Assembly (NCBI RefSeq): GCF_014773225.1
Contig: NZ_JACXAJ010000005.1
Coordinates: forward strand, 62,001 to 126,000
Direction: 5' to 3'
Source: Pontibacter aquaedesilientis
GTDB lineage: Bacteria; Bacteroidota; Bacteroidia; Cytophagales; Hymenobacteraceae
Length of the DNA stretch: 64,000 nt
The notes under the pieces are model-generated. The model was given only the letters and a program-made list of their open reading frames with translations. It did no database searches and had not been told where the DNA came from. Both the position numbers and the translations under genes were made by a program. This document shows positions 1 through 64,000 of the stretch, in pieces; the first letter of the stretch is position 1, and each line of letters opens with the position of its first letter.

Positions 1-1037
1 GCATTGTTGAAAACCGTTGTTCTAGATGTTCCATCTACCCGCGCTACTGCATTTCGGTCGAAGTTTGATCCGGACAAGACCAATGTCTGCGCTCCAGAGC
101 CCTCGGTAATACAAGCTGTAATGGCATTAAGTGTAGGTGTTACACTGTTGATATTGAATGCATTGCTTGCAACAGATGTAAAACCACTACTAGAGGCCAC
201 TAAAGTATAGCCAGTGCCTGCTGCATTGATACTGAGGCCTGAAAATGTAGCAACACCGCTTACTGCATTGACTGTTGTTGTGCCACTTAGTGTACCGTTG
301 CTTCCTACTGGGTTATTTCCGATCGCGATAGAAACCGACGCCGTTGATCCAGAGCCTGTCGTAACTATGTTGCCAAACTGGTCTTGGAATCTAACAGCAG
401 GTGCAATTGATGTGTAAATGTCAGTGTTGGTAGGCTGTTGGGTAAAGACTATTTGCCTGGCAGCACCGTGGGTCATTGTAAGATTAGCTACTGCTGTATT
501 TAACCCTAAGCCGGCTATGTTTGGATTTCCTTCTATAAAAACACTACTCGTTGACGGCAACGCCACAGCACCAGATATAGGCTGTACTTCAATCCCGCTA
601 ATAGTTACAACATCTATGCTATTACTATTAGAAATTCCACTCAATGAAAAGGTCAGGGTTTTCCGGTCGGGAGAGAGCACTGGCCGGAAAGCAGTCGTTG
701 GAATATTCCCTCCCGGACTAGCTACAAATGCTACAGTTGTCTGACTATTGGAGTTGAATTGCCAATTGCCCGAAGTTTTAATTATAAAGTTATAGCTGCC
801 ATTGTTAAAATCTTTACCATTCTGTTCTCTGATAACTACATTACCTATTGAAACATAAGATGGTGAAATAGCATTAGCTGCCTGATCCACTGTGGCACTT
901 CTATCAACTGCCGTAATAGGCTGTATATCTGCGTACAAATACAGAGAACCAGCCAGAATCATCAGGCTGGTGAGGGCGATTAAAAACTTTTTAGATTGAA
1001 TGAGACCATTAATCAATTGCGTAAAATTCTTTTTCAT
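1..1037 (-). CDS. Large secreted protein with Ig-like and IPT/TIG-like segments, 5' part only (runs off left edge)
   Basis: An open minus-strand frame runs from an ATG at 1037 to the window edge without a stop, so the C-terminal part is missing. The N-terminus is basic, then hydrophobic (residues about 18-33), and reads as a signal peptide or membrane anchor. A stretch of about 80 residues reading VRFQDQFGN ... GLSINAAGTGYTL resembles bacterial Ig-like (invasin/Big type) domains that often occur in series on surface proteins. It is followed by a segment (VTPTLNAITA ... SGSNFDRN) resembling an IPT/TIG fold. Asn, Ser and Thr are abundant, as in extracellular Bacteroidota proteins. The complete gene may end in a T9SS sorting domain, but that cannot be seen here. 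The leader before the ATG (AACCCTAC) resembles that of the adhesin at 20717. The export assignment is fairly secure; the exact domain families are inference. Confidence 0.75.
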   Translation of the reverse strand, partial: MKKNFTQLINGLIQSKKFLIALTSLMILAGSLYLYADIQPITAVDRSATVDQAANAISPSYVSIGNVVIREQNGKDFNNGSYNFIIKTSGNWQFNSNSQTTVAFVASPGGNIPTTAFRPVLSPDRKTLTFSLSGISNSNSIDVVTISGIEVQPISGAVALPSTSSVFIEGNPNIAGLGLNTAVANLTMTHGAARQIVFTQQPTNTDIYTSIAPAVRFQDQFGNIVTTGSGSTASVSIAIGNNPVGSNGTLSGTTTVNAVSGVATFSGLSINAAGTGYTLVASSSGFTSVASNAFNINSVTPTLNAITACITEGSGAQTLVLSGSNFDRNAVARVDGTSRTTVFNN

Positions 1038-1389
1038 ACACTGTAGGGTTAAGATGGGATTCGGGCGCACGCTATTAGGGTTTGTGTGCTTGTTTTCCGT
1101 TTCAAAAAGGCAAAAGGAGTCATGCGAAGGCTCAAAGGGAGCTTCGGGGAGGAGTTAAGCCTTTGGTTCGGGCTTCAAATCAAAAAAGCAGCTAACTGAC
1201 ACCTATAAGGCACAGACTGCCAGGCTTTATTAGTCTGGAGGATAGAAAGGAGAACCGTCATAACAGACCTGTGCAAGTCGAAAAAGGCTGGCTCGTTCTT
1301 CCTTATGGCTGTAAGTCGACATATCGGCTAAAAGTCTCACGTTATATATGACTGCAACTGTATACTTCCTAGCCTATAATTACCTTTAA

Positions 1390-1412
1390 TAAGTATAAAA
1401 GTTTCATACTTA
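1390..1412. promoter_or_regulatory. 23-bp near-perfect dyad, possible operator
   Basis: The 23 bases read as two 11-base arms around one central G at 1401. The arms (TAAGTATAAAA and TTTCATACTTA) are complementary at 10 of 11 positions. It sits in the AT-rich part of a divergent gap, about 350 bp before the secreted-protein gene. Size and symmetry suit a dimeric DNA-binding protein. No regulator can be named, and AT-rich DNA raises the chance of accidental dyads. Confidence 0.35.
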
Positions 1413-1814
1413 AGGTATAATCTTATTAAATTATTATAAATTATTATACTTTATTTCATAATTATCACACAAAGTATTGCATCCAACCAATATAAAATTA
1501 TCCCTGTATAATTTCTAACATGCCACCCGATTAGGCCTTATATTGCTATGTGCCTATGTTTTAAGGTAAAATGATTCTGAGACCCGAATTCAAAATTGCA
1601 CTGAATAACCACTTGTTTCACAGCCTGTCAGCTTTTTGACCTTGTGTTTTATTAAGAGAAAATACCATCCCATTTTGCCTTGTGCTGTTACCAGGCAGAC
1701 ACAATTTCATTGGCTAACCTGCTTCACGAAAGCCGCTTACCAACCGTTTTGGAGAAGCTCTTATACACCTGCTAAGTAGCGTGTTAACTTACTCCAATAA
1801 CCTGTTTCAAATTG

Positions 1815-1845
1815 TTGCAGCAACCCGGGTATTTACTTACTTTTA
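1815..1845 (+). promoter_or_regulatory. Bacteroidota-type promoter candidate for the PepSY gene
   Basis: TTG at 1815-1817 is followed after 20 bp by TACTTTTA at 1838-1845. This differs in one base from the Bacteroidota -7 consensus TAnnTTTG. Transcription would begin just before the ATG at 1867, giving a very short leader. Confidence 0.4.
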
Positions 1846-1866
1846 GGTTTCTATATCTGTGCCATT

Positions 1867-2676
1867 ATGAAAAGGAAAACTCATCTTCGGGTTCGCAAGA
1901 CCCATCGCTACCTGGGACTGATCACAGGTATACAGTTCGTTATGTGGACCATTGGCGGACTCTATTTCAGCTGGAGCGATATGGATGAGATACACGGCGA
2001 CCACCAGCGGAAGCAGCATGGCACCACCTTTAACGCCCAAATGGACCTCGTTTCTCCGGCGGAGGTCATCAAGCAGCTGCCCCAGGCAGAGACTGTCACT
2101 TCCGTGAGGCTAATCGATATCATGGGCGATCCGCACTACCAGTTGGTGTATCATACTGCAGTAAATCATGCAGAGGGCCACGAGCACGTAGCCAGTCAAA
2201 CCCAACTGGCGGTAGCCGCTACAGGGGAGCTTCGTCCGCCGCTCTCGGAGCAGGAAGCCGTTCAAATGGCTGTTGATAATTTTGTCGAACCCGTGAAGGT
2301 GGCCCGAGTGGAGTACCTCACGAAGGAGAACATAGACGGACACCATGAGTACCGGGAGAGTGCGCTGCCGGCCTGGGCTGTCACCATGGAGCACCCGACC
2401 CAGACGACTGTGTATGTGGCCGCCGAACAGGGTGTGGTTACCAAATTCCGCAACAACAAGTGGCGCATTTTTGACTTTCTATGGATGCTGCACACCATGG
2501 ATTACCAGGGTCGCGACAACTTTGGCAACATCTTACTCCGCATTTTCTCGATTGCAGGTATGGTAACGATCGCTTCGGGCTTCGCCTTGTATTTTGTAAG
2601 CAATGGTTCTCGGGGTAAGTCAGCAAAAACGAAAACAAACACCTACAAGCGACCTGTCATAGGCAGCACCTCCTGA
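1867..2676 (+). CDS. PepSY domain membrane protein
   Basis: A 269-residue protein with one membrane segment near residues 17-37 (preceded by the HRYLGL motif common in PepSY-associated TM proteins) and a second near 225-250. The loop between them, predicted to lie outside the cytoplasm, holds PepSY-like sequence around residues 120-200 (EQEAVQMAVDNF ... VEYLTK, then AWAVTMEHP). The loop also has a His-rich patch (HAEGHEHV). Proteins of this type occur with TonB-dependent siderophore receptors, ferric reductases or peptidases. No such partner is adjacent; the next gene is a carboxypeptidase. A weak terminator at 2701-2730 separates it from that gene. The family call is good; the function is not known. 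Confidence 0.75.
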   Translation: MKRKTHLRVRKTHRYLGLITGIQFVMWTIGGLYFSWSDMDEIHGDHQRKQHGTTFNAQMDLVSPAEVIKQLPQAETVTSVRLIDIMGDPHYQLVYHTAVNHAEGHEHVASQTQLAVAATGELRPPLSEQEAVQMAVDNFVEPVKVARVEYLTKENIDGHHEYRESALPAWAVTMEHPTQTTVYVAAEQGVVTKFRNNKWRIFDFLWMLHTMDYQGRDNFGNILLRIFSIAGMVTIASGFALYFVSNGSRGKSAKTKTNTYKRPVIGSTS

Positions 2677-2700
2677 TCAGGTGCCAGAAAAAGGAAACGC

Positions 2701-2730
2701 AAGCCCCTCCTGAGAATGGTGGGGCTTTTT
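2701..2730 (+). terminator. Rho-independent terminator after the PepSY gene
   Basis: AAGCCCC pairs with GGGGCTT (2721-2727), with two further C-G pairs inside after one mismatch, and is followed by a run of T. It lies 25 bp after the PepSY stop codon. Confidence 0.65.
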
Positions 2731-2806
2731 ATTTGGAAAAAGGCGCACAAAACGGCAAATTGCAGTACTAACCTGATAATCTTATCACCCTTAAAACCAA
2801 TTACTA

Positions 2807-5392
2807 ATGAGAAAGCTTTATGCACTCGCTGCAGCGGCACTGGTCTTTGTCAGCCAGTGGGCCTCGGCGCAGGCAGACCTCTCCTACTACCTCCCCAAGG
2901 AAGTTACCTACAACAAAGAGATCCCGACACCAAAAGACATCTTAGGGTATAACGTAGGCGAGTGGCACGTGAGCCACGACCAACTGGCCATGTACGTGCG
3001 CCAGATGGCCCAACTCTCCGACCGTATCACGATCGAGGAGTATGCCCGCACGCACGAGAACCGCCCGCTATACCTACTCACGATCACCTCGCCGGAGAAC
3101 CACAAAAACATCCAGGGGATAAAGGAGCAGCACCGCAAACTGACCAACCCGAAAGCATCTGGTAACCTGGACATCAAAAATATGCCGGGTGTGGTCTGGA
3201 TGGGTTACAGCGTGCACGGCAACGAACCGAGCGGCAGCAATGCCTCCCTGCTGGCGGTATACCACCTGGCAGCGGCACAAGGGCCGGAGATAGAGAAGCT
3301 TTTGCGCGAAACCGTTATCCTGCTGGACCCTTCTATCAACCCGGACGGTCTGAACCGCTTTGCCAGCTGGGTAAACACGCACCGCAGCAAAAACCTGGTA
3401 ACCGACCCCAACAGCGAGGAGTTTGCAGAGGCCTGGCCGCGTGGCCGCACCAACCACTACTGGTTTGACCTGAACCGCGACTGGCTGCCGTTGCAACACC
3501 CGGAGTCCCGGGGACGACTGGCGAAGTTCCATGAGTGGAAACCAAATGTGCTGACCGACCACCACGAGATGGGCACCAACTCTACTTTCTTCTTTCAGCC
3601 AGGTATACCGAGCCGCAACCACCCACTCACACCAGCCAAAAACTACGAACTGACCAAGAAAATTGCCGGCTTCCATGCCAAGGCCCTCGACAAGATCGGC
3701 TCTTTCTACTATACCGAAGAGAGCTTTGATGACTTCTACTATGGCAAGGGCTCTACTTACCCGGACGTGAATGGCGCCATCGGTATCCTGTTTGAGCAGG
3801 CAAGCTCCAGAGGCCATGCGCAGGAGAGCGTGAACGGCGTCCTTTCTTTCCCTTTCACGATCCGCAACCAGTTTACCACTACCCTCTCCACGCTTGAGGC
3901 TGTGCAGAACATGCGCGAAGAACTGCTGGCGCATCAACGTGATTTCTACAGCGAAGCGACCAAGGAGGCCGGTAAAGCCTCGGTAAGCGCCTATGTGTTC
4001 AGCTCTGAGAAAGACCCGGCACGCGCTTTCCATTTGGCCGAAATCATCCACCAGCACCAGATCGACATTTACCGCCCGAAGGAGAAGTTCACGGTAAATA
4101 ACGTGACTTATACCCCGGAGAACAGTTACATCGTACCAACCAACCAGCCGCAATACAAGCTGATCGAAGGGATGTTTGAGCGCCGCACATCGTTCCAGGA
4201 CAGTCTCTTTTATGACGTGTCGGCCTGGACACTGCCGCTTGCCTTTAACCTGGAGCACGCGAACCTGACTTCCCGCCAATTCAAAGACAAGATGCTCGGG
4301 CAGAAAATTGATTCGGTGGACTTCCCGAAGGGACAGGTAATCGGCGGTAACAGCGCCTATGCCTACGCTTTTGAGTGGCACGGCTATTATGCACCGCGTG
4401 CCCTGAACACACTTTTCGGCCAGGGTTTGCAGGCGAGAGTGGCTACAGATAAGTTTACCAGCGCCGAGGGCAAGCAGTTCGACTATGGCACCATCCTGAT
4501 TCCGGTAAGTGGCCAACCGCTCAGTCTGGAGCGCATACAGGCACTCATGGCCCAGGTGGCGCAGGACAACGGCCTTACCGTGTACGCCATGAGCACCGGT
4601 TTTACGGGCGGTATCAACTTGGGTAGCCCGGGTATTTACAACATCAATCAGCCCAAGGTGGCCATGCTGATAGGCGATGGCGTGAACAGCAACGACGCCG
4701 GCGAGGCCTGGCACCTGCTTGACCACCGCTTCAACATCAACACCAGCCTGATCAATGCGGAGTTGGTAAACCGTACCGACCTGAGCCGCTACAATGTAAT
4801 GGTAATGGCTGACGGCTCTTATGGCAGCATCTCTGATTTTGGCAAAACCAGGCTGCGCAACTGGGTGCAGCAGGGCGGCACGCTCATCGCCATGGGCAAC
4901 GCTTCCCGCTGGCTGGCTGATAACAAGATCGGAACATTCAGCTTTAAGCAGAGCGAAGAAAACGGCACGTCCCGCCTGCCTTACGCCCAAATGAGCAACA
5001 CCATGGGTGCACAGGTAATTGGCGGCGCTATTTTCGAAACCGACCTGGACCTGACACACCCGCTCGGCTATGGCTACTACAGCAACAAGCTACCGGTTTT
5101 CCGCGACAACCGCCTGTTTATGGAGACCTCTAAAAGCCCCTATGCCAACCCGGTGGTCTATACTGCCAAGCCCTTGCTGAGCGGCTATATCTCGAAGCCA
5201 AACCTGAAGCAGCTGAGCAACAGCGCGGCGATCAGTGTGTCGGCCATTGGCGGCGGCAAGGTGATTGCGATGACAGACAACCCGAACTTCCGGGCCTTCT
5301 GGTATGGTACCAACAAACTGTTCCTGAACAGTATTTTCTTTGGCCAGATCATCAGCGGTGGCTCTGCCCGCGCTGAGGAGGACGCCCACTAA
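2807..5392 (+). CDS. Secreted M14 family zinc carboxypeptidase
   Basis: The 861-residue protein begins with a clear signal peptide (cleavage near ASAQA, residue 23). The M14 zinc motif HGNE (His137, Glu140) is present, followed by the substrate-binding NPDG (178-181). The third zinc ligand is probably His231 or a histidine in DHHEMG (251-256). GILFEQ supplies the likely catalytic Glu330. About 450 residues follow the catalytic domain, more than classical carboxypeptidases carry. This part includes a segment with glutamine-amidotransferase-like character (NVMVMADGSYG, WVQQGGTLIAMGN) often appended to large Bacteroidota M14 proteins. The product should be periplasmic or secreted and digest peptides. 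No T9SS sorting domain is evident at the C-terminus. The gene ends at a strong bidirectional terminator. Confidence 0.88.
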   Translation: MRKLYALAAAALVFVSQWASAQADLSYYLPKEVTYNKEIPTPKDILGYNVGEWHVSHDQLAMYVRQMAQLSDRITIEEYARTHENRPLYLLTITSPENHKNIQGIKEQHRKLTNPKASGNLDIKNMPGVVWMGYSVHGNEPSGSNASLLAVYHLAAAQGPEIEKLLRETVILLDPSINPDGLNRFASWVNTHRSKNLVTDPNSEEFAEAWPRGRTNHYWFDLNRDWLPLQHPESRGRLAKFHEWKPNVLTDHHEMGTNSTFFFQPGIPSRNHPLTPAKNYELTKKIAGFHAKALDKIGSFYYTEESFDDFYYGKGSTYPDVNGAIGILFEQASSRGHAQESVNGVLSFPFTIRNQFTTTLSTLEAVQNMREELLAHQRDFYSEATKEAGKASVSAYVFSSEKDPARAFHLAEIIHQHQIDIYRPKEKFTVNNVTYTPENSYIVPTNQPQYKLIEGMFERRTSFQDSLFYDVSAWTLPLAFNLEHANLTSRQFKDKMLGQKIDSVDFPKGQVIGGNSAYAYAFEWHGYYAPRALNTLFGQGLQARVATDKFTSAEGKQFDYGTILIPVSGQPLSLERIQALMAQVAQDNGLTVYAMSTGFTGGINLGSPGIYNINQPKVAMLIGDGVNSNDAGEAWHLLDHRFNINTSLINAELVNRTDLSRYNVMVMADGSYGSISDFGKTRLRNWVQQGGTLIAMGNASRWLADNKIGTFSFKQSEENGTSRLPYAQMSNTMGAQVIGGAIFETDLDLTHPLGYGYYSNKLPVFRDNRLFMETSKSPYANPVVYTAKPLLSGYISKPNLKQLSNSAAISVSAIGGGKVIAMTDNPNFRAFWYGTNKLFLNSIFFGQIISGGSARAEEDAH

Positions 5393-5406
5393 CAGGTATA
5401 GCTATC

Positions 5407-5446
5407 AAACAGAAAAGCCAGCGCATGTGCGCTGGCTTTTCTGTTT
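5407..5446. terminator. Bidirectional terminator, 19-bp perfect stem
   Basis: Arms 5407-5425 and 5428-5446 are exact inverted repeats around a TG loop, with A-rich and T-rich flanks. It serves the convergent M14 gene and the PorP/SprF gene. Confidence 0.9.
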
Positions 5447-5465
5447 ATGAACGGTGGACTAGTGC

Positions 5466-6419
5466 TTACTTGATGCGATAGCCGAGCACGATCTCATGCG
5501 ATCCTGCACTTTGGTGGCGCAAAGGCGAAACAGTGATATCGTAGGTATAGCTCAGTTGGAACTGCTCTTTGAACTGCACACCTACCAGGCCCACGATGGC
5601 GTCCTGGGTACGGTAAGAAACACCTGCCCATACCTGGTCATCATACACCGTCTTCTGGCGGCGCTTGCTCATGTGATAGGCTCCCTTCAGGTTAAAGTCT
5701 GCCTGGATCGGGGCACCCTGTACATACTTCAGCAAAGCCGAGGGCATCAACCGGATCTTATCGTGCACATCGAAGTTATACCCCCCCGACACAAACAAAT
5801 GGCGTGAAAGCCGGCTTGATTCTTCTGCTCCGTCTGCGTCGTGAATTTTGTTGCCGAGCACCTGGAACAGGGATGCTCCAACGTAAAACTCCTCTGAGTG
5901 CAGGAACACGCCCACTGTCAGGTCAGGCATAAAGGCGTCGATACGGCCTTGGTTGGTGACGGGGTCGCGCTCATTAGAGCCATCCGCCAGGTATACCTTG
6001 TTAGGGTCGAATCGGAACTGCTGGAAACCGGCAAAGAAGCCTGATGACAAAAACAGGCTCCTGTTAAGCGGCACGTGGTAGGCATAAGATGCCAGCGCAC
6101 CGGTGCGGGTTGTCGGCCCGGTCTGGTCGGTATACACCATGCCGCCTGCCCCATGGAAAGGCTGCGCTCTCCGGCTGCGTTTCAGGTTGCGGTTGAACAA
6201 GGCCCCTTCGCCACTCAGGTAAAAGGTTTTGGGAGCCCCATCAAATCCGACCCACTGGTTGCGGTACCCCGCCTTTAAACTGACATCCTTCTCGAACCCG
6301 GCTACCGCCGGGTTGAGAATGAAGTAATTGGTCATGTACTGGCTGTAAAGGGCTTTCTGCTGGGCCATGGCTCCCGAAGCCATCAGCAGAAAGAAAAGCA
6401 CTAATATTCTGTTTTTCAT
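5466..6419 (-). CDS. PorP/SprF family outer-membrane protein of the type IX secretion system
   Basis: A 317-residue protein with a signal peptide (cleavage after MASGAMAQ). Directly after it comes the family hallmark YSQYMTNYFILNPAVAG (residues about 25-41). The rest alternates aromatic and polar residues as in a beta-barrel and ends on a short hydrophobic strand. PorP/SprF proteins are usually encoded next to giant proteins with a gliding-type C-terminal domain and are needed for their secretion or surface attachment. That is the case here: the gene starts 24 bp after the adhesin stop on the same strand, so the two are almost certainly co-transcribed. Which of the several family members it is cannot be told from sequence alone. 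Confidence 0.93.
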   Translation of the reverse strand: MKNRILVLFFLLMASGAMAQQKALYSQYMTNYFILNPAVAGFEKDVSLKAGYRNQWVGFDGAPKTFYLSGEGALFNRNLKRSRRAQPFHGAGGMVYTDQTGPTTRTGALASYAYHVPLNRSLFLSSGFFAGFQQFRFDPNKVYLADGSNERDPVTNQGRIDAFMPDLTVGVFLHSEEFYVGASLFQVLGNKIHDADGAEESSRLSRHLFVSGGYNFDVHDKIRLMPSALLKYVQGAPIQADFNLKGAYHMSKRRQKTVYDDQVWAGVSYRTQDAIVGLVGVQFKEQFQLSYTYDITVSPLRHQSAGSHEIVLGYRIK

Positions 6420-6443
6420 AACGTTCTCTTTAAAAAGCGAAAC

Positions 6444-9400
6444 TTAACGCATGATGGTTACTGACGTCTTGATGGCTGGCTTTGCATCTCCGAACTCGAT
6501 GATACTGTAATAGGTACCATCTGGCAGACGCTTGCCATTGTGGGTACCGTCCCACGGCTTGGCATAGCCGTTTGATTCGAATACCGGGCTGCCCCAGCGG
6601 TTGTACACCGTTACCTTGCAGTTAGGGTACAGCTCTGTGAGGTTGCGGATTTCCCAGCGATCATTCATGCCGTCGCCGTTTGGCGTAAATCCGCTCGGGA
6701 TGTCGAGCTCGGCCAGGCCGCCTACTGTAAAGCTGACTTCTGCCGTACAGCCATTGGCGTCTTTCACTACCAACCAGTGCTCTCCGCCACGTAGGTTTTT
6801 GAACACAGATTCGGATGTGAACTGGCCATAGTTCAGCTGGTAGGTATAAGGGGCCGTGCCACCGCTAATGGATTTCACGGAGGCGCTTCCTGAGTTAGGC
6901 TGCCCTACGGCACCTTCTGCGATGCTCATCTCCACCTGTATTGGCGCTGGCTCCTTCACTTCCACTGCCCCTACCGTAATGGAGCAAGTGCTGGAGAAGC
7001 GGGTGATCAGTTGGTAAGTACCCTTCGCGAGACCCGTGAAAACAGAGTCCTTCTGGAAGGTCTTGCCATTGTCGATGCTGTACTCCGTGTTGGCGTCTTT
7101 GCCGGTTGCCGAGATGGTGATCACACCACTGGTCTCGCCGGGGCAGGCGATGTGCCGTACCGAAGACACTTTGCTGCTGAGCCCTTTCATGGTTAGCGGC
7201 ACCGAGAAGGTACAGCCTTTCGCGTCTTTCACGGTTAGGGTATAGCTACCAGGCGCTACGTTATCCAGCGTGGCAGATGCAGAGAAGTTAGTACCGTCCA
7301 GTGAGTAGGCATAAGGAGCCGTACCGCCGATCACCTGATCCACAACCACCTGTCCACCGTTCGCGCCGCAGCTGGCGGCTGACACACGGAATTTCACATC
7401 CGTCAGCACAGGGCTGTTGCCAATCGTCACGCTATTGCTCAGGGTACAGCCACTTGCGTCTTTTACAAACACCTGGTAGTTTCCTTCTGCAAGACCAGTG
7501 AAGGTTGCTTGGTCCGTATAGGTTGTGCCGTCGATGCTGTAGGTATAAGGACGCTGACCACCCACGATTTCTGAGATCGAAATGCGGCCATTGCGCTCAC
7601 CGCAGCTGGCGTCGGTGCCCGTTACCTTGAATGACTCTACGCCTCCGCTATTCACCACACGCTGGTTTTGCGTCAGCGTACATCCCTCAGCGTCTTTCAC
7701 GGTCACGTCGTAGGTCCCTGCTGCCAGGTTGGCAAAAGTTGCCGATGCCTGGAACGATGTTCCGTTGATGCTGTAGGTATAAGGAGCTTTTCCCCCGGTT
7801 ACCGAAGTCACCTTAATCGAACCGTTAGACGCGCCGCAGGTTGCCTGGGCAGAAGTGATAACGGCCTCTTTCGGACCTTTCTCTCCTACTGTTACTGTCG
7901 TGGAGGTGCTGCAGCCGTTGGCGTCCTTGGCATATACCTGGTACTCGCCTGGTGCCAGACCGGCAAATGCACCGGCAGTCTGGAAGCGTCTATTATCCAG
8001 CGAATAGGTATAAGGTGCCGTACCGCCCGTTACAGTTCCTACCGTGATCGTGCCGTCGCTTGCGGAGCACGAAGCAGGTGTGGCAGTGGCCACAAGGGCC
8101 GATGGTCCGGCTACGTTTTCTACCACCACTTTCCTGTCGAGCGTACAGCCGTTGGCGTCGCGTACCGTCACGGTGTGCTCGCCAGCCGCAACCGAAGCAA
8201 AGGCAGGGCTGCTCTGGAAGTCGCCTCCGTTCAGGGCATAGGTATAAGGGGCCATGCCACCGGATACGCCGCTTACCGTAACGCTGCCGTTGGCCTCGCC
8301 GCAGCTGGCAGCTGTTGCCGCCAGCTCATACCCGGCAGGGCCGGCTATGCTCTCGATCACAACAGTTTTGCTGAAGGTACAGCCGTTGGCGTCTTTCACG
8401 GTGATGGTGTTGTTGCCGGCAGCCAGGCCCGTCAGGTTAGCGGAGCTCTGGAAGTCGCTGCCATTCTTGCTGTAGGTATACGGCGCCTTTCCACCCGTCA
8501 CGCCACTCACCACCACGCTGCCATTGCTGGCACCGCAGGTCGCAGCTTTCGGTTCCATAGCGAAGCCTTCCGGTCCGTTTGCGTTGGTTACTGAAATCGT
8601 TTTAACAAAGACGCAGCCATTGGCATCCTTCACCGTTACCTGGTACTCGGCAGCAGCAAGCGATGCAAAAAAAGCAGCGGACTGGAAGTTAGAACCGTTG
8701 ATGGAGTAGGTATAAGGAGCGGTTCCGCCCGTTACGCTACTCACACTGATCTGGCCGTTGGCGTTTCCGCAAGTCGTCGGTTGAGCAATAGCGATCAGGT
8801 CGGATGGACCGGCTACGTCAGTTACCTCGATTGACTCGGTGTGTGTACAGCCATTGGCGTCTTTCACGGTTAGAGTATAGGTTCCGGCAGTCAGGCCAGC
8901 AAAGCTAGCCCCACTCTGGAAGTTTCCTCCGTTGATGCGGTAGGTATAAGGAGCAGCACCACCTTGCACCGAAGTGATTCGGATACTACCGTTGTCGCTG
9001 CCGCAGGTTGAGCTGGTGGTTGCCGCCACAAAACTTCCCGGACCGTCCTTGTCAACTTTCACTGTAGTGCTCACTTCACAACCGTTGGCGTCGCGCACTG
9101 TCAGGGTATAGTTTCCGGAGGCGAGGCCAGTGAAGGCTGTTGCACTCTGGAAGTTGCCTCCGTTCAGACTGTAGGTATAAGGAGCCGTACCGCCTGTTAC
9201 GCTGCCCGCTATGATGCGGCCGTCGTTGTCGGCGCAGGTAGCAGGCTGGGCGCTAGCTGTCACAACCGTAGGACCAGCGATATCGGCCAATGTGATCACT
9301 TTCTCAAAGGTACAGCCGTTGGCGTCTTTCACCGTGATGGTATGGTTTCCGGCTGACAGACCTGAGAAGGTAGCCGCCGCCTGGAAATTAGCCCCGTCTA

Positions 9401-12400
9401 GTGAGTAAGCATAAGGAGCGGTTCCACCTGAAACAGTTGAGACAGTCAGTTCGCCATTGGCTGCGCCGCAGGTAGAGGCTTTGGTAGAAGCGGTCAGGTC
9501 TGTTGGCCCGGCAATGTTCTCCACCACGATCTCCTTGCTGAAGGTACAGCCGTTGGCGTCGCGCACCGTCAGGGTATAGGTTCCGGCCAGTAGCGCTTCG
9601 AAGCGGGTCCCTGCCTGGAAGCTGCTTCCGTCCAGCGAGTAGGTATAGCCGGCTGTTCCGCCCGTCACGCCGGTTACCGTGATCGTGCCGTTGGCGCTGC
9701 CACAGGTAGAAGACGTGCTGGCCAAGGTCATCTCGCTTGGTCCGGCCACATGTTCGATGGTTATTTCCTTCGAGATCACGCAGCCGTTGGCGTCTTTTAC
9801 TGTGATGGTATGCGTTCCGGCCAACAGACCTGTCAGCGTTGCCGAAGACTGGAAGTTCACGCCGTCCTTGCTGTAGGTATATGGAGCCGTTCCTTCTGTT
9901 ACTTCGCTCACCGTGATGCTGCCGTTGGCACGACCGCAACTTGCGCTCTGCGTTGTAGCCATGAAGGCCGATGGACCCGGGATGTTCTCAAGTGTAACAG
10001 CCTGTATATAGAGACAGCCGTTGGCGTCCTTCACCGTTACCTGGTAGTTACCGGCGGCCAACGATGCGAACGTTGTCGCATTTTGGAAGTTGGTTCCGTC
10101 CAGGCTGTAGGTATAAGGAGCGGTGCCACCCATCACTTCACTGATGTTGAAAGAAGCATTTGGATCGCCACAGGTGCTTGACTGAACACGCACTGCCAGC
10201 TCTGAAGGACCAGCAATGTCGCTTACCTGAATCTGACGTGTCACTATACAGCCTTTCGCGTCCTTCACCGTGATGGTGTGCGTGCCGGCCACAAAGCCCG
10301 TCAATCTTGCATCGGTCTGGAAGGTAGTGCCGTCCTTGCTGTAGGTATAAGGAGCAAAACCGCCTGTTACCTCTCCCACCGTGATCGTGCCATTGTTGCC
10401 GCCGCAGGTAGAAGCTGTGGAAGTACTGGCGAAGGTAGTTGGGATATTCTTGCTGATGGTTACGGTCGTAGTGGCTTCACAACTGTTGGCGTCGCGCACC
10501 GTCAGGGTATAGCTTCCGGAGGCGAGACCTGTGAAGGCCGTGCCGCTCTGGAAGACCGTGCCGTTGATGGAGTAGGTATAAGGTGAAGTGCCGCCCGTTA
10601 CCGCACCAGCCGTGATCGAGCCGTCGTTATCGGCGCAGCTGGCCGCAGCCGATGTGGCTGCCACTGCAGTTGGGCCGGCTATGTTGGTCACCGTGAACGA
10701 CCTAGAAACCGTGCAGCCGTTAGCGTCTTTCACCGTGATGGTATAAGTTCCGGCTGACATACCTGAGAAAGTAGCAGTGGTTTGGAAATTCACCCCGTCC
10801 CTGCTGTAGGTATAAGGGGCCGTTCCGCCAGTCGTGCCTGTTACCATGATCTCGCCGTTGGCCGCGCCGCAAGTCGAGGCTTCAGTAGAAGCGGTCAGGT
10901 CCGTTGGCCCGGCGATGTTCTCCACCACGATCTCCTTGCTGAAGGTACAGCCGTTGGCGTCGCGCACCGTCAGGGTATAGGTTCCGGCCAGTAGCGCTTC
11001 GAAGCGGGTGCCGGCCTGGAAGCTGTTTCCATCCAGCGAGTAGGTATAGCCGGCCGTTCCGCCCGTCACGCCGGTTACCGTGATTGTGCCGTTGGCGCTG
11101 CCACAGGTAGAAGACGTGCTGGCCAGTGTCATCTCGCTTGGTCCGGCCACATCTTCCACTTCGATTATCTTAGCGAAAGTACAGCCGTTGGCATCGCGAA
11201 CGGTGATGTTGTATTTGCCTGCCGCCAGGGAACCGAAGTTGGCTGAGGCCTGGAAATTCACATCGTCTTTGCTGTAAGTATAAGGAGCCGTGCCACCGTC
11301 TATATCCGTGATCGCGAGGCTGGCATTGCTGTTGCCACAAGTTGAAGAAGCTGCCGTCAACACAAAGTCGCTTGGACCTGCGATGTCTTTCACTTCCACA
11401 CTTTCACTGCCCAAACAACCATTGCCATCCTTCACGGTAACAGCATAAGAACCAGCCGTTATGTTTTCGAATACATTGGAAGACTGGTAGGTAAGCCCGT
11501 CGATGCTGTAGGTATAAGGTACTACCCCTCCACTCACATTGTTAATGGCAATGCGGCCATTGCTGGCACTACAAGTTGTAGCCTGTGTACTGACTGTAAA
11601 CTCCGGTCCGGCTACGTTGCTTACCGCTACTGACTTGGCGAAAGTACAGCCATTGGCGTCTTTCACGGTGATGGTATGGGAACCAGCCGTAAAGCCCATC
11701 AGCGTAGCAGATGCCTGGAAGTTGACGCCGTCCTTACTGTAGGTATAAGGAGCCGTACCGCCTGTCACCGTTCCGACCGTGATGCTGCCGTTGCTGTTGC
11801 CGCAAGTAGAGGCGACGGTTGAGCTGGCAAAATTGGTTGGCACATTCGTGTTCACCTTCACTGCGGTCGTCACGGTACAGCCGTTGGCGTCTTTGGCCGT
11901 TACCGTATAGTTCCCTGCTGCCAGCCCGGTAAAGACTTTAGATGCCTGGAAATTATTGCCGTCTATCGAGTAAGTATAAGCAGGTGTACCGCCTGTTGCG
12001 TTTCCGACCGTAATCGAACCGTCGTTGTCGGCGCAAGTGGCTGGCTGGGAAGTAGCTGTTACAGCCGTTGGCCCACCGGTGTTAGTTACCGTATAGCTTT
12101 GTGTAAAGGTACAGCCGTTGGCGTCCTTCACCGTGATGCTATAGTTACCGGCAGCCAAACCTGCAAAAGCAGTCGCCTCCTGGAAATTCACCCCGTCTTT
12201 GCTGTAGGTATACGGCGCCGTGCCTCCCGATACAGTTGTAATTGTCAGTGTGCCATTGCTACTGCCGCAAGTTGAAGGCGTTGTGGTGGCTATTAATCCG
12301 TCTGGTCCGGCGATGTTTTCCACTGCAACTTCTTTCTGATAGGCACAGCCGTTGGCATCTTTCACCGTGATGGTATAGGTACCGGCCAGTAAGCCTGAGA

Positions 12401-15400
12401 AAGAAGCAGCTTGCTGGTATGTGCCGTTATTCAGGGCATAGGTATAAGGAGCCGTTCCGCCTGTTACCGCATTTACCGTCACCGTACCATTGCGATTGCC
12501 ACAGGTAGAAGCAACACTGGCAAGGGTCAGGTCAGTTGGGCCTGCTATGTTGGTTACTTCAATTGTCTGTGTGGCAACGCAACCATTGGCGTCTTTCACG
12601 GCGATCTCGTAGCTGCCTGCTGCCAACGCCGTGAATGACTTGGCACTTTGGAAAGCGCCGTTGTCGATGCGGTAAGTATAAGGAGCCGTGCCGCCTGTCA
12701 CGTCGCCGATGGTGATGCCGCCGTTGCTGTTGCTGCACGTGCTCGACTGCGCCTGCATGGCAAAGCGAGGACCGGCCACATTGGTTACAGCAAATGTTTT
12801 GGCAAACGTACACCCATTTCCATCTTTCACGGTGATGGTGTGCGTGCCTTCGGTAAGATCTGTGAATGTAGCTGAGGCCTGGAAATTCACGCCATCTATA
12901 CTATAAGTATAAGTCGCTGTTCCACCAGTTACTCCGGTTACCGTTAAGGACCCGTTCGGATTGCCGCAGGTAGAAGAAGAAGCTGTTGCGGTTAGATCAG
13001 AAGGTCCGGCCACATCGCTTACTGTGATCTGACGAGCAACTGTACAGCCCTTGGCGTCCTTCACCGTGATGGTGTGCGACCCAGCCACAAAGCCCGTCAG
13101 CGTGGATGAAGTCTGGAAGTTGGTGCCGTCCTTGCTGTAGGTATAAGGAGCAAAACCGCCCGTCACCGTGCCGACCGTGATAGTGCCATTATTGCTACCG
13201 CAGGTAGAGGACTTGGAGGTGCTGGCGAAGGTGGTCGGGATGTTCTTGGTGACAGTGACCGTCCGGGTCACCGCGCAGCCGTTGGCGTCGCGCACCGTCA
13301 GGGTGTAACTGCCGGAGGCCAGGCCGGTGAAGGCCGTGCCGCTCTGGAAGACCGTGCCGTTGATGGAGTAGGTATAGGGCGAAGTGCCGCCCGTTACCGC
13401 GCCGGCCGTGATCGAACCGTCGTTGTCGGTGCAGCTGGCCGCAGCCGAAGTAGCAGCTACAGCTGTCGGGCCGGCAATGTTGGTCACTGTAAACGACTTG
13501 GCCACGGTACAGCCGTTGGCGTCCTTCACCGTGATATTGTGGGTACCGGCCATCAGCCCTGTGAAGGCAGTTGAACTCTGGAAGTTCACCCCGTCCCTGC
13601 TGTAGGTATAAGGGGCCGTTCCGCCTGTCGTGCCTGTTACCGTGATCTCGCCGTTGGCCGCGCCGCAGGTCGAGGCTTTGGTGGAAGCAGCCAGGTCCGT
13701 TGGCCCGGCGATGTTGGCTACCGCTGCCTGCTTGGAGAAAACGCAGCCGTTGGCATCCTTCACCGTGATCGTGTAAGCTCCCTCGGACAGAGAGCCGAAA
13801 GTGGTCGAGGTTTGGAAAGTGAGGCCGTCCTTGCTGTAGGTATAGGGAGCCGTGCCGCCCATCACCGTGCCCACTGTGATCGTGCCGTTCGCATTCCCAC
13901 AAGTTGCAGAAGCATTGGCAAGGGTTAGGTCTGACGGACCCGCAATATTCAGAACTTCCACTTCTTTAGTGGCCGTACAGCCATTGGCGTCCTTTACTGC
14001 GATGGTATGGGTGCCTGCTGCCAGCCCTGTGAAGTTTGCTTCGCTTTGGAAATCCCCACCGTTGATGCTGTAGACATAAGGAGTAGTGCCTCCGTTTACC
14101 TCGCTTACACTAATGCGTCCGTTGCTGGCCCCGCAGGTCGAGGCTTGCGCTGTGGCTGCAAAAGTCGGCCCTGCAATGTTATTTACTGCCACATCCTTGG
14201 CAAACGTACAGCCATTGGCATCTTTCACTGTTACCGCGTAGGTTCTGGCTGTAAGACCGCTGAAGGTAGAAGAGGATTGGAAGTTGAAGCCATCTATACT
14301 ATAGGTATAGCCGGAAGTTCCTCCGGTTACACTGCTCACCGTGAACTCACCGTTGCTGGCACCGCAAGTCGAGGACTTGACAGTGGCAACTAAGTCAGAA
14401 GGTCCGGCCACATCGCTTACAGTCACCTGGCGGGCAACTGTACAGCCTTTCGCGTCCTTCACGGTGATCGTGTGCGACCCAGCCGTAAAGCCCGTCAGCG
14501 TTGACGAGGCCTGGAAGTTGGTGCCGTCCTTGCTGTAGGTGTAAGGAGCAAAACCGCCCGTCACCGTGCCGACCGTGATCGTGCCGTTGCTGTTGCCGCA
14601 GGTGGAGGACTTGGCAGTGCTGGCGAAGGTGGTCGGGATGTTCTTGGTGACAGTTACCGTCCGGGTCACCGCGCAGCCGTTGGCGTCGCGCACCGTCAGG
14701 GTGTAGCTGCCGGAGGCGAGGCTCGAAAAGGCCGTGCCGCTCTGGAAGGTGGTACCGTTGATGGAGTAGGTATAGGGAGCCGTGCCGCCCGTCACTGCGC
14801 CCGCCGTAATCGAGCCGTCGTTGTCGGCACAACTGGCTGGTTGTGAAGTGGCAGCAACCGCCGTTGGGCCGGCGATGTTGCTTATCACCACTTGTTGCGT
14901 GAAGGTACAGCCGTTGGCGTCTTTCACCGTGATGGTATGCGTGCCTGCTGCCAGCCCTGAGAAAGTAACAGCGGCCTGGAAGTTCACCCCATCCCTGCTG
15001 TAGGTATAAGGAGAAGTGCCGCCCGTTGTGCCCGTTACCGTGATCTCGCCGTTGGCCGTGCCGCAGGTCGAGGCTTTGGTAGAAGCCGCCAGATCCGTTG
15101 GCCCGGCGATGTTGGCCACGTCTGCCTGCTTGGAGAAAACGCAGCCGTTGGCGTCCTTCACCGTGATCGTGTAAGCACCCTCGGCCAGAGCGCCAAAAGT
15201 GGTTGAGGTCTGGAAGTTGATGCCGTCCTTGCTGTAGGTATAAGGGGCTGTGCCGCCTGTTACGGCGCCCACTACCAGAGAGCCGTTGTTGGCTCCGCAG
15301 GTTGCAGCATTGGTCGTCAGGGCAAATCCGTTTGGTCCGGCTACGTCTCCTACTACTACCTCTTTCGCGAAAATACAGCCATTGGCATCTCTTACGGTAA

Positions 15401-18400
15401 TCGTGTAGGTACCCGCAAGCAGCGATCCGAACGTATCAGCGGTTTGGAAATTAGTACCGTCTTTGCTGTAGGTATAGCCCGAAGTTCCGCCGGACACCGC
15501 CGTTACCCGAATGCTGCCATTGTTGCGACCGCAGGAGGTTGTGGTTACACTCGCCGTAAAACCGGATGGACCGGCTACATCAGGAATCACCACCGCTTGT
15601 GTATGCGTACAGCCGTTGGCGTCGCGCACTGTTACGTTGTATGTTCTGGCGATCAGTGCCGTGAAGGTGGCCGAAGTCTGGAAATTGGTGTTGTCTATGC
15701 TATAGGTATAGCCGGAAGTTCCTCCGGTCACACTGCTCACCGTGAACTCACCGTTGCTGGCACCGCAGGTGGATGCCTTAACAGTAGTAGTGAAAGCAGA
15801 CGGACCGGCAATATTGGTGACGGTGATAGATTTTGAGAAGGTACAGTTATTGGCATCCTTCACCGTGATGGTATAGTTACCAGCCAGCAGGTTGCTAAAG
15901 GTTGTCCCGCTTTGGAATGCAGCGCCGTCAATAGAATAGGTATATGGTGAGACACCTCCCGTTGTGCTATTGACACGCACCACACCATTGCTGGCACCAC
16001 AGGTGCTGGCCGTGCTGGTCAGGTTGAGGTTAGTAGGACCGGCAATATTGGTCACCGCTACAGAAGCCGTTTTTATACAGCCGTTGGCATCGCGCACCGT
16101 GATGGTGTAAGTTCCGGCCGCCAGGTTGTCGAACAGGGCTGCATCCTGGAAAGTCGAACCGTCCTTGCTGTATTGGAACGGTGCCGTTCCGCCGCTCACC
16201 GTCACATTGATTCGACCGTTGCTGTTACCGCAGGTAGATGAGGTGGCAGCTGCTGTAAACTCAGGACCGGCAATGTTTGCCACCACAACCGTTTCGGTGT
16301 ACACGCAGCCGTTGGCATCCTTCACAGTTACCTGATAATTGCCTGCCACCAGCGAGGAGAACACGCTTGAACTCTGGAATGCTCCCCCGTTGATGGAATA
16401 GGTATAGTTCTGGGTACCGCCTGTTACGGCACTCACCGTGAAGCTGCCATTCGGGTTGCCACAGGTAGAGGACTGTACTGTGGCTTGTAGATCGGTTGGG
16501 CCCGGAATATTGGTGATTGTTACAGTTTTAGCAACTGTACAGCCACGGGCATCTTTAATCGTGATCGTGTGCGTGCCTTCAGCCAGCCCAGTCAGCGTAG
16601 CCGATGTCTGGAAGGTTGTACCGTTTTTGCTGTAAGTATAAGGCGAAGTACCCCCGATGATATTACTCACCACTACCCTGCCATTGCTGTTACCACAAGT
16701 GGCAGCAGTTGGAGTAACTGTGAAATCTGTCGGCATTACTTTGGCAACCGAAACCGAAGTGCTTGTGATACAACCGTTGGCGTCGCGGGCCGTCAGGGTG
16801 TAGTTGCCGGAGGCCAGCCCCGTGAAGACCGTGCCGCTCTGGAAGACCGTGCCGTTGATGGAGTAGGTATAGGGCGAAGTGCCGCCCGTCACCGCGCCGG
16901 CCGTGATCGAGCCATCGTTGTCGGCGCAGCTGGCCGCAGCCGACGTGGCCGCTACTGCCGTCGGGCCAGCAACGTTTGTTACTGTAAACGACTTGGCCAC
17001 AATACAACCATTGGCGTCCTTTACCGTGATTGTGTGGGTGCCTGCTGCCAGCCCTGTGAAGGCAGTGGAACTCTGGAAGTTCACCCCGTCCCTGCTATAG
17101 GTATAAGGAGAAGTACCGCCCGTCGTGCCCGTTACCGTGATCTCGCCGTTGGCCGCGCCACAAGTAGTGGATTTGGTAGAAGCCGCAAAATCGGTTGGAC
17201 CGGAGATGTTGGATACCGTTACCTGCTTTGAGAAAACGCAGCCGTTAGCATCCATCACCGTGATCGTATAAGCGCCCTCTGCCAGAGAACCGAAAGTGGT
17301 CGAGGCTTGGAAGTTCACCCCGTCTTTGCTGTATGTATAGGGAGCTGTGCCGCCTGTTACCTTACTCACCATAACAGCACCATTAGCACGTCCGCAGGTT
17401 GCAGCAGTACTGGTCAGTGTCAGGTTAGATGGGCCTGCTATGTTAGTTACTTCAATTGTCTGTATGGCAACACAACTATTGGCGTCTTTCACTGCGATCT
17501 CGTAATTGCCTGCCGCTAACGACGTGAATGCCTTGGCACTTTGGAAGGCGCCGTTGCCGATACGGTAGGTATAAGGAGCCGTGCCGCTCGTCACGTCGCC
17601 GATGGTGATGCTGCCGTTGCTGTTGCCGCACGTGCTTGACTGCGCGGTGGCTACAAAAGTCGGCCCTGCTATATTATTCACTGCTACATCCCTTGCAAAC
17701 GTACAGCCATTGGCATCTTTCACCATTACCGTATAGGTTCTGGCTGCAAGACCGCTGAATGTAGTTGAGGTCTGGAAATTCACGCCATCTATACTATAGG
17801 TATAAGTCGCTGTTCCGCCAGTTACTCCGGTTACCGTTAAGGCCCCGTTCGGGTTCCCGCAGGTAGAGGAAGAAGCGGTTGCGGTTAGATCAGAAGGTCC
17901 GGCCACATCAGTTACTGTGATTTGACGAGCAATTGTACAGCCTTTCGCGTCCTTCACCGTGATCGTGTGCGAACCAGCCACAAAGCCCGTCAGCGTTGCA
18001 GAAGTCTGGAAGTTGGTGCCGTCCTTGCTGTAGGTATAAGGGCCGAAACCTCCCGTCACGCCGGTTACTGTGATGGTGCCGTTATTGCTACCGCAGGTAG
18101 AGGACTTGGAAGTGCTGGCGAAGGTGGTCGGGATGTTCTTGGTGACATTGACCACTCTGGTCACCGCGCAGCCGTTGGCGTCGCGGGCTGTCAGGGTGTA
18201 GCTGCCGGAGGCAAGGCCCGAAAAGACCGTGCCGCTCTGGAAGGTAGTGCCGTTGATAGAGTAGGTATAGGGAGCCGTACCGCCCGTCACCGCACCGGCC
18301 GTGATCGAGCCGTCGTTATCGGCGCAGCTGGCCGCAGCCGAGGTGGCAGCAACCGCCGTCGGGCCGGCGATGTTGGTCACTGTGAACGACTTGGCCACGG

Positions 18401-20717
18401 TACAGCCGTTGGCGTCTTTCACCGTGATGGTATGCGTGCCTGCTGCCAGCCCTGTGAAGGCAGTGGAACTCTGGAAGTTCACCCCGTCCCTGCTGTAGGT
18501 ATAAGGAGCCGTGCCGCCTGTCGTGCCTGTTACCGTGATCTCGCCGTTGGCCGCGCCACAGGTCGAGGCTTTGGTGGAAGCCGCAAAATCGGTTGGACCG
18601 GCGATGTTGGTTACCGTTACAGGTTTACTCAAGGTACAGCCTTTGGCGTCGCGCACCCAAACTGTGTGCGCCCCGGCTGCGAAACCAGTGAGCGTCGCAG
18701 AAGCCTGATAATTCGTACCGTCTTTGCTATACTCATAACCAGCCACACCACCTGTAACACCTGAAATCGTTACCGTACCGTTCGGGTTGCCGCAAGTAGA
18801 GGAAGCAGACGTGACTGTAAAATTAGTAAGTGTAGCCTGCGCCACGGAAACGGAAGCAGTCACCATACAACCGTTGGCGTCTTTCGCCCTTAAGGTGTAG
18901 TTTCCGGAGGCCAGACCCGTGAAGGCCGTGCTGCTTTGGAAGGTGGTGCCGTTGATGGAGTAGGTATAGGGAGCCGTACCGCCTGTTACCGCACCAGCCG
19001 TGATCGAGCCGTCGTTGTTGTGGCAGCTTGCCGGTTGAGATGTGGCAGATACGGCTGTTGGTCCTGGCACATTAGTTAGTGTGAACGATTTGGCCATGGT
19101 ACAGCCGTTGGCGTCCTTCACCGTGATGTTGTGGGTTCCGGCCATCAGCCCTGCGAAAGTCGTGGAACTCTGAAAGTTCGTCCCGTCCTTGCTGTAGGTA
19201 TAGGGCGAAGTGCCACCTGACACGTTATTGATGACAATCTGCCCGTTCGCATTGCCGCAAGTTGTGTTGCTAGGTGTGGCGGTAAAGTCAGACGGGCCTG
19301 TTACCTGCGTGATAGAGAAGCTCTTCATAACAGAACAGCCCTTGCTATCAGTAACAGTGACGGTATAAGTACCGGCTGTCTTATTGTTGATAGAGGCAGT
19401 GGTCTCACCACTGCTCCAGCGGTACGTAACAGCCCCCTGTGCGCCCGTCACACTGGCGGAGACACTACCCAAAGTGCCGTTACAGATTACTGGCGTGCCC
19501 GTCAGGTTCACCTCCATCTGATAAAAGGAGATCAGCACTTCATCGCTCACGGGTGAGCAATCTCCGTTTCCGGTCGATTCTAAAGTCAGCCGCACTGAAC
19601 CTGCGCTAAGCTCGGCTGCCGTTGGGGTATAGGTAGCGTTTAGGTCAGTTCTGCTCGAGAAAGTACCGGCTCCACCTATCCACCTGCCACCGGTAGCAGC
19701 TGTCACTGTACCTGCCAGTTGCACCGTGCTGCCTGCGCAAACCAATTGGTCAGGGCCGGCATTGGCCGAGAGGTTTGATACAACGTTTGTCGTGGCTGAG
19801 AACTCCTGGCAGTTCGTAGAATTTTTCGGAACTGCCACGAACTTGTGTCTTCCAACTGTCGAGGCATTGTAGGTCAGGTTTCGACCAACAAGGGTATTAC
19901 TCGGATCATACCAAAAATAGTCAAACTCGCCATCGCCGCCTGTCACGCTTCCTGTGAGTGTGGCACTACTCCCACCCGGGCATATAATGGCCGGATCTGG
20001 TCCAATAGACACGACAGGTTTCGGCAGGAAATATACCCTTACTTCATCATAGTGCGATGAGTTTGTTGCACACTCACTAGGGCGTACCGCACCATTAACA
20101 CGATAGTCTACAAATGGAGGCGCTGTCTCATCTGGTGTTACAGTAGGGGTGGCGGATGTTACATCGCTGAGAAATTTCTCATAGCCTCTGCCTGATATAT
20201 CCTCCCATCTTATGGAGCCTTCCAGAAAAGTAGCCGGCGCACTTAGCTGTTTGGAGCATCCACCTATCACCGAAACATCATCCATCGGTTCGAATGCCGC
20301 CAAGGAAGTAATAGCATAAACATTCGCATTGTTACCGGGCTTACAAATTGTTAAGGTGATGGTGTTGGATCCTGTCCGGGGAATACACATCAGCTGACCG
20401 ACAGGGTAAGTTTGTGTACCGCAGTCAACCGTATAGAACATAGCACCGCCAGGCTCTGCTCCGGATGGAAGGCTCAGCTCCAATTGGGAAGCGTCTTTAT
20501 CCAGCGTAACTATGATCTGTACACAGTTACTGCCACCACAGGCACTGCCACTCCTCCTAACGGACTGTGATTTCATGTAGCCATTGGGCTGCCCTGTCAA
20601 ATCCATTCTGATAGTCTGCACTTGGGCAAACACGTTTAAGGATGTCGCTAGCTGCAACATCCCTAAGAGTAAAATCACAAGAAGGAGGTTTTTTCTTCGG
20701 GTAGAGCTTATTTCCAT
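6444..20717 (-). CDS. Giant SprB-like repeat adhesin with gliding-type T9SS C-terminal sorting domain
   Basis: A single uninterrupted frame of 4757 residues. A signal peptide (about residues 1-32, ending NVFAQ) is followed by a unique N-terminal region to about residue 230. PKD/Ig-like domains follow (ICPGGSSATLTGSV; NAGPDQLVCAGSTVQL). Then come about 55 tandem repeats of 77-78 residues resembling SprB repeats. The consensus runs AGPxDL ... STCGxxNGxI ... GGTAPYTYSxDGxxFQ ... GLxAGxYTITVKDANGC. Two cysteines per unit (in TCG and NGC) suggest disulphides. The last about 85 residues (FTPNGDGMNDRWEI ... VYNRWG ... PDGTYY) are the gliding motility-associated C-terminal domain that directs T9SS type B secretion. 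SprB of Flavobacterium johnsoniae is a comparable mobile surface adhesin. The partner PorP/SprF gene lies 24 bp downstream. The repeats are closely related in DNA, so assembly collapse or expansion is possible. Confidence 0.93.
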   Translation of the reverse strand: MEISSTRRKNLLLVILLLGMLQLATSLNVFAQVQTIRMDLTGQPNGYMKSQSVRRSGSACGGSNCVQIIVTLDKDASQLELSLPSGAEPGGAMFYTVDCGTQTYPVGQLMCIPRTGSNTITLTICKPGNNANVYAITSLAAFEPMDDVSVIGGCSKQLSAPATFLEGSIRWEDISGRGYEKFLSDVTSATPTVTPDETAPPFVDYRVNGAVRPSECATNSSHYDEVRVYFLPKPVVSIGPDPAIICPGGSSATLTGSVTGGDGEFDYFWYDPSNTLVGRNLTYNASTVGRHKFVAVPKNSTNCQEFSATTNVVSNLSANAGPDQLVCAGSTVQLAGTVTAATGGRWIGGAGTFSSRTDLNATYTPTAAELSAGSVRLTLESTGNGDCSPVSDEVLISFYQMEVNLTGTPVICNGTLGSVSASVTGAQGAVTYRWSSGETTASINNKTAGTYTVTVTDSKGCSVMKSFSITQVTGPSDFTATPSNTTCGNANGQIVINNVSGGTSPYTYSKDGTNFQSSTTFAGLMAGTHNITVKDANGCTMAKSFTLTNVPGPTAVSATSQPASCHNNDGSITAGAVTGGTAPYTYSINGTTFQSSTAFTGLASGNYTLRAKDANGCMVTASVSVAQATLTNFTVTSASSTCGNPNGTVTISGVTGGVAGYEYSKDGTNYQASATLTGFAAGAHTVWVRDAKGCTLSKPVTVTNIAGPTDFAASTKASTCGAANGEITVTGTTGGTAPYTYSRDGVNFQSSTAFTGLAAGTHTITVKDANGCTVAKSFTVTNIAGPTAVAATSAAASCADNDGSITAGAVTGGTAPYTYSINGTTFQSGTVFSGLASGSYTLTARDANGCAVTRVVNVTKNIPTTFASTSKSSTCGSNNGTITVTGVTGGFGPYTYSKDGTNFQTSATLTGFVAGSHTITVKDAKGCTIARQITVTDVAGPSDLTATASSSTCGNPNGALTVTGVTGGTATYTYSIDGVNFQTSTTFSGLAARTYTVMVKDANGCTFARDVAVNNIAGPTFVATAQSSTCGNSNGSITIGDVTSGTAPYTYRIGNGAFQSAKAFTSLAAGNYEIAVKDANSCVAIQTIEVTNIAGPSNLTLTSTAATCGRANGAVMVSKVTGGTAPYTYSKDGVNFQASTTFGSLAEGAYTITVMDANGCVFSKQVTVSNISGPTDFAASTKSTTCGAANGEITVTGTTGGTSPYTYSRDGVNFQSSTAFTGLAAGTHTITVKDANGCIVAKSFTVTNVAGPTAVAATSAAASCADNDGSITAGAVTGGTSPYTYSINGTVFQSGTVFTGLASGNYTLTARDANGCITSTSVSVAKVMPTDFTVTPTAATCGNSNGRVVVSNIIGGTSPYTYSKNGTTFQTSATLTGLAEGTHTITIKDARGCTVAKTVTITNIPGPTDLQATVQSSTCGNPNGSFTVSAVTGGTQNYTYSINGGAFQSSSVFSSLVAGNYQVTVKDANGCVYTETVVVANIAGPEFTAAATSSTCGNSNGRINVTVSGGTAPFQYSKDGSTFQDAALFDNLAAGTYTITVRDANGCIKTASVAVTNIAGPTNLNLTSTASTCGASNGVVRVNSTTGGVSPYTYSIDGAAFQSGTTFSNLLAGNYTITVKDANNCTFSKSITVTNIAGPSAFTTTVKASTCGASNGEFTVSSVTGGTSGYTYSIDNTNFQTSATFTALIARTYNVTVRDANGCTHTQAVVIPDVAGPSGFTASVTTTSCGRNNGSIRVTAVSGGTSGYTYSKDGTNFQTADTFGSLLAGTYTITVRDANGCIFAKEVVVGDVAGPNGFALTTNAATCGANNGSLVVGAVTGGTAPYTYSKDGINFQTSTTFGALAEGAYTITVKDANGCVFSKQADVANIAGPTDLAASTKASTCGTANGEITVTGTTGGTSPYTYSRDGVNFQAAVTFSGLAAGTHTITVKDANGCTFTQQVVISNIAGPTAVAATSQPASCADNDGSITAGAVTGGTAPYTYSINGTTFQSGTAFSSLASGSYTLTVRDANGCAVTRTVTVTKNIPTTFASTAKSSTCGNSNGTITVGTVTGGFAPYTYSKDGTNFQASSTLTGFTAGSHTITVKDAKGCTVARQVTVSDVAGPSDLVATVKSSTCGASNGEFTVSSVTGGTSGYTYSIDGFNFQSSSTFSGLTARTYAVTVKDANGCTFAKDVAVNNIAGPTFAATAQASTCGASNGRISVSEVNGGTTPYVYSINGGDFQSEANFTGLAAGTHTIAVKDANGCTATKEVEVLNIAGPSDLTLANASATCGNANGTITVGTVMGGTAPYTYSKDGLTFQTSTTFGSLSEGAYTITVKDANGCVFSKQAAVANIAGPTDLAASTKASTCGAANGEITVTGTTGGTAPYTYSRDGVNFQSSTAFTGLMAGTHNITVKDANGCTVAKSFTVTNIAGPTAVAATSAAASCTDNDGSITAGAVTGGTSPYTYSINGTVFQSGTAFTGLASGSYTLTVRDANGCAVTRTVTVTKNIPTTFASTSKSSTCGSNNGTITVGTVTGGFAPYTYSKDGTNFQTSSTLTGFVAGSHTITVKDAKGCTVARQITVSDVAGPSDLTATASSSTCGNPNGSLTVTGVTGGTATYTYSIDGVNFQASATFTDLTEGTHTITVKDGNGCTFAKTFAVTNVAGPRFAMQAQSSTCSNSNGGITIGDVTGGTAPYTYRIDNGAFQSAKSFTALAAGSYEIAVKDANGCVATQTIEVTNIAGPTDLTLASVASTCGNRNGTVTVNAVTGGTAPYTYALNNGTYQQAASFSGLLAGTYTITVKDANGCAYQKEVAVENIAGPDGLIATTTPSTCGSSNGTLTITTVSGGTAPYTYSKDGVNFQEATAFAGLAAGNYSITVKDANGCTFTQSYTVTNTGGPTAVTATSQPATCADNDGSITVGNATGGTPAYTYSIDGNNFQASKVFTGLAAGNYTVTAKDANGCTVTTAVKVNTNVPTNFASSTVASTCGNSNGSITVGTVTGGTAPYTYSKDGVNFQASATLMGFTAGSHTITVKDANGCTFAKSVAVSNVAGPEFTVSTQATTCSASNGRIAINNVSGGVVPYTYSIDGLTYQSSNVFENITAGSYAVTVKDGNGCLGSESVEVKDIAGPSDFVLTAASSTCGNSNASLAITDIDGGTAPYTYSKDDVNFQASANFGSLAAGKYNITVRDANGCTFAKIIEVEDVAGPSEMTLASTSSTCGSANGTITVTGVTGGTAGYTYSLDGNSFQAGTRFEALLAGTYTLTVRDANGCTFSKEIVVENIAGPTDLTASTEASTCGAANGEIMVTGTTGGTAPYTYSRDGVNFQTTATFSGMSAGTYTITVKDANGCTVSRSFTVTNIAGPTAVAATSAAASCADNDGSITAGAVTGGTSPYTYSINGTVFQSGTAFTGLASGSYTLTVRDANSCEATTTVTISKNIPTTFASTSTASTCGGNNGTITVGEVTGGFAPYTYSKDGTTFQTDARLTGFVAGTHTITVKDAKGCIVTRQIQVSDIAGPSELAVRVQSSTCGDPNASFNISEVMGGTAPYTYSLDGTNFQNATTFASLAAGNYQVTVKDANGCLYIQAVTLENIPGPSAFMATTQSASCGRANGSITVSEVTEGTAPYTYSKDGVNFQSSATLTGLLAGTHTITVKDANGCVISKEITIEHVAGPSEMTLASTSSTCGSANGTITVTGVTGGTAGYTYSLDGSSFQAGTRFEALLAGTYTLTVRDANGCTFSKEIVVENIAGPTDLTASTKASTCGAANGELTVSTVSGGTAPYAYSLDGANFQAAATFSGLSAGNHTITVKDANGCTFEKVITLADIAGPTVVTASAQPATCADNDGRIIAGSVTGGTAPYTYSLNGGNFQSATAFTGLASGNYTLTVRDANGCEVSTTVKVDKDGPGSFVAATTSSTCGSDNGSIRITSVQGGAAPYTYRINGGNFQSGASFAGLTAGTYTLTVKDANGCTHTESIEVTDVAGPSDLIAIAQPTTCGNANGQISVSSVTGGTAPYTYSINGSNFQSAAFFASLAAAEYQVTVKDANGCVFVKTISVTNANGPEGFAMEPKAATCGASNGSVVVSGVTGGKAPYTYSKNGSDFQSSANLTGLAAGNNTITVKDANGCTFSKTVVIESIAGPAGYELAATAASCGEANGSVTVSGVSGGMAPYTYALNGGDFQSSPAFASVAAGEHTVTVRDANGCTLDRKVVVENVAGPSALVATATPASCSASDGTITVGTVTGGTAPYTYSLDNRRFQTAGAFAGLAPGEYQVYAKDANGCSTSTTVTVGEKGPKEAVITSAQATCGASNGSIKVTSVTGGKAPYTYSINGTSFQASATFANLAAGTYDVTVKDAEGCTLTQNQRVVNSGGVESFKVTGTDASCGERNGRISISEIVGGQRPYTYSIDGTTYTDQATFTGLAEGNYQVFVKDASGCTLSNSVTIGNSPVLTDVKFRVSAASCGANGGQVVVDQVIGGTAPYAYSLDGTNFSASATLDNVAPGSYTLTVKDAKGCTFSVPLTMKGLSSKVSSVRHIACPGETSGVITISATGKDANTEYSIDNGKTFQKDSVFTGLAKGTYQLITRFSSTCSITVGAVEVKEPAPIQVEMSIAEGAVGQPNSGSASVKSISGGTAPYTYQLNYGQFTSESVFKNLRGGEHWLVVKDANGCTAEVSFTVGGLAELDIPSGFTPNGDGMNDRWEIRNLTELYPNCKVTVYNRWGSPVFESNGYAKPWDGTHNGKRLPDGTYYSIIEFGDAKPAIKTSVTIMR
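6720..19500 (-). repeat. Tandem array of about 55 SprB-like units, mean 233 bp
   Basis: Reading the translated array, I count 52 canonical units, one divergent unit at the N-terminal side and two at the C-terminal side. Units are 77 or 78 codons long. Near-identical DNA blocks recur at distant positions (for example around 13250-13700, 14650-15080, 16770-17200 and 18160-18600), which implies recent duplication or gene conversion. On the plus strand nearly every unit carries the string GTAGGTATA, encoding part of PYTYS. Confidence 0.92.
9220..19024 (-). repeat. Higher-order repeat: DNDGS subtype spaced by multiples of 699 bp
   Basis: One unit subtype replaces the usual TCGxxNGxI with SCxDNDGS. 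On the plus strand its DNDGS codons (CCGTCGTT or close) begin at 9220, 10621, 12019, 13417, 14815, 16912, 18310 and 19009. The intervals are 1401, 1398, 1398, 1398, 2097, 1398 and 699 bp, that is 6, 6, 6, 6, 9, 6 and 3 units. Each such unit is followed by a subtype that lacks AGP and begins PTxF or similar. Six-unit blocks therefore seem to have been duplicated as modules. Confidence 0.85.
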
Positions 20718-21252
20718 ACAGTAGGGGTTAGAGTGTGTGCCATTGGATTCTTACAAATCTGATGTATCTTCAATTGCCTATCCAGCCATTTCTCAGCGGC
20801 CTGCTGCACCAGATAAACAATCGATAAAATTGAACTTAAACGATTATAATTTAAATATTTTATCAAAAAATTAAATAAAATAGTGCTATTTAAATCACAT
20901 AAAACATTCACATATAGCCTTATGAACTCGGCTTATAGATTGCAGCCTAATTGGTTTAAAGAAAGTCAGTGCATATTCCATAATTACTTAAGCGCATTTC
21001 TATAGAATATTACATATTTTTAATAAACCAAAACTATACAATTTATATTTAAAAATACAGAATAATATACCAAAAAAGTAATTATAACTATTTGTATTTT
21101 TGCTTGTAGCATCCCTGAAACAAGAGGCTACAGTCCACCCTATGCCGTTGATGCAAATTTTGATTTTTCCCCCTTTTCTTCCGGCTCAGTCCTTAGCAAA
21201 ACCTACCATAAACTATTACCTTTGCAGGGTTCTTACTTAAGCAACACCCACT
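20718..21252. other. Divergent gene-free region, 535 bp, AT-rich
   Basis: No gene is supported here. Bases 20820-21110 are rich in A and T compared with the rest of the window. This is the probable promoter and leader region of the giant adhesin on one side and of the gene at 21253 on the other. A TAGTTTTG word on the minus strand (21028-21035) fits the -7 consensus but lacks a matching TTG at the right distance. Confidence 0.65.
21217..21224 (+). promoter_or_regulatory. Bacteroidota -7 element TACCTTTG
   Basis: It is an exact match to TAnnTTTG, 28 bp before the ATG at 21253. A TTAG at 21193-21196 lies about 21 bp upstream as an imperfect -33 element. Confidence 0.5.
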
Positions 21253-21792
21253 ATGAGCGCCAAAAGCTTTGAACTATTACTTGACACCGCCTTCGCACCC
21301 GAAAAACCACATGTTTTTGAGGAGCCGGCGACTGCTGTATACCAAAAGCTGGAACAGGCCTTCAAGGCTTCCCGTCAGCAGCAGGGAAATGCTTCAGAGG
21401 AGTTGAGCTTCAGGTTTGAAATGCTGCGACTGGGAATCGCCATTGCTTTTATCAAGGCCTACTCCCGTCTGGCCGATAATGAAGGCGCAAAAGAGGTGCT
21501 GCAACTGCTACAGGAGGCTGTCAAGGCCAAGAGTACCCGCGAGATAGACAAGATCATCCAAAAAAAAATATCCCTGTTTGACAGCCTGTATCACGAGATA
21601 TTTGTGAACGAGCAGCGTGAGCATATCCTGGCCCTTTTTGAGCAAACCCTGGACTCCGCTTCCAAAGATGAACTGGATGAGTTGATCATGGAAGGGCTGG
21701 AGGCCTTGCAGGAAATAGACTTTGAAAGTGCCCGTCATGATGAGGACGATGATGAGCCTTTGGATGAAGATTTTCTGAAAAGTATCAAATAA
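21253..21792 (+). CDS. Acidic helical hypothetical protein
   Basis: A 179-residue protein with no signal peptide or membrane segment. It appears mostly alpha-helical and ends in a strongly acidic tail (DEDDDEPLDED near residues 163-173). A positively charged helix around 95-107 (KAKSTREIDKIIQKK) precedes a long helix. I recognise no domain. The gene is preceded by a good -7 promoter element and lies 20 bp before the DUF2721 gene, so both are probably in one transcript. The acidic tail could mediate contact with basic partners, but that is a guess. The start at 21253 is the first ATG after the promoter. Confidence 0.72.
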   Translation: MSAKSFELLLDTAFAPEKPHVFEEPATAVYQKLEQAFKASRQQQGNASEELSFRFEMLRLGIAIAFIKAYSRLADNEGAKEVLQLLQEAVKAKSTREIDKIIQKKISLFDSLYHEIFVNEQREHILALFEQTLDSASKDELDELIMEGLEALQEIDFESARHDEDDDEPLDEDFLKSIK

Positions 21793-21812
21793 CGCTATAC
21801 CTTCTTGGGCTC

Positions 21813-22217
21813 ATGGAAATCACGCTAACCACTCCTGCCCTGCTGTTTCCGGCGATTTCGCTCCTGCTGCTGGCCTACACCAACCGATTTATGGCTTTGG
21901 CTAATCTTATCCGTAGCCTCAAGAGCCGCTATGCCTCCACGCAAAGTCATTTGGTCTATGGCCAGATAAAGAACCTGCGCATCCGGCTGGGGCTGATCCG
22001 TAACATGCAGGCCTTCGGCATTGCGAGTATGTTCGGCTGCGTGTTCTGTATGTTTATTCTATTCGCAGGCTACACCACGGTGGGGAAGTATACCTTCGGA
22101 CTGAGCCTACTGCTTCTGATGATCTCTCTGGCGCTGGCCCTGCGCGAAATCCAGATCTCTGTCAGGGCGCTGGAACTGGAGTTGAACGACCTGGCGGAAT
22201 CTTCCGGCAAAAAATAA
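21813..22217 (+). CDS. DUF2721 family membrane protein
   Basis: A 134-residue protein matching the DUF2721 pattern: TPALLFPAISLLLLAYTNRF at residues 7-26 (first membrane segment), a cytosolic-type Arg-rich stretch (LKSRYA ... IKNLRIRLGLIRN), and two further membrane segments near 68-87 and 92-110. Family members are small inner-membrane proteins of unknown function. It probably shares a transcript with the acidic protein 20 bp upstream. Confidence 0.8.
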   Translation: MEITLTTPALLFPAISLLLLAYTNRFMALANLIRSLKSRYASTQSHLVYGQIKNLRIRLGLIRNMQAFGIASMFGCVFCMFILFAGYTTVGKYTFGLSLLLLMISLALALREIQISVRALELELNDLAESSGKK

Positions 22218-22339
22218 ACACAGCCGTTTCGATTGCGCCTATACCGCTGCCACAGCATGGCCCCAAATGTTTCCTCGTATGCCTTCCGCCTACCTTAGCT
22301 CGCAAATTGATCCGCAGAAGCGATATTTTTGGGATTTCG

Positions 22340-22347
22340 TACCTTTG
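22340..22347 (+). promoter_or_regulatory. Bacteroidota -7 element TACCTTTG before queA
   Basis: It is an exact TAnnTTTG match 108 bp before the queA ATG. The nearest upstream TTG (22307-22309) is 30 bp away, longer than usual, so only the -7 part is convincing. Confidence 0.4.
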
Positions 22348-22455
22348 CGCTTCATGAGTCAAAAGTCGAATTTTGTTAGGAGTTCCATGTTAACAAGAAA
22401 AGCAAGCATTAGCTCTCGGCATTAACTCAAAACTCTTCACGCTTTATTTCAACAA

Positions 22456-23670
22456 ATGAAAATCAATCCGAAAAATCTGGCCATAAAGGATTTTGTGTAT
22501 GAGCTGCCAGATGAGCGCATTGCCAAGTTTCCGCTGCCGGAGCGCGACCAGTCAAAACTGCTCTATTACAAAAACCACCGCATAGCCGACTATACCTTTA
22601 CTGAGCTGCCTGATTTGCTGCCCGCTGGCAGTTTGCTCGTTTTCAATAACACCAAAGTAGTGCAGGCTCGCCTGATCTTTCAAAAACCAACCGGAGGGGC
22701 TGTGGAGATTTTCTGCCTGGAGCCAGTGAAGCCGCACCGCGAAGTGCAGCTGGCCATGCAGCAAACCCGCAGTTGCACGTGGAAATGCCTCGTCGGTAAT
22801 AACAAGCGCTGGAAAGAGGGTCCTCTGAAGATATTTTTTGAAGGAGGCGTGCTGACAGCCGAACGTGAAGCACAGCAGGACGGCCACTTCCTGATCCGTT
22901 TCACGTGGACGCCTGCCGAACTTACCTTTGCAGAAGTGCTGGAGCGTTGCGGAAGGTTGCCACTGCCGCCCTACCTCAACCGCGACCTGACGCCCGAAGA
23001 CCGTACCCGCTACCAAACCATCTATGCCCACCACGAAGGCGCTGTGGCTGCCCCGACCGCTGGCCTGCATTTCACAGATAACGTGATGACGCAACTGCAC
23101 GACAAAGGTATAGAAAGCACCTACCTCACGCTGCACGTAGGAGCCGGCACCTTCAAGCCCGTGAAAGCCGATACCATGGATACCCACGAAATGCACGCCG
23201 AGCAGCTGATGGTGACGAAGCAAGTGGTAGCGCAGCTTTTGCAGCACATAGGCCAGCCGCTTATACCTGTCGGCACGACTTCGATGCGTAGTCTGGAGAG
23301 CCTGTATTGGCTGGGCACTTTGCTTTTGCAGCAGCCGGAGTTGAAAGCAGAGCAACTGCACGTCACGCAATGGCTGCCTTACGAGACCAGCGCCCCACCT
23401 GCTGCTTCGGAGGCTTTGCAGGCCTTGCTCGGTTACATGGATCGGCATCAGGTTGATCATTTGCATGCCAGCACCCAGATCATCATCGCGCCGGGCTATA
23501 CCTTCCGGGTATGCAGCGGACTCATCACAAACTTCCACCAGCCTGAAAGTACGCTCCTGCTACTGGTAGCTGCCCTGATCGGCGAAAACTGGAAACAGGT
23601 ATACCGACATGCCCTTGATAATGACTACCGCTTTTTGAGCTATGGTGACAGTTCGCTGTTGCTGCCCTAA
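22456..23670 (+). CDS. queA: S-adenosylmethionine:tRNA ribosyltransferase-isomerase
   Basis: QueA transfers and isomerises the ribose of S-adenosylmethionine onto preQ1 in tRNA to make epoxyqueuosine, the penultimate step of queuosine synthesis. Family blocks are visible throughout: FVYELPDERIAKFPLPERDQ near the N-terminus, FNNTKVVQARL, EGAVAAPTAGLHFT, TLHVGAGTFKPV, HEMHAEQ, and the C-terminal TNFHQPESTLLLLVAALIG. At 404 residues it is longer than the Escherichia coli enzyme (about 356), as I expect for Bacteroidota versions. It stands alone on its transcript, with its own -7 element and a strong bidirectional terminator after it. Confidence 0.94.
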   Translation: MKINPKNLAIKDFVYELPDERIAKFPLPERDQSKLLYYKNHRIADYTFTELPDLLPAGSLLVFNNTKVVQARLIFQKPTGGAVEIFCLEPVKPHREVQLAMQQTRSCTWKCLVGNNKRWKEGPLKIFFEGGVLTAEREAQQDGHFLIRFTWTPAELTFAEVLERCGRLPLPPYLNRDLTPEDRTRYQTIYAHHEGAVAAPTAGLHFTDNVMTQLHDKGIESTYLTLHVGAGTFKPVKADTMDTHEMHAEQLMVTKQVVAQLLQHIGQPLIPVGTTSMRSLESLYWLGTLLLQQPELKAEQLHVTQWLPYETSAPPAASEALQALLGYMDRHQVDHLHASTQIIIAPGYTFRVCSGLITNFHQPESTLLLLVAALIGENWKQVYRHALDNDYRFLSYGDSSLLLP

Positions 23671-23718
23671 AGGCTGGATGACCTTGCGGTGCGTTCGGAC
23701 ACCGTGTGATTACTACTT

Positions 23719-23764
23719 ATAAAAAAAGCCAGCCCTGTTGAAATACAGGGCTGGCTTTTTTTAT
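23719..23764. terminator. Bidirectional terminator, 20-bp perfect stem
   Basis: Arms 23719-23738 and 23745-23764 pair perfectly around the loop TGAAAT, with seven A and seven T on the outer sides. It lies between convergent queA and the M28 peptidase gene. Confidence 0.93.
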
Positions 23765-23778
23765 GGTCAATCAGATGA

Positions 23779-25209
23779 TTACTTGCCTGCCTTGGCACTA
23801 CTGCCATCCAATCCGTGCTCCGAAATCAGGTATACCAGTGCGGCCATAGAGGCGGCACCGAGCTGCATTTCGCGCCGATTCACGGTTTCAAATGTGTCGA
23901 TGTGGGTGTGGTGATAATCGAAATAACGCTGGGAATCAGGCTTGAATCCAATAAGCGCTACCGTGCCTTGCCCTTTCAGGGGACCGATGTCAGCGCCCCC
24001 GCCGCCACGGGTTAAATCATGCAGTCCGTAAGGCGTTAACAAGGGTTTCCAGGTCAGCACCTGCGCAAACTGAGCGTCATTGCCGTCGATGCCGAAACCA
24101 CGTGGGGTAAAGCCACCTGCGTCAGATTCGAGGGCCGCTACGTGCTTCTCTCCTTTTGCTTTGGCTTCTTCGGCGTACTTGCGACCACCGCGCAGCCCGT
24201 TTTCCTCATTCATGAACATCACTACCCGGATGGTGCGCTTCGGACGTATACCTTGCTCTTTGAACAAACGCAGCACTTCGATGGATTGCACGCAGCCGGT
24301 GCCGTCGTCATGGGCACCCTCGCCTACATCCCAAGAGTCCAGATGGCCTCCTACCACGATGATCTCGTCGGGCTTTTCAGAGCCTTTTATCTCGCCAATC
24401 ACGTTATAAGACAGCACATCCGGGCGGGTTTCGCTCGTCATGCGCATGTAGAACTTCAACTCCGGGTCATTTTTCAGCATGGCGCTCAACTCCTCGGCTC
24501 CTTTGGTACTAATGGCCGCTGCCGGAATCTTTTCCACGCCATCTTCATAACGCATGTTACCGGTATGGGCCACATCCTGAATGTCGTTTGTCATGGAGCG
24601 CACCAATACACCCACTGCGCCCAGCTTGGCTGCCGCCACGGCACCGCCTCCACGTTGGTCTACGGCACCGCCATAGGCTGCCCCCGTTACCACATGCCTG
24701 TTGTCAAACGGACGGTTGAAGAAGACAATCTTGCCCTTTACTTTCTTTTTGCCCAGCTTCTCGAGTTCTTCGAAGTTTTGCACTTCCAGCACCTGTGCAC
24801 TCAGGCCTTGCGTGCCGGTGCCTACCGAACTGCCCAAGGCCAGTATGTTCACATCCTGGCTACCGTTGCGCCCACTAATAATCCGACCCACTTCTTTGTC
24901 GCCGCGAACCCAGTACGGCACCATCACCTCCTGCAGGTATACGCGGTCGAGGCCCATGTTCTCCATCACCTGTCGGCTCCACTCCACGGCGGCGGCGGCC
25001 TGCGGGGATCCGCTTAGGCGAGCACCGATGTTCTTGGTAAGGTAGCGCAGGTTCTCGTAGCTTTCGTGGCTGGTGAGGGCGTCGTCGTAGAACTTCCGGA
25101 TAACAGTTGAGTCGGACTTGAATGTATTTTGCTGCGCCGTAGCAGGTATAGCAGACAACATTGCTGCCCCCGCCACAAAAGCGCGTAATTTGTGTTTAAA
25201 TAACATCAT
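23779..25209 (-). CDS. Secreted M28 family metallopeptidase (carboxypeptidase Q-like)
   Basis: A 476-residue protein with a signal peptide (cleavage after IPATAQ). A protease-associated-like insert lies around residues 130-220. The M28 zinc ligands can be read in order: His and Asp in GGHLDSWD and AHDDGTG, the Glu-Glu pair in MNEENGLRGG, Asp in ALESDAGG, and His in HHTHIDTFE. The order and spacing resemble plasma glutamate carboxypeptidase/carboxypeptidase Q. It probably trims dipeptides or peptide ends in the periplasm. It lies 101 bp after the DUF1028 gene on the same strand and could be co-transcribed with it. Confidence 0.9.
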   Translation of the reverse strand: MMLFKHKLRAFVAGAAMLSAIPATAQQNTFKSDSTVIRKFYDDALTSHESYENLRYLTKNIGARLSGSPQAAAAVEWSRQVMENMGLDRVYLQEVMVPYWVRGDKEVGRIISGRNGSQDVNILALGSSVGTGTQGLSAQVLEVQNFEELEKLGKKKVKGKIVFFNRPFDNRHVVTGAAYGGAVDQRGGGAVAAAKLGAVGVLVRSMTNDIQDVAHTGNMRYEDGVEKIPAAAISTKGAEELSAMLKNDPELKFYMRMTSETRPDVLSYNVIGEIKGSEKPDEIIVVGGHLDSWDVGEGAHDDGTGCVQSIEVLRLFKEQGIRPKRTIRVVMFMNEENGLRGGRKYAEEAKAKGEKHVAALESDAGGFTPRGFGIDGNDAQFAQVLTWKPLLTPYGLHDLTRGGGGADIGPLKGQGTVALIGFKPDSQRYFDYHHTHIDTFETVNRREMQLGAASMAALVYLISEHGLDGSSAKAGK

Positions 25210-25310
25210 CAGGTGAATAATGCGTGAAAGGTTTGTTTAGATTAGTTTGTGGCTTTAATATAAGCAATCTATTTGAAGTATAGACAACAATCGCCAATTT
25301 CCGGCTATAC

Positions 25311-26306
25311 CTACTTCACTTGCAGCACCTTCTGCAGGTCTTGAGCACTTAGGGTGAGCAGCCCTACTTCGGGTAGGCGCTCTGTCAGTTCTTTCCAGTT
25401 TTTGTCTTTTTTGTATACCTCCTTCAGTAGTTTGGTGGCCCCGCTGATGTCGCCGTTGTTGGCCAGCGTGATGGCGTGCCAGTACTTCATTTCGAGGTTG
25501 TTCGGGAACATGGTCTCGGCTTTGCCATACTCTTCCATGGCCTTCTCCATCTGCCCCTTCTCCACGGCCAAGTCGCCATTGTTCATGTGCTCGTAGGCAC
25601 GGTATACCTTGAGCAGTCGCTCCAGTTCGTCCAGCGGTTTTTCGTGATCGTCTACCCGCAGGTCGATGGTTTTGTCGTCCCAAGGCTGGCCTGTGGCTTT
25701 GCCGCGCACCACTACCAGCGCCGCCGACTGTTTGCCCCGGATGTCGCCTCCCTCCCGCTCGGCTGCCTGCATGGCCAGCAGTACCCGCTCAGCCAGTGGC
25801 TTGCCTGCACTTGTTTCAAAGGCCTTGGCCATGGCGGGCCATACCTTATCGGTGAGCATCATGTTGGCCTGCACCGAGAAATTTGTGCCGACGGTGTGCC
25901 CCGCATAGCGGATGCACTGCTTGCCCGTATGTGTCGCCACCCGTCCCTGCGCGTCCAGTATCGACACCTGCCGCACTTCACGGCCTTCGTCTTCGGCCAG
26001 CAACATATCCAGCGCTTCCTGCGGCGACTTGCCCTCTTTCAGCAAAGCAAGCCCGCGCAAGCCGAATGACTTGTTCACAAAAGACTGGGTGGCCACTACG
26101 CCCACGCCCGCTTCTACCCAGGGCACGGCCGTGCCCACCGAGAACCAGTGGCTTTGCACGCCTACGGCCATCTCGCCGGTCTTCGCGTCGCGGGCTACAA
26201 TCGAATAGGTATGGGCCAGGGGCTCTTCACTTTTAAACACCTGCGCCTGTGTGGAGAAATGTGTCACGGTGAGAAGGAGGGTTAGTATGGAGAATAGTTT
26301 TTTCAT
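25311..26306 (-). CDS. DUF1028 protein with C-terminal TPR-like region, exported
   Basis: A 331-residue protein with a signal peptide (cleavage after FSTQAQ). Residues about 30-225 match DUF1028, an Ntn-hydrolase-like domain: HTYSIVARDAKTGEMAVGVQ, then WVEAGVGVVATQSFVN, FSVQANMM and a late GGDIRGKQSAAL. The region after about residue 235 forms paired helices (YEHMNNGDLAVEKGQMEKA ... WHAITLANNGDISGATKLLKEV) typical of tetratricopeptide repeats. The enzymatic role of DUF1028 proteins is not settled. Neighbours on this strand include peptidase-like genes, so a role in degrading exported peptides or amides is possible. Confidence 0.88.
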   Translation of the reverse strand: MKKLFSILTLLLTVTHFSTQAQVFKSEEPLAHTYSIVARDAKTGEMAVGVQSHWFSVGTAVPWVEAGVGVVATQSFVNKSFGLRGLALLKEGKSPQEALDMLLAEDEGREVRQVSILDAQGRVATHTGKQCIRYAGHTVGTNFSVQANMMLTDKVWPAMAKAFETSAGKPLAERVLLAMQAAEREGGDIRGKQSAALVVVRGKATGQPWDDKTIDLRVDDHEKPLDELERLLKVYRAYEHMNNGDLAVEKGQMEKAMEEYGKAETMFPNNLEMKYWHAITLANNGDISGATKLLKEVYKKDKNWKELTERLPEVGLLTLSAQDLQKVLQVK

Positions 26307-26358
26307 GGGGAGTACAGAGTTTAAGTAGGTTAGGTTATACCCGCAGTTATTGTTCGTG

Positions 26359-27396
26359 TTAGATTGTTTTAAGTATATCTTCTAATGACAGATGACTTTC
26401 TTTGAACAGTCTGTCTTTATACCCTATATGCAGCTTATCGAAAAGTCTTGTCATATTGAAGCCTGTTGCATAAAAGTACACGCCAGACTTTGGCGTCAGG
26501 TATAGCCATTGATCTTTCTCTAATTTGTAACCTTTGAAAGCATGGTAAGCATGATACGCTGAATCTGTCTGCTGTAATTTAGCATCCGGTAGCTTTTGGG
26601 AGAACTTTTCGTAGAGCTTTTGTTCTACATACCTTGCCGTACCTTCTAGTGTTTCGTAAGTACTTTCAACAGTTCCAATGTCAAGATCGAGTTTCCGCTT
26701 TGCTTCATCTCTGCGCGTTTCCCTTTCTTTGAAGAAGGCTGCAATCAGTTCTCTGATCTCATTCCGATCATCAGAAGCTAAAGCCTGCAGCAAGAGTTCG
26801 TTTTCTTTGTCCACTGCAGTTTTGAACCACGCATGCTCTTTATAAAGCTCCTTTAGCTTGCTCTTCTGAGAAGAAGCTGCGTGGTTGCCAAAGCGCTCAA
26901 GATAGTCTTTGTGCTGGAATTGAAATCCGTGAAAGTACTCATGTACAACCATCGTCACCCATACCTCTACAGATTCCACGTCTTCTATCACGTCGCGGGT
27001 TTCTTCAAAACCGCTGCAATGCATAAAGGGCACATAATTATCATAGGCACTTGAGTCTCCAAGAGTGAAGTTCACAGCCATGTGAAAAGGAGTACTGTCA
27101 AGGCGGGAGGCGGTTTTGTATACCTTTATTGCGCTGCTTTTGAAAACTGCAATTGGGTTATAAATTGCTAAAAACCGCGCCGTAGGATTGGCTATGAACG
27201 ATGTGGAATCGGTGTAGTATATTAACGGTACGTCATACTGCTTTTCATCGAAGCCCGGCCAAATATCTTTTGCTATGGCTGGTTTGAGATCATACATATA
27301 CGCCATCCTGTCAAATACCAATTGCTCCGTACTAGCCAATTTTTTATTGCAAGAGAATGCTATTGTAATCAGCAAAAGTAAAATCAGTCTGTTCAT
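26359..27396 (-). CDS. Lipoprotein with HExxH metalloprotease-like motif
   Basis: I chose the ATG at 27396 because it begins a lipoprotein signal (MNRLILLLLITIAFSC, lipidated Cys16). It also makes a 4-bp ATGA overlap with the upstream acetyltransferase gene. The frame extends 10 codons further upstream, but that start would bury the signal. The 345-residue product carries HEYFH (His152, Glu153, His156), the zinc motif of gluzincin-type peptidases. A third ligand may lie in the conserved-looking glutamate-rich helices that follow. Lys and Glu are abundant in the second half. No acidic sorting signal follows the cysteine, so a periplasmic-side anchor is more likely than the cell surface. I do not recognise the family. 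Confidence 0.75.
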   Translation of the reverse strand: MNRLILLLLITIAFSCNKKLASTEQLVFDRMAYMYDLKPAIAKDIWPGFDEKQYDVPLIYYTDSTSFIANPTARFLAIYNPIAVFKSSAIKVYKTASRLDSTPFHMAVNFTLGDSSAYDNYVPFMHCSGFEETRDVIEDVESVEVWVTMVVHEYFHGFQFQHKDYLERFGNHAASSQKSKLKELYKEHAWFKTAVDKENELLLQALASDDRNEIRELIAAFFKERETRRDEAKRKLDLDIGTVESTYETLEGTARYVEQKLYEKFSQKLPDAKLQQTDSAYHAYHAFKGYKLEKDQWLYLTPKSGVYFYATGFNMTRLFDKLHIGYKDRLFKESHLSLEDILKTI

Positions 27397-27923
27397 CGGA
27401 TTTGAGGTTTCGAAATATTGAACCAATAATGTGGAATACCTTCCAAATCAAAAGTACCCATAAGTTTAAGCCCTACCTTTTCCAGAACTTTTCTGGACGT
27501 GGCATTTTCCACATCACACATCCCATACACTCTCTCCAATACCAGTCGTTCGAAACCATATTTTAATGAAGCATTTGCAGCCTCTGTTGCGTAACCTCGC
27601 CCCCAGTATCTTCTTATCAACCTATACCCCAAATCATGATAGTTGATGTGGTTATTAGTCCGGTCTTTAACAAGCTTTAGTCCTGCCCACCCAACAAAGT
27701 TGTTACTTTCTTTTTCGACCACTGCCCACCTTCCAATCCCATTTTCCTGATACTGCTTTCTTATAAAATCGATGGTCTCTCTTGCTTCCGCAATTTGTTT
27801 GATAGGTTTGTTTCCTAGATACCGCTGCACTTCAACATCCGAGTCAAGTTCAAACATACCAAGATCATCAGAAGGTAAAAGCTCTCTCAATATAAGCCGT
27901 TCTGTCTCTACAAAGATGTGCAT
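27393..27923 (-). CDS. GNAT family N-acetyltransferase (RimJ/RimL-like)
   Basis: A 176-residue protein with the GNAT acetyl-CoA pattern. It opens with VETERLILRELLPSDD, typical of the RimJ/RimL-like group. The pyrophosphate loop region reads LGYRLIRRYWGRGYATEA, followed by LERVYGMCDVENATSRKVLEKVGL. The substrate is unknown; this group acetylates ribosomal protein N-termini, amino acids or drugs. Its stop overlaps the start of the HExxH lipoprotein gene by 4 bp, so translation of the two may be coupled although they share no obvious function. Confidence 0.87.
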   Translation of the reverse strand: MHIFVETERLILRELLPSDDLGMFELDSDVEVQRYLGNKPIKQIAEARETIDFIRKQYQENGIGRWAVVEKESNNFVGWAGLKLVKDRTNNHINYHDLGYRLIRRYWGRGYATEAANASLKYGFERLVLERVYGMCDVENATSRKVLEKVGLKLMGTFDLEGIPHYWFNISKPQIR

Positions 27924-28197
27924 GTCATGTAGTTTTTAGTACAAGTTCATGTTTAAAAATTAACTAAAGAGTCCTTAATTATTAATAGGATTAACTTACT
28001 TGGCTTATACTTACCCCGAAATCAAATATCTCCCTCCTTTATCCTCTTTAATTTAAATTCCTTAAATTACACCACAATATAAGCATTCTCCCCTTATATA
28101 GGGAATTCCCTACCTTCTTACAACCCATCTTCATTTCAGAAGTATAACAGTACAAAAACAGCTCAAACCGGGAATATTAAACCCAGAGTATCCTTTT

Positions 28198-29016
28198 ATG
28201 ACCAAACCCTTCAACGAGAAAAAACAGCAGCGCATGGCCATGCTGATAGATGGCGACAACGCGCAACCAACCCTGATTGTTAAAATACTGGCCGAGGCCG
28301 GCAAATACGGGCAAACCACCATCCGCCGCATTTACGGTGACTGGACCACCCCGCAGATGAACGGCTGGAAAGACTGCCTGAATAACCACGCCATACAGCC
28401 CATTCAGCAGTTCCGCTATACCGTGGGCAAAAACGCCACCGACAGCGCCATGATCATCGACGCGATGGACCTGCTGCACAGCCACCTGGTAGATGGTTTC
28501 TGCATCGTGTCGTCTGACAGCGACTATACCCGACTGGCAACCCGTATCCGGGAGGCAGGCATCTTTGTGATGGGCATCGGGCAGCGTAAGACGCCCAAGC
28601 CGTTTGTGAACGCCTGCAACATTTTTATCTACACCGAAAACCTGACGGACGATATCGACGAAAAGCAAATTGCAGCAGCCGATAAAATAACACCAAACGG
28701 ACAGGACAACCCACGACCGAACCCGGTGCCGATGCTGAAAGAAGCCTTTACGATGGCGGTGGGCGAAGACGGTTGGGCACATCTGGGAGGCATCGGCACC
28801 AGCCTGCGTACCCTCGATCCGGCCTTCGATCCGCGCACGTTTGGGTATAGCCAGCTCATTCAGCTCATCAAAGCGCATAAAGACCTGTTCACGATCCGCA
28901 AGGAAGACGACAAAGGCTCCTCGGCGGTCTATGTGAAGCGCCGCAGTGCGGTCAAAAGGCGCAAGCCATCCAAAGCAAAGGAAACATCTTCGGCCAAGGA
29001 AGAGCGGCACAACTAA
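28198..29016 (+). CDS. NYN domain nuclease with OST-HTH/LOTUS domain
   Basis: A 272-residue cytoplasmic protein. Residues about 13-145 form a NYN (PIN-like) domain with its acidic residues in place: MLIDGDNA, NATDSAMIIDAMDLL and IVSSDSDYTRL. Residues about 180-245 (MLKEAFTMAVGEDGWAHLGG ... FDPRTFGYSQLIQLI) match an OST-HTH/LOTUS RNA-binding module. The C-terminal tail is Lys/Arg-rich. Together this suggests a structure-specific RNA nuclease or RNA-binding factor. In the family the aspartates bind a metal ion. The gene is followed by a terminator and stands alone between divergent and tandem neighbours. Confidence 0.88.
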   Translation: MTKPFNEKKQQRMAMLIDGDNAQPTLIVKILAEAGKYGQTTIRRIYGDWTTPQMNGWKDCLNNHAIQPIQQFRYTVGKNATDSAMIIDAMDLLHSHLVDGFCIVSSDSDYTRLATRIREAGIFVMGIGQRKTPKPFVNACNIFIYTENLTDDIDEKQIAAADKITPNGQDNPRPNPVPMLKEAFTMAVGEDGWAHLGGIGTSLRTLDPAFDPRTFGYSQLIQLIKAHKDLFTIRKEDDKGSSAVYVKRRSAVKRRKPSKAKETSSAKEERHN

Positions 29017-29038
29017 ATCGTCCCTGAAAATTAACATC

Positions 29039-29077
29039 AACAGCCTTTTCCTGTTTACCCGGGGAAAGGCTGTTTTT
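29039..29077 (+). terminator. Rho-independent terminator after the NYN gene
   Basis: AACAGCCTTT pairs with AAAGGCTGTT, extended by a G-T wobble and two C-G pairs, with a short T run after the stem. It lies 22 bp after the stop codon. Confidence 0.7.
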
Positions 29078-29147
29078 ATTTTAGCGGCATCCGCTTTCGA
29101 ACAACCACCTAAATCACTAACTTACAGCACACTAAACCTACACCACT

Positions 29148-30008
29148 ATGAAAAAACTTGCCTTCCTTTTGGCGCTCTGCCTGTTTATCTTCCAGGCCGC
29201 CACTGCCCAGGAGAAGATGTCCTGCTGCGTAAAACCAGCTTCCAATGAGGCTACCACACAATTTGCCATGCTGGCCAACGACAAGTCCTTTGTAGAGAAA
29301 CACGAAAATCCGCTGCCCTTCACGCTCCAGAAACAGGCAGGCAAGACCATTACCTACAAGACCCCGGATGGCAAAACGGCCAGCGCTTACGAGATAAAAG
29401 CGGCCAAGAAAACTAATAACTACCTTTTTGTGATTCATGAATGGTGGGGTCTTAACGACTACATTAAACAAGAGGCTGAGCGGCTTCACCGCGAACTAGG
29501 TGATGTGAACGTGATTGCCCTGGACTTATATGACGGCAAAATCGCCAAAGAGCGGGAACAGGCGATGCAGTATATGCAGGCTGTGAATAACGAACGTGCG
29601 AAAGCTATCATCCAAGGGGCTATTACCTATGCCGGGTCAAAAGCCGACATTACCACCATTGGCTGGTGTTTTGGCGGTGGCTGGTCACTGCAGGCCGCCC
29701 TGCTGGCCGGGAATCAGGCAGAGGCAGCCGTTATTTATTATGGCATGCCGGAACGTGATGTGGAGCGACTGAAAACACTGAAGGCTCCGGTACTGGGTAT
29801 TTTCGCCGAACAGGATGGTTCCATTACACCGGAAATAGTGCGCGACTTCGAGGCAAAAATGAAGGAAGCAGACAAAAAGGTGACGATCAAAATGTATGAT
29901 GCCGTGCACGCCTTTGCAAACCCGAGCAATCCCAAATATGATCAAGAGGCAGCCGAGGATGCTCACAAACTAGCGGTGGAGTTTATCAGAAAGCACTTGG
30001 ATGAATAG
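29148..30008 (+). CDS. Exported dienelactone hydrolase family protein
   Basis: A 286-residue alpha/beta hydrolase with a signal peptide (cleavage after FQAATAQ). The catalytic triad of dienelactone hydrolases can be placed: Cys174 in GWCFGGGWS, Asp223 in EQDGSITPE and His254 in DAVHAFANP. HEWWGLN (97-103) supplies the oxyanion region. Export is unusual for this mostly cytoplasmic family, but such forms are common in Bacteroidota. After the signal there is an added segment with a Cys pair (SCCVKP, residues 25-30) and a 40-residue extension before the core. The substrate is unknown. It converges with the barrel-protein gene 7 bp away. Confidence 0.88.
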   Translation: MKKLAFLLALCLFIFQAATAQEKMSCCVKPASNEATTQFAMLANDKSFVEKHENPLPFTLQKQAGKTITYKTPDGKTASAYEIKAAKKTNNYLFVIHEWWGLNDYIKQEAERLHRELGDVNVIALDLYDGKIAKEREQAMQYMQAVNNERAKAIIQGAITYAGSKADITTIGWCFGGGWSLQAALLAGNQAEAAVIYYGMPERDVERLKTLKAPVLGIFAEQDGSITPEIVRDFEAKMKEADKKVTIKMYDAVHAFANPSNPKYDQEAAEDAHKLAVEFIRKHLDE

Positions 30009-30015
30009 CGAAGAC

Positions 30016-30618
30016 TTAAATACTGAAGCCAATTGTCGCCGAAATGTTTCGGAACTTGCCTTCGGCGTCGTTGTCATTGAATACCGTCATTAGGCCATGG
30101 GTATACATAAGGTCGAGCTCAACGAAACGAAGCAACCTGATCCCCGCACCTCCGTGCAGCGAGAACTGAGCATTGCGGATGTTGCGACGGCGCACGTCCA
30201 GGTTGTTATCGCTCACGCCCACATTGTAGCCAAACGAAGGACCCGCCATGACGCGAAATATGGTAGAACTACCGCTGCTGCTGTTATAAACGTTTTCCAT
30301 ACCGATCAGCACAGGCGCCCTGACGTAGTGCAGCCGTACTTCGTCGCTTTCGCCGGAGCGGGGTTGGATGGTGCGCTGTATGGTTACTTTGTTACTCACA
30401 AAGTCCACGCCCGGCTGCACATAAAAGCGCTCGCCGATACGCGCAAAAGCGCCAAATTCGGTGCCCAGCCCCGATGATTTTTCTACCAGCGTTGGGTCGC
30501 TACTGATGTTGGCCACATTGAGACCGATTTTACCGCCCAACCGAACAGGTGTATCCTGCGCAGAAACGGTGTGAATGAAGCCATATAAAAATAGCAGCAG
30601 TAAAATAGACTTTTTCAT
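30016..30618 (-). CDS. Outer-membrane beta-barrel protein (porin-like, PorT-type fold)
   Basis: A 200-residue protein with a signal peptide (cleavage after VSAQ). Alternating strands follow (RLGGKIGLNVANI, FYVQPGVDFVSNKV, LHYVRAPVLIGMENV, FRVMAGPSFGYNVGV, SLHGGAGIRLLRFVELDLMY). It ends NISATIGFSI, a typical last outer-membrane strand. The pattern suits the small 8-strand barrels of Bacteroidota. No specific function can be assigned. Confidence 0.82.
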   Translation of the reverse strand: MKKSILLLLFLYGFIHTVSAQDTPVRLGGKIGLNVANISSDPTLVEKSSGLGTEFGAFARIGERFYVQPGVDFVSNKVTIQRTIQPRSGESDEVRLHYVRAPVLIGMENVYNSSSGSSTIFRVMAGPSFGYNVGVSDNNLDVRRRNIRNAQFSLHGGAGIRLLRFVELDLMYTHGLMTVFNDNDAEGKFRNISATIGFSI

Positions 30619-30815
30619 AACCTGGCGTTTATGGTGTGGGTATCGATGTTCACAGAATCATGCGTTGCAGGTATAGCACAACACTTTATTTAACTGATTT
30701 TTAGCAACATATGTTTACAACCTAACTAGTACACCAGCTTCAGTAAAAGGCGAACAGCTTTTGCGCTGAAACTATTTTCACGATCTGTGAATTACCTAAA
30801 TCCCTAAGAAGAGAA

Positions 30816-31376
30816 ATGAAAACTACAGCAACGTCTCCACCGATTACTGTTTCCCCCGAGCTTGCGCTGCATGAGGCTCAGGTATCCGACGCTGAGGCGC
30901 TTTACCAGCTTATAGACAAGCACCGGCTTTACATGCGGGAATGGCTGCCTTTTGTCGATCATAGGGTTTCGGCTGCCGACACCGAGCTATACCTGCGCAC
31001 CGTTACAGCCCCCGGCAACATACAGGATCAGGTATACACCATTCGCTACCACGGCCAGGTGATTGGCGTGATTGGATATAAGTCGATTGACCGTGCCAAC
31101 AGCAGGCTGGAGATTGGCTATTGGCTGGGTGAGAATTTCCAAGGCAAGGGCATCATGGCACGGAGTTGTGAGGCAATGATAAAGCAGGCCTTCGAGCAGA
31201 TGCACATCAACCGGATTCAGATAAAAGTAGGCGTTGGCAACCACAAAAGCAGCCGCATTCCAAAACGACTGGGGTTTATACTGGAAGGTATAGAACGCGA
31301 CGGGGAATGGCTTCGGGGCCGCTTCATCGACCTGGAGGTATACAGCCTGCTGAAGCGGGAGTGGCATAAAAAGTAA
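30816..31376 (+). CDS. GNAT family N-acetyltransferase (RimL-like)
   Basis: A 186-residue protein resembling ribosomal-protein-serine acetyltransferases. It opens with ELALHEAQVSDAEALYQLID, contains YMREWLPFVD (typical of RimL-like enzymes), and has the acetyl-CoA loop YWLGENFQGKGIMARSCEAM followed by NRIQIKVGVGNHKSSRIPKRLGF. The residue after the Ser-Ser pair is unusual (RIPKRLGF where many relatives have AVAERLGF). The exact substrate is unknown. It converges with the AI-2E family gene 7 bp away. Confidence 0.87.
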   Translation: MKTTATSPPITVSPELALHEAQVSDAEALYQLIDKHRLYMREWLPFVDHRVSAADTELYLRTVTAPGNIQDQVYTIRYHGQVIGVIGYKSIDRANSRLEIGYWLGENFQGKGIMARSCEAMIKQAFEQMHINRIQIKVGVGNHKSSRIPKRLGFILEGIERDGEWLRGRFIDLEVYSLLKREWHKK

Positions 31377-31383
31377 TCCGATG

Positions 31384-32478
31384 CTACTTCCGGCGAAAGC
31401 GGTTCAGCTTGATCGTAGGTTTGGCCTTTGGCTTGGCAGACACTTTACTTCCCAGCAACAGCGACACCGGCCTGAGTTCTTCGTGCTTGTCGGCAATGAG
31501 CTTCAGGATAGCCAGAAAGGGCACAAACAAAATCATACCCGAAGCCCCCCAGATAATCCCGCCCGCCACAATAGCCAGCAGGGTAAACAGCATATTTACC
31601 TGCAGACGGTAACTCACCGCCAACGGGAAAATCAGGTTGGCCTCCAGATACTGCACCACCGAGAACACGATGATCACCCCGATCGGATACCACACCGAGT
31701 CGTAAGTAATCCAGGCGACTGCCATGGGCAGAATGGCCCCGATCGTAATGCCCACATAAGGTATAAAGGTGAGGATAGAAGCTACAATACCGAAAAATAT
31801 GGCATGCGGTATACCTAGCAGCAGTAGACCAACACTGTTAAGCACGCCCACTACTGCATACACAATAATCATCCCTTTGATAAAATTATAGTAGGTGGTG
31901 ATGGTCTCATGCAGTATGCTGCGGATCTTGCTATGCTCAGATTTGGGGAACATAGAGAACAGCGCGGCTGCCAGTTGCTCCCGGTTAAACAGAATAAGCG
32001 CGGCATACAGCGGAATCAGCAGGACCAGCACTACGGTCTTTAGGGATGCGAAGAGCACCCCCTGTATCATGTCAAACACCTGGGAGGTGGCGTCTTTCAC
32101 AAGCCCTTCTATCCAGCTGCTCCGCTGTGCATCGTCTATACCGAACTGGTGCTCCAGGTACCGGTTCAGCTGCTGCCAGGCACCGAGCAGTTTGTCCTGA
32201 AGCACAGGCCACTCCTGGCCAAAGCTGGCCATTTGCCGCACCAACAGCCAACTCATGCCCCCGACAAACAGCACCAGCGCCAGCAAACAAAGCAAGATCG
32301 CACTCCAGCGTCGCCAACCCCGCTCTTCCATCCAACGCACAATGGGGTATAGCACAAAACTGATAAGCAACGAAAAACTAAAAGGAATAAAAAGGGTGCG
32401 CCCAAAATACAGCAAAGCAGCTACCAACAAGGTATACTGTAGCAACTTTAGCCAGTTCACGTTGGGGCTTTTTTCCAT
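31384..32478 (-). CDS. AI-2E/PerM family membrane permease
   Basis: A 364-residue integral membrane protein with about seven to eight hydrophobic segments in the family arrangement. Two segments lie near the N-terminus (LLYFGRTLFIPFSFSLLISF), then a soluble stretch (about 95-145). Next come ITTYYNFIKGMIIVYAVVGV and the C-terminal core LGIPHAIFFGIVASILTFIPYVG with its conserved FIPYVG. Members export autoinducer-2 or act as Na+(Li+)/H+ antiporters, so the substrate is open. The C-terminus is basic (KPKAKPTIKLNRFRRK). Confidence 0.9.
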   Translation of the reverse strand: MEKSPNVNWLKLLQYTLLVAALLYFGRTLFIPFSFSLLISFVLYPIVRWMEERGWRRWSAILLCLLALVLFVGGMSWLLVRQMASFGQEWPVLQDKLLGAWQQLNRYLEHQFGIDDAQRSSWIEGLVKDATSQVFDMIQGVLFASLKTVVLVLLIPLYAALILFNREQLAAALFSMFPKSEHSKIRSILHETITTYYNFIKGMIIVYAVVGVLNSVGLLLLGIPHAIFFGIVASILTFIPYVGITIGAILPMAVAWITYDSVWYPIGVIIVFSVVQYLEANLIFPLAVSYRLQVNMLFTLLAIVAGGIIWGASGMILFVPFLAILKLIADKHEELRPVSLLLGSKVSAKPKAKPTIKLNRFRRK

Positions 32479-32587
32479 ATTTGAGTATATTGGGTGCCTG
32501 TTTCCGTGCAGGGGTACACAGGCAACTGATACTTCTGTACTATTTCTAATAAATCACAAAATCCTAAGCATACACACCCCTATACCT

Positions 32588-33904
32588 ATGATCCGCAAAA
32601 AGCTGTTCGTCACTGCCTTCTCACTTTTGATGGGCGCATCCCTCTCGGCCCAGGACCTATCCGTTATCAACCAACAGGAAGCCACCCGCCTGCTGCAGAC
32701 GCTGAGCCACGATGACATGCAGGGCCGTGCCACCTTTACTGCCGGCATCGAAAAAGCAGCTACTTTTATAGAAACGGAATTTAGCGCAGCAGGTCTGCTT
32801 CCGCTCAAGGGTGGCAGCGCCAGCCAGGCTCCGTCTTTCCGTCAAACTTTTTACGTTCATCGCCTCACGCCCAGCCAAACGGAAGTGAACCTCGACAATA
32901 TAGAGATTGCTGCCGAGCATTTATTCGTCAATACATCCCAGAAGCAATTGGACTGGAACCAGAAAAACAAGGTCGATATCATCACTATATCAAAAGGCAA
33001 AAATTTCAGGGCGGCGTTTGCCAAGGTCAATTCCCAGGAGCAGGATGCGATCGTGCTAGTCCACCCTAGTCATGCCGAAGCGTTTCAAGATTACAGAGGC
33101 TATTTTGCGAAAGGCGCCGTGAAGAAAGAAATCGGAACGGGCAGCAGTAAGGTATACGTGCTCACCGACCAGGCCAATCCCAAGAAATACCAGGTAAAGT
33201 TCGAGAACAAAATAGACAAACTCGAATTGTCCAACGTGGTGGGTATGATAGAGGGGAAGCGTAAAAATGAGTTTGTGGTATTCTCCGGTCACTACGACCA
33301 CATCGGCTTCCACAAGTCTGTGGATGGTGACAGTATCGCCAACGGTGCCGACGATGACGCCTCCGGCACTACCGCCATGATGATGCTGGCCCGCTATTAC
33401 AAGCAGCAGGTCCAGCCAGAGCGCACGCTCATCTTTGCCGCTTTCACGGCGGAGGAAATCGGTGGCCATGGTTCGCGCTATTTTTCTGAGCAACTCAACC
33501 CCGACCAGATTGTGGCCATGTTCAACATCGAGATGGTAGGCAAACCGTCCAGGTTCGGTCCCAACAGCGCCTACCTCACGGGTTTCGAGAAATCTGACCT
33601 GGGTCTGCTCATGCAAAAACGCTTAAAAGGCACCACCTACAGTATTCATCCTGACCCATACCCGAAGCAGAACCTGTTCTACCGATCCGATAATGCCACC
33701 CTGGCCCGCCTTGGTGTGCCGGCGCATACCATTTCGTCTGTTCAGATAGACCAGGACAAAACCTACCATACCGTAAAAGATGAGTTCGAACTGCTGGACA
33801 TGCCGCACTTTACGAGTATGATCCGGGCGATTGCCCTGGCTGCGCAAGGGGTTGTATCGGGCGAAGACACACCTACACGGGTCGATAAAGCTTTGGTGAA
33901 GTAA
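32588..33904 (+). CDS. Secreted M28 family aminopeptidase-like protein
   Basis: The frame is open from 32255, but I place the start at 32588, where a signal peptide begins (MIRKKLFVTAFSLLMGASLSAQ); the upstream part overlaps the divergent gene. The 438-residue product shows the M28 zinc residues: His in SGHYDHIGF, Asp in GADDDASGTT, the Glu-Glu in FTAEEIGG, Asp or Glu in FNIEMVG, and a late His in DKTYHTVKDE. It lacks the full insert seen in the M28 protein at 23779, so the two are paralogues of different subtypes. It probably cleaves peptides in the periplasm or outside. A strong terminator follows. Confidence 0.9.
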   Translation: MIRKKLFVTAFSLLMGASLSAQDLSVINQQEATRLLQTLSHDDMQGRATFTAGIEKAATFIETEFSAAGLLPLKGGSASQAPSFRQTFYVHRLTPSQTEVNLDNIEIAAEHLFVNTSQKQLDWNQKNKVDIITISKGKNFRAAFAKVNSQEQDAIVLVHPSHAEAFQDYRGYFAKGAVKKEIGTGSSKVYVLTDQANPKKYQVKFENKIDKLELSNVVGMIEGKRKNEFVVFSGHYDHIGFHKSVDGDSIANGADDDASGTTAMMMLARYYKQQVQPERTLIFAAFTAEEIGGHGSRYFSEQLNPDQIVAMFNIEMVGKPSRFGPNSAYLTGFEKSDLGLLMQKRLKGTTYSIHPDPYPKQNLFYRSDNATLARLGVPAHTISSVQIDQDKTYHTVKDEFELLDMPHFTSMIRAIALAAQGVVSGEDTPTRVDKALVK

Positions 33905-33923
33905 CCCTCTTTCTTAAAAGCCC

Positions 33924-33975
33924 TATAAAACGAGAAAGTCCAGGCTATACCTAGCCGGGACTTTCTCGTTTTATA
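33924..33975. terminator. Bidirectional terminator, 18-bp perfect stem with GGTATA word in the loop
   Basis: Arms 33924-33941 and 33958-33975 are exact inverted repeats (TATAAAACGAGAAAGTCC and its complement). The 16-base loop contains CTATACCTAG, an example of the over-used word described in the findings. It separates convergent genes. Confidence 0.9.
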
Positions 33976-33993
33976 CTTAGGTACTGCTATACC

Positions 33994-35229
33994 TTAATTT
34001 CTTACGGCAATCATCAAACCCAACTCTTTATACCGCATGCCAAATTTCTTGGCGATCTGCGAATTTGTGAGGCTGCCTTTGTAGATATACACACCGCTGC
34101 GGTAATGCTCATTGGTGAACAAAACTTCGTTGATACCTCCGAATTTTGAAATCTCTGTGAAAATCGGCGTGAAGATGTTACTGAGCGCCGTTGAAGCTGT
34201 GCGGGGCACACGGGATGCAATGTTTGGTACGCAGTAGTGAATAATATCGTATTTGCGGAAGATCGGACGGCTATGCGATGTCAGTTCGGAGGTCTCGAAG
34301 CAACCTCCTTGGTCAATGCACACATCGATGATGATGGAACCCGGGTTCATCTGGCCTACAACGCCTTCCTCTACCATACAGGCCATACGCCCCTCTTCAG
34401 CCACCAACGCCCCTATCACGACATCAGCCTGCTTTAGCTCGTTGTACAGGATGGCTTTGTCCAGGGTAGAGGTAAAGATCTGCTGCCCGATATTGTGCTT
34501 GAGTCGGCGAAGTTTGTAGATGTGGTTGTCGAACACCTTTACTTCGGCTCCCAGGCCCAAAGCCGCGCGTGCTGCGTATTCGGCTACCGTGCCGGCTCCC
34601 ATAATTACCACCTTGGACGGGGCCACACCAGTTATACCTCCCAGAATTACGCCTTTGCCATCGTTGCTGCTACTCAAATACTCTGCCGCGATCAGCATAA
34701 CAGAGCTGCCGGCTATCTCGCTCATAGCACGCACCACCGGTTTAGACTCCGATTTATCGCGGATCAGCTCGAAGGAAATGGCGTTGATCTTCTTGCGTAG
34801 CAGGGCATTCACGTAATCGGAAGTCAAGTTACCGAAGTGCAGGGCGGAGATCAGGGTCTGGCCAGGGCGCAGATACTCGATCTCGTCGTAGGTTGGAGGT
34901 GCGATCTTCAGGACGATGCCAGCCTCGTATACTTCCTCCGGAGAATAAACAATACGGGCACCGGCTTCGGAGTAGTCGTTGTCGGAGTACTTGGATGGGC
35001 TTCCTGCTCCGGCTTCAATCCAGATCTTATGTCCCTGGTCGGTTAGCTGCTTCACGGCGTCTGGAGTCAGGCCGATGCGGTTTTCCTGAAACGAAGACTC
35101 TTTTGGCAGGCCGATAAACAGGCTTTTGTGCCGTTCCTCCACAGCCAGCATCGACTCCTTTGGGTATAGCGCCGGACTATTGGCCAGCTTTCCTAATTCA
35201 ACGGCGAATCTCTCCGTCATATCATACAA
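33994..35229 (-). CDS. ald: Alanine dehydrogenase
   Basis: A 411-residue NAD-dependent enzyme of the alanine dehydrogenase/transhydrogenase family that interconverts alanine and pyruvate plus ammonia. Visible blocks are LFIGLPKESSFQENRIGLTP (substrate Lys and Arg), ISALHFGNL with the catalytic-type His, and the NAD-binding VVIMGAGTVAEYAARAALGLG with its GxGxxA pattern. IIIDVCIDQGGCFETS, HYCVPNIASRVPRTAS and a C-terminal part completing the family fold follow. The frame has Met at positions 1 and 4; the first start overlaps tsaE by 8 bp, the second does not. The gene is the last of the porX-tsaE-ald unit. It is somewhat longer at the N-terminus than classical Ald (about 370 residues). Confidence 0.87.
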   Translation of the reverse strand: MYDMTERFAVELGKLANSPALYPKESMLAVEERHKSLFIGLPKESSFQENRIGLTPDAVKQLTDQGHKIWIEAGAGSPSKYSDNDYSEAGARIVYSPEEVYEAGIVLKIAPPTYDEIEYLRPGQTLISALHFGNLTSDYVNALLRKKINAISFELIRDKSESKPVVRAMSEIAGSSVMLIAAEYLSSSNDGKGVILGGITGVAPSKVVIMGAGTVAEYAARAALGLGAEVKVFDNHIYKLRRLKHNIGQQIFTSTLDKAILYNELKQADVVIGALVAEEGRMACMVEEGVVGQMNPGSIIIDVCIDQGGCFETSELTSHSRPIFRKYDIIHYCVPNIASRVPRTASTALSNIFTPIFTEISKFGGINEVLFTNEHYRSGVYIYKGSLTNSQIAKKFGMRYKELGLMIAVRN

Positions 35230-35668
35230 GGTTTATGGTCATGGTGCGTTCCTCGCCTTCGGCGGCAGGCTCCAGCTTTACCAACAGGTAATGCTCCGGC
35301 AACAGGTTCGGGATCATAGAGGGCCACTCGATCAGGCAAGTTTTGCCGGAGTCAAAATACTCCAGCGCCCCAATGCCCAGCGCCTCACGCTCCTCATTAA
35401 TCCTATAAAAGTCAAAATGGTAGATTAGGTTCCCGTCACCCTTCTCATACTCATTCACCAGGGCAAAGGTCGGGCTGCTCACATTCTCCTTCACGCCCAT
35501 TTGGCGGCAAAGCTCTTTTATGAGCGTGGTCTTGCCTGCTCCCATGGGGCCCTCAAACAAAATAATCGGCTCCTTCCGGCACTCCTCTAAAAGCACAGAA
35601 GCCGCCGCTGGCAAATCAGCCAACGACGACATCTTAATACTCTTCTTCTCAACTCCTGCGTTATACAT
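35222..35668 (-). CDS. tsaE: tRNA threonylcarbamoyladenosine biosynthesis ATPase TsaE
   Basis: TsaE is the ATPase that supports the TsaD-TsaB complex in forming t6A at position 37 of ANN-decoding tRNAs. Its P-loop is EGPMGAGKTTLIKEL (residues 39-53). The family motifs SPTFALVNEY and YHFDFYRI follow, and CLIEWPSMIPNLLP is the conserved tail. Two starts are possible: Met1 gives 148 residues and an 8-bp overlap with porX; Met13 at 35632 would leave a 28-bp gap. Tight spacing to porX upstream and ald downstream indicates a single transcript. Confidence 0.92.
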   Translation of the reverse strand: MYNAGVEKKSIKMSSLADLPAAASVLLEECRKEPIILFEGPMGAGKTTLIKELCRQMGVKENVSSPTFALVNEYEKGDGNLIYHFDFYRINEEREALGIGALEYFDSGKTCLIEWPSMIPNLLPEHYLLVKLEPAAEGEERTMTINLV

Positions 35669-37223
35669 TCTTAGGTGTCAGCGTGATAAACGGTATGATA
35701 CACTCCTCCAGTGAGACACCTCCGTGCTGAAAAGTGTCTTTGTAGTAGTTCACGTAGTAATTATAGTTATTTGGGTATGCGAAGAAGTAGTCTTCAATCG
35801 CAAACACAAACGTAGTAGAAACATTGGCTTTTGGCAAGAAAAATCGCTCTGGCTTGCGAACCGTAAACACATCTTTGTCGGTGTAGCCCAGGTTTTTACC
35901 GTGCTTATACCTTAAGTTCGTGTTGGTCTGGCGGTCGCCAATAATCTTGAAAGGCCGTTTTACCCGTATCGTGCCGTGGTCTGTAGTGATGATGAGGCGG
36001 GCTTTGCGCTCAGCGATCAGCTTTAGCATCTCAAACAAGGGCGAGTGTATGAACCAGGATCGCGTAATGGAGCGGTAAGCCGACTCGTCCGGGGCCAACT
36101 CGCGCACCATGTTGCTGTCTGTGCGGGCATGCGAGAGCATATCCACAAAGTTGTAGACAATGACGTTGAGCTTATTATTATCCAGGTTATTGAACTTACT
36201 GTTGAGGTCCTTGCCGGCGGACGGGTTAGTGATTTTGTGATAGCTGTGCTTGTCCGAGATGCGGTTTTGCTGCAACTGAATCTCCAGGAAGTCTGGTTCA
36301 TTCAGGTTCTTGCCCTCCTCCTCGTCGTCGCTTACCCACAGATTCGGGTATTTCTTGATGATCTCGGTGGGCATCATACCTGAGAAAATGGCATTTCGGG
36401 AGTAGGCCGTGGTGGTAGGGAGTATGGAATAATACATCTCCTCTGTGTCTACAGTGAAGTACTCCGAGATAAGCGGCTCTAGCACTTTCCACTGGTCGTA
36501 GCGCAGGTTATCGATCAGCAAGAAGTATACGGGCTTGTCAGACTCCTTCATCATAGGGATTACCCGCTCCCTGAACAGCTGGTGCGACATCAGGGGCGCA
36601 TCGTCCGACTCCTTGTTGATCCAGTCCTCGTAGTTATCCATGATGAACCGGGCAAAGTTGGAGTTGGCCTCGTCCTTCTGCATGTTGATTACATCGGCCA
36701 TGCTCTTGTTCTCGGTCTCGTCGATCTCGAGCTCCCAGTACACGAGTTTCTTGTAAATGTCAGCCCATTCCACCGGGCTCAAACGTTCCCCAAAAGCCAT
36801 ACCTAACTGGCGGAAATCACGCTGGTAGCTCATGTTGGTTTTCTCGGACACTAGGCGCTTGTTCTCCAGGGTCTTTTTCACAGAAAGCAAAATCTGGCTC
36901 GGGTTGAGTGGCTTGATCAGGTAATCGGATATTTTGGATCCAATGGCCTCCTCCATGATGTGCTCTTCTTCACTTTTGGTGATCATGATCACAGGCATGG
37001 CCGGGCGTATGGTTTTGATCTCATTGAGGGTTTCCAATCCGCTGATACCGGGCATGTTTTCGTCTAGGAACACCACGTCGAATCCTTGTTCCTGTACCTT
37101 CTCTATGGCGTCGGCCCCACTGTTCACGGGAGTAATGTCGTAGCCTCTTTCTTCCAGAAAAAGAATGTGCGGCTTGAGCAGGTCGATTTCATCATCGGCC
37201 CATAAAATAGTATATCTTTGCAT
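35661..37223 (-). CDS. porX: PorX, T9SS response regulator with PglZ phosphatase-like domain
   Basis: A 520-residue protein: receiver domain (residues about 1-120) with acidic pair Asp10/Asp11 and phosphoacceptor Asp54 in VVFLDENMPG, a helical linker, then a PglZ/alkaline-phosphatase-like domain. That domain shows metal-site motifs FLLIDNLRYDQW, LPTTTAYSRNAIFSGMMP, YNFVDMLSHAR and IITTDHGTIRV. There is no DNA-binding domain. In Porphyromonas gingivalis PorX works with PorY and an ECF sigma factor to control T9SS genes and also touches the secretion motor. Its presence fits the adhesin/PorP pair in this window. The kinase partner is not in the window. It heads the porX-tsaE-ald unit. Confidence 0.93.
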   Translation of the reverse strand: MQRYTILWADDEIDLLKPHILFLEERGYDITPVNSGADAIEKVQEQGFDVVFLDENMPGISGLETLNEIKTIRPAMPVIMITKSEEEHIMEEAIGSKISDYLIKPLNPSQILLSVKKTLENKRLVSEKTNMSYQRDFRQLGMAFGERLSPVEWADIYKKLVYWELEIDETENKSMADVINMQKDEANSNFARFIMDNYEDWINKESDDAPLMSHQLFRERVIPMMKESDKPVYFLLIDNLRYDQWKVLEPLISEYFTVDTEEMYYSILPTTTAYSRNAIFSGMMPTEIIKKYPNLWVSDDEEEGKNLNEPDFLEIQLQQNRISDKHSYHKITNPSAGKDLNSKFNNLDNNKLNVIVYNFVDMLSHARTDSNMVRELAPDESAYRSITRSWFIHSPLFEMLKLIAERKARLIITTDHGTIRVKRPFKIIGDRQTNTNLRYKHGKNLGYTDKDVFTVRKPERFFLPKANVSTTFVFAIEDYFFAYPNNYNYYVNYYKDTFQHGGVSLEECIIPFITLTPKNV

Positions 37224-37474
37224 AGTTTTACTTGTTGCTTAATTAGGCTAAATGGCTTACTACTTAAATGGTTACGCAACTTAATTGCTGGTCGCGGGTC
37301 TTAGACAAGGGATAGTATTATGTAGTTTACTACACCTATGCCTTAAGGTTACTGGTTCTGCGGCAGCGCAGTTTCCTGCCTGCCAGTGGTATGCGGCAGA
37401 TCCGGCGAATCAGGTCTTTTTGCAAAGCAACCGTTTAATGATTAGCAATTTAACAATTAAAAACCTCGGTTTTT

Positions 37475-38707
37475 GTGAATAAGAAAAAAATATTAAACGA
37501 CCCTGTTTACGGTTTCATCACGGTGCCGACTGAACTGCTGTTCGACATCATCGACCATCCTTACTTCCAGCGCCTGCGTCGCATCAAGCAACTGGGCCTG
37601 ACCGATATGGTATACCCTGGGGCCTTGCATACGCGATTTCATCATGCTTTAGGCGCCATGCACCTCATGAACCTAGCCCTGAACACGCTTCGCAGCAAGA
37701 ACAACGAGATTTCTGACGAGGAATTTGAAGCCTCTCTTATCGCCATCCTGCTGCACGACATTGGCCATGGGCCCTTCTCGCATGCACTGGAAACGGCCAT
37801 TTTTCAGGAAGTGCACCACGAGCACCTCTCACTGCACATCATGCACCTACTCAACGACGCCTTTGGTGGAAGATTGAGTCTGGCGATAAAAATATTCACA
37901 GATACCTATGAACGCCGGTTCTTTCACCAACTCGTGTCAAGCCAGCTGGATGTGGACCGCCTCGACTACCTGAACCGCGACAGCTTCTATACCGGGGTAT
38001 ACGAGGGCAAAATCGGTGCCGACCGCCTGATCAAGATGCTCGACGTGGCCAACGACAAACTGGTGGTGGAAGAAAAAGCCATTTACAGTATAGAGAACTT
38101 TCTGGTGAGCCGCCGATTGATGTACTGGCAGGTATACCTGCACAAAACCGTGATCAGTGCCGAGAACATGGTGCTGCGCACCGTGCAGCGTGCCCGGGAA
38201 CTTATGCAGCAAGGTATAGAAGTACCGGCCAGCCCTTGCCTGCAGTATTTTCTATCCTCCAACCTCACACTGGAGGATTTTCAGTCTGATAACACCATCC
38301 TGGAACGCTTCGTCTCACTGGACGACCACGACGTCTGGAGCGGCATCAAGCTTTGGGCCTCCCATCCCGACCCAATTATTGCATACCTCTCCAGGAGTAT
38401 CCTGAGCCGGAAACTCTTTAAAGTGTTTATATCCAGCAAACCGATAGACGAAGAGATGATGCTAGGTATAAGCGAACTAGTACAGGAGCGTTTTGGGGTA
38501 GCTCCGGAGGATGTGAAATACCTGATGATCTCAGGGCAGATCAGCAACAATGCCTACCAGGCCGTGGGGCAGTCCATCGATGTGCTCACCAAAACGGGGT
38601 ATGTCGTGAATGTGGCCGATGCCTCTGACCTGCCCAACATACAGGCCCTGAGCAATAAGGTGGAGAAATACTTTGTGTGCTACCCAAAGGAGGTAGCAGC
38701 CCTATAG
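37475..38707 (+). CDS. HD domain phosphohydrolase (dNTPase/SAMHD1-like)
   Basis: A 410-residue protein with a GTG start at 37475, the only start that keeps the conserved N-terminus (NDPVYGFITVP). The HD metal site is complete: His56/His57 in TRFHHALGAMHL, His94-Asp95 in LLHDIGHGPFSHALE, and a late Asp in SQLDVDRLDYLNRD (residues 156-169). This pattern is typical of dGTP triphosphohydrolase/SAMHD1-like enzymes, which hydrolyse dNTPs to nucleosides and triphosphate. Substrate and activation by nucleotides are unknown here. It lies 142 bp upstream of lpxD on the same strand; a -7 element before lpxD suggests a separate promoter. Confidence 0.9.
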   Translation: MNKKKILNDPVYGFITVPTELLFDIIDHPYFQRLRRIKQLGLTDMVYPGALHTRFHHALGAMHLMNLALNTLRSKNNEISDEEFEASLIAILLHDIGHGPFSHALETAIFQEVHHEHLSLHIMHLLNDAFGGRLSLAIKIFTDTYERRFFHQLVSSQLDVDRLDYLNRDSFYTGVYEGKIGADRLIKMLDVANDKLVVEEKAIYSIENFLVSRRLMYWQVYLHKTVISAENMVLRTVQRARELMQQGIEVPASPCLQYFLSSNLTLEDFQSDNTILERFVSLDDHDVWSGIKLWASHPDPIIAYLSRSILSRKLFKVFISSKPIDEEMMLGISELVQERFGVAPEDVKYLMISGQISNNAYQAVGQSIDVLTKTGYVVNVADASDLPNIQALSNKVEKYFVCYPKEVAAL

Positions 38708-38793
38708 GTGCGTTAAACAGGAATTGCACAAAATTTGCTGGCATTCTCTTCAATCTACCGAAAGAATGTGGCGGTGCTGCGTAAAGTTTTTGT

Positions 38794-38801
38794 TAATTTT
38801 G
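38794..38801 (+). promoter_or_regulatory. Bacteroidota -7 element TAATTTTG before lpxD
   Basis: It is an exact TAnnTTTG match 48 bp before the lpxD ATG. No clear TTG is present at the expected upstream distance. Confidence 0.45.
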
Positions 38802-38849
38802 CGCCCCCTAAGCATTCGCACATTTAATTTTTTGCTCTAATTTTACAAG

Positions 38850-39872
38850 ATGGAATTTACTGTTCAACAGATTGCAGACCTTTTGCAGGGTGAAGTTGAA
38901 GGAGACAATTTAGTAAATGTCAGCTCATTAGCTAAAATCGAGGAGGCCACTACTGGCGCTCTGGCATTTCTATCCAATCCGAAATACGAATCATATCTAT
39001 ATACCACCGGAGCGAGTGCAGTGATTGTGTCAGACAAGCTGGAACTCAAAAAACCAGTGACCGCATCGCTTATTCGGGTGGCAGATCCTTATTCCAGTTT
39101 TTCTACCCTGCTCCAGTACTACCACCAGGCGGTGCTCGCTTCCAAAACAGGCGTAGAGGAGCCGTGCTTTATCGGCGCAAACAGCGAAATTGGCGCTGGC
39201 CACTACCGTGGCGCTTTCTCTTATATCGGCAATAACTGCAAGCTGGGCCAGAACGTGCGCATCTATCCGCAGGTATACATTGGCGATAACGTAACCATCG
39301 GCGACAACACCACTATCTTTGCAGGTGCAAAACTGTATGCCAACACCGTGGTAGGCAAAGATTGTACGATCCATGCGGGCGTTGTGCTGGGCAGCGACGG
39401 TTTCGGCTTCGCGCCGCAACCCGACGGCAGTTACAAAGCCGTGCCGCAGATCGGAAACGTGGTACTGGAGGACGACGTGAACATCGGCGCCAACACCACC
39501 ATTGACTGCGCCACCATGGGCTCCACCATTATCCGCAAAGGCACCAAAATCGACAACCTGGTGCAGATAGCCCATAACGTGGAAGTAGGCCAGCACACAG
39601 TGATCGCATCTCAAACCGGCATTTCAGGTTCAGCCAAAATTGGCAATCAGTGCGTTATCGCCGGCCAGGTAGGTATAGTAGGCCATATCAGCATAGCAGA
39701 CAAAACCACCGTCGGTGCTCAGTCTGGTGTATCGAAGACGGTAAAAGAGTCCGGCACCATCATACAGGGCTCCCCTGCTTTTGACTACAAACAAAACCTG
39801 CGGGCTATCACTGTTTTCAGGAAATTACCTGACCTGCAGCGCGTACTCGAAGAACTGAAGGAAAGAAATTAG
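38850..39872 (+). CDS. lpxD: UDP-3-O-(3-hydroxyacyl)glucosamine N-acyltransferase
   Basis: LpxD adds the second 3-hydroxyacyl chain to UDP-glucosamine in lipid A synthesis. The 340-residue protein has the N-terminal uridine-binding domain (residues 1-100: GALAFLSNPKYESYLYTTGA). A left-handed beta-helix of hexapeptide repeats follows (NNCKLGQNVRIYPQVYIGDN, GDNTTIFAGAKLY), with HAGVVLGSDGFGFA and the catalytic-region QIAHNVEVGQHTVIASQTG. The C-terminal helices (YKQNLRAITVFRKLPDLQ) close the trimer. It is the first lpx gene of the cluster, followed by lpxC-fabZ after 161 bp with a promoter between them. Confidence 0.95.
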   Translation: MEFTVQQIADLLQGEVEGDNLVNVSSLAKIEEATTGALAFLSNPKYESYLYTTGASAVIVSDKLELKKPVTASLIRVADPYSSFSTLLQYYHQAVLASKTGVEEPCFIGANSEIGAGHYRGAFSYIGNNCKLGQNVRIYPQVYIGDNVTIGDNTTIFAGAKLYANTVVGKDCTIHAGVVLGSDGFGFAPQPDGSYKAVPQIGNVVLEDDVNIGANTTIDCATMGSTIIRKGTKIDNLVQIAHNVEVGQHTVIASQTGISGSAKIGNQCVIAGQVGIVGHISIADKTTVGAQSGVSKTVKESGTIIQGSPAFDYKQNLRAITVFRKLPDLQRVLEELKERN

Positions 39873-39909
39873 GTTTTAGCCTACTCCTATCGCGACACTA
39901 TAATAAAAA

Positions 39910-39941
39910 TTGGCAAGGCAGTTTATAAAGTCTTAAGTTTG
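39910..39941 (+). promoter_or_regulatory. Bacteroidota promoter for lpxC-fabZ
   Basis: TTG at 39910-39912 is followed after 21 bp by TAAGTTTG at 39934-39941, both exact for the phylum's -33/-7 pattern. Transcription would start near 39947, about 90 bp before the ATG at 40034. Confidence 0.6.
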
Positions 39942-40033
39942 CAGGCGCAAAGCAAGTAGTTCCTGTAACTCAGCCTATAACCTGACCGACACGGCGAATC
40001 ACTGCCCTGCAAAAAGTAAATAATGATACATTA

Positions 40034-41428
40034 ATGAATTATAAACAGCACACCATCAAGTCTCCGGTAACCGTATCGGGCGTTGGGTTGCACACAGGCG
40101 TGGTGTCTAATATGACCTTTAAGCCTGCTGCTGCTAACCACGGCTACAAATTTCAGCGCATAGACCTCGAAGGCCAGCCAATTGTAAATGTAGACGTGGA
40201 TAATGTAGTGGATTTATCGCGTGGCACTACCATCGAGCAGAATGGTGCCCGGGTAAATACCGTGGAGCATACCCTGGCTGCACTTGTTGGTCTGCAGATT
40301 GACAACGTGCTGATCGAGTTGGATGGCCCTGAACCTCCGATCATGGACGGCTCTTCCATCGAATTTGTGAAGGCCTTGCTGTCAGTGGGCTTGCAGGAGC
40401 AGAACGCCCTGCGCAACTACTTTGAGATAACCGAAGGCGTTAGCTATAAGGACGAGAAGCGTGGTGTTGAGATCGCGGCCCTCCCGCTAGACGACTATCG
40501 CCTGACCGTGATGGTGGACTATAACTCTCCGGTGCTGGGCAGCCAGCATGCATCCATTACGGATATGAGCCAGTTTGAAGAGCAGATAGCCCCTTGCCGG
40601 ACTTTTTGCTTCCTGCACGAACTGGAGGCGCTTTACAAGCAGAACCTGATTAAGGGCGGCGACCTGGACAACGCCATTGTGATTGTGGATCGTGTGGTGG
40701 AAGACGGTGAGCTGTCTTACCTGGCAGATTTGCTAGGCAAGAAAAAAGTGACCGTAGAAGAAGAAGGCATCCTGAACAACACAGAACTTCGCTTCAAAAA
40801 CGAGATGGCCCGCCACAAGCTGTTGGACCTGATGGGCGACCTTGCCCTGATCGGACGTCCTATCAAAGGACAGATTCTGGCAGCAAGACCAGGCCACGCC
40901 GCCAACATCGCTTTTGCGAAACGTGTTAAGAAATTGATACAGGAAGCTTCGATCAAAAACGTACCAACTTACGACCCGAAGAAGCCACCGGTAATGGACA
41001 TCAACCAGATAGCAGCCACTTTGCCGCACCGTTACCCGTTCCTGCTCATCGATAAAATCATCCACTTAGACGAAACCACGGTTACGGGCGTTAAGAACGT
41101 AACCATGAATGAGCCATTCTTCCAGGGTCACTTTCCGGGCAACCCCGTGCTGCCAGGCGTGATTCAGATCGAGGCGATGGCCCAGACGGGTGGCATCCTG
41201 GTGCTCAACACCGTGGAGAACCCGGAGGATTACTGGACTTATTTCCTGGGGATAGACCGTTGCCGTTTCAAGCGCAAGGTTATACCTGGCGATACCATAA
41301 TATTTAAATGTGAATTGCTTGCCCCTGTGAAGCGGGGTATTGCCAAGATGAGTGGTCAGGCCTTCGTGGGCGGCCAGCTGGTAATGGAGGCAGAGATGTC
41401 GGCAAGTATAGTAAAGAAAGACGCATGA
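40034..41428 (+). CDS. lpxC-fabZ: Bifunctional LpxC deacetylase / FabZ dehydratase fusion
   Basis: A 464-residue fusion seen across Bacteroidota. Residues 1-about 300 are LpxC, the zinc enzyme that deacetylates UDP-3-O-acyl-GlcNAc. Zinc ligands are His79 (NTVEHTLAAL) and those in ARHKLLDLMGDLAL. Residues about 318-464 are FabZ, the (3R)-hydroxyacyl-ACP dehydratase of fatty acid synthesis: TLPHRYPFLLIDKI and the active-site GHFPGNPVLPGVIQIEAMAQ. Joining the two activities may balance hydroxyacyl-ACP use between lipid A and phospholipid. The stop overlaps the lpxA start by 4 bp (ATGA), so translation is probably coupled. Confidence 0.95.
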   Translation: MNYKQHTIKSPVTVSGVGLHTGVVSNMTFKPAAANHGYKFQRIDLEGQPIVNVDVDNVVDLSRGTTIEQNGARVNTVEHTLAALVGLQIDNVLIELDGPEPPIMDGSSIEFVKALLSVGLQEQNALRNYFEITEGVSYKDEKRGVEIAALPLDDYRLTVMVDYNSPVLGSQHASITDMSQFEEQIAPCRTFCFLHELEALYKQNLIKGGDLDNAIVIVDRVVEDGELSYLADLLGKKKVTVEEEGILNNTELRFKNEMARHKLLDLMGDLALIGRPIKGQILAARPGHAANIAFAKRVKKLIQEASIKNVPTYDPKKPPVMDINQIAATLPHRYPFLLIDKIIHLDETTVTGVKNVTMNEPFFQGHFPGNPVLPGVIQIEAMAQTGGILVLNTVENPEDYWTYFLGIDRCRFKRKVIPGDTIIFKCELLAPVKRGIAKMSGQAFVGGQLVMEAEMSASIVKKDA

Positions 41429-42216
41429 ATCAGCCGTTAGCATACATCCACCCAGAGGCTAAAATCGCCCAAAATGTGGTCGTAGAGCCTTTTTCCACCA
41501 TCTACAAAAACGTAGAGATCGGAGAAGGCACCTGGATTGGCCCAAATGTGACCATCATGGAAGGCGCCCGCATTGGCAAGAACTGCAAGATCTATCCGGG
41601 TGCCGTTATCTCCTCTGTGCCACAGGACCTCAAGTTCGCAGGCGAGGAAACAACCGCCATCATTGGAGACAATACCGTGATCAGAGAGTGTGTGACGGTA
41701 AGCCGCGGCACAATCGATAAGATGAAGACCATCATCGGTAGCAACTGCCTGATCATGTCCTACGCGCACATCGCGCACGATTGCATCGTGGGCAACAACT
41801 GCATTGTGGTAAACGCCGTGCAGATGGCCGGTCACGTAGAGATGGGCGACTACGCCATTATCGGGGGTTCCAGCGCCGTGCACCAATTCGTGAAGATCGG
41901 GGCACATGCCATGATTTCAGGTGGCTCCCTGGTGCGTAAAGACGTTCCTCCCTATGTTAAAGCGGCACGAGAACCACTTACCTACGCTGGTATCAACTCG
42001 ATTGGCCTGCGCAGAAGGGGTTTTAACAGCGAGCAGATCAATGAGGTGCAGCAGATTTACCGCATCTTGTTCATGAGCGGGTATAACAACACCGAGGCAC
42101 TCGACAAAATTGAGCTGGAACTGGCCCCAAGCCGTGAGCGCGACGAGATTGTGAACTTTGTGCGTAACTCCGGCCGCGGCATCATTAAGAGTTACTTCGC
42201 CAAAGATGCAAATTAA
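41425..42216 (+). CDS. lpxA: UDP-N-acetylglucosamine acyltransferase
   Basis: LpxA performs the first step of lipid A synthesis, acylating UDP-GlcNAc at O-3. The 263-residue protein is a left-handed beta-helix of hexapeptide repeats (AKIAQNVVVEPFSTIYKN, GPNVTIMEGARIGKN). The signature SYAHIAHDCIVGNNCIV includes the catalytic-type His. Later come MGDYAIIGGSSAVHQFVKIG and the C-terminal helical domain (GLRRRGFNSEQINEVQQIYR). It overlaps lpxC-fabZ by 4 bp and the ABC ATPase gene by 11 bp, so all three are in one transcript. Confidence 0.95.
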   Translation: MNQPLAYIHPEAKIAQNVVVEPFSTIYKNVEIGEGTWIGPNVTIMEGARIGKNCKIYPGAVISSVPQDLKFAGEETTAIIGDNTVIRECVTVSRGTIDKMKTIIGSNCLIMSYAHIAHDCIVGNNCIVVNAVQMAGHVEMGDYAIIGGSSAVHQFVKIGAHAMISGGSLVRKDVPPYVKAAREPLTYAGINSIGLRRRGFNSEQINEVQQIYRILFMSGYNNTEALDKIELELAPSRERDEIVNFVRNSGRGIIKSYFAKDAN

Positions 42217-42844
42217 CCTAAGCAATTTAGGTAAACGATACAATTACGAGTGGATTTTCCGGAACCTGACCTATACCTTGGAGTCAGGCACCTCCTATGC
42301 CATACTGGGGCATAACGGGTCCGGGAAATCCACTCTTCTTACGATTATAGCCGGGCATAACCTCCACAGCGAAGGGGACATTACATATAAGCTGGATGGA
42401 AAAACCATTGCACCGGATAAGGCCTATCGCGAACTCTCGCTCACCGCTCCATACCTGGAGCTGGTAGAGGAATTTACCCTACTCGAGATGATCGCCTTCC
42501 ATACCCGCTTCAAGCCTTTGCGGGGCGATCTTTCGCACCAGAACCTGGTAGAGCGTATGGGGCTGCAGAAATCCAGAAACAAATATATAAAAGACTTCTC
42601 TTCCGGCATGAAGCAGCGACTGAAGCTAGGTTTGGCCATTTATTCTGATACACAACTGCTCGTGTTGGATGAACCCACCACAAACCTCGACCAGGAAGGT
42701 ATAGACTGGTACCAGAACCACGTGGAACAGAACAAAGCCGACAGGCTGATCGTCGTGGGCTCCAATATTGTGCATGAGTACAGTTTCTGCGAGCATCACC
42801 TCCACATCACCGACTATCACGTGCAGGCCAGACAAGTTCGTTAA
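42206..42844 (+). CDS. ABC transporter ATP-binding protein without a partner permease
   Basis: I place the start at 42206 (MQINLSNLGKRYN); the frame is open 16 codons further into lpxA, but that part has no homology-like features. The 212-residue ATPase has Walker A GHNGSGKST (residues 35-43), signature FSSGMKQRLKLGL, Walker B LLVLDEPTTNLD and a switch-like His further on. It overlaps the end of lpxA by 11 bp, so it is in the lipid A operon. No transmembrane partner is encoded in the window; the next gene is YebC. A role in lipid or LPS export is suggested by position only. The motifs are complete, so it should be active. Confidence 0.88.
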   Translation: MQINLSNLGKRYNYEWIFRNLTYTLESGTSYAILGHNGSGKSTLLTIIAGHNLHSEGDITYKLDGKTIAPDKAYRELSLTAPYLELVEEFTLLEMIAFHTRFKPLRGDLSHQNLVERMGLQKSRNKYIKDFSSGMKQRLKLGLAIYSDTQLLVLDEPTTNLDQEGIDWYQNHVEQNKADRLIVVGSNIVHEYSFCEHHLHITDYHVQARQVR

Positions 42845-43006
42845 TCGTTAGTCGTTGTTTGTTATTCGGGGTAATTTTGATTGGGAGTGTTCTTAAATAA
42901 CAGTCCTAAGCAAGGGTCGGCTTTACAAAAAGTGCTGCAGGACTCTATAGCTAATAGTTATTAACAAATTACGAGCACCGATCCACAAACAACGATCAAC
43001 GAATAA
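42841..43006. repeat. Inverted pair of short CGTT-rich intergenic repeats
   Basis: Arm 42841-42863 and the reverse complement of arm 42984-43006 share the core ACAAACAACGA followed by AACGA and TAA, about 20 of 23 positions. The arms flank about 120 bp between the ABC ATPase gene and yebC. Simple CGTT-type strings like these occur in other Cytophagales gaps. They could form a large hairpin in the transcript after the ATPase stop. Confidence 0.5.
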
Positions 43007-43038
43007 CGAAAATGTTACCAATTTACAGGTAAGCTGCC

Positions 43039-43046
43039 TAAATTTG
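43039..43046 (+). promoter_or_regulatory. Bacteroidota -7 element TAAATTTG before the YebC gene
   Basis: It is an exact TAnnTTTG match 26 bp before the ATG at 43072. The -33 region is weak (TGTTA near 43013-43017). Confidence 0.45.
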
Positions 43047-43071
43047 TAATAGATATACTTAACCAGATACT

Positions 43072-43779
43072 ATGGGAAGAGCATTTGAATTTAGAAAAGC
43101 CCGTAAATTTAAGCGTTGGGACAAAATGTCCAAGGCCTTTACCCGACTAGGCAAAGAGATCGTTATGGCGGTGAAAGAGGGAGGCCCTAACCCGGAATCC
43201 AACTCCCGACTGCGCACGGCTATCCAGAACGCCAAGGGCGTGAACATGCCGAAGGACCGTGTGGAGGCTGCCATTAAGCGTGCATCATCCAAAGAAGAGA
43301 AAGATTACGAAGAAGTAGTGTACGAGGGCTACGGACCTTATGGCATTGCGATACTTGTCGAAACAGCGACTGATAACATCAACCGCACCATTGCCAACAT
43401 GCGCGTATACTTCTCACGTGCCGGAGGCGCAGTAGGCAAAACAGGCTCCCTGGACTTTATCTTTACCCGCAAAGGTATATTCAAGATTGCGGCCGAAGGG
43501 CTCGATATAGAGGAACTGGAGTTGGAACTGATCGACGCCGGTGCCGAGGATATCTATGAGCACGAGGGCGAGATCATCGTTGAGACCGCCTTCACTGATT
43601 TTGGCGCAATGCAGAAGGCATTGGAGGACAAAGGTTTGAACGTCATCAGTGCCGAACTGCAGCGTGTACCGAATACCCGCATGGAACTCACGGATGAGCA
43701 GGCTGAGGAAATTGAAAACCTGGTAGAGAAAATTGAAGAGGATGACGATGTGCAGGCTGTCTACCATAATATGGCATAA
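43072..43779 (+). CDS. YebC/PmpR family protein
   Basis: A 235-residue protein of the YebC/TACO1 family. It begins MGRAFEFRKARKFKRWDKMSK, the Bacteroidota variant of the usual MAGHSKWANIKHRKA start. Family blocks follow: KEGGPNPESNSRLRTAIQNA, NMPKDRVEAAIKRA, YEEVVYEGYGPYGIAILVE, NRTIANMRVYFSRAGG and GSLDFIFTRKGIF. Members were described as transcription regulators (PmpR). More recent work links them to translation of proline-rich stretches, so the function here is open. The C-terminal part is acidic (EEIENLVEKIEEDDDV). A terminator follows at 43807. Confidence 0.92.
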   Translation: MGRAFEFRKARKFKRWDKMSKAFTRLGKEIVMAVKEGGPNPESNSRLRTAIQNAKGVNMPKDRVEAAIKRASSKEEKDYEEVVYEGYGPYGIAILVETATDNINRTIANMRVYFSRAGGAVGKTGSLDFIFTRKGIFKIAAEGLDIEELELELIDAGAEDIYEHEGEIIVETAFTDFGAMQKALEDKGLNVISAELQRVPNTRMELTDEQAEEIENLVEKIEEDDDVQAVYHNMA

Positions 43780-43806
43780 CCCATCGCTAGTCTGCAAAGT
43801 ATAGTG

Positions 43807-43843
43807 GAAGGCTGCCTGTCATAACAGGGCAGCCTTCTTTTTT
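43807..43843 (+). terminator. Rho-independent terminator after the YebC gene
   Basis: GAAGGCTGCC-TGT pairs with ACAGGGCAGCCTTC with one bulged G, followed by a run of T. Confidence 0.8.
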
Positions 43844-43870
43844 ACCTCCATACCTGCACAAAACATTCCT

Positions 43871-44833
43871 ATGCTGCTTTACATCCTGTTTGTACTTGGC
43901 TTTATAATACTCATAAAAGGTGCAGACATGCTTGTTTCGGGGGCGTCTTCCATTGCAAAGCGCTTCGATATATCCGATATGGTGGTCGGCCTGACCGTTG
44001 TATCGTTCGGCACGTCCCTTCCTGAGCTGATTATCAATATTTTATCCAGTATGCAGGGGCAGTCTGAGTTGGCGATAGGCAATGTGTTTGGCAGCAACGT
44101 AGCAAACCTACTACTAATCATCGGGGTAACTTCTATCATTTGCCCCTTGCCTATCAAGCGCAACACCATCCTCACCGAGATCCCCTTTTCCCTCATCGCT
44201 ACCCTATTGGTGGGGTTTCTGGCCAATGCCGTGCTGGTGGGAGACAAGACCAGTTTGTATATCAGTCGTCTCGATGGGGGCATTTTGCTGTTCTTCTTTG
44301 TGCTGTTTATGGCCTACATCTACAACATCAGCAAAACAAACAAAGATGAAGTAATTCAGGAGGGGGAGACACCGATGATGACTATCCCTAAATCAGTGTT
44401 ATATATGGCGCTTGGTGGCGTAGGGCTATTTCTGGGTGGGAAGTGGGTGGTAGATGGAGCAGTATCGATTGCGCAGTCGTTTGGTTTGAGCGAGTCTTTT
44501 ATCGGCCTGACCATAGTGGCCATTGGCACCTCCCTGCCAGAACTCGTTACTTCCGCCATGGCCGCGCACCGAAAAAACATCGACATTGCCATAGGCAACG
44601 TGATTGGGTCCAATATTTTCAACCTGCTTTGGATACTAGGTATAAGCGCCGTCATCAATCCGCTACCATTCAACGTGGTGAGCAACTCCGACATCATGGT
44701 CATGATTTTTGCCAGCACGCTTCTGGTAGTGGTGATACCATTAGGCAAGAAAAACACTATAGACAGATGGAATGGCATTCTTTTCCTTTTTATCTATGTG
44801 GCTTACATTGCTTTTTTGGTACAACGAGGCTAA
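43871..44833 (+). CDS. Calcium/sodium antiporter (CaCA family, YrbG-like)
   Basis: A 320-residue membrane protein made of two related halves, each with the CaCA alpha repeat. The first half reads TVVSFGTSLPELIINILSSM and GNVFGSNVANLLLIIGV; the second reads TIVAIGTSLPELVTSAMAAH and GNVIGSNIFNLLWILGI. The G(T)SLPE glutamates and GSN asparagines form the ion path. About ten membrane segments are expected. It exchanges Ca2+ or similar cations for Na+ or H+ across the inner membrane. It follows the terminator of the YebC gene closely and may be transcribed by read-through or from an unseen promoter. Confidence 0.92.
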   Translation: MLLYILFVLGFIILIKGADMLVSGASSIAKRFDISDMVVGLTVVSFGTSLPELIINILSSMQGQSELAIGNVFGSNVANLLLIIGVTSIICPLPIKRNTILTEIPFSLIATLLVGFLANAVLVGDKTSLYISRLDGGILLFFFVLFMAYIYNISKTNKDEVIQEGETPMMTIPKSVLYMALGGVGLFLGGKWVVDGAVSIAQSFGLSESFIGLTIVAIGTSLPELVTSAMAAHRKNIDIAIGNVIGSNIFNLLWILGISAVINPLPFNVVSNSDIMVMIFASTLLVVVIPLGKKNTIDRWNGILFLFIYVAYIAFLVQRG

Positions 44834-45434
44834 GTCACTTTACAAAAAATAGAACAAAACAAAGGCACCTAAATTCGTACTGTATTCCGGGATTGCAGAG
44901 TGACGTATTCCGCGACATGATCCTTTCAGTTTATTGCTTGCCCTTAACAATTTTCAAAGCAACGGGCTTTGCCAACTTTCTCATCACACGCAGCCTTAAT
45001 AATTTGACAAAAAAACGCTGCGTATACCTGCTTTTTTTTAATTGTACTGGCTCGCAACCTTCGGTTTTTACGAAATGAAAAATCCTGCCTCTCCGCACTT
45101 TTACTTGTAAAACATCCGCTAAATGCCAGTCTCATTATCTGGCAAATCACTCTATATCTTACCATTACAGCAACATAACGGCATTTGACGTAGTTATGAC
45201 GTAGCCAAAAAGCAACCATGATGTGGCTACTTTTTATGAATTTCCTGATAACATCCCTAAACTTATAACACGGAATAATCTAGAGGGCTGACCGGGGATT
45301 TCACCGCAACAAAAAGCTGTGCCTATAGCTGCTCCACATAACGTCCGGGGCATGGTGTAAGACCATACTTTATCTACTTACGATTACATATTTCTCACCT
45401 AAATAAATTGAGTTTAATCAATAATAAATAATTT
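44834..45434. other. Gene-free region before the SusC gene, 601 bp
   Basis: No supported gene. A frame across 44443-45078 is a shadow of the antiporter. The last 75 bp before the susC ATG are very AT-rich and should hold the promoter of the sugar operon, but no exact TAnnTTTG is present. This is consistent with activator-dependent transcription. TTTGACG and a direct GACGTAG repeat at 45187-45203 could be part of a binding site. Confidence 0.6.
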
Positions 45435-48400
45435 ATGAGAAAATACTTATTCACCGCTATGGGTTGTCTTAGCATGGTTGCCTGCATGAACTCAGTTTCC
45501 TATGCAGATAATCCAGGCCAAGTACGACTCAAAAAAGAGAAAGCCTACGCCAAGACGGTGACAGGCCGCGTAACAGCCGACACGGGCGAGCCACTGATTG
45601 GCGCAAGCGTCTCGCTTAAGGGAACCTCAACCGGGGCTATCACCGATGCCAATGGCAATTATACCGTAACCGTACCTGATGAGGGCGGCATTCTGGTTGT
45701 GTCTTACATTGGGTTTCTGCAGCAGGAAGTGCCGATTAATGATCATACCACTATCAATATTAAGCTTCAAACAGATGCCAAGGCATTGGAAGAGGTAGTG
45801 GTAATTGGCTATGGCGTACAAAAGAAAAGTGTCGTGACCGGCGCTATCTCCAGTGTGCGTGCCACAGACCTCGAGAATCAGCAGATCACCAGGGTAGAGC
45901 AGGCGCTTCAGGGCAGAGCTTCCGGTGTGACGGTAGCATCCAACTCCGGTGCTCCCGGCGCGGCGGCCACCGTTAGGGTAAGAGGCATCACAACGCTGAA
46001 CAGCAACGAGCCACTTTATGTAGTAGATGGCGTGGTAGTAAACGGAGGCATTGATTTCCTGAACCAGTCCGACATCGAATCTATTGAAGTGCTGAAAGAT
46101 GCTGCCTCAGCTGCCATTTATGGTACACGTGGCGCAGCTGGTGTTATCCTGGTAACGACCAAAAAAGGCCGTCAGGGTTCTGTCAGAATTAATTACAATG
46201 CCTATGTAGGCACACAGGCGCCGGTAAGAAAGCTGGACCTGTTGAACGCAACGGAATATGCCACTCTTCGCAACGAAGCGTCAGTGGCCGGTGGCGGTGG
46301 CATTGTGTATGATAATCCACGCGCATTGGGAGAAGGCACCGATTGGCAAGAGTACGTTTTCAATGACAACGCCCTTATACAGAGCCACGACTTCGCTTTT
46401 AGCGGCGGCAACGACAAATCCACGTTCTATGCTTCTTATGGCTATCTGGACCAGCAAGGCATCGTCACAAGCGACATTTCAAACTACGAACGGCACAACA
46501 TCCGCCTGAACTCTACCCACAAAGCAGCCAAATGGCTAACCATCGGGCAGACACTGGGCTACTCTCACATCAAGAGCCAGGGTGGTCTGAATGCCAACAC
46601 GGAGTTCGGCGGTCCGCTTAGCTCTGCCATCAACCTCGACCCTACTACACCGGTTCTCATCACCGACCGTGCGATTCTGGATGATCCGGAAAGCGTTTAC
46701 AACAGACAGCCTGTTGTAAGAAACGCTCAGGGCTTCCCTTACGGCATTTCGACTACCGTGCAGCAGGAAATGACTAACCCACTGGCCTATATTCAGACGC
46801 AATTGGGCAACTATGGCTGGTCCGACAACATCGTGGGCAATGCCTTTGTAGAAATAGAGCCGCTAACTGGCCTGAAAGTACGATCGACACTGGGTGGCAA
46901 GCTGGCCTTCTGGGGCGGCGAAAGCTACAGACCGATCTATTACCTGAATGCCTCTACAACCAGTCAGCAGACGGCCAGAAGCCGTGACCGGAACATGGTG
47001 CTGGATTACAACATCGAGAACACCATTTCTTATGCCCGTAAGTTCAGCAACCATAACTTAGCAATACTATTAGGCCAGGGTGCTTATAAAGACGGCGAAT
47101 CCGACGGGCTCGGCGTATCCTATACCGCTATACCTGCCACCAATTTCAAAGAGGCCTCCTTTAACCTGCAGGTACCTACGGCCAATATCAATGCTTACGG
47201 GTATGATGCCGTGGCACACACTGTTAGTTCACTTTTTGGTCGTGTCACCTACGATTTCAATGAGAAATACCTGTTTACGGGTATCATCCGGCGTGACGGC
47301 TCTTCGAGGTTCGGATCCAACAACAAATACGGTTACTTCCCTTCCATCTCAGTAGGATGGGTTGCATCGAACGAAGCATTCTGGCCTAGCAACCAGGTAG
47401 TGGACTTCCTGAAAGTGCGTGGTTCCTATGGTGTGGTTGGCAATGACAATACCGGCAACTTCGGTTATATCTCCACCGTTGGCTCTGGCAGAAACTATAC
47501 CTTCGGCTACGAAGGCTATACCATCGGTTACAGCCCGAACGCTCCGGCCAACCCTGACCTGCGTTGGGAGGAAACAGCCCAGACCAACATCGGCTTCGAG
47601 ACCACCCTTTTCAACTCCATTAACTTCACTTTTGACTGGTTCAACAAAAAGACGAACGGCATTTTGAGACCGCTTGAACTGCCTGGCTACGTGGGCTCAA
47701 CCGGTTTCCCGCTGGCGAACATTGCTGACATGCAGAACAAAGGTATAGAACTTGAGCTAGGCTATAACCGCCAGATAGGCGAATTCAATTTAGGTGTAAC
47801 GGGCAACGCCTCTTATGTGAAGAATGAGATTCTTGCGCTCGAGAGCGGTAAAGAATTCACAGAAGACGGGGCTGCCAGCATCCAGACCTTCAACGGCCGG
47901 TTGAACCGCATGATCGTGGGACAGCCCTATGGCGCTTTCTATGGTTACAAGACAAATGGCATCTTCCAGAACGAAGAAGAAGTAGCCGCCTATGTTAATT
48001 CGGCAGGACAGGTGATTCAGCCAAATGCCAAGCCTGGTGACTTCCGTTGGGTAGACGCGAACGACGACGGCCAGATTAACGCCGATGACCGCATGGTACT
48101 GGGCAAGCCACTTCCTGACTGGACATTCGGTTTAACGCTGAACGCCTCCTGGAAAAACTTCGACATGATGGTATTCGGACAGGGTGTGACGGGCAACAAG
48201 ATCTTCCAGGGTCTGCGCCGCCTCGAGATTACCAACGCCAACTGGCAGACCAGAGCACTGGGCCGCTGGACCGGCGAAGGCACCTCCAACGACTACCCAA
48301 GACTGTCTACCACCGATCCGAACAACAACTTCTCCAACCCTTCTGACTTCTACTTAGAGGATGGCGATTACTTCAGGATCAAAACTTTCCAGATCGGCTA

Positions 48401-48593
48401 TACCTTGCCAAGCACACTCACCGATAAAATTTCCCTGCAAAAGGCACGGTTCTATGTGAGCGCCAACAACCTGCTGACCTTCACCAAATACACAGGCTAT
48501 GACCCTGAGATCGGTGGCAACATTATGGGTGTAGATCGTGCTTTCTACCCACAGGCACGCACCCTGATGGCTGGCGTTAACATTGGCTTTTAG
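45435..48593 (+). CDS. SusC/RagA family TonB-dependent outer-membrane transporter
   Basis: A 1052-residue transporter that imports oligosaccharides with the SusD lid protein. It starts with a signal peptide (residues about 1-25). A carboxypeptidase-regulatory-like domain follows (VTGRVTADTGEPLIGASVSL ... NGNYTVTVPDEG ... YIGFLQQEV), then a TonB-box region (LEEVVVIGYGVQKKS). The plug carries the SusC signatures LQGRASGVTV, VRVRGITTLNSNEPLYVVDG and DAASAAIYGTRGAAGVILVTT. The rest is a 22-strand barrel ending RTLMAGVNIGF. It is the first gene of the glucan locus, 27 bp before susD. The substrate is inferred from the GH16/GH30/GH3 neighbours. Confidence 0.95.
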   Translation: MRKYLFTAMGCLSMVACMNSVSYADNPGQVRLKKEKAYAKTVTGRVTADTGEPLIGASVSLKGTSTGAITDANGNYTVTVPDEGGILVVSYIGFLQQEVPINDHTTINIKLQTDAKALEEVVVIGYGVQKKSVVTGAISSVRATDLENQQITRVEQALQGRASGVTVASNSGAPGAAATVRVRGITTLNSNEPLYVVDGVVVNGGIDFLNQSDIESIEVLKDAASAAIYGTRGAAGVILVTTKKGRQGSVRINYNAYVGTQAPVRKLDLLNATEYATLRNEASVAGGGGIVYDNPRALGEGTDWQEYVFNDNALIQSHDFAFSGGNDKSTFYASYGYLDQQGIVTSDISNYERHNIRLNSTHKAAKWLTIGQTLGYSHIKSQGGLNANTEFGGPLSSAINLDPTTPVLITDRAILDDPESVYNRQPVVRNAQGFPYGISTTVQQEMTNPLAYIQTQLGNYGWSDNIVGNAFVEIEPLTGLKVRSTLGGKLAFWGGESYRPIYYLNASTTSQQTARSRDRNMVLDYNIENTISYARKFSNHNLAILLGQGAYKDGESDGLGVSYTAIPATNFKEASFNLQVPTANINAYGYDAVAHTVSSLFGRVTYDFNEKYLFTGIIRRDGSSRFGSNNKYGYFPSISVGWVASNEAFWPSNQVVDFLKVRGSYGVVGNDNTGNFGYISTVGSGRNYTFGYEGYTIGYSPNAPANPDLRWEETAQTNIGFETTLFNSINFTFDWFNKKTNGILRPLELPGYVGSTGFPLANIADMQNKGIELELGYNRQIGEFNLGVTGNASYVKNEILALESGKEFTEDGAASIQTFNGRLNRMIVGQPYGAFYGYKTNGIFQNEEEVAAYVNSAGQVIQPNAKPGDFRWVDANDDGQINADDRMVLGKPLPDWTFGLTLNASWKNFDMMVFGQGVTGNKIFQGLRRLEITNANWQTRALGRWTGEGTSNDYPRLSTTDPNNNFSNPSDFYLEDGDYFRIKTFQIGYTLPSTLTDKISLQKARFYVSANNLLTFTKYTGYDPEIGGNIMGVDRAFYPQARTLMAGVNIGF

Positions 48594-48620
48594 TCTGACA
48601 GATTTAAAAAAAGAAGCAAC

Positions 48621-50120
48621 ATGAAAAGAAGATATATCACATACATCGCCTGCATCGCACTAGGTCTGCCTTTGCTAAGTTCGTGCAAGGATGAATTCCT
48701 GGAAGTGGACCCAAAAGGCACTATCCTGGAGTCAAACTATTATAAAAATCCGGAAGAAGCCTATGCAGGCTTAGTAGCTGCTTACGACCCGCTGGGATGG
48801 CAAGCCGGCAACACCTTCCATAACTTCGGGGCAGTCAATGCCGCCTCCGACGACGCACACGCTGGCGGTGGAGGTCCTTCGGACATGAACACCTGGCAGG
48901 TATGGAACAGATTTACCTTGAACCCGGCCATTGGTCCGCAGGAGGAATACTGGAACAGGAACTTCCGGGGCGTATCCCGCGCCAATACGATCTTGTCGAA
49001 AGTGGAGGCCGGTGTTCCGGGACTGTCGGAAAACATGAAGGCCAGGTTTATAGCGGAGGCAAAATTCCTGCGTGCTTATTACTACTTCGATTTGGTACGC
49101 CTTTTCAAGAATGTCCCTCTTTTCACGGCTCCGCTGGCAACATCAGAGCTGTTCAGCCAGGAACAGGCTACTCCGGAGCAGGTATACGCCCAGATAGAGA
49201 AAGACCTGACAGAGGCTATACCTAACCTGCCAGCAACAGTTCCAGCCTCCACAGAAGGTGGACGCGTGACACAGGGCGCCGGCAAAGCCTTGCTGGGCAA
49301 AGTGCTGCTGTACCAAAGCAAGTGGGCAGCGGCGGCAACGCAACTGGCAGACGTGAACGGTACTCCTGGCGGCACCAGCATGTATGGTTACCGACTGCTC
49401 GATGACTATGGCAAGATTTTCAGCCCGGCCAACAAATTTAACAGCGAAGCTATTTTTGAGATTGTGCATACCTCGCTTGCCAACGGCGGCTGGGGCAGCT
49501 GGCCAAACTTCGAAGGAAACCTTGCGGTGCTGATGTTTGGGCCAAGGGGCTATACAGGACCAACCTACGAAGCCGGATGGGGTTTTAACCCGCTTACCAA
49601 AGACCTGGTGAATGCCCTGACCGGTGACCCCCGTTATGAGCATACCGTGCTGGATATCAAAAAAGTAGAAGGAGCGGTTTACGAGCCCGGTTTCGATGAC
49701 ACGGGTTACTTCGTGAAAAAATATGCCCCTACAACGGAGTGGTTGAGCAAAGGCGGTGGCGATGTGATCCTGAACTACCCGAACAACTACATTGAAATGC
49801 GCCTGGCGGACACCTACCTGATGGAAGCCGAAGCGCTGGTACAGGCTGGCGGCAACGCTGCCCGAGCAGGACAACTGCTCAATGCCGTGCGAGCCCGCGT
49901 AGGCCTTGCACCGGTAGCAGCCACCCTGGATAACATCTACCGGGAAAGAAGACTGGAACTGGCAACTGAAGGGCACCGCTTTTATGACTTGGTGCGCACG
50001 GGCAGAGCCGCTGCAGTGTTGGCCCCGATGGGTTTTGTGGCTGGAAAGCACGAAGTGCTACCAATCCCGCAAAATGAGCTGATTAACACAAAGCTGGTCC
50101 AAAACCCTGCATACAAATAA
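48621..50120 (+). CDS. SusD/RagB family glycan-binding lipoprotein
   Basis: A 499-residue lipoprotein (lipobox PLLSSC, Cys22) whose next residues KDEF match the acidic Bacteroidota surface-export signal. The SusD pattern is clear: FLEVDPKGTILESNYYKNPEEAYAGLVAAYDPL at the start, FIAEAKFLRAYYYFDLVRLF in the TPR core, and the closing IPQNELINTKLVQNPAYK. Helix pairs, GKALLGKVLLYQSKW and IYRERRLELATEGHRFYDLVR, also fit. It forms the lid of the SusC pore at the cell surface. Confidence 0.95.
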   Translation: MKRRYITYIACIALGLPLLSSCKDEFLEVDPKGTILESNYYKNPEEAYAGLVAAYDPLGWQAGNTFHNFGAVNAASDDAHAGGGGPSDMNTWQVWNRFTLNPAIGPQEEYWNRNFRGVSRANTILSKVEAGVPGLSENMKARFIAEAKFLRAYYYFDLVRLFKNVPLFTAPLATSELFSQEQATPEQVYAQIEKDLTEAIPNLPATVPASTEGGRVTQGAGKALLGKVLLYQSKWAAAATQLADVNGTPGGTSMYGYRLLDDYGKIFSPANKFNSEAIFEIVHTSLANGGWGSWPNFEGNLAVLMFGPRGYTGPTYEAGWGFNPLTKDLVNALTGDPRYEHTVLDIKKVEGAVYEPGFDDTGYFVKKYAPTTEWLSKGGGDVILNYPNNYIEMRLADTYLMEAEALVQAGGNAARAGQLLNAVRARVGLAPVAATLDNIYRERRLELATEGHRFYDLVRTGRAAAVLAPMGFVAGKHEVLPIPQNELINTKLVQNPAYK

Positions 50121-50153
50121 TAGACAGGTCCATAACCTTAACTCTAGAAAATC

Positions 50154-51587
50154 ATGAAATATAATAGACTTATATCCAGCGTTTGCTTCTACCTGGCAAT
50201 GGCGTTGCTAACGGGTGCCTATACCGCCTGTACGCCGGATGAAATGGAGGGTGGGCTGGCGCCTGCCCCAAGGTCGGAGGAAGTGCAGTTTACAGCCACT
50301 CCCACGGCCAGCAACCCAAACATCATCACTTTCACCAACACGACTCCGGGTGCTTTTAAGGCCATCTGGGATTTCGGAAACGGTGGCACGGCAGAAGGTA
50401 ACCAGGTAAACGGCTCGTTCCCGGTGGAAGGAAGCTACACCGTGAAGCTGACCATCTTCACGAGCGGAGGCTATGCTTCCAACACCAAAACCATCGCCAT
50501 CGCCAAGACCAATGTGTCGATGCTGGACAGAGAAGACTATAATTTCCTGACCGGTGGCGCTGCCAAAGCCAATGGAAAGACCTGGGTGATCGACAGACAC
50601 AAAGCAGGTCACATGGGCGTTGGCCCTATCGGCGCGGCAACGCCGGAATGGTGGTCTGCTGCACCAAACGACAAAGCTTCGGAAGGTTTGTATGACGACG
50701 AAATGACCTTTAACCTGAACGGCTTTGCCTATACCTACCAGAACAATGGCAACACCTTCGTGAACGGCTCAAATGCCGCTGGCCTGGGTGGAACGGCGCA
50801 GTCTAGCGACTATACCTTGTCTTACACCCCTCCTACTAACATGGTATGGAGCATGGTAGAGGAAGGCGGCAAAAAATACCTGGTGCTCTCCAACAAGGGC
50901 TTCATAGGATACTACACGGGTGTTTCGCGCTATGAGATCCTGTCGTTGTCAGAGAATGTGCTATACCTGAAAGGAGGAGACGGAGCCAATGCCGGAAATG
51001 GCTGGTGGCTGCGCCTTGTACCGAAAGGCTTTGTTCATCCGGTGGAGGCCCGCCCTTACAAAATGGAGAATATGTTCGATAACTTCGACGAGGATGGCAA
51101 TCTGGTTTGGAAAAAAGAGACCCTCACCCTCAACGAAAGCTACGACAACCCTGCCCCTGTTCCGATCAACACATCAGCCAAAGTAGCCATGTATGTGAAG
51201 CAGGAAGGCCCGGGATACATGTTCGCCAATATGTTTGCCGACTTCGCCTTTGACTTCGACCTAAGCAAGCGCAGCGTTTTCAAGCTCAAGGTATTCATTC
51301 CTAGCTACAACGACTTTAATACCATGGCCGGCGAGGACTGGGCGATCAAGACGCTGCTCAAGCAGGTATCTGTTAAGTTGCAAGATGGCACAAAGCCACA
51401 ACCTTGGGCTAACCAGGTGGAAATCAAGCAAGAGGTGACCCAACTGGACAAATGGGTGGAGCTTACGTTTGACTTCTCAAAATTCGCTGAAAGAAAGGAT
51501 CTTAACCGGGTACTGATCCAAATTGGCGGCGAAGGAAACCACATACCAGGCATTTTCTTCCTGGACGACTTCAGATTAGAGCAATAA
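50154..51587 (+). CDS. PKD-domain lipoprotein, probable surface glycan-binding protein
   Basis: A 477-residue lipoprotein (lipobox GAYTAC, Cys26, then TPDEME, an acidic surface signal). Residues about 40-115 form a PKD domain (FKAIWDFGNGGTAEGN ... GSYTVKLTIFTSGGY). The middle part (WVIDRHKAGHMGVGP ... YLVLSNKGFIGYYTG) resembles segments found in SusE-position proteins of laminarin loci. The last about 160 residues look like a beta-sandwich carbohydrate-binding module (FKLKVFIPSYNDF ... FLDDFRLEQ). Third position after susC-susD is where surface glycan-binding proteins sit. The role is inferred from position and domain content. Confidence 0.8.
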   Translation: MKYNRLISSVCFYLAMALLTGAYTACTPDEMEGGLAPAPRSEEVQFTATPTASNPNIITFTNTTPGAFKAIWDFGNGGTAEGNQVNGSFPVEGSYTVKLTIFTSGGYASNTKTIAIAKTNVSMLDREDYNFLTGGAAKANGKTWVIDRHKAGHMGVGPIGAATPEWWSAAPNDKASEGLYDDEMTFNLNGFAYTYQNNGNTFVNGSNAAGLGGTAQSSDYTLSYTPPTNMVWSMVEEGGKKYLVLSNKGFIGYYTGVSRYEILSLSENVLYLKGGDGANAGNGWWLRLVPKGFVHPVEARPYKMENMFDNFDEDGNLVWKKETLTLNESYDNPAPVPINTSAKVAMYVKQEGPGYMFANMFADFAFDFDLSKRSVFKLKVFIPSYNDFNTMAGEDWAIKTLLKQVSVKLQDGTKPQPWANQVEIKQEVTQLDKWVELTFDFSKFAERKDLNRVLIQIGGEGNHIPGIFFLDDFRLEQ

Positions 51588-51684
51588 GGGTGAATAAGTG
51601 AAAGAGGCCGGGGCCTGGAGTAGGCCTCAGCCGTCTTTTAACTGCCGCATCGACCTGATTTTATTTCTTTTACCATATCGTCTT

Positions 51685-52566
51685 ATGAGTTTTATTACTC
51701 CCATAAAAACCATCTCTGCCTTACTGGCAACCAGTGCTGTTTGCTTCTCATTTGCCTTTTCTTCCTGCAAAAACGGAGCAGAGGAGTCCCAGCCTTATAT
51801 TTCCCAACCGAAGGCCCCCCAGGACCTGAACTGGCAGTTTGAGTCCGCCCCCGTTTGGGCCGACGAGTTTGACTATACCGGTCAGCCAAACCCCGATAAA
51901 TGGGGCTACGACATAGGCGGAACCGGTTGGGGGAATAATGAACTGCAATTCTATACCAACAAAGCCAGCAATGCCAGCGTGGCAAACGGTATCCTTAAAA
52001 TTACGGCCAGAAGGGAAAACACAGAAGGCAAAGAATACTCCTCCGCCAGACTGGTTACCAAAAACAAAGGCGACTTTTTATACGGCCGGTTCGAGATAAA
52101 AGCCAAGCTCCCGACAGGGCTGGGCACCTGGCCCGCCATCTGGATGCTGCCAACCGACTGGGCTTATGGCGGATGGCCTAGATCCGGCGAGATCGACATT
52201 ATGGAGCATGTGGGCTACGATCAGAACAATGTGCACATTACGGTACACACAGAGGCCTACAACCACAGCAAAAACACCCAGAAAGGAAAAAGCAAGATCA
52301 TCGAAACGGCTAGCACGGCCTTCCACCTCTATCGGGTTGACTGGACTCCCTACGCTATAAGGGGCTATATAGACGACCTGCCTGTTTTTGAATTTATAAA
52401 TGAGGGCAAAGGAATCAACGAATGGCCTTTCGATAAGCGGTTTCACCTGCTGCTAAATATTGCCGTTGGCGGCAACTGGGGTGGCGCCAAAGGGGTGGAC
52501 CCAAGTGTATTTCCGCAGACCATGGAAGTAGATTATGTGAGGGTTTACAAAATGATACAGAAGTAA
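51685..52566 (+). CDS. GH16 family beta-glucanase (laminarinase-like), lipoprotein
   Basis: The frame is open from 51598, but the ATG at 51685 begins a lipoprotein signal (lipobox FAFSSC, Cys28). The 293-residue enzyme has the GH16 catalytic motif EIDIMEH with Glu169 (nucleophile), Asp171 and Glu174 (acid/base). Other GH16 blocks are WGYDIGGTGWGNNELQFYT, YGRFEIKAKLPTGLGTWPAI and RFHLLLNIAVGGNWGG. The sequence resembles the laminarinase (endo-beta-1,3-glucanase) subfamily GH16_3. After the cysteine comes KNGAEES, moderately acidic, so surface display is likely. It should cut the beta-1,3 backbone before import. Confidence 0.92.
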   Translation: MSFITPIKTISALLATSAVCFSFAFSSCKNGAEESQPYISQPKAPQDLNWQFESAPVWADEFDYTGQPNPDKWGYDIGGTGWGNNELQFYTNKASNASVANGILKITARRENTEGKEYSSARLVTKNKGDFLYGRFEIKAKLPTGLGTWPAIWMLPTDWAYGGWPRSGEIDIMEHVGYDQNNVHITVHTEAYNHSKNTQKGKSKIIETASTAFHLYRVDWTPYAIRGYIDDLPVFEFINEGKGINEWPFDKRFHLLLNIAVGGNWGGAKGVDPSVFPQTMEVDYVRVYKMIQK

Positions 52567-52607
52567 ATTCCAATCTGGTCTTAGTAAGCTTCGGTGGCTT
52601 ACACAAC

Positions 52608-54125
52608 ATGAAAAGGTATGCCAGAAAGCAACGGCTATACCTGAATGGCTCACCAACTAACCTTAAAAAGGTGAATTACTTTGCTGCAAGTTACTTCCCG
52701 AAACATTGGTGGTTGCTCCTGGCTATTCCCTTTGCAATTTCCTGCAAAAAGGAAGTCAGTGAATCAGGTACAGGATCCAGTTCGAAGGAAGAACTGACCG
52801 GCCGCAAGGTGAACCTTTGGTTGACAGATCCATCCACATCAGTGCTGTTTAAGCAGCAAATTACTCCGCTTACATTTGGGGCTTCCGAAAATCAGCATCC
52901 CACCATCACCGTTGACACCACAGAGACTTTCCAGACCATGGACGGCTTTGGCTATACCTTGACCGGGGGAAGCGCCCTGCTCCTCAACAAGATGTCACCC
53001 GCAGCCCGGGCAGACCTCTTGAAGGAGCTTTTTGCGACGGATGGCAATAACATTGGTGTCAGTTATCTCAGGCTCAGCATCGGGGCATCGGACTTAAGCA
53101 GCCATGTCTTCTCTTACAACGACCTGCCTGCCGGGCAAACTGACCCTGACATGATGAAATTCGACCTGGGTCCGGACCGTGCCGATCTTATACCTGTGCT
53201 AAAGGAAATACTGACCGTTAATCCGGGTATTAAGCTGATGGGCTCGCCCTGGTCCCCTCCTACCTGGATGAAAACCAACAACAGCTCTATTGGCGGCAGC
53301 CTGAAACCGGAGTTCTACGATGCCTATGCGAAGTACTTCGTCAGGTATATACAGGCGATGGCGGCAGAAGGCATCCGGATAGATGCGATAACCGTACAGA
53401 ACGAGCCGCTGCACCCCGGCAATAACCCCAGTATGCTGATGCAGGCAACGGAGCAGGCACATTTCATCAAACAAAGCCTGGGCCCTGCTTTTCAGGCCGC
53501 CAATATCGGTACCAAGATCATCATCTATGACCATAACGCCGATCGGATAGATTACCCGATCAGCATCCTCAACGACCCGGAAGCCAATAAGTACATTGAT
53601 GGTTCGGCCTTTCACCTGTATGGCGGCAACATCGACGCCCTGAATCAGGTGCATCAAGCGCATCCGGACAAGAACCTGTACTTTACCGAACAGTGGGTGG
53701 GCGCACCCGGCAACCTGGCGGGCGATCTCAGCTGGCATACCAAAAACCTACTGATAGGTGCTACCCGCAACTGGTGTAAAACTGTGCTGGAATGGAACCT
53801 GGCCGCTGACGCCAACCAGGACCCGCATACCGAAGGCGGCTGTACCGAATGCCTGGGGGCCATTACGCTAAACGGTGGCGTAACCCGAAACCCGGCTTAC
53901 TACATTATCGCGCACGCCTCCAAATTTGTGAGGCCCGGCTCTGTGCGAGTTGCCTCGAACATGCTGGCAGGTATACCAAACGTGGCCTTCAAAACTCCGA
54001 ATGGTAGTAAGGTCCTGATTGTGCTGAATGAAGGCCCGGCTTCGCGGACTTTCAATATCCAGTTCAATGGAAAACTTGTCACTACTACCCTCGCCAAAGG
54101 GGCAGTAGGCACTTATGTATGGTAA
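52608..54125 (+). CDS. GH30 family beta-glycosidase (possible beta-1,6-glucanase), lipoprotein
   Basis: A 505-residue protein of the GH30 family. The acid/base Glu266 lies in TVQNEPLHPG and the nucleophile Glu361 in NLYFTEQWVG. DGFGYTLTGGSALLL and MGSPWSPPTWMKTN are family blocks. Bacteroidota GH30_3 enzymes cleave beta-1,6-glucan; together with GH16 and GH3 this points to beta-1,6 branches of laminarin. The lipobox is PFAISC with Cys46, giving an unusually long 45-residue signal. A GTG at 52671 would give a normal length and is a plausible alternative start. KKEVSES after the cysteine suits surface export. It lies 41 bp after the GH16 gene. Confidence 0.9.
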   Translation: MKRYARKQRLYLNGSPTNLKKVNYFAASYFPKHWWLLLAIPFAISCKKEVSESGTGSSSKEELTGRKVNLWLTDPSTSVLFKQQITPLTFGASENQHPTITVDTTETFQTMDGFGYTLTGGSALLLNKMSPAARADLLKELFATDGNNIGVSYLRLSIGASDLSSHVFSYNDLPAGQTDPDMMKFDLGPDRADLIPVLKEILTVNPGIKLMGSPWSPPTWMKTNNSSIGGSLKPEFYDAYAKYFVRYIQAMAAEGIRIDAITVQNEPLHPGNNPSMLMQATEQAHFIKQSLGPAFQAANIGTKIIIYDHNADRIDYPISILNDPEANKYIDGSAFHLYGGNIDALNQVHQAHPDKNLYFTEQWVGAPGNLAGDLSWHTKNLLIGATRNWCKTVLEWNLAADANQDPHTEGGCTECLGAITLNGGVTRNPAYYIIAHASKFVRPGSVRVASNMLAGIPNVAFKTPNGSKVLIVLNEGPASRTFNIQFNGKLVTTTLAKGAVGTYVW

Positions 54126-54356
54126 ATCGTATGGCCAAGCCGACCCTTAAAAGCAAGACTACTTTTATAAGGAAGACCAATCATTTTTGCTCGTTCCTGC
54201 CAGGTTTCAGAAACAGGAAATCTGGCAAAGCACTTTACCGGACGCTGACCAAAGCAAAACCGGAGGACGAGTGATCAGGGCTCTTACATCCTGATTGGTT
54301 CCCAAATTAACAATTGCCAATTGACTAGAAAGCATTACCCACCAAAACAAGACGCA

Positions 54357-56738
54357 ATGAAACTCAGAAATGTAACCCTGGCCACGGCAGCCGCCTTTGT
54401 ACTGCTTGCCGGTTGCCAGACTCCAAAACCTGCCGCAGAACCTGCTGCCAATACGGCTACCACGGTGCCTAACAAGGCAGGTATGTCGGAAATTGACAGA
54501 AAGATAGAAGACCTGCTCAGCCAGATGACCCTGGAAGAGAAAGTTGGCCAGATGGCGCAGATTACGTTGGATGTGGTAGGCAAGGGTGAGAACCGCTACT
54601 CCAGCTTTGAGCCATTCACGCTCGACACGGTGGAGCTAAGAAAGGCATTGCTTGACTACAAGATCGGATCGGTGCTGAACACGGCCAACAACCGCGCCCG
54701 CACGCCAGAGCAGTGGTATGCCATCATCAGCCAGATACAGGATGTGGCCATGAACAAGAGCCGCCTCAGCATACCGGTGATTTATGGCGTCGATCAGATA
54801 CATGGCGCTACCTATACCGCAGGCGGCACCATGTTTCCGCAGCAGATCGGCCAGGCCGCCAGCCGAAACCGTGAGCTGGTTCGACGCGGTGCCGAGATAA
54901 CCGCTTACGAAACACGCGCCAGCTCCATTCCCTGGAACTTCTCGCCTGTGCTCGACATGGGTCCCGACCCACGTTTTTCGCGCCAGTTCGAAACATTTGG
55001 TGAAGACCCTTACCTGATCTCAGAATTGGGTGTGCAGATGATCAAAGGGTATGAAGGTGACGACAACAACATCGGTCACCCGGAACATGTGGCATCGTGC
55101 ATGAAACACTTTCTGGGCTACCAGGTGCCTACGTCTGGCAAGGACAGAACACCGACCTATATTTCAGACGAAGCCCTGCGCGAGTATCACCTGCCCTCTT
55201 TCAAGGCAGCCATCGAAGCAGGCTCCCAGACGATCATGATCAACTCGGGCATTATCAACGGTGTGCCGGTGCACTCCAATCATGATATCCTGACCAAACT
55301 TTTGAAAGAGGAACTCGGCTTCAAAGGACTTGTGGTTACCGACTGGGGCGATATTGAGTACCTGCACACCCGCGACAAGGTAGCCGCCACCATGAAGGAC
55401 GCCATTAGGATGGCCATCAATGCGGGGGTAGACATGTCGATGATCGCTTATCAGTATGAGCCGTTTTGTGAAGGATTAGTGGAGCTCGTGCAGGAGGGTA
55501 AAGTAAAGCAAGAGCGTATCGATGACGCCGTGCGCCGTATCCTGCGCGTGAAGCATAACCTGAACCTGTTTGAGCAGCCTACGACTAATCCGAAGGACTA
55601 CCCTAAATTCGGCAGCAAAGAGTTTGAGGAGGCCGCTTACCAAATGGCCGCAGAGTCCATCACACTGCTCAAAAACGAAAACAACGTACTGCCCCTGCGC
55701 AAAAACATAAAAGTGCTGGTGACTGGCCCGAACGCCAACAGCATGCGCACGCTCAACGGTGCCTGGACCTACTCCTGGCAGGGCGAAAAGGTAGAGGAGT
55801 TCGCCGGCAGGTATAACACCATTGTGGAGGCATTGCAAAATGAGATCGGTGCTTCCAACGTGACCTTTTTGCCGGGTGTGAGCTATAAAATGGATGGCTT
55901 CTATTACGAGGAATTTGCTGATAAAATGGAGCAGGCAGTAGCAGCGGCCAAAAAATCAGATGTAATCATCCTTTGCCTCGGCGAAAACACCTCCACCGAA
56001 ACCCCGGGTAACATCAACGACATCTACATGTCGGACCTGCAGACCGAACTGGCCCGAAAAATGACCCAGACTGGCAAGCCGGTGATCCTGGTGCTCAACG
56101 AGGGCCGGCCACGGGTGATCAGCCGCTTTGAGCAGCAGATGAAAGGCATTGTGCAAATCTATCAGCCGGGCAACTTTGGCGGCGATGCACTGGCAGATGT
56201 ACTGTTTGGCGATGTGAACCCATCCGGCAAACTACCCTATAACTACCCGCGCTACCCAAATGCCCTGGTACCGTTTATACACAAGCCATCGGCAGAGCAG
56301 CGCAAGGCGGAAGGGGTGTACAATTACGAGGCCGACTACAACCCGCAGTATGAGTTCGGCCACGGCCTGAGCTATACCTCCTTTAAGTATGACAACCTTA
56401 CTCTAAAAGAAAACATCAAGATGGGCGAACCGATCCAGGTAAGTGTGCGGGTGACCAACACAGGTGCCAGAGAAGGAAAAGAGGTGGTGCACCTTTACTC
56501 CTCTGACCTCTATGCGACAGGTATAACCCCAGACGTAAAGCGCCTTCGCCGCTTCGAGAAGATTTCCCTGAAGCCTCAGGAAAGCAAAACCGTTTCCTTC
56601 ACGCTGACGGCCGATGACCTGAGCTACACAGGCCGCGACGGACGTAAAATCACGGAGGCCGGGGAGTTTGAGATCCGGGTAGGCGATCAGGTAAAGAAAT
56701 TCACGCTCCTTAATCCGGATGCCATCGGGACCAACTAA
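54357..56738 (+). CDS. GH3 family beta-glucosidase, lipoprotein
   Basis: I use the ATG at 54357 (MKLRNVTLATAAAFVLLAGC, lipobox LLAGC, Cys20) rather than the in-frame TTG at 54321. The 793-residue enzyme has the GH3 nucleophile Asp329 in GLVVTDWGDIEYL and the substrate-binding MKHFLGY. The second alpha/beta domain (ESITLLKNENNVLPL ... ILCLGENTSTETPG) and a C-terminal Fn3-like domain (VRVTNTGAREGKEVVHLY) follow. It releases glucose from beta-linked oligosaccharides. QTPKPAAE after the cysteine lacks an acidic surface signal, so it probably faces the periplasm. A 231-bp gap from the GH30 gene suggests a possible own promoter. A terminator follows. Confidence 0.92.
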   Translation: MKLRNVTLATAAAFVLLAGCQTPKPAAEPAANTATTVPNKAGMSEIDRKIEDLLSQMTLEEKVGQMAQITLDVVGKGENRYSSFEPFTLDTVELRKALLDYKIGSVLNTANNRARTPEQWYAIISQIQDVAMNKSRLSIPVIYGVDQIHGATYTAGGTMFPQQIGQAASRNRELVRRGAEITAYETRASSIPWNFSPVLDMGPDPRFSRQFETFGEDPYLISELGVQMIKGYEGDDNNIGHPEHVASCMKHFLGYQVPTSGKDRTPTYISDEALREYHLPSFKAAIEAGSQTIMINSGIINGVPVHSNHDILTKLLKEELGFKGLVVTDWGDIEYLHTRDKVAATMKDAIRMAINAGVDMSMIAYQYEPFCEGLVELVQEGKVKQERIDDAVRRILRVKHNLNLFEQPTTNPKDYPKFGSKEFEEAAYQMAAESITLLKNENNVLPLRKNIKVLVTGPNANSMRTLNGAWTYSWQGEKVEEFAGRYNTIVEALQNEIGASNVTFLPGVSYKMDGFYYEEFADKMEQAVAAAKKSDVIILCLGENTSTETPGNINDIYMSDLQTELARKMTQTGKPVILVLNEGRPRVISRFEQQMKGIVQIYQPGNFGGDALADVLFGDVNPSGKLPYNYPRYPNALVPFIHKPSAEQRKAEGVYNYEADYNPQYEFGHGLSYTSFKYDNLTLKENIKMGEPIQVSVRVTNTGAREGKEVVHLYSSDLYATGITPDVKRLRRFEKISLKPQESKTVSFTLTADDLSYTGRDGRKITEAGEFEIRVGDQVKKFTLLNPDAIGTN

Positions 56739-56794
56739 GGCCCCTGGTTTTGGCTAGAGGTATAGCATGAATTATAGTGAGTATATTGATTGAG

Positions 56795-56827
56795 AAAAAA
56801 GCGCCCGGCAGAACCGGGCGCTTTTTT
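56795..56827. terminator. Bidirectional terminator, 14-bp perfect stem
   Basis: AAAAAAGCGCCCGG at 56795-56808 pairs with CCGGGCGCTTTTTT at 56814-56827 around CAGAA. It ends the sugar locus and faces the convergent regulator gene. Confidence 0.93.
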
Positions 56828-56858
56828 TGGCATATAGTCTGTGGCTGTCAGAGGCCGC

Positions 56859-59792
56859 TTAGTATTTAAGAATGCATTCTGTCAGACTTTCGTCATGCTC
56901 CAGGTTCATCTTTTTCCGGATCCTATACCTGCTGGTCTCCACGCCCCGCAGCGAGAGCTTAAGCAGGGAGGCAATGTCTTTGCTGGACAGGTTCAGACGC
57001 AGGTAGGCGCACATTTTCAAATCCTTGTGGGTGAGTTCCGGGTAGTCGTTGCTCAGGCGTTTCAAAAAGTCCTGGTGCACCTGATTGAAATGCAGCTCGA
57101 ACTGCTCCCAGTTGTTCTCAATCTTGATCTCTTCATCCACAGAGCGTAAAATCTTCCGAAGCTGCTGCCTGGTTTCTTTGTCGTTTACCTCATCCAGCAC
57201 ACGCTGCAACTGATCTTTTACTTTGTGCACGGCCTCCATGTTCTGCATTACATGCAGGGCCGAGGAGGTCAATTCCTGGGACTTATGGCTGAGCTCGCTC
57301 TCCAGTTTTTCGTTGTTAAGCCGGATTATTTCCTTTTCGGCTTTTAGCACTTCTTCCATGTGTTGGGCCTCTTTGAGTCTGAGCGCCTTCTCCTGCTCCT
57401 GCCTCAGCTTTTTCTTGGTTTCGCTAATATGCCGGTCTATGATTTTCCAGAGCAGTATACCCAGCAACACGCCAAACAACACATAGAAGGTATAAGCCCA
57501 TCCCGACCTGTACCAGGGAGGCGAGATACTGAAGGTATAGAAGGCCTCTTCGCTCTCCTGATTGTAAATGTTCCGGGCCCTGACACGGAAGGTATAGGTC
57601 CCTTCCCTCAGATTGGTGTACTCTTTCTGCAGCGTTGTCATCCAGGGCGACCAGCCTTCGTCAAAGCCATCCAGGAAATATTTGTACTGCACATCCTCTA
57701 TCCCATCGTAAAGAATGGACCCAAAAGTAAACTTAAGGGAGTTCAGGGTATAGGGCAGCGTTGGGATACTGTGTTCCGGCTGCACGCTCTCCGCAAGGCC
57801 ATTATTCACAAAGGAACCTCCGTAAATAAGTGAGTCCGAGGCCTGCTTCCTGACCTCAACCCGTCGGATAAGCGTTGTAAACCGTTCCTGCAAGCTGCTT
57901 TTCTGCAGATAAGTGGGGCGGTATTGCACGAAGCCCTCATCTATACCTATCAGCACATTCTGATTGTTGTAATAGGCAATATGCTCAAAGCCTCCCACCA
58001 GTTTGCCTTCCAGTTTATTGAAAACGTTTTTGGTGACCTCGTAGCTGCCGTTGCTCAGTTTCCGGATAACGCCCATCTCAGCTCCAGCCGAAAACCACAC
58101 GTTTCCTTCCTTGTCTTCCACCAGCTTGCTTACCTGCACGTCCTTGTCGAAGAGGCGGTTGAGTTCGTCGTATACCTCAAACCGGTCTGTATTCTTGTTG
58201 TAGTGGTATATGCCTCGCAGCCCGGTGAACACGAGCTTTCCGTTGATTTTAAAAACATTGATGCCCAGGTTGGAAGGAAAACCATGTTTCTCCCCGTAGA
58301 AGCTGACCTTCTCCGCTTTTTTGAGATCTTTGGAGAGCTTCATTTTAAACAGTCCGATGTAGCCATGGGCGATCCATAGATTTCCCTCACTGTCTTCTTC
58401 CATCACCCGCGAAGACTCGTCGAATCCCTGTATACTGTTCTGAAAAATGAGTTGGCCATCCACCATTTTGTAGAGCAGCAACCCGAAATAGGTACCACAG
58501 ATAAAGTAGTTTGGCCTGGATTTTAGTTGTAGGAACTTCCAGGCTCCCCGATGGTCTGATAGCTTAACGGCCTTGTTATCTATAATCTCAAAAGGACCAT
58601 TGTGATGCGAAAGCAGGAGCTTGCCGCCTAGCTTTTGCAGGTTGTATACCTGTCCCTCTGCGTTCTCCACACGCTGCAGCGGCATCGGGTTCAGTGGGTT
58701 CTCATGCTCAGAAATGGCTTTATAGAATAATCCATCGCTTGTACCAAAGTATAGCTTGGAGTTGTTCAGCAGAGAGGTATAGCCGGTTCCGGGCAGGCCC
58801 ATCCGGTCGTTGAAAATAGTGAATGGGGAGTTGGCCTCCACATAGTCGATCCCGTTGTTGAGTGCCAGCCACAGGTTTTCTTTCCGATCCTGGTAAATGC
58901 CACGGACAGTGCTGTTCTGCAACCCTTTTTCGCGGTTGAGGTGCTGCCTGGGCTGTCCGTCCATGTCGATCACCACCAGCCCGTTCAGGGTTGTGCCAAT
59001 CGCGTACCCGTCTGATAAAGTAATTGCCGTGTTCACTTTGTTTTTGATCAGGAAAGGCTCCACCGCCCAGTTGCTGGCACTGAATCCACTATACCCGTCA
59101 TACAGGAAAATGCCGTTGTCTTCTGTTACGATCAGGGCTTTCCCTCCCGGGTAGGGCAGTATAGACGCCAACGTGTAGTTTGCGACTCGCTCACTGCCCG
59201 GAATTAGTACCAATTTTTCGTTCTTCAGCTCAAAGAGCCCTTTGCCCAATACCGGTACCAGCAGTTTCCCCTGAACAAAGGATGGGAAGCCAGTCGGTTC
59301 GTGGGGTGTCCTGTATACCTTTATCTTGTTGTCTTTGTAATGATACACACCTGACACAGTGCAGAAGAAGACCTCCTCATCCTGGGTATAGATATTCCAG
59401 ACATCCGCAAAGCTACTATCCTTGTGAGTGATGTAAGGCTTAAGCGACACAAAAGCCATGAGCCCCTGCTCGTCGGGTTGCAAATAGCCGAATTCATTCT
59501 GCCCGCCAACATACACCCGCCCCTCTTTGCTGATAGCAAGCGAGCGCACAGTCGACCGGTTGGGCAGCCCCAGTCGGCGCCAATGGTTCCCGTCGAACTC
59601 CAGCACACCATAGTTATTCCCGATGTACATGATCCCGCGGTGGTCCTGCACAACGGCCCAGTTCTGAGGAGATGCCTGATATTCCTTCAGGCCGTAGTTT
59701 TTGATATAGGGCACCCCTTCATTCCTGATCTGCGCATGAAGCCGACCACAGAAGAGAAGTAAAAGCAATAGAACGGATAGATACTTTTTCAC
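56859..59792 (-). CDS. Two-component-propeller/Y_Y_Y sensor with C-terminal LuxR-type DNA-binding domain, no kinase
   Basis: A 977-residue protein with a signal peptide (cleavage after RLHAQ). A long beta-propeller sensor covers residues about 30-680, with repeated GVLEFDGNHWRRLGLP-, NLWLALNNGIDY- and VWFSAGAEMG-type blades. Then come a Y_Y_Y domain (about 700-765: FLDGFDEGWSPWMTTLQKEY), one membrane segment (about 775-795), a Lys/Glu-rich coiled coil (about 798-870) and a C-terminal helix-turn-helix (KDLKMCAYLRLNLSSKDIASLLKLSLRGVETS). Classical hybrid two-component systems share the sensor but have kinase and receiver domains; none are present here. The HTH would have to act while tethered to the membrane. 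It is convergent with the glucan locus and is its likely regulator. Confidence 0.9.
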   Translation of the reverse strand: MKKYLSVLLLLLLFCGRLHAQIRNEGVPYIKNYGLKEYQASPQNWAVVQDHRGIMYIGNNYGVLEFDGNHWRRLGLPNRSTVRSLAISKEGRVYVGGQNEFGYLQPDEQGLMAFVSLKPYITHKDSSFADVWNIYTQDEEVFFCTVSGVYHYKDNKIKVYRTPHEPTGFPSFVQGKLLVPVLGKGLFELKNEKLVLIPGSERVANYTLASILPYPGGKALIVTEDNGIFLYDGYSGFSASNWAVEPFLIKNKVNTAITLSDGYAIGTTLNGLVVIDMDGQPRQHLNREKGLQNSTVRGIYQDRKENLWLALNNGIDYVEANSPFTIFNDRMGLPGTGYTSLLNNSKLYFGTSDGLFYKAISEHENPLNPMPLQRVENAEGQVYNLQKLGGKLLLSHHNGPFEIIDNKAVKLSDHRGAWKFLQLKSRPNYFICGTYFGLLLYKMVDGQLIFQNSIQGFDESSRVMEEDSEGNLWIAHGYIGLFKMKLSKDLKKAEKVSFYGEKHGFPSNLGINVFKINGKLVFTGLRGIYHYNKNTDRFEVYDELNRLFDKDVQVSKLVEDKEGNVWFSAGAEMGVIRKLSNGSYEVTKNVFNKLEGKLVGGFEHIAYYNNQNVLIGIDEGFVQYRPTYLQKSSLQERFTTLIRRVEVRKQASDSLIYGGSFVNNGLAESVQPEHSIPTLPYTLNSLKFTFGSILYDGIEDVQYKYFLDGFDEGWSPWMTTLQKEYTNLREGTYTFRVRARNIYNQESEEAFYTFSISPPWYRSGWAYTFYVLFGVLLGILLWKIIDRHISETKKKLRQEQEKALRLKEAQHMEEVLKAEKEIIRLNNEKLESELSHKSQELTSSALHVMQNMEAVHKVKDQLQRVLDEVNDKETRQQLRKILRSVDEEIKIENNWEQFELHFNQVHQDFLKRLSNDYPELTHKDLKMCAYLRLNLSSKDIASLLKLSLRGVETSRYRIRKKMNLEHDESLTECILKY

Positions 59793-60046
59793 GATAGGCC
59801 TGATCCCGGTTTTCCACCCGGAATATCAGAAATTCGGAGCACTTTTCAAACTAAGCGCATGCCGCGTAATTATTTCGAGTCGGAAAGCCGCCATGCTAAA
59901 AGGGCAAAAAAGTATTCTCCCTTCCTAAACAGGCCAGGTAGGTTAGGCATGATATTACTGTTGCCTCAGCACGTGGCAGGTGACCTTGCGATCAGACCGG
60001 GACCTGCATTATGCCTACTACCTCTAACTCTCGTACGCTTACGCTT

Positions 60047-61327
60047 CTAGTAGTTCCAGGGGTATAGCTCGGGTTCTTTGGCGCCTCTCACCTTCATATG
60101 GAGCGGATGGACGCCTTCGGTCTCGTCAAAGTACATAAAGGCATCATAGCGTTCGTGAATGATGGTAGGTACATAATTGCCTAGGTGCTCCAACTTTGGG
60201 TCATACACAACCCCGATGGCCCGGTGCGGAATAGGGCTTTGCAGTTCCGGCACCTCTTTCAAGTCTTTGGAGAGGATAATCTTGTCGTCGGTACTCATTT
60301 CGTGCAGCATATGCTCCCAGCTTCCTTCCTTGGCTGGCGGCACCTCCATCTTCTGCATAGGGGCACCCCATGACCTGCCAGCGATCACATTGCCCTGGTA
60401 GGTGCCAAACCCCACCAGCTTTACCTGGTCGCGGCCGTACTTCTCCCGGGCCAGTTGCCCGATGTTATACATGCCATCGTTGGCCATATCGGTGAAGCGG
60501 GCATCGCCGATGTGCGTGTTGTGCTCCCAAATAATAGCCTTGGAGTTTGGTCCGTGAAAATCCAGCAAACGATCCAGGGTATCCATCATGTGCGTGTCGC
60601 GCACGTTCCAGGAGTTTACCCCACCCCTGATCATAGCGCGGTAATATTTCTCAGCATTCACGGCCACCAACGCATTCTGGGTCGTGCTGAACTCATGCTC
60701 CGGATCATCCGGGTATACCGGCCGGCGGTATACCTGCTCCAGCATCTGCACCACCTCGTCTTCGCAGTCGGTCGGCACAAAAGCGGTGGCTTGCGCATAG
60801 GTTTGCGGATCGCGGTGGTAGGGTTCGAAGCAGCGTACGGCATTGCGGGCCACCTCTGCGGCTCGTCCGTCATGCTTCTCCATATACTTGAGCACCTGCT
60901 CCAGCGACTCCCACAGGCTGTACACATCCAGCCCGTAGAATCCGGCTTTTTCATTTACTTTACGGAGATGGTTAAAATCCCTGATCCACTCAATTAGGGC
61001 TGCCACTTCCCAGTTGGCCCACATCCAGGTCGGCCAGCGGCGGTATACCTCCAGCACGTCGGCAATTTTCCGCCCGGAGTCCTGATAGCCCTTCACGAAA
61101 CGGTTCACGGCATAACATTCCGGCCAGTCGCCCTCCACCGCTATAAAGTCAAACCCTTTGTCTTCTATTAACCGCCGGGAGATGGCCGTGCGCCAGGTAT
61201 AGTACTCGGATGTGCCATGCGAAGCCTCTCCCAGCATGACCACACGGGCATCTCCGATTTCCTCTATCAGAGCGTCGAGGTCTTTTTCTTTGGTGATGGT
61301 GCTGTATTTGAAACGTTTGTTTTCCAT
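60047..61327 (-). CDS. Erythromycin esterase family protein
   Basis: A 426-residue protein with the family pattern: ARVVMLGEASHGTSEYY (catalytic-type Glu and His), FDFIAVEGDWPECYAVNRF, FYGLDVYSLWESLEQVLKY, NVRDTHMMDTLDRLL, IIWEHNTHIGDARFTDM and GFGTYQGNVIAG. Members in pathogens open macrolide rings, but many environmental members have unknown substrates. Resistance should not be assumed. It has its own -7 promoter element 27 bp upstream and lies 254 bp before the regulator gene on the same strand. Confidence 0.9.
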   Translation of the reverse strand: MENKRFKYSTITKEKDLDALIEEIGDARVVMLGEASHGTSEYYTWRTAISRRLIEDKGFDFIAVEGDWPECYAVNRFVKGYQDSGRKIADVLEVYRRWPTWMWANWEVAALIEWIRDFNHLRKVNEKAGFYGLDVYSLWESLEQVLKYMEKHDGRAAEVARNAVRCFEPYHRDPQTYAQATAFVPTDCEDEVVQMLEQVYRRPVYPDDPEHEFSTTQNALVAVNAEKYYRAMIRGGVNSWNVRDTHMMDTLDRLLDFHGPNSKAIIWEHNTHIGDARFTDMANDGMYNIGQLAREKYGRDQVKLVGFGTYQGNVIAGRSWGAPMQKMEVPPAKEGSWEHMLHEMSTDDKIILSKDLKEVPELQSPIPHRAIGVVYDPKLEHLGNYVPTIIHERYDAFMYFDETEGVHPLHMKVRGAKEPELYPWNY

Positions 61328-61353
61328 ACTTGTCGGAGTGCTATTGGGATATC

Positions 61354-61361
61354 AAACTTAT
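61354..61361 (-). promoter_or_regulatory. Bacteroidota -7 element TAAGTTTG (minus strand)
   Basis: Read on the minus strand, it is an exact TAnnTTTG match ending 26 bp before the ATG at 61327. A fitting TTG at the usual distance was not found. Confidence 0.4.
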
Positions 61362-61414
61362 TCTTGAAATTTTGCTGTATTGTACTTCTAATCAGGAGTT
61401 AATGTTTTACAAAA

Positions 61415-61451
61415 AAAAGTACCCGCTCCCTTATCGGAGGCGGGTACTTTT
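61415..61451. terminator. Rho-independent terminator between two minus-strand genes
   Basis: AAAAGTACCCGC pairs with GCGGGTACTTTT, extended by TCC/GGA after one bulge. A and T runs flank the stem. It ends the DUF4197 gene. Confidence 0.85.
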
Positions 61452-61473
61452 ACAAATAGCCGGTAACTTTAAC

Positions 61474-62202
61474 CTACGACTGGTTCTGGTTTGAAAACAC
61501 GCGGCGAAGCAGTTCTGTGGTTCGGGCAATCGGGTTTTCCCGGATATTTGCCTCCTCCTGCGCTATGAGCAGGAAAAGTCCGTCCATGGCTTTCTGTGTC
61601 GCATACTCATCCAGATTCGGGTTAACCTTCTGCACCAGCGGTATCTGGTTATACCTTGTTACCAGATCGGTATAGTAACGGGTGGCGTTGGTTTTCTCCA
61701 ATGATCGCTGAATCACGGGCATAAAAGCGCTCTGTAGTTGTGTGGAGGTAGTACGCATCAGGTACTGCGTAGCGGCGTCTTTGTCACCTTTCAGTATACC
61801 CCAGGCATCGGCTATTGTCATCTGCTTGATGGCAGTCACAAAAATAGGGACAGCGCTTTTGGCTGCGTCCTCAGCACCACGGTTCAGGGTCATCACAAAG
61901 CGGTCCACCTCATTGCCCAGGCCTACCTGACGAAGCGTGTTTTCCACCTTTTTCACATCGGGCGGGAAAGGTATGCGGATGAGGGAGTTTTTATAGTAGC
62001 CGTCGGTCTGAGAGGCTTGGTTTGATCCTTTGGTGATGCCGACTTCCAGGGCCTGCTTCAGGCCGGATGCCACCTCTTCGCGGGTTACTGCCCCGCCTGT
62101 TCCGGCTATCACGCCATCAACCGTGCGCTGAATATCTGTAACCGTACAAGCCGAAGCACCAAGTACAAGTGCTACCAGGGATGTGTAAATGAGTTTTTTC
62201 AT
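61474..62202 (-). CDS. DUF4197 family lipoprotein
   Basis: A 242-residue lipoprotein (lipobox LGASAC, Cys19). The DUF4197 pattern is clear: EEVASGLKQALEVGITKGSN, NSLIRIPFPPDVKKVENTLRQVG, VDRFVMTLNRGAEDAAKSAVPIF, ADAWGILKGDKDAATQYLMRTT and LDEYATQKAMDGLFLLIAQEE. It is mostly helical and of unknown function. The residues after the cysteine (TVTDIQ) do not form an acidic surface signal. Confidence 0.9.
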   Translation of the reverse strand: MKKLIYTSLVALVLGASACTVTDIQRTVDGVIAGTGGAVTREEVASGLKQALEVGITKGSNQASQTDGYYKNSLIRIPFPPDVKKVENTLRQVGLGNEVDRFVMTLNRGAEDAAKSAVPIFVTAIKQMTIADAWGILKGDKDAATQYLMRTTSTQLQSAFMPVIQRSLEKTNATRYYTDLVTRYNQIPLVQKVNPNLDEYATQKAMDGLFLLIAQEEANIRENPIARTTELLRRVFSNQNQS

Positions 62203-62282
62203 ATGCTATTGTCTTTTAGAGCCGGGTGAAACGGTATGCTATACCTGAAAATCTGATGAAATTACAGAAAATACAAGCAAGC

Positions 62283-62315
62283 TTGCACCATATCGCACGA
62301 ACATCTTTATCTTGA
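62283..62315 (+). promoter_or_regulatory. Weak promoter candidate for cinA
   Basis: TTG at 62283-62285 is followed after 22 bp by TATCTTGA at 62308-62315, which matches TAnnTTTG at six of eight positions counting the free ones. Confidence 0.3.
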
Positions 62316-62358
62316 AACAGTTTTGCATACCTACGCACAAATCAGACCAAAATAAAAT

Positions 62359-63618
62359 ATGGAAGCGGTATACGCAGAAATCATTACGATCGGGGACGAG
62401 ATACTGTATGGACAGATCGTTGACACCAACTCTGCCTGGATGGGCACTGAGCTGACCCGGATAGGTGTTCGGGTGAAGCAGATTACCTCCATTTCAGACG
62501 ATGCGGCGCACATTGTGGCGGCGCTCGACAACGCCAGGAGCCGGGCAGACATCATTCTGATGACTGGTGGCCTGGGTCCTACCAAGGACGACCTCACCAA
62601 AACCGTGCTGACCGACTACTTCCACACCGAGCTTAAACTCGACGAACAATCGCTGGCTGACGTGACAGAGCTGTTCAAAAGCCGGGGCTTCGAACTGACG
62701 GACCTGAACCGCCAGCAGGCTTTTTTGCCGGCTGCCTGCACGCCGGTGCGCAACGTGCTGGGCACAGCGCCGGGCATGTGGTTCGAGGACGAGGGCAAAG
62801 TGTTCGTGTCGATGCCGGGCGTGCCTTTTGAGATGAAGCGCATGATGACCGACATTGTGTTGCCCAAGCTCAAGACCTACTTCAAAACCCCGGAAATCAG
62901 GCACAAAGTGGTGCAGACGATAGGTATACCGGAGTCTACTCTATCTGAGAAACTGGAAGCCTGGGAACTGAGCCTACCACCGCATATACGGCTTGCGTAC
63001 CTGCCACACCTGGGTATGGTGCGCCTGCGCCTGACAGGTATGGGGCAAGACGCACAGCTGTTGGAGCTGGAGCTGGAGCGAGAAGTCGGCGTGCTATCCT
63101 CCCTTATACCCAAGCACATATTTGCCCATGGCGAGGTGCCGCTGGAAGAAGCGCTTGGCCAGTTGCTGAAAGAACGGGGATTGACCATAGCCACCGCCGA
63201 AAGCTGTACGGGCGGCTATTTGGCTCATCGCATGACCAGCGTGCCAGGCAGCTCGGCTTATTTCAGGGGCAGTGTGGTGGCTTACGACAATGCGGTAAAA
63301 ACGCAGGTACTCGGCGTGAAGCCAGAAACCCTGCAAACGCATGGCGCTGTAAGCGAGGCCACGGTGCTGGAAATGGCCCAAAACGTACGTCGCAAGCTCA
63401 ACACCGATATTGGAGTGGCTACCAGCGGTATAGCCGGACCAGATGGCGGCACGCCTGATAAGCCTGTTGGCACAATCTGGATTGCCTATGCGGATCAGCA
63501 CGGGGCCAGAGCGAAACTTTTGCAATTCAACAAAAACCGCCAGCTCAATATTGAGTATACTGCCTTGGCCGTACTCAACCTCATCCGGCAAAGTTTAAGT
63601 ATAGCGGTTGAGGAATAG
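62359..63618 (+). CDS. cinA: CinA family nicotinamide-nucleotide amidase/pyrophosphatase
   Basis: A 419-residue protein with two domains. Residues 1-about 170 are the molybdopterin-binding-like (MoCF/COG1058) domain: AEIITIGDEILYGQIVDTNS and MTGGLGPTKDDLTKTVL. Residues about 260-419 are the CinA C-terminal amidase: TIATAESCTGGYLAHRMTSVPGSSAYFRGSVVAYDN and GVATSGIAGPDGGTPDKPVGT. CinA proteins recycle NMN to nicotinate mononucleotide in pyridine nucleotide salvage; in some bacteria the gene is induced with competence. No competence gene is next to it. The start ATG at 62359 preserves the family N-terminus. Confidence 0.93.
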   Translation: MEAVYAEIITIGDEILYGQIVDTNSAWMGTELTRIGVRVKQITSISDDAAHIVAALDNARSRADIILMTGGLGPTKDDLTKTVLTDYFHTELKLDEQSLADVTELFKSRGFELTDLNRQQAFLPAACTPVRNVLGTAPGMWFEDEGKVFVSMPGVPFEMKRMMTDIVLPKLKTYFKTPEIRHKVVQTIGIPESTLSEKLEAWELSLPPHIRLAYLPHLGMVRLRLTGMGQDAQLLELELEREVGVLSSLIPKHIFAHGEVPLEEALGQLLKERGLTIATAESCTGGYLAHRMTSVPGSSAYFRGSVVAYDNAVKTQVLGVKPETLQTHGAVSEATVLEMAQNVRRKLNTDIGVATSGIAGPDGGTPDKPVGTIWIAYADQHGARAKLLQFNKNRQLNIEYTALAVLNLIRQSLSIAVEE

Positions 63619-63637
63619 GCTAAAATCATTAACTTTG
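63608..63637 (+). promoter_or_regulatory. Bacteroidota promoter inside the cinA end, for the E2 gene
   Basis: TTG at 63608-63610 is followed after exactly 19 bp by TAACTTTG at 63630-63637, a full match to the -33/-7 consensus. It overlaps the last codons of cinA. The leader to the ATG at 63783 would be about 140 bp and contains the repeats at 63661-63762. Confidence 0.6.
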
Positions 63638-63660
63638 TTTGCAAATTAGACTATAGTATA

Positions 63661-63762
63661 TAGAAGTTAGATATTAGATTTATTTATTTATTACTAGCGT
63701 TACTGCTTGTCGCTATTAGAGTTTAACTGAGTCTACAATCTAACATCTACAATCTAACATCT
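63661..63762. repeat. Short direct and inverted repeats in the E2 leader
   Basis: TCTACAATCTAACA occurs twice in tandem (63732-63745 and 63746-63759). An approximate inverted copy lies at 63662-63680 (AGAAGTTAGATATTAGATT). The arms could pair in the leader RNA. Confidence 0.6.
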
Positions 63763-63782
63763 TAGAAACGAATAAACTAAAT

Positions 63783-64000
63783 ATGGCACTTGTAGAAATG
63801 ATTATGCCCAAAATGGGTGAGAGTATCATGGAAGGTACCGTTCTGAAATGGCTTAAAAACGTGGGTGACACGATTGAGCAGGACGAATCGGTGCTGGAAG
63901 TAGCTACAGACAAAGTGGACACGGAAGTACCAGCCATTCAAGGCGGTGTGCTAAAGGAGATACTGGTACAGGAAGGTGATGTGGTAGCCGTAGGCGCCCC
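63783..64000 (+). CDS. Dihydrolipoamide acyltransferase (E2), N-terminal lipoyl domain, partial
   Basis: Only the first 72 codons are in the window. They form a lipoyl domain: MALVEMIMPKMGESIMEGTV, GDTIEQDESVLEVATDKVD with the lipoylated Lys44, and EVPAIQGGVLKEILVQEGD. The sequence resembles E2 subunits of 2-oxoglutarate or branched-chain 2-oxoacid dehydrogenases more than pyruvate dehydrogenase, but the deciding catalytic domain lies beyond the right edge. Confidence 0.88.
   Translation, partial: MALVEMIMPKMGESIMEGTVLKWLKNVGDTIEQDESVLEVATDKVDTEVPAIQGGVLKEILVQEGDVVAVGA

Follow-up and report, generated by a model that had tools for sequence, protein, structure and literature searches.

A higher-order repeat of six-unit blocks in the giant SprB-repeat adhesin of Pontibacter aquaedesilientis and its orthologues

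The window analysed here is a stretch of 64,000 nucleotides from Pontibacter aquaedesilientis (contig NZ_JACXAJ010000005.1, positions 62,001 to 126,000), and it carries on the minus strand an open reading frame for a giant adhesin of 4757 amino acid residues (6444–20717, positions being those of the window). The protein contains SprB repeats (PF13573, E = 1.9e-284, 38 stretches) and ends in a CHU_C domain, the type IX secretion signal (PF13585, E = 2.4e-24, residues 4672–4752; 6462–6704, minus strand). It is composed of a 471-residue N-terminal region (19305–20717, minus strand), 52 tandem Ig-like units of 77 or 78 residues (7182–19304, minus strand), a few degenerate units and the CHU_C signal. 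The N-terminal region, which stands outside the array and is closed by a single degenerate unit (19305–19529, minus strand), has a predicted signal helix and is conserved in 37 orthologues; its structure model is poor (pLDDT 62). It is kept across three genera, although many genomes within the genus lack it, and may be an adhesive tip. Of the named relatives, the closest are Pontibacter species. The adjoining gene (5466–6419, minus strand) encodes an outer-membrane protein of the PorP/SprF family with 317 residues and no cysteine (PF11751, E = 3.1e-79), and in 36 orthologous regions that were fetched the adhesin likewise has a gene of this family beside it, as is expected of a dedicated partner. 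At the far end of the window (63732–63762) we noticed a short 14-bp tandem repeat, TCTACAATCTAACA, present in 2.2 copies.

The units of the array belong to six types, here called A to F, that follow one another in a fixed order. Read from the N-terminal end, and always on the minus strand, the array opens with a leading triad (units 1–3, A B C; 18606–19304) that is placed by the unit tree and has lag-3 homology to units 4–5. It is followed by the six-unit blocks of units 4–9 (17208–18605, 1398 bp), which have their best match in units 25–30, 21 units away, and of units 10–15 (15813–17207), where A B C precede diverged D E F. An extra triad of D-, E- and F-like units comes next (units 16–18; 15111–15812), in which unit 16 pairs with unit 22 and unit 18 with unit 24; it is likewise placed by the unit tree. 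Then come the blocks of units 19–24 (13713–15110, 1398 bp), 25–30 (12315–13712, 1398 bp), 31–36 (10917–12314, 1398 bp), 37–42 (9516–10916, 1401 bp) and 43–48 (8115–9515, 1401 bp, diverged), and the four terminal units 49–52 (7182–8114), of which unit 49 is of B type in the unit tree and stands five units past the previous B.

A preliminary description had recognised this arrangement from the spacing of units with the motif DNDGS, placed at intervals of 3, 6 or 9 units. The first residues of the NDG-type (B) units are 567 (variant HNNDGS), 800, 1266, 1965, 2431, 2897, 3363 and 3830, and the intervals between them (233, 466, 699, 466, 466, 466 and 467 codons, i.e., 699, 1398, 2097, 1398, 1398, 1398 and 1401 bp) are exactly those claimed, the 2097-bp interval being given by the extra triad. 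The absolute positions were about 4 bp off, and beside the eight B units listed a ninth had been missed (unit 49, SASDG, 7884–8114). The order around B also holds as described, with a TDLxAST unit (type A) before it and an xxxPTxF unit without AGP (type C) after it. The exact 1398-bp period is confirmed but adds little information, because every unit has 77 or 78 codons and the exactness follows mostly from this fixed length. The only pattern of charge among the unit types is that C units in the first half of the array mostly carry a positive charge. Tandem Repeats Finder gave no hit to the array, which is presumably explained by its maximum period of 500 bp and by too great a divergence between adjacent units.

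The adhesin contains a real higher-order repeat of repeats, in which domains at the same position of the block are closer to each other than to their neighbours. At lag 1 the mean DNA identity of 0.571 falls just short of the shuffled mean, and it is 0.641, 0.606, 0.611 and 0.615 at lags 6, 12, 15 and 21, respectively; the lag-6 value, against a mean of 0.577 for shuffled orders (z = 8.7), was reached in none of 20,000 shuffles. A relative with at least 70% identity exists for 30 of the 52 units, and for all 30 it lies a multiple of three units away; in 5000 shuffled orders this was so for 9.5 units on average and for 22 at most. In the unit tree, the types form clades with supports of 0.95–0.96 (A), 0.92 (B), 0.95 (C), 0.99 (D; units 7, 16, 22 and 28) and 0.97 (F; units 9, 18 and 24), and none of the units has its best match next door, so that the outcome which the preliminary description had named as speaking against block copying, neighbours being closest, did not occur.

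At the DNA level, the homology tracts listed that exceed about 200 bp were directly observed only at lags divisible by three, lags 13–17 being covered by the unit-level comparison. The strongest among those listed is at lag 21 and relates units 4–9 to units 25–30 (86.7% over 1222 aligned columns), and the second, at lag 6, relates units 18.4–22.1 to units 24.4–28.1 (85.6% over 878 aligned columns). These two tracts, with a young one described below, point to recent exchange between same-type units at various distances, which would include copying or conversion between non-adjacent units. The lag-21 match is limited to units 4–9 and does not extend to units 10–24, which rules out that 21 units were simply duplicated in tandem. 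A young tract at lag 6 lies near units 36 and 42 (94.7% over 307 aligned columns). Unit 36 (10917–11150) and unit 42 (9516–9749) are 96.6% identical, with an exact tract of 95 bp and diverged flanks, and judging from the sequence, some 300 bp seem to have been converted recently. When degenerate units are included, 26 of 55 units have their closest relative within the array itself, in each case a multiple of three units away, while in several other species few or no units do so. Homogenisation thus appears to be recent and patchy in P. aquaedesilientis, to which the lack of very close sister genomes also contributes.

The 95-bp tract is the longest exact repeat within the gene and is therefore too short to cause collapse in ordinary assemblies. 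The genome consists of 18 contigs and was possibly assembled from short reads, but five single-contig genomes (G021, G060, G069, G073 and G078) have this architecture as well, and a misassembled array, raised in the preliminary description as a possible refutation, is scarcely credible as the origin of the pattern.

Orthologues were sought by means of the N-terminal region, in a first sample that gave 22 genomes of the genus (the present one included) and in a wider family search that gave 37 orthologues with usable arrays from three genera, with one genome per species. The lag-6 signal is present in all 37 arrays (z = 2.2–11.8). The six-type order, whose conservation in the three genera we observed directly, is common to these orthologues, and from this comparison it is older than the species. 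Some lineages peak highest at lag 11 or 12, 11 corresponding to 6+5. In six orthologues (L054, L058, L061, L073, L077 and L080) the strongest lag is 11 units rather than 6, so that the higher-order period itself has changed, and the G005 and G125 orthologues (L049 and L068) have an additional amplification of three units (A-B-C) near the N-terminal end of the array. In the outgroup and in the other type IX protein loci that were fetched, no locus with sufficiently alike repeats stood out for a higher-order signal.

The arrays have from 19 to 67 units, and 20 of the 37 counts (19, 31, 37, 43, 49, 55 and 67) equal 1 modulo 6, the remaining 17 leaving 0, 2, 4 or 5. By parsimony on a tree built from the parts outside the array, the unit count changed 25 times and the count modulo 6 only 13 times (mean 19.1 for random values, 28 of 5000 being as low as 13), and roughly half of the length changes on the tree preserve the count modulo 6. 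Steps of six are also directly visible when related species are aligned unit by unit: gaps are mostly of exactly six units, with 6 each in G016/G015, G022/G013, G012/G022 and G034/G022, and 6+6 in G000/G010 and G000/G011. There are counter-cases, some lineages using 11 (6+5) or differing by one unit (43 vs. 44). From the sequences, this record is most simply read as the gain and loss of six-unit blocks, at times also of three or of 11 (6+5) units, by recombination between units of the same type.

It could be argued that the array grew one unit at a time, with convergent or selected types at every sixth position, since the age and divergence of some same-type units mean that their origin cannot be seen directly. 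This is contradicted by the lag-21 and lag-6 tracts, which cross several consecutive units and their junctions, and length differences among species come in sixes; we regard growth of this kind as highly improbable. The earlier proposal that the array grew by copying six (or three) units at once, and not single units, stands, but not as a recent expansion, since the six-type order is ancient. Simple tandem duplication of blocks is in turn an incomplete account, as some of the youngest copies within the array lie well apart, at lags 15 and 21. The suggestion that the blocks act as recombination units altering adhesin length agrees with the length steps of six among species.

A regular rod structure had also been suggested. 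A model of units 25–30 gives each domain, with confidence (pLDDT 92.7 per domain), as a beta sandwich with roughly six strands, whereas the orientation of the domains is not fixed (pTM 0.53). When solved structures were searched by sequence, this hexad matched only GhpA, the grappling-hook protein of Aureispira sp. CCB-QB1 (profile E = 7.7e-12), which is also the top fold match (Foldseek E = 2e-19; VIA Z 11.2, rmsd 9.6 over 424). Both are type IX secreted giant proteins of Ig-like repeats, with about 21% identity; GhpA of the predatory Aureispira is a heptamer (PMC11205867), whereas the likeness found here is one of sequence and fold only. A six-unit period could reflect a structural or functional need, such as one turn of a superhelical rod or one ligand-binding site for every six domains, in line with proposals for the titin and nebulin super-repeats. 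The maintenance of the order across three genera, despite about 50–60% identity, and the heptameric rod formed by the only clear solved relative would fit such a need. Nevertheless, several lineages have a period of 11 (6+5), and periods of 3, 4, 5 or 9 occur locally; the hexad model shows no fixed orientation and no type-specific functional motif was found, so that a regular rod is unsupported and a structural origin of the period seems improbable.

Block recombination raises the question of neighbouring units. Among the 37 arrays, amino acid identity exceeds 70% in 1 of 1346 adjacent pairs, in 1 of 1309 next-but-one pairs and in 170 of 1161 pairs six units apart, nine of the latter exceeding 90%; under random order the adjacent pairs above 70% would number 26.9 on average, with a minimum of 12 in 2000 orders. 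Adjacent units are on average 50.6% identical in amino acid sequence, and the identity by lag (0.506 at lag 1, 0.506 at lag 4 and 0.505 at lag 7) indicates that neighbours are no less similar than other pairs of different type. What is seen is therefore an absence of alike neighbours and not its cause, the less sure argument from misfolding being inseparable here from plain block copying. Block copying alone could suffice as the reason. The more interesting possibility, which also fits, is that alike neighbours are selected against because they misfold together, and it has precedent in the literature: divergence of neighbouring domains was argued to reduce misfolding (PMC8201768, PMC4660218), and the duplication of several domains at once may be favoured by selection against aggregation (PMC1553488).

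We consider it quite probable that array length changes by the gain or loss of whole six-unit blocks, sometimes of three, although we infer the mechanism and the misfolding steps. Unequal recombination of the RecA type, together with gene conversion, would drive the gain and loss of blocks. Recombination would pair only units of the same type, different types sharing about 57% DNA identity, and the six-unit phase would thus be self-maintaining once founded. Less surely, single-unit duplications would rarely persist, as identical neighbouring domains misfold together, and the block structure would permit length change yet keep neighbours dissimilar. A purely neutral alternative, in which an early six-unit duplication was followed by in-phase recombination without selection on neighbour similarity, shares this block-recombination core and differs only in the last step. 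It has somewhat less than an even chance of being right: homology between units of the same type would by itself restrict pairing to multiples of three or six, and it is in agreement with neighbours being no less similar than other different-type pairs, but block copying alone must then explain why single-unit tandem duplications are virtually absent. That the higher-order repeat is an evolved answer to a conflict, in which unlike neighbours avoid co-misfolding while kilobase-scale homology six domains apart allows length steps of 466 residues, is a tentative and rather doubtful extension of the block-recombination reading.

The adhesin resembles Flavobacterium johnsoniae SprB/SprF in its SprB repeats, its CHU_C type IX signal and the adjacent PorP/SprF-family gene. 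In F. johnsoniae SprF, a C-terminal C-X-C tail ties the protein to the gliding track by disulfide linkage to GldK (PMC12635249), whereas the partner found here, which has no cysteine, lacks such a motif. None of the seven PorP/SprF proteins read from the P. aquaedesilientis genome has this tail, and the partner homologues beside orthologous adhesins have 0–2 cysteines. Given a partner without the C-X-C tail, the adhesin would more likely be anchored than track-driven. For the track protein GldJ, the best match in the genome scores 146 bits, below the cut-off of 458 bits.

Like the periscope proteins SasG, Rib and Sgo_0707 (PMC8201768, PMC9704523), the adhesin has a surface stalk of folded tandem domains that projects an N-terminal region, and its number of domains varies, probably by recombination, here between species and not between strains. 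The near identity of adjacent repeats that characterises periscope proteins was not found, neighbours being about 50% identical and only one of the 1346 adjacent pairs exceeding 70%, and the unit of exchange is the block of six. It resembles the super-repeats of nebulin and titin, in which domains at equal positions of the super-repeat are closest relatives and several domains are duplicated at once, often in the middle of the array (PMC1553488, PMC10665226). In contrast to these, the present array is bacterial and without introns, no known filament periodicity corresponds to the length of its super-repeat, and gains and losses of blocks can be traced over 37 orthologues. In the open-access library that was searched, nothing relevant was found on higher-order repeats or super-repeats in bacterial adhesins.

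Duplication of multi-domain blocks is known mainly from animal muscle proteins, and its cause is debated. Block-wise duplication of domains is already known, in nebulin and titin, and the adhesin is a well-documented bacterial case of it. The 37 bacterial orthologues, with 19–67 domains, amount to natural replicates in which blocks were gained and lost. They make it possible to test in a bacterium whether block duplication is favoured by selection against co-misfolding, as has been proposed, and they lead to the prediction that the length of the adhesin stalk would change in quantised steps.

Follow-up and report, generated by a model that had tools for sequence, protein, structure and literature searches.

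A probable kinase-less membrane regulator and a predicted operator array at a putative beta-glucan locus of Pontibacter

The locus examined here lies in a window of 64,000 nucleotides (the whole stretch of DNA analysed) from Pontibacter aquaedesilientis, and it raises the question of how a regulator carrying the sensor of a hybrid two-component system, and no kinase, could pass a signal from a periplasmic glycan to a promoter. For Bacteroidota glycan loci, the available text of PMC3878776 and PMC10316084 names three types of regulator: pairs of ECF sigma and anti-sigma factors, SusR-like proteins and hybrid two-component systems. An earlier note on this DNA proposed that a single protein, with no kinase, links the periplasm to the promoter, and this proposal is well supported by the anatomy of the protein, by conserved linkage, and by a conserved array upstream of susC. 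The same note described the regulator (REG) as a hybrid two-component system minus some of its parts, a description that does not hold: the architecture is standard and widespread in Bacteroidota, and REG is a member of a widespread family encoded beside susC/susD, not a degraded hybrid two-component system.

The locus and its regulator

The forward strand encodes a susC-like TonB-dependent transporter (45435–48593; Pfam), a susD-like glycan-binding lipoprotein (48621–50120; Pfam SusD_RagB), a PKD-domain protein that is likely a surface glycan-binding protein (50154–51587; Pfam PKD), a GH16 protein that is likely a beta-glucanase (51598–52566; Pfam 1.2e-25), a GH30 protein (52608–54125; Pfam 3e-44), and a GH3 protein whose gene is convergent with REG (54321–56738; Pfam 4.5e-71). 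Judged by these GH families, the likely substrate of the locus at 45435–56738 is a beta-glucan. All 18 orthologue loci fetched from Pontibacter hold GH16, and 17 of them hold susC/susD; the stretch of the last one stops at a contig end. An Erythromycin-esterase family protein (60047–61327 of the window) adjoins REG, and this position is kept in most orthologue loci. In four of the 18 orthologue loci (L058, L059, L064 and L065, at about 19400–19998 on the window-oriented strand), a second, divergent SusC (45–49% identity) has its start immediately upstream of the regulator, so two transporters may be under REG-type control in those loci.

REG is a 977-residue open reading frame with a GTG start (56859–59792, reverse strand, as are all of its parts). 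From N- to C-terminus it comprises a signal peptide (residues about 1–20, 59733–59792, from hydropathy only), a propeller sensor (about 21–690, 57723–59732), a Y_Y_Y domain (695–756, 57525–57710; Pfam 2e-10), a single transmembrane helix (about 764–786, 57435–57503, from hydropathy only), a long-helix or coil region (about 790–905, 57078–57425, from conservation and an AF2 model of residues 800–977), and a LuxR/NarL-type HTH (about 918–972, 56877–57041, assigned from Pfam GerE, Foldseek and the half-site co-variation described below). Hydropathy analysis gives the membrane segment as residues about 763–789, with a K/R-rich stretch right after it. The predicted topology puts the sensor in the periplasm and both the coil and the HTH in the cytoplasm.

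The Reg_prop repeats of the sensor are matched by Pfam at E = 3.4e-15, and hmmsearch against PDB sequences relates the sensor to 3v9f (BT3049; 2.5e-32) and 4a2l (BT4663; 2.2e-25), the same two structures that rank first in a Foldseek search with the full-length model, which is of modest quality (pLDDT 67.7). Folded alone, the C-terminal 178 residues form two long helices and a four-helix HTH in AF2 (800–977, pLDDT 81.6). The PDB matches listed by Foldseek for this region are NarL/LuxR-type proteins, at E-values of about 0.04–0.4, none of them reaching 0.001, for a query that is mostly coil. The isolated DNA-binding domains of ComA, LiaR and VraR fit the HTH at rmsd 1.3–1.6 Å (E about 0.06–0.2), and the predicted model has the four-helix DNA-binding fold of GerE type. 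GerE itself is matched at 920–970 (5.3e-5, 23.2 bits, slightly below the 23.5 cut-off), and the coil-HTH module matches NF053779 across residues 775–972 (2.1e-4). Pfam, hydropathy, AF2 and Foldseek thus confirm the propeller plus Y_Y_Y sensor, membrane segment, coil and LuxR-like HTH named in the earlier note. The absence of kinase, receiver and AraC domains, also claimed there, was borne out by a Pfam profile search: HisKA, HATPase_c, Response_reg and AraC gave no match in REG at E<=0.01, and kinase, receiver and AraC families were found in none of 38 diverse long relatives (window included), of which 31 match Y_Y_Y, 28 Reg_prop, 23 GerE and 14 Sigma70_r4_2.

Orthologues of REG are 50–79% identical. 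Of 148 Bacteroidota genomes, 91 have a match to a profile of the coil-HTH module (A3) at E<=1e-6; many of the matching frames are 900–1050 residues long and others are shorter, with frames of 500–700 residues carrying the module in many genomes. Outside the main Pontibacter group, a SusC gene lies within the fetched stretch at 53 of 75 loci. Pfam scans of the neighbours in some flavobacterium-like loci gave no clue to the substrate, the genes there being mostly housekeeping. The genome of the window has one copy of the coil-HTH module and two Y_Y_Y proteins, REG and a histidine kinase. A protein of Algoriphagus (L012, 8001–10865) carries the same propeller/Y_Y_Y sensor with HisKA in the place of the coil and HTH, a natural case of the exchange of sensor and output in evolution.

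The propeller and Y_Y_Y sensor is common to REG and the hybrid two-component systems BT4663 and BT3049, whereas REG lacks their histidine kinase, receiver and AraC domains. SusR is the closer functional precedent, being described in the available text of PMC3878776 as a membrane protein with a periplasmic sensor, a cytoplasmic HTH and no kinase that activates adjacent susC/D loci. REG has the same layout of periplasmic sensor, transmembrane helix and cytoplasmic C-terminal HTH without a kinase. The comparison with ToxR drawn in the earlier note is, given the C-terminal LuxR-type HTH, a distant analogy only. In ToxR and CadC a membrane-tethered DNA-binding domain acts on promoters, and that domain is N-terminal, preceding the transmembrane segment, and an OmpR-type winged helix, whereas the HTH of REG is C-terminal and of LuxR/NarL type.

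SusR presumably belongs to DUF6377. Taken as a stand-in for SusR (BT3705), the DUF6377 HTH is only remotely similar to that of REG (hhalign probability 78.7, E 1.7e-5), and an HMM hit (domain E 5e-4) was obtained in one of 20 DUF6377 loci. DUF6377 proteins share the order sensor, transmembrane segment, coil and HTH with REG, but the three scanned have neither Reg_prop nor Y_Y_Y, both of which REG has; they form a parallel family, perhaps that of SusR. The DUF6377 set holds 20 rows, corresponding to 19 distinct proteins by position, and SusC-type frames occur in eight of the 20 loci. These proteins (L190–L209) are about 550 residues long, with the membrane segment at about 320–370 followed by coil and HTH, and their genes often adjoin a SusC or GH3-like frame. 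Shorter proteins, the BT3442 family (NF053779) among them, also have the C-terminal coil-HTH module; the available text of PMC2954219 describes BT3442 as a TPR-containing protein and mentions no propeller sensor, and a search of 198 genomes found nothing for the BT3442 family. The first gene of many flavobacterial laminarin clusters is annotated LuxR in PMC13188888 (2026), the available text of which gives no mechanism, sensor or operator for these genes. They probably belong to the REG class.

The array upstream of susC

The promoter region that the earlier note named for a binding assay with the C-terminal domain of REG (44834–45434) does hold a conserved operator-like array, which, like the signal peptide of REG and the breadth of its family, is an addition to that note. 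Most of the 601-bp gap ahead of susC shows little conservation; the exceptions are a single block and, just after it, a promoter-like stretch, the mean top-base frequency across 18 loci being 0.82 inside the block and 0.48 in the rest of 420 bp. In the window the block is a predicted operator of four direct 11-bp repeats, TGACGTAGTTA, TGACGTAGCCA, AAAAGCAACCA and TGATGTGGCTA (45186–45229, forward strand, from the 18-locus alignment), and begins 249 bp before the start codon of susC. The core of the repeat is GTAG; units 1 and 2 are strong in the window and units 3 and 4 weaker (GCAA, GTGG). Four in-register 11-bp units with GTAG cores or variants are present in 18 of 18 Pontibacter loci, units 3 and 4 being the most diverged in the array of L062. 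SusR-like motifs predicted in PMC3878776 are, in its available text, direct repeats with two boxes separated by 67 or 77 bp, whereas the predicted operator of REG is a tandem 11-bp array.

Abutting the array in the same alignment is a promoter-like segment (45230–45266, forward strand) with a T-rich/TTTG-like element and TAAACTTAT about 20 bp on; a TAAxxTTAT-like element lies about 20 bp past the T-rich/TTTG element in most Pontibacter loci. Promoters of Bacteroidetes have a -33/-7 consensus, and because the array abuts elements resembling such a promoter, its position is plausible for an activator.

When one mismatch is allowed, the block pattern matches 18 of 50 genomes of the genus, comprising 17 of 19 with an orthologue of REG and one of 31 without, and it matches once in the genome of the window; as the pattern was built from the same loci, the informative findings are that it is missing elsewhere and that it occurs singly. 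The two orthologue-bearing genomes that were missed (G157 and G172) do carry the block, with the third unit changed. At two of the 20 pattern sites (L109 and L110) the surrounding stretch has no gene of this locus. In genome G183 the site occurs with the same SusC but with no close orthologue of the regulator. SusC matches there in two frames, split at the site (L103, 11–875), so this locus, and its SusC in particular, may be decaying.

Arrays and putative half-site classes beyond the main Pontibacter group

With a matrix derived from the main Pontibacter group only, 75 loci from other genera or from paralogues were scanned. In 35 of the 75 the top-scoring pair at 11-bp spacing falls within the regulator/SusC flanks, against 7.0 expected by length. 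Flank counts at spacings of 8 to 16 bp are 34, 8, 15, 35, 7, 13, 21, 12 and 19, respectively; the second unit often reads TGTAGTRG and so matches at a spacing of 8 too, which explains why the count at 8 nearly equals that at 11. In dinucleotide shuffles of 50 regulator-SusC intergenic regions, p<=0.01 was reached by 15 of 18 from Pontibacter paralogues and 12 of 32 from other genera, and p<=0.05 by 16 of 18 and 20 of 32, respectively, a clear operator site being missing (p>0.05) in the other 12 of the 32. The loci counted are related, so these counts and tests lack phylogenetic independence.

The most independent of the operator tests is an exact two-repeat search with TGANGTAGTNNTGANGTAG over 392 genomes of the phylum, which returned 12 sites in 12 genomes, all 12 in clusters that hold a REG-class regulator. 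Ten lie within 1.5 kb of the regulator. The remaining two, each about 12 kb from one, are the site in the window and a site 189 bp ahead of the first gene in a SusC/SusD/GH3 cluster whose last gene is such a regulator. In all six genomes without prior sequence input (G350, G308, G232, G440, G250 and G427) the regulator adjoins the exact site. Chance would give about three sites in the 392 genomes by a rough estimate assuming fixed bases and even composition, which AT-rich genomes would alter; the backward control of this search is invalid, as the pattern nearly matches itself reversed.

The HTHs of 50 loci and the window were aligned, with sites scoring >=15 classed as strong and <8 as weak. 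Position 950, which in REG is a G within the segment SLRGVETSRYRIRKK, is G in 24 of 26 HTHs with strong sites (the window among them), whereas in the 15 loci with weak scores it is S in ten, G in four and A in one. TGA[ACT]GTAG occurs in the intergenic regions of 25 of 34 non-S-type loci versus none of 16 S-type loci. Conversely, five of the 13 S-type loci that lack a strong 11-bp site contain TGTTGTGGT, as against none of the other three and none of the 34 non-S-type loci. Such co-variation between half-site and HTH residue is the pattern that would be expected of a bound operator, and, as S-type members look mostly like one clade, it may reflect few evolutionary events. The TGTTGTGGT-like sites of S-type loci appear to form a second half-site class. 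Sites of this kind were seen in the regulator-SusC intergenic regions of L118, L122, L125, L132 and L136, some of them in 11-bp tandem.

Of 41 loci with co-directional regulator and SusC genes, 23 have a reverse-strand array no more than 120 bp past the regulator, 24 have a forward array at most 200 bp from the SusC frame, and 18 have both. The forward array mostly starts 85–100 bp ahead of the SusC frame, so that the paired inverted arrays sit one just past the regulator stop codon and one about 85–100 bp before susC. We tentatively propose, at a confidence somewhat short of even, that kinase-less membrane regulators across the phylum read helically phased 11-bp direct repeats, TGANGTAGT for G-type and TGTTGTGGT-like for S-type members, and that, where two inverted arrays flank the promoter, as they often do, membrane-anchored dimers could bridge them and loop the promoter at the inner membrane.

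Proposed mechanism and alternatives

With the domain order, the lack of a kinase, the linkage to the locus, the conserved array, the near-exclusive association of that array with the regulator class and the half-site co-variation all computed, REG is probably an inner-membrane one-component transcription activator of the neighbouring beta-glucan locus. The best reading, by analogy, is that it would work like SusR but with the sensor of a hybrid two-component system. The periplasmic propeller/Y_Y_Y sensor would bind an imported oligosaccharide, probably beta-1,3/1,6-gluco-oligomers, and the ligand-induced change would reach the coil through the one membrane helix. REG would dimerise, its coil perhaps setting the dimer state as the earlier note suggested. 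Its paired LuxR-type HTHs, still tethered to the membrane while binding DNA, would occupy the tandem 11-bp repeats of 45186–45229 in head-to-tail order along the same DNA face. From this site, immediately ahead of the promoter elements of susC, REG would recruit RNA polymerase and activate transcription.

The HTH might instead leave the membrane by regulated proteolysis, the sensor triggering a cut near the membrane so that a soluble coil-HTH fragment moves to the promoter. A single transmembrane helix and a long cytoplasmic linker would permit such a release, but nothing specific favours it and no protease gene was recognised among the scanned genes of the cluster; we regard this route as unlikely. 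The assignment of the operator to REG is itself a prediction, and the site in G183 without a close orthologue would be compatible with a different factor reading the array, with the linked regulator working at other sites or having just an indirect effect. That arrangement is decidedly improbable, however, since all 12 exact sites from the 392 genomes fall in loci with the REG class of regulator, an HTH residue and the half-site vary together, and no second sugar-type regulator was recognised among the scanned window genes near the locus.

It is least plausible, to the point of being very remote, that REG is a degenerate histidine kinase phosphorylated in trans, of whose H-box H847 would be a remnant. 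H847 is invariant in ten Pontibacter/Pseudochryseolinea sequences and lines up with the H-box in kinase L012, but wider relatives have N, A, S or H at this position, and HisKA is matched by none of the 38 members scanned. H847 was rejected as an H-box on the ground that, despite that alignment, it is not kept in the wider relatives. Activation by an intact, kinase-less membrane regulator is the reading that we retain.

A literature search, with subscription journals and preprints largely outside its reach, found no published operator or function for the REG class; the SusR-type precedent is known, and the operator of the REG class is unpublished as far as the literature was searched. The class joins the sensor of hybrid two-component systems to a short, one-protein circuit of SusR-like type, and in many genomes it is encoded next to susC/susD. 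With a recognisable operator, regulons could be predicted, and the 44-bp site predicted here offers a precise and cheap test of the control of gene expression by periplasmic glycan through one membrane protein.
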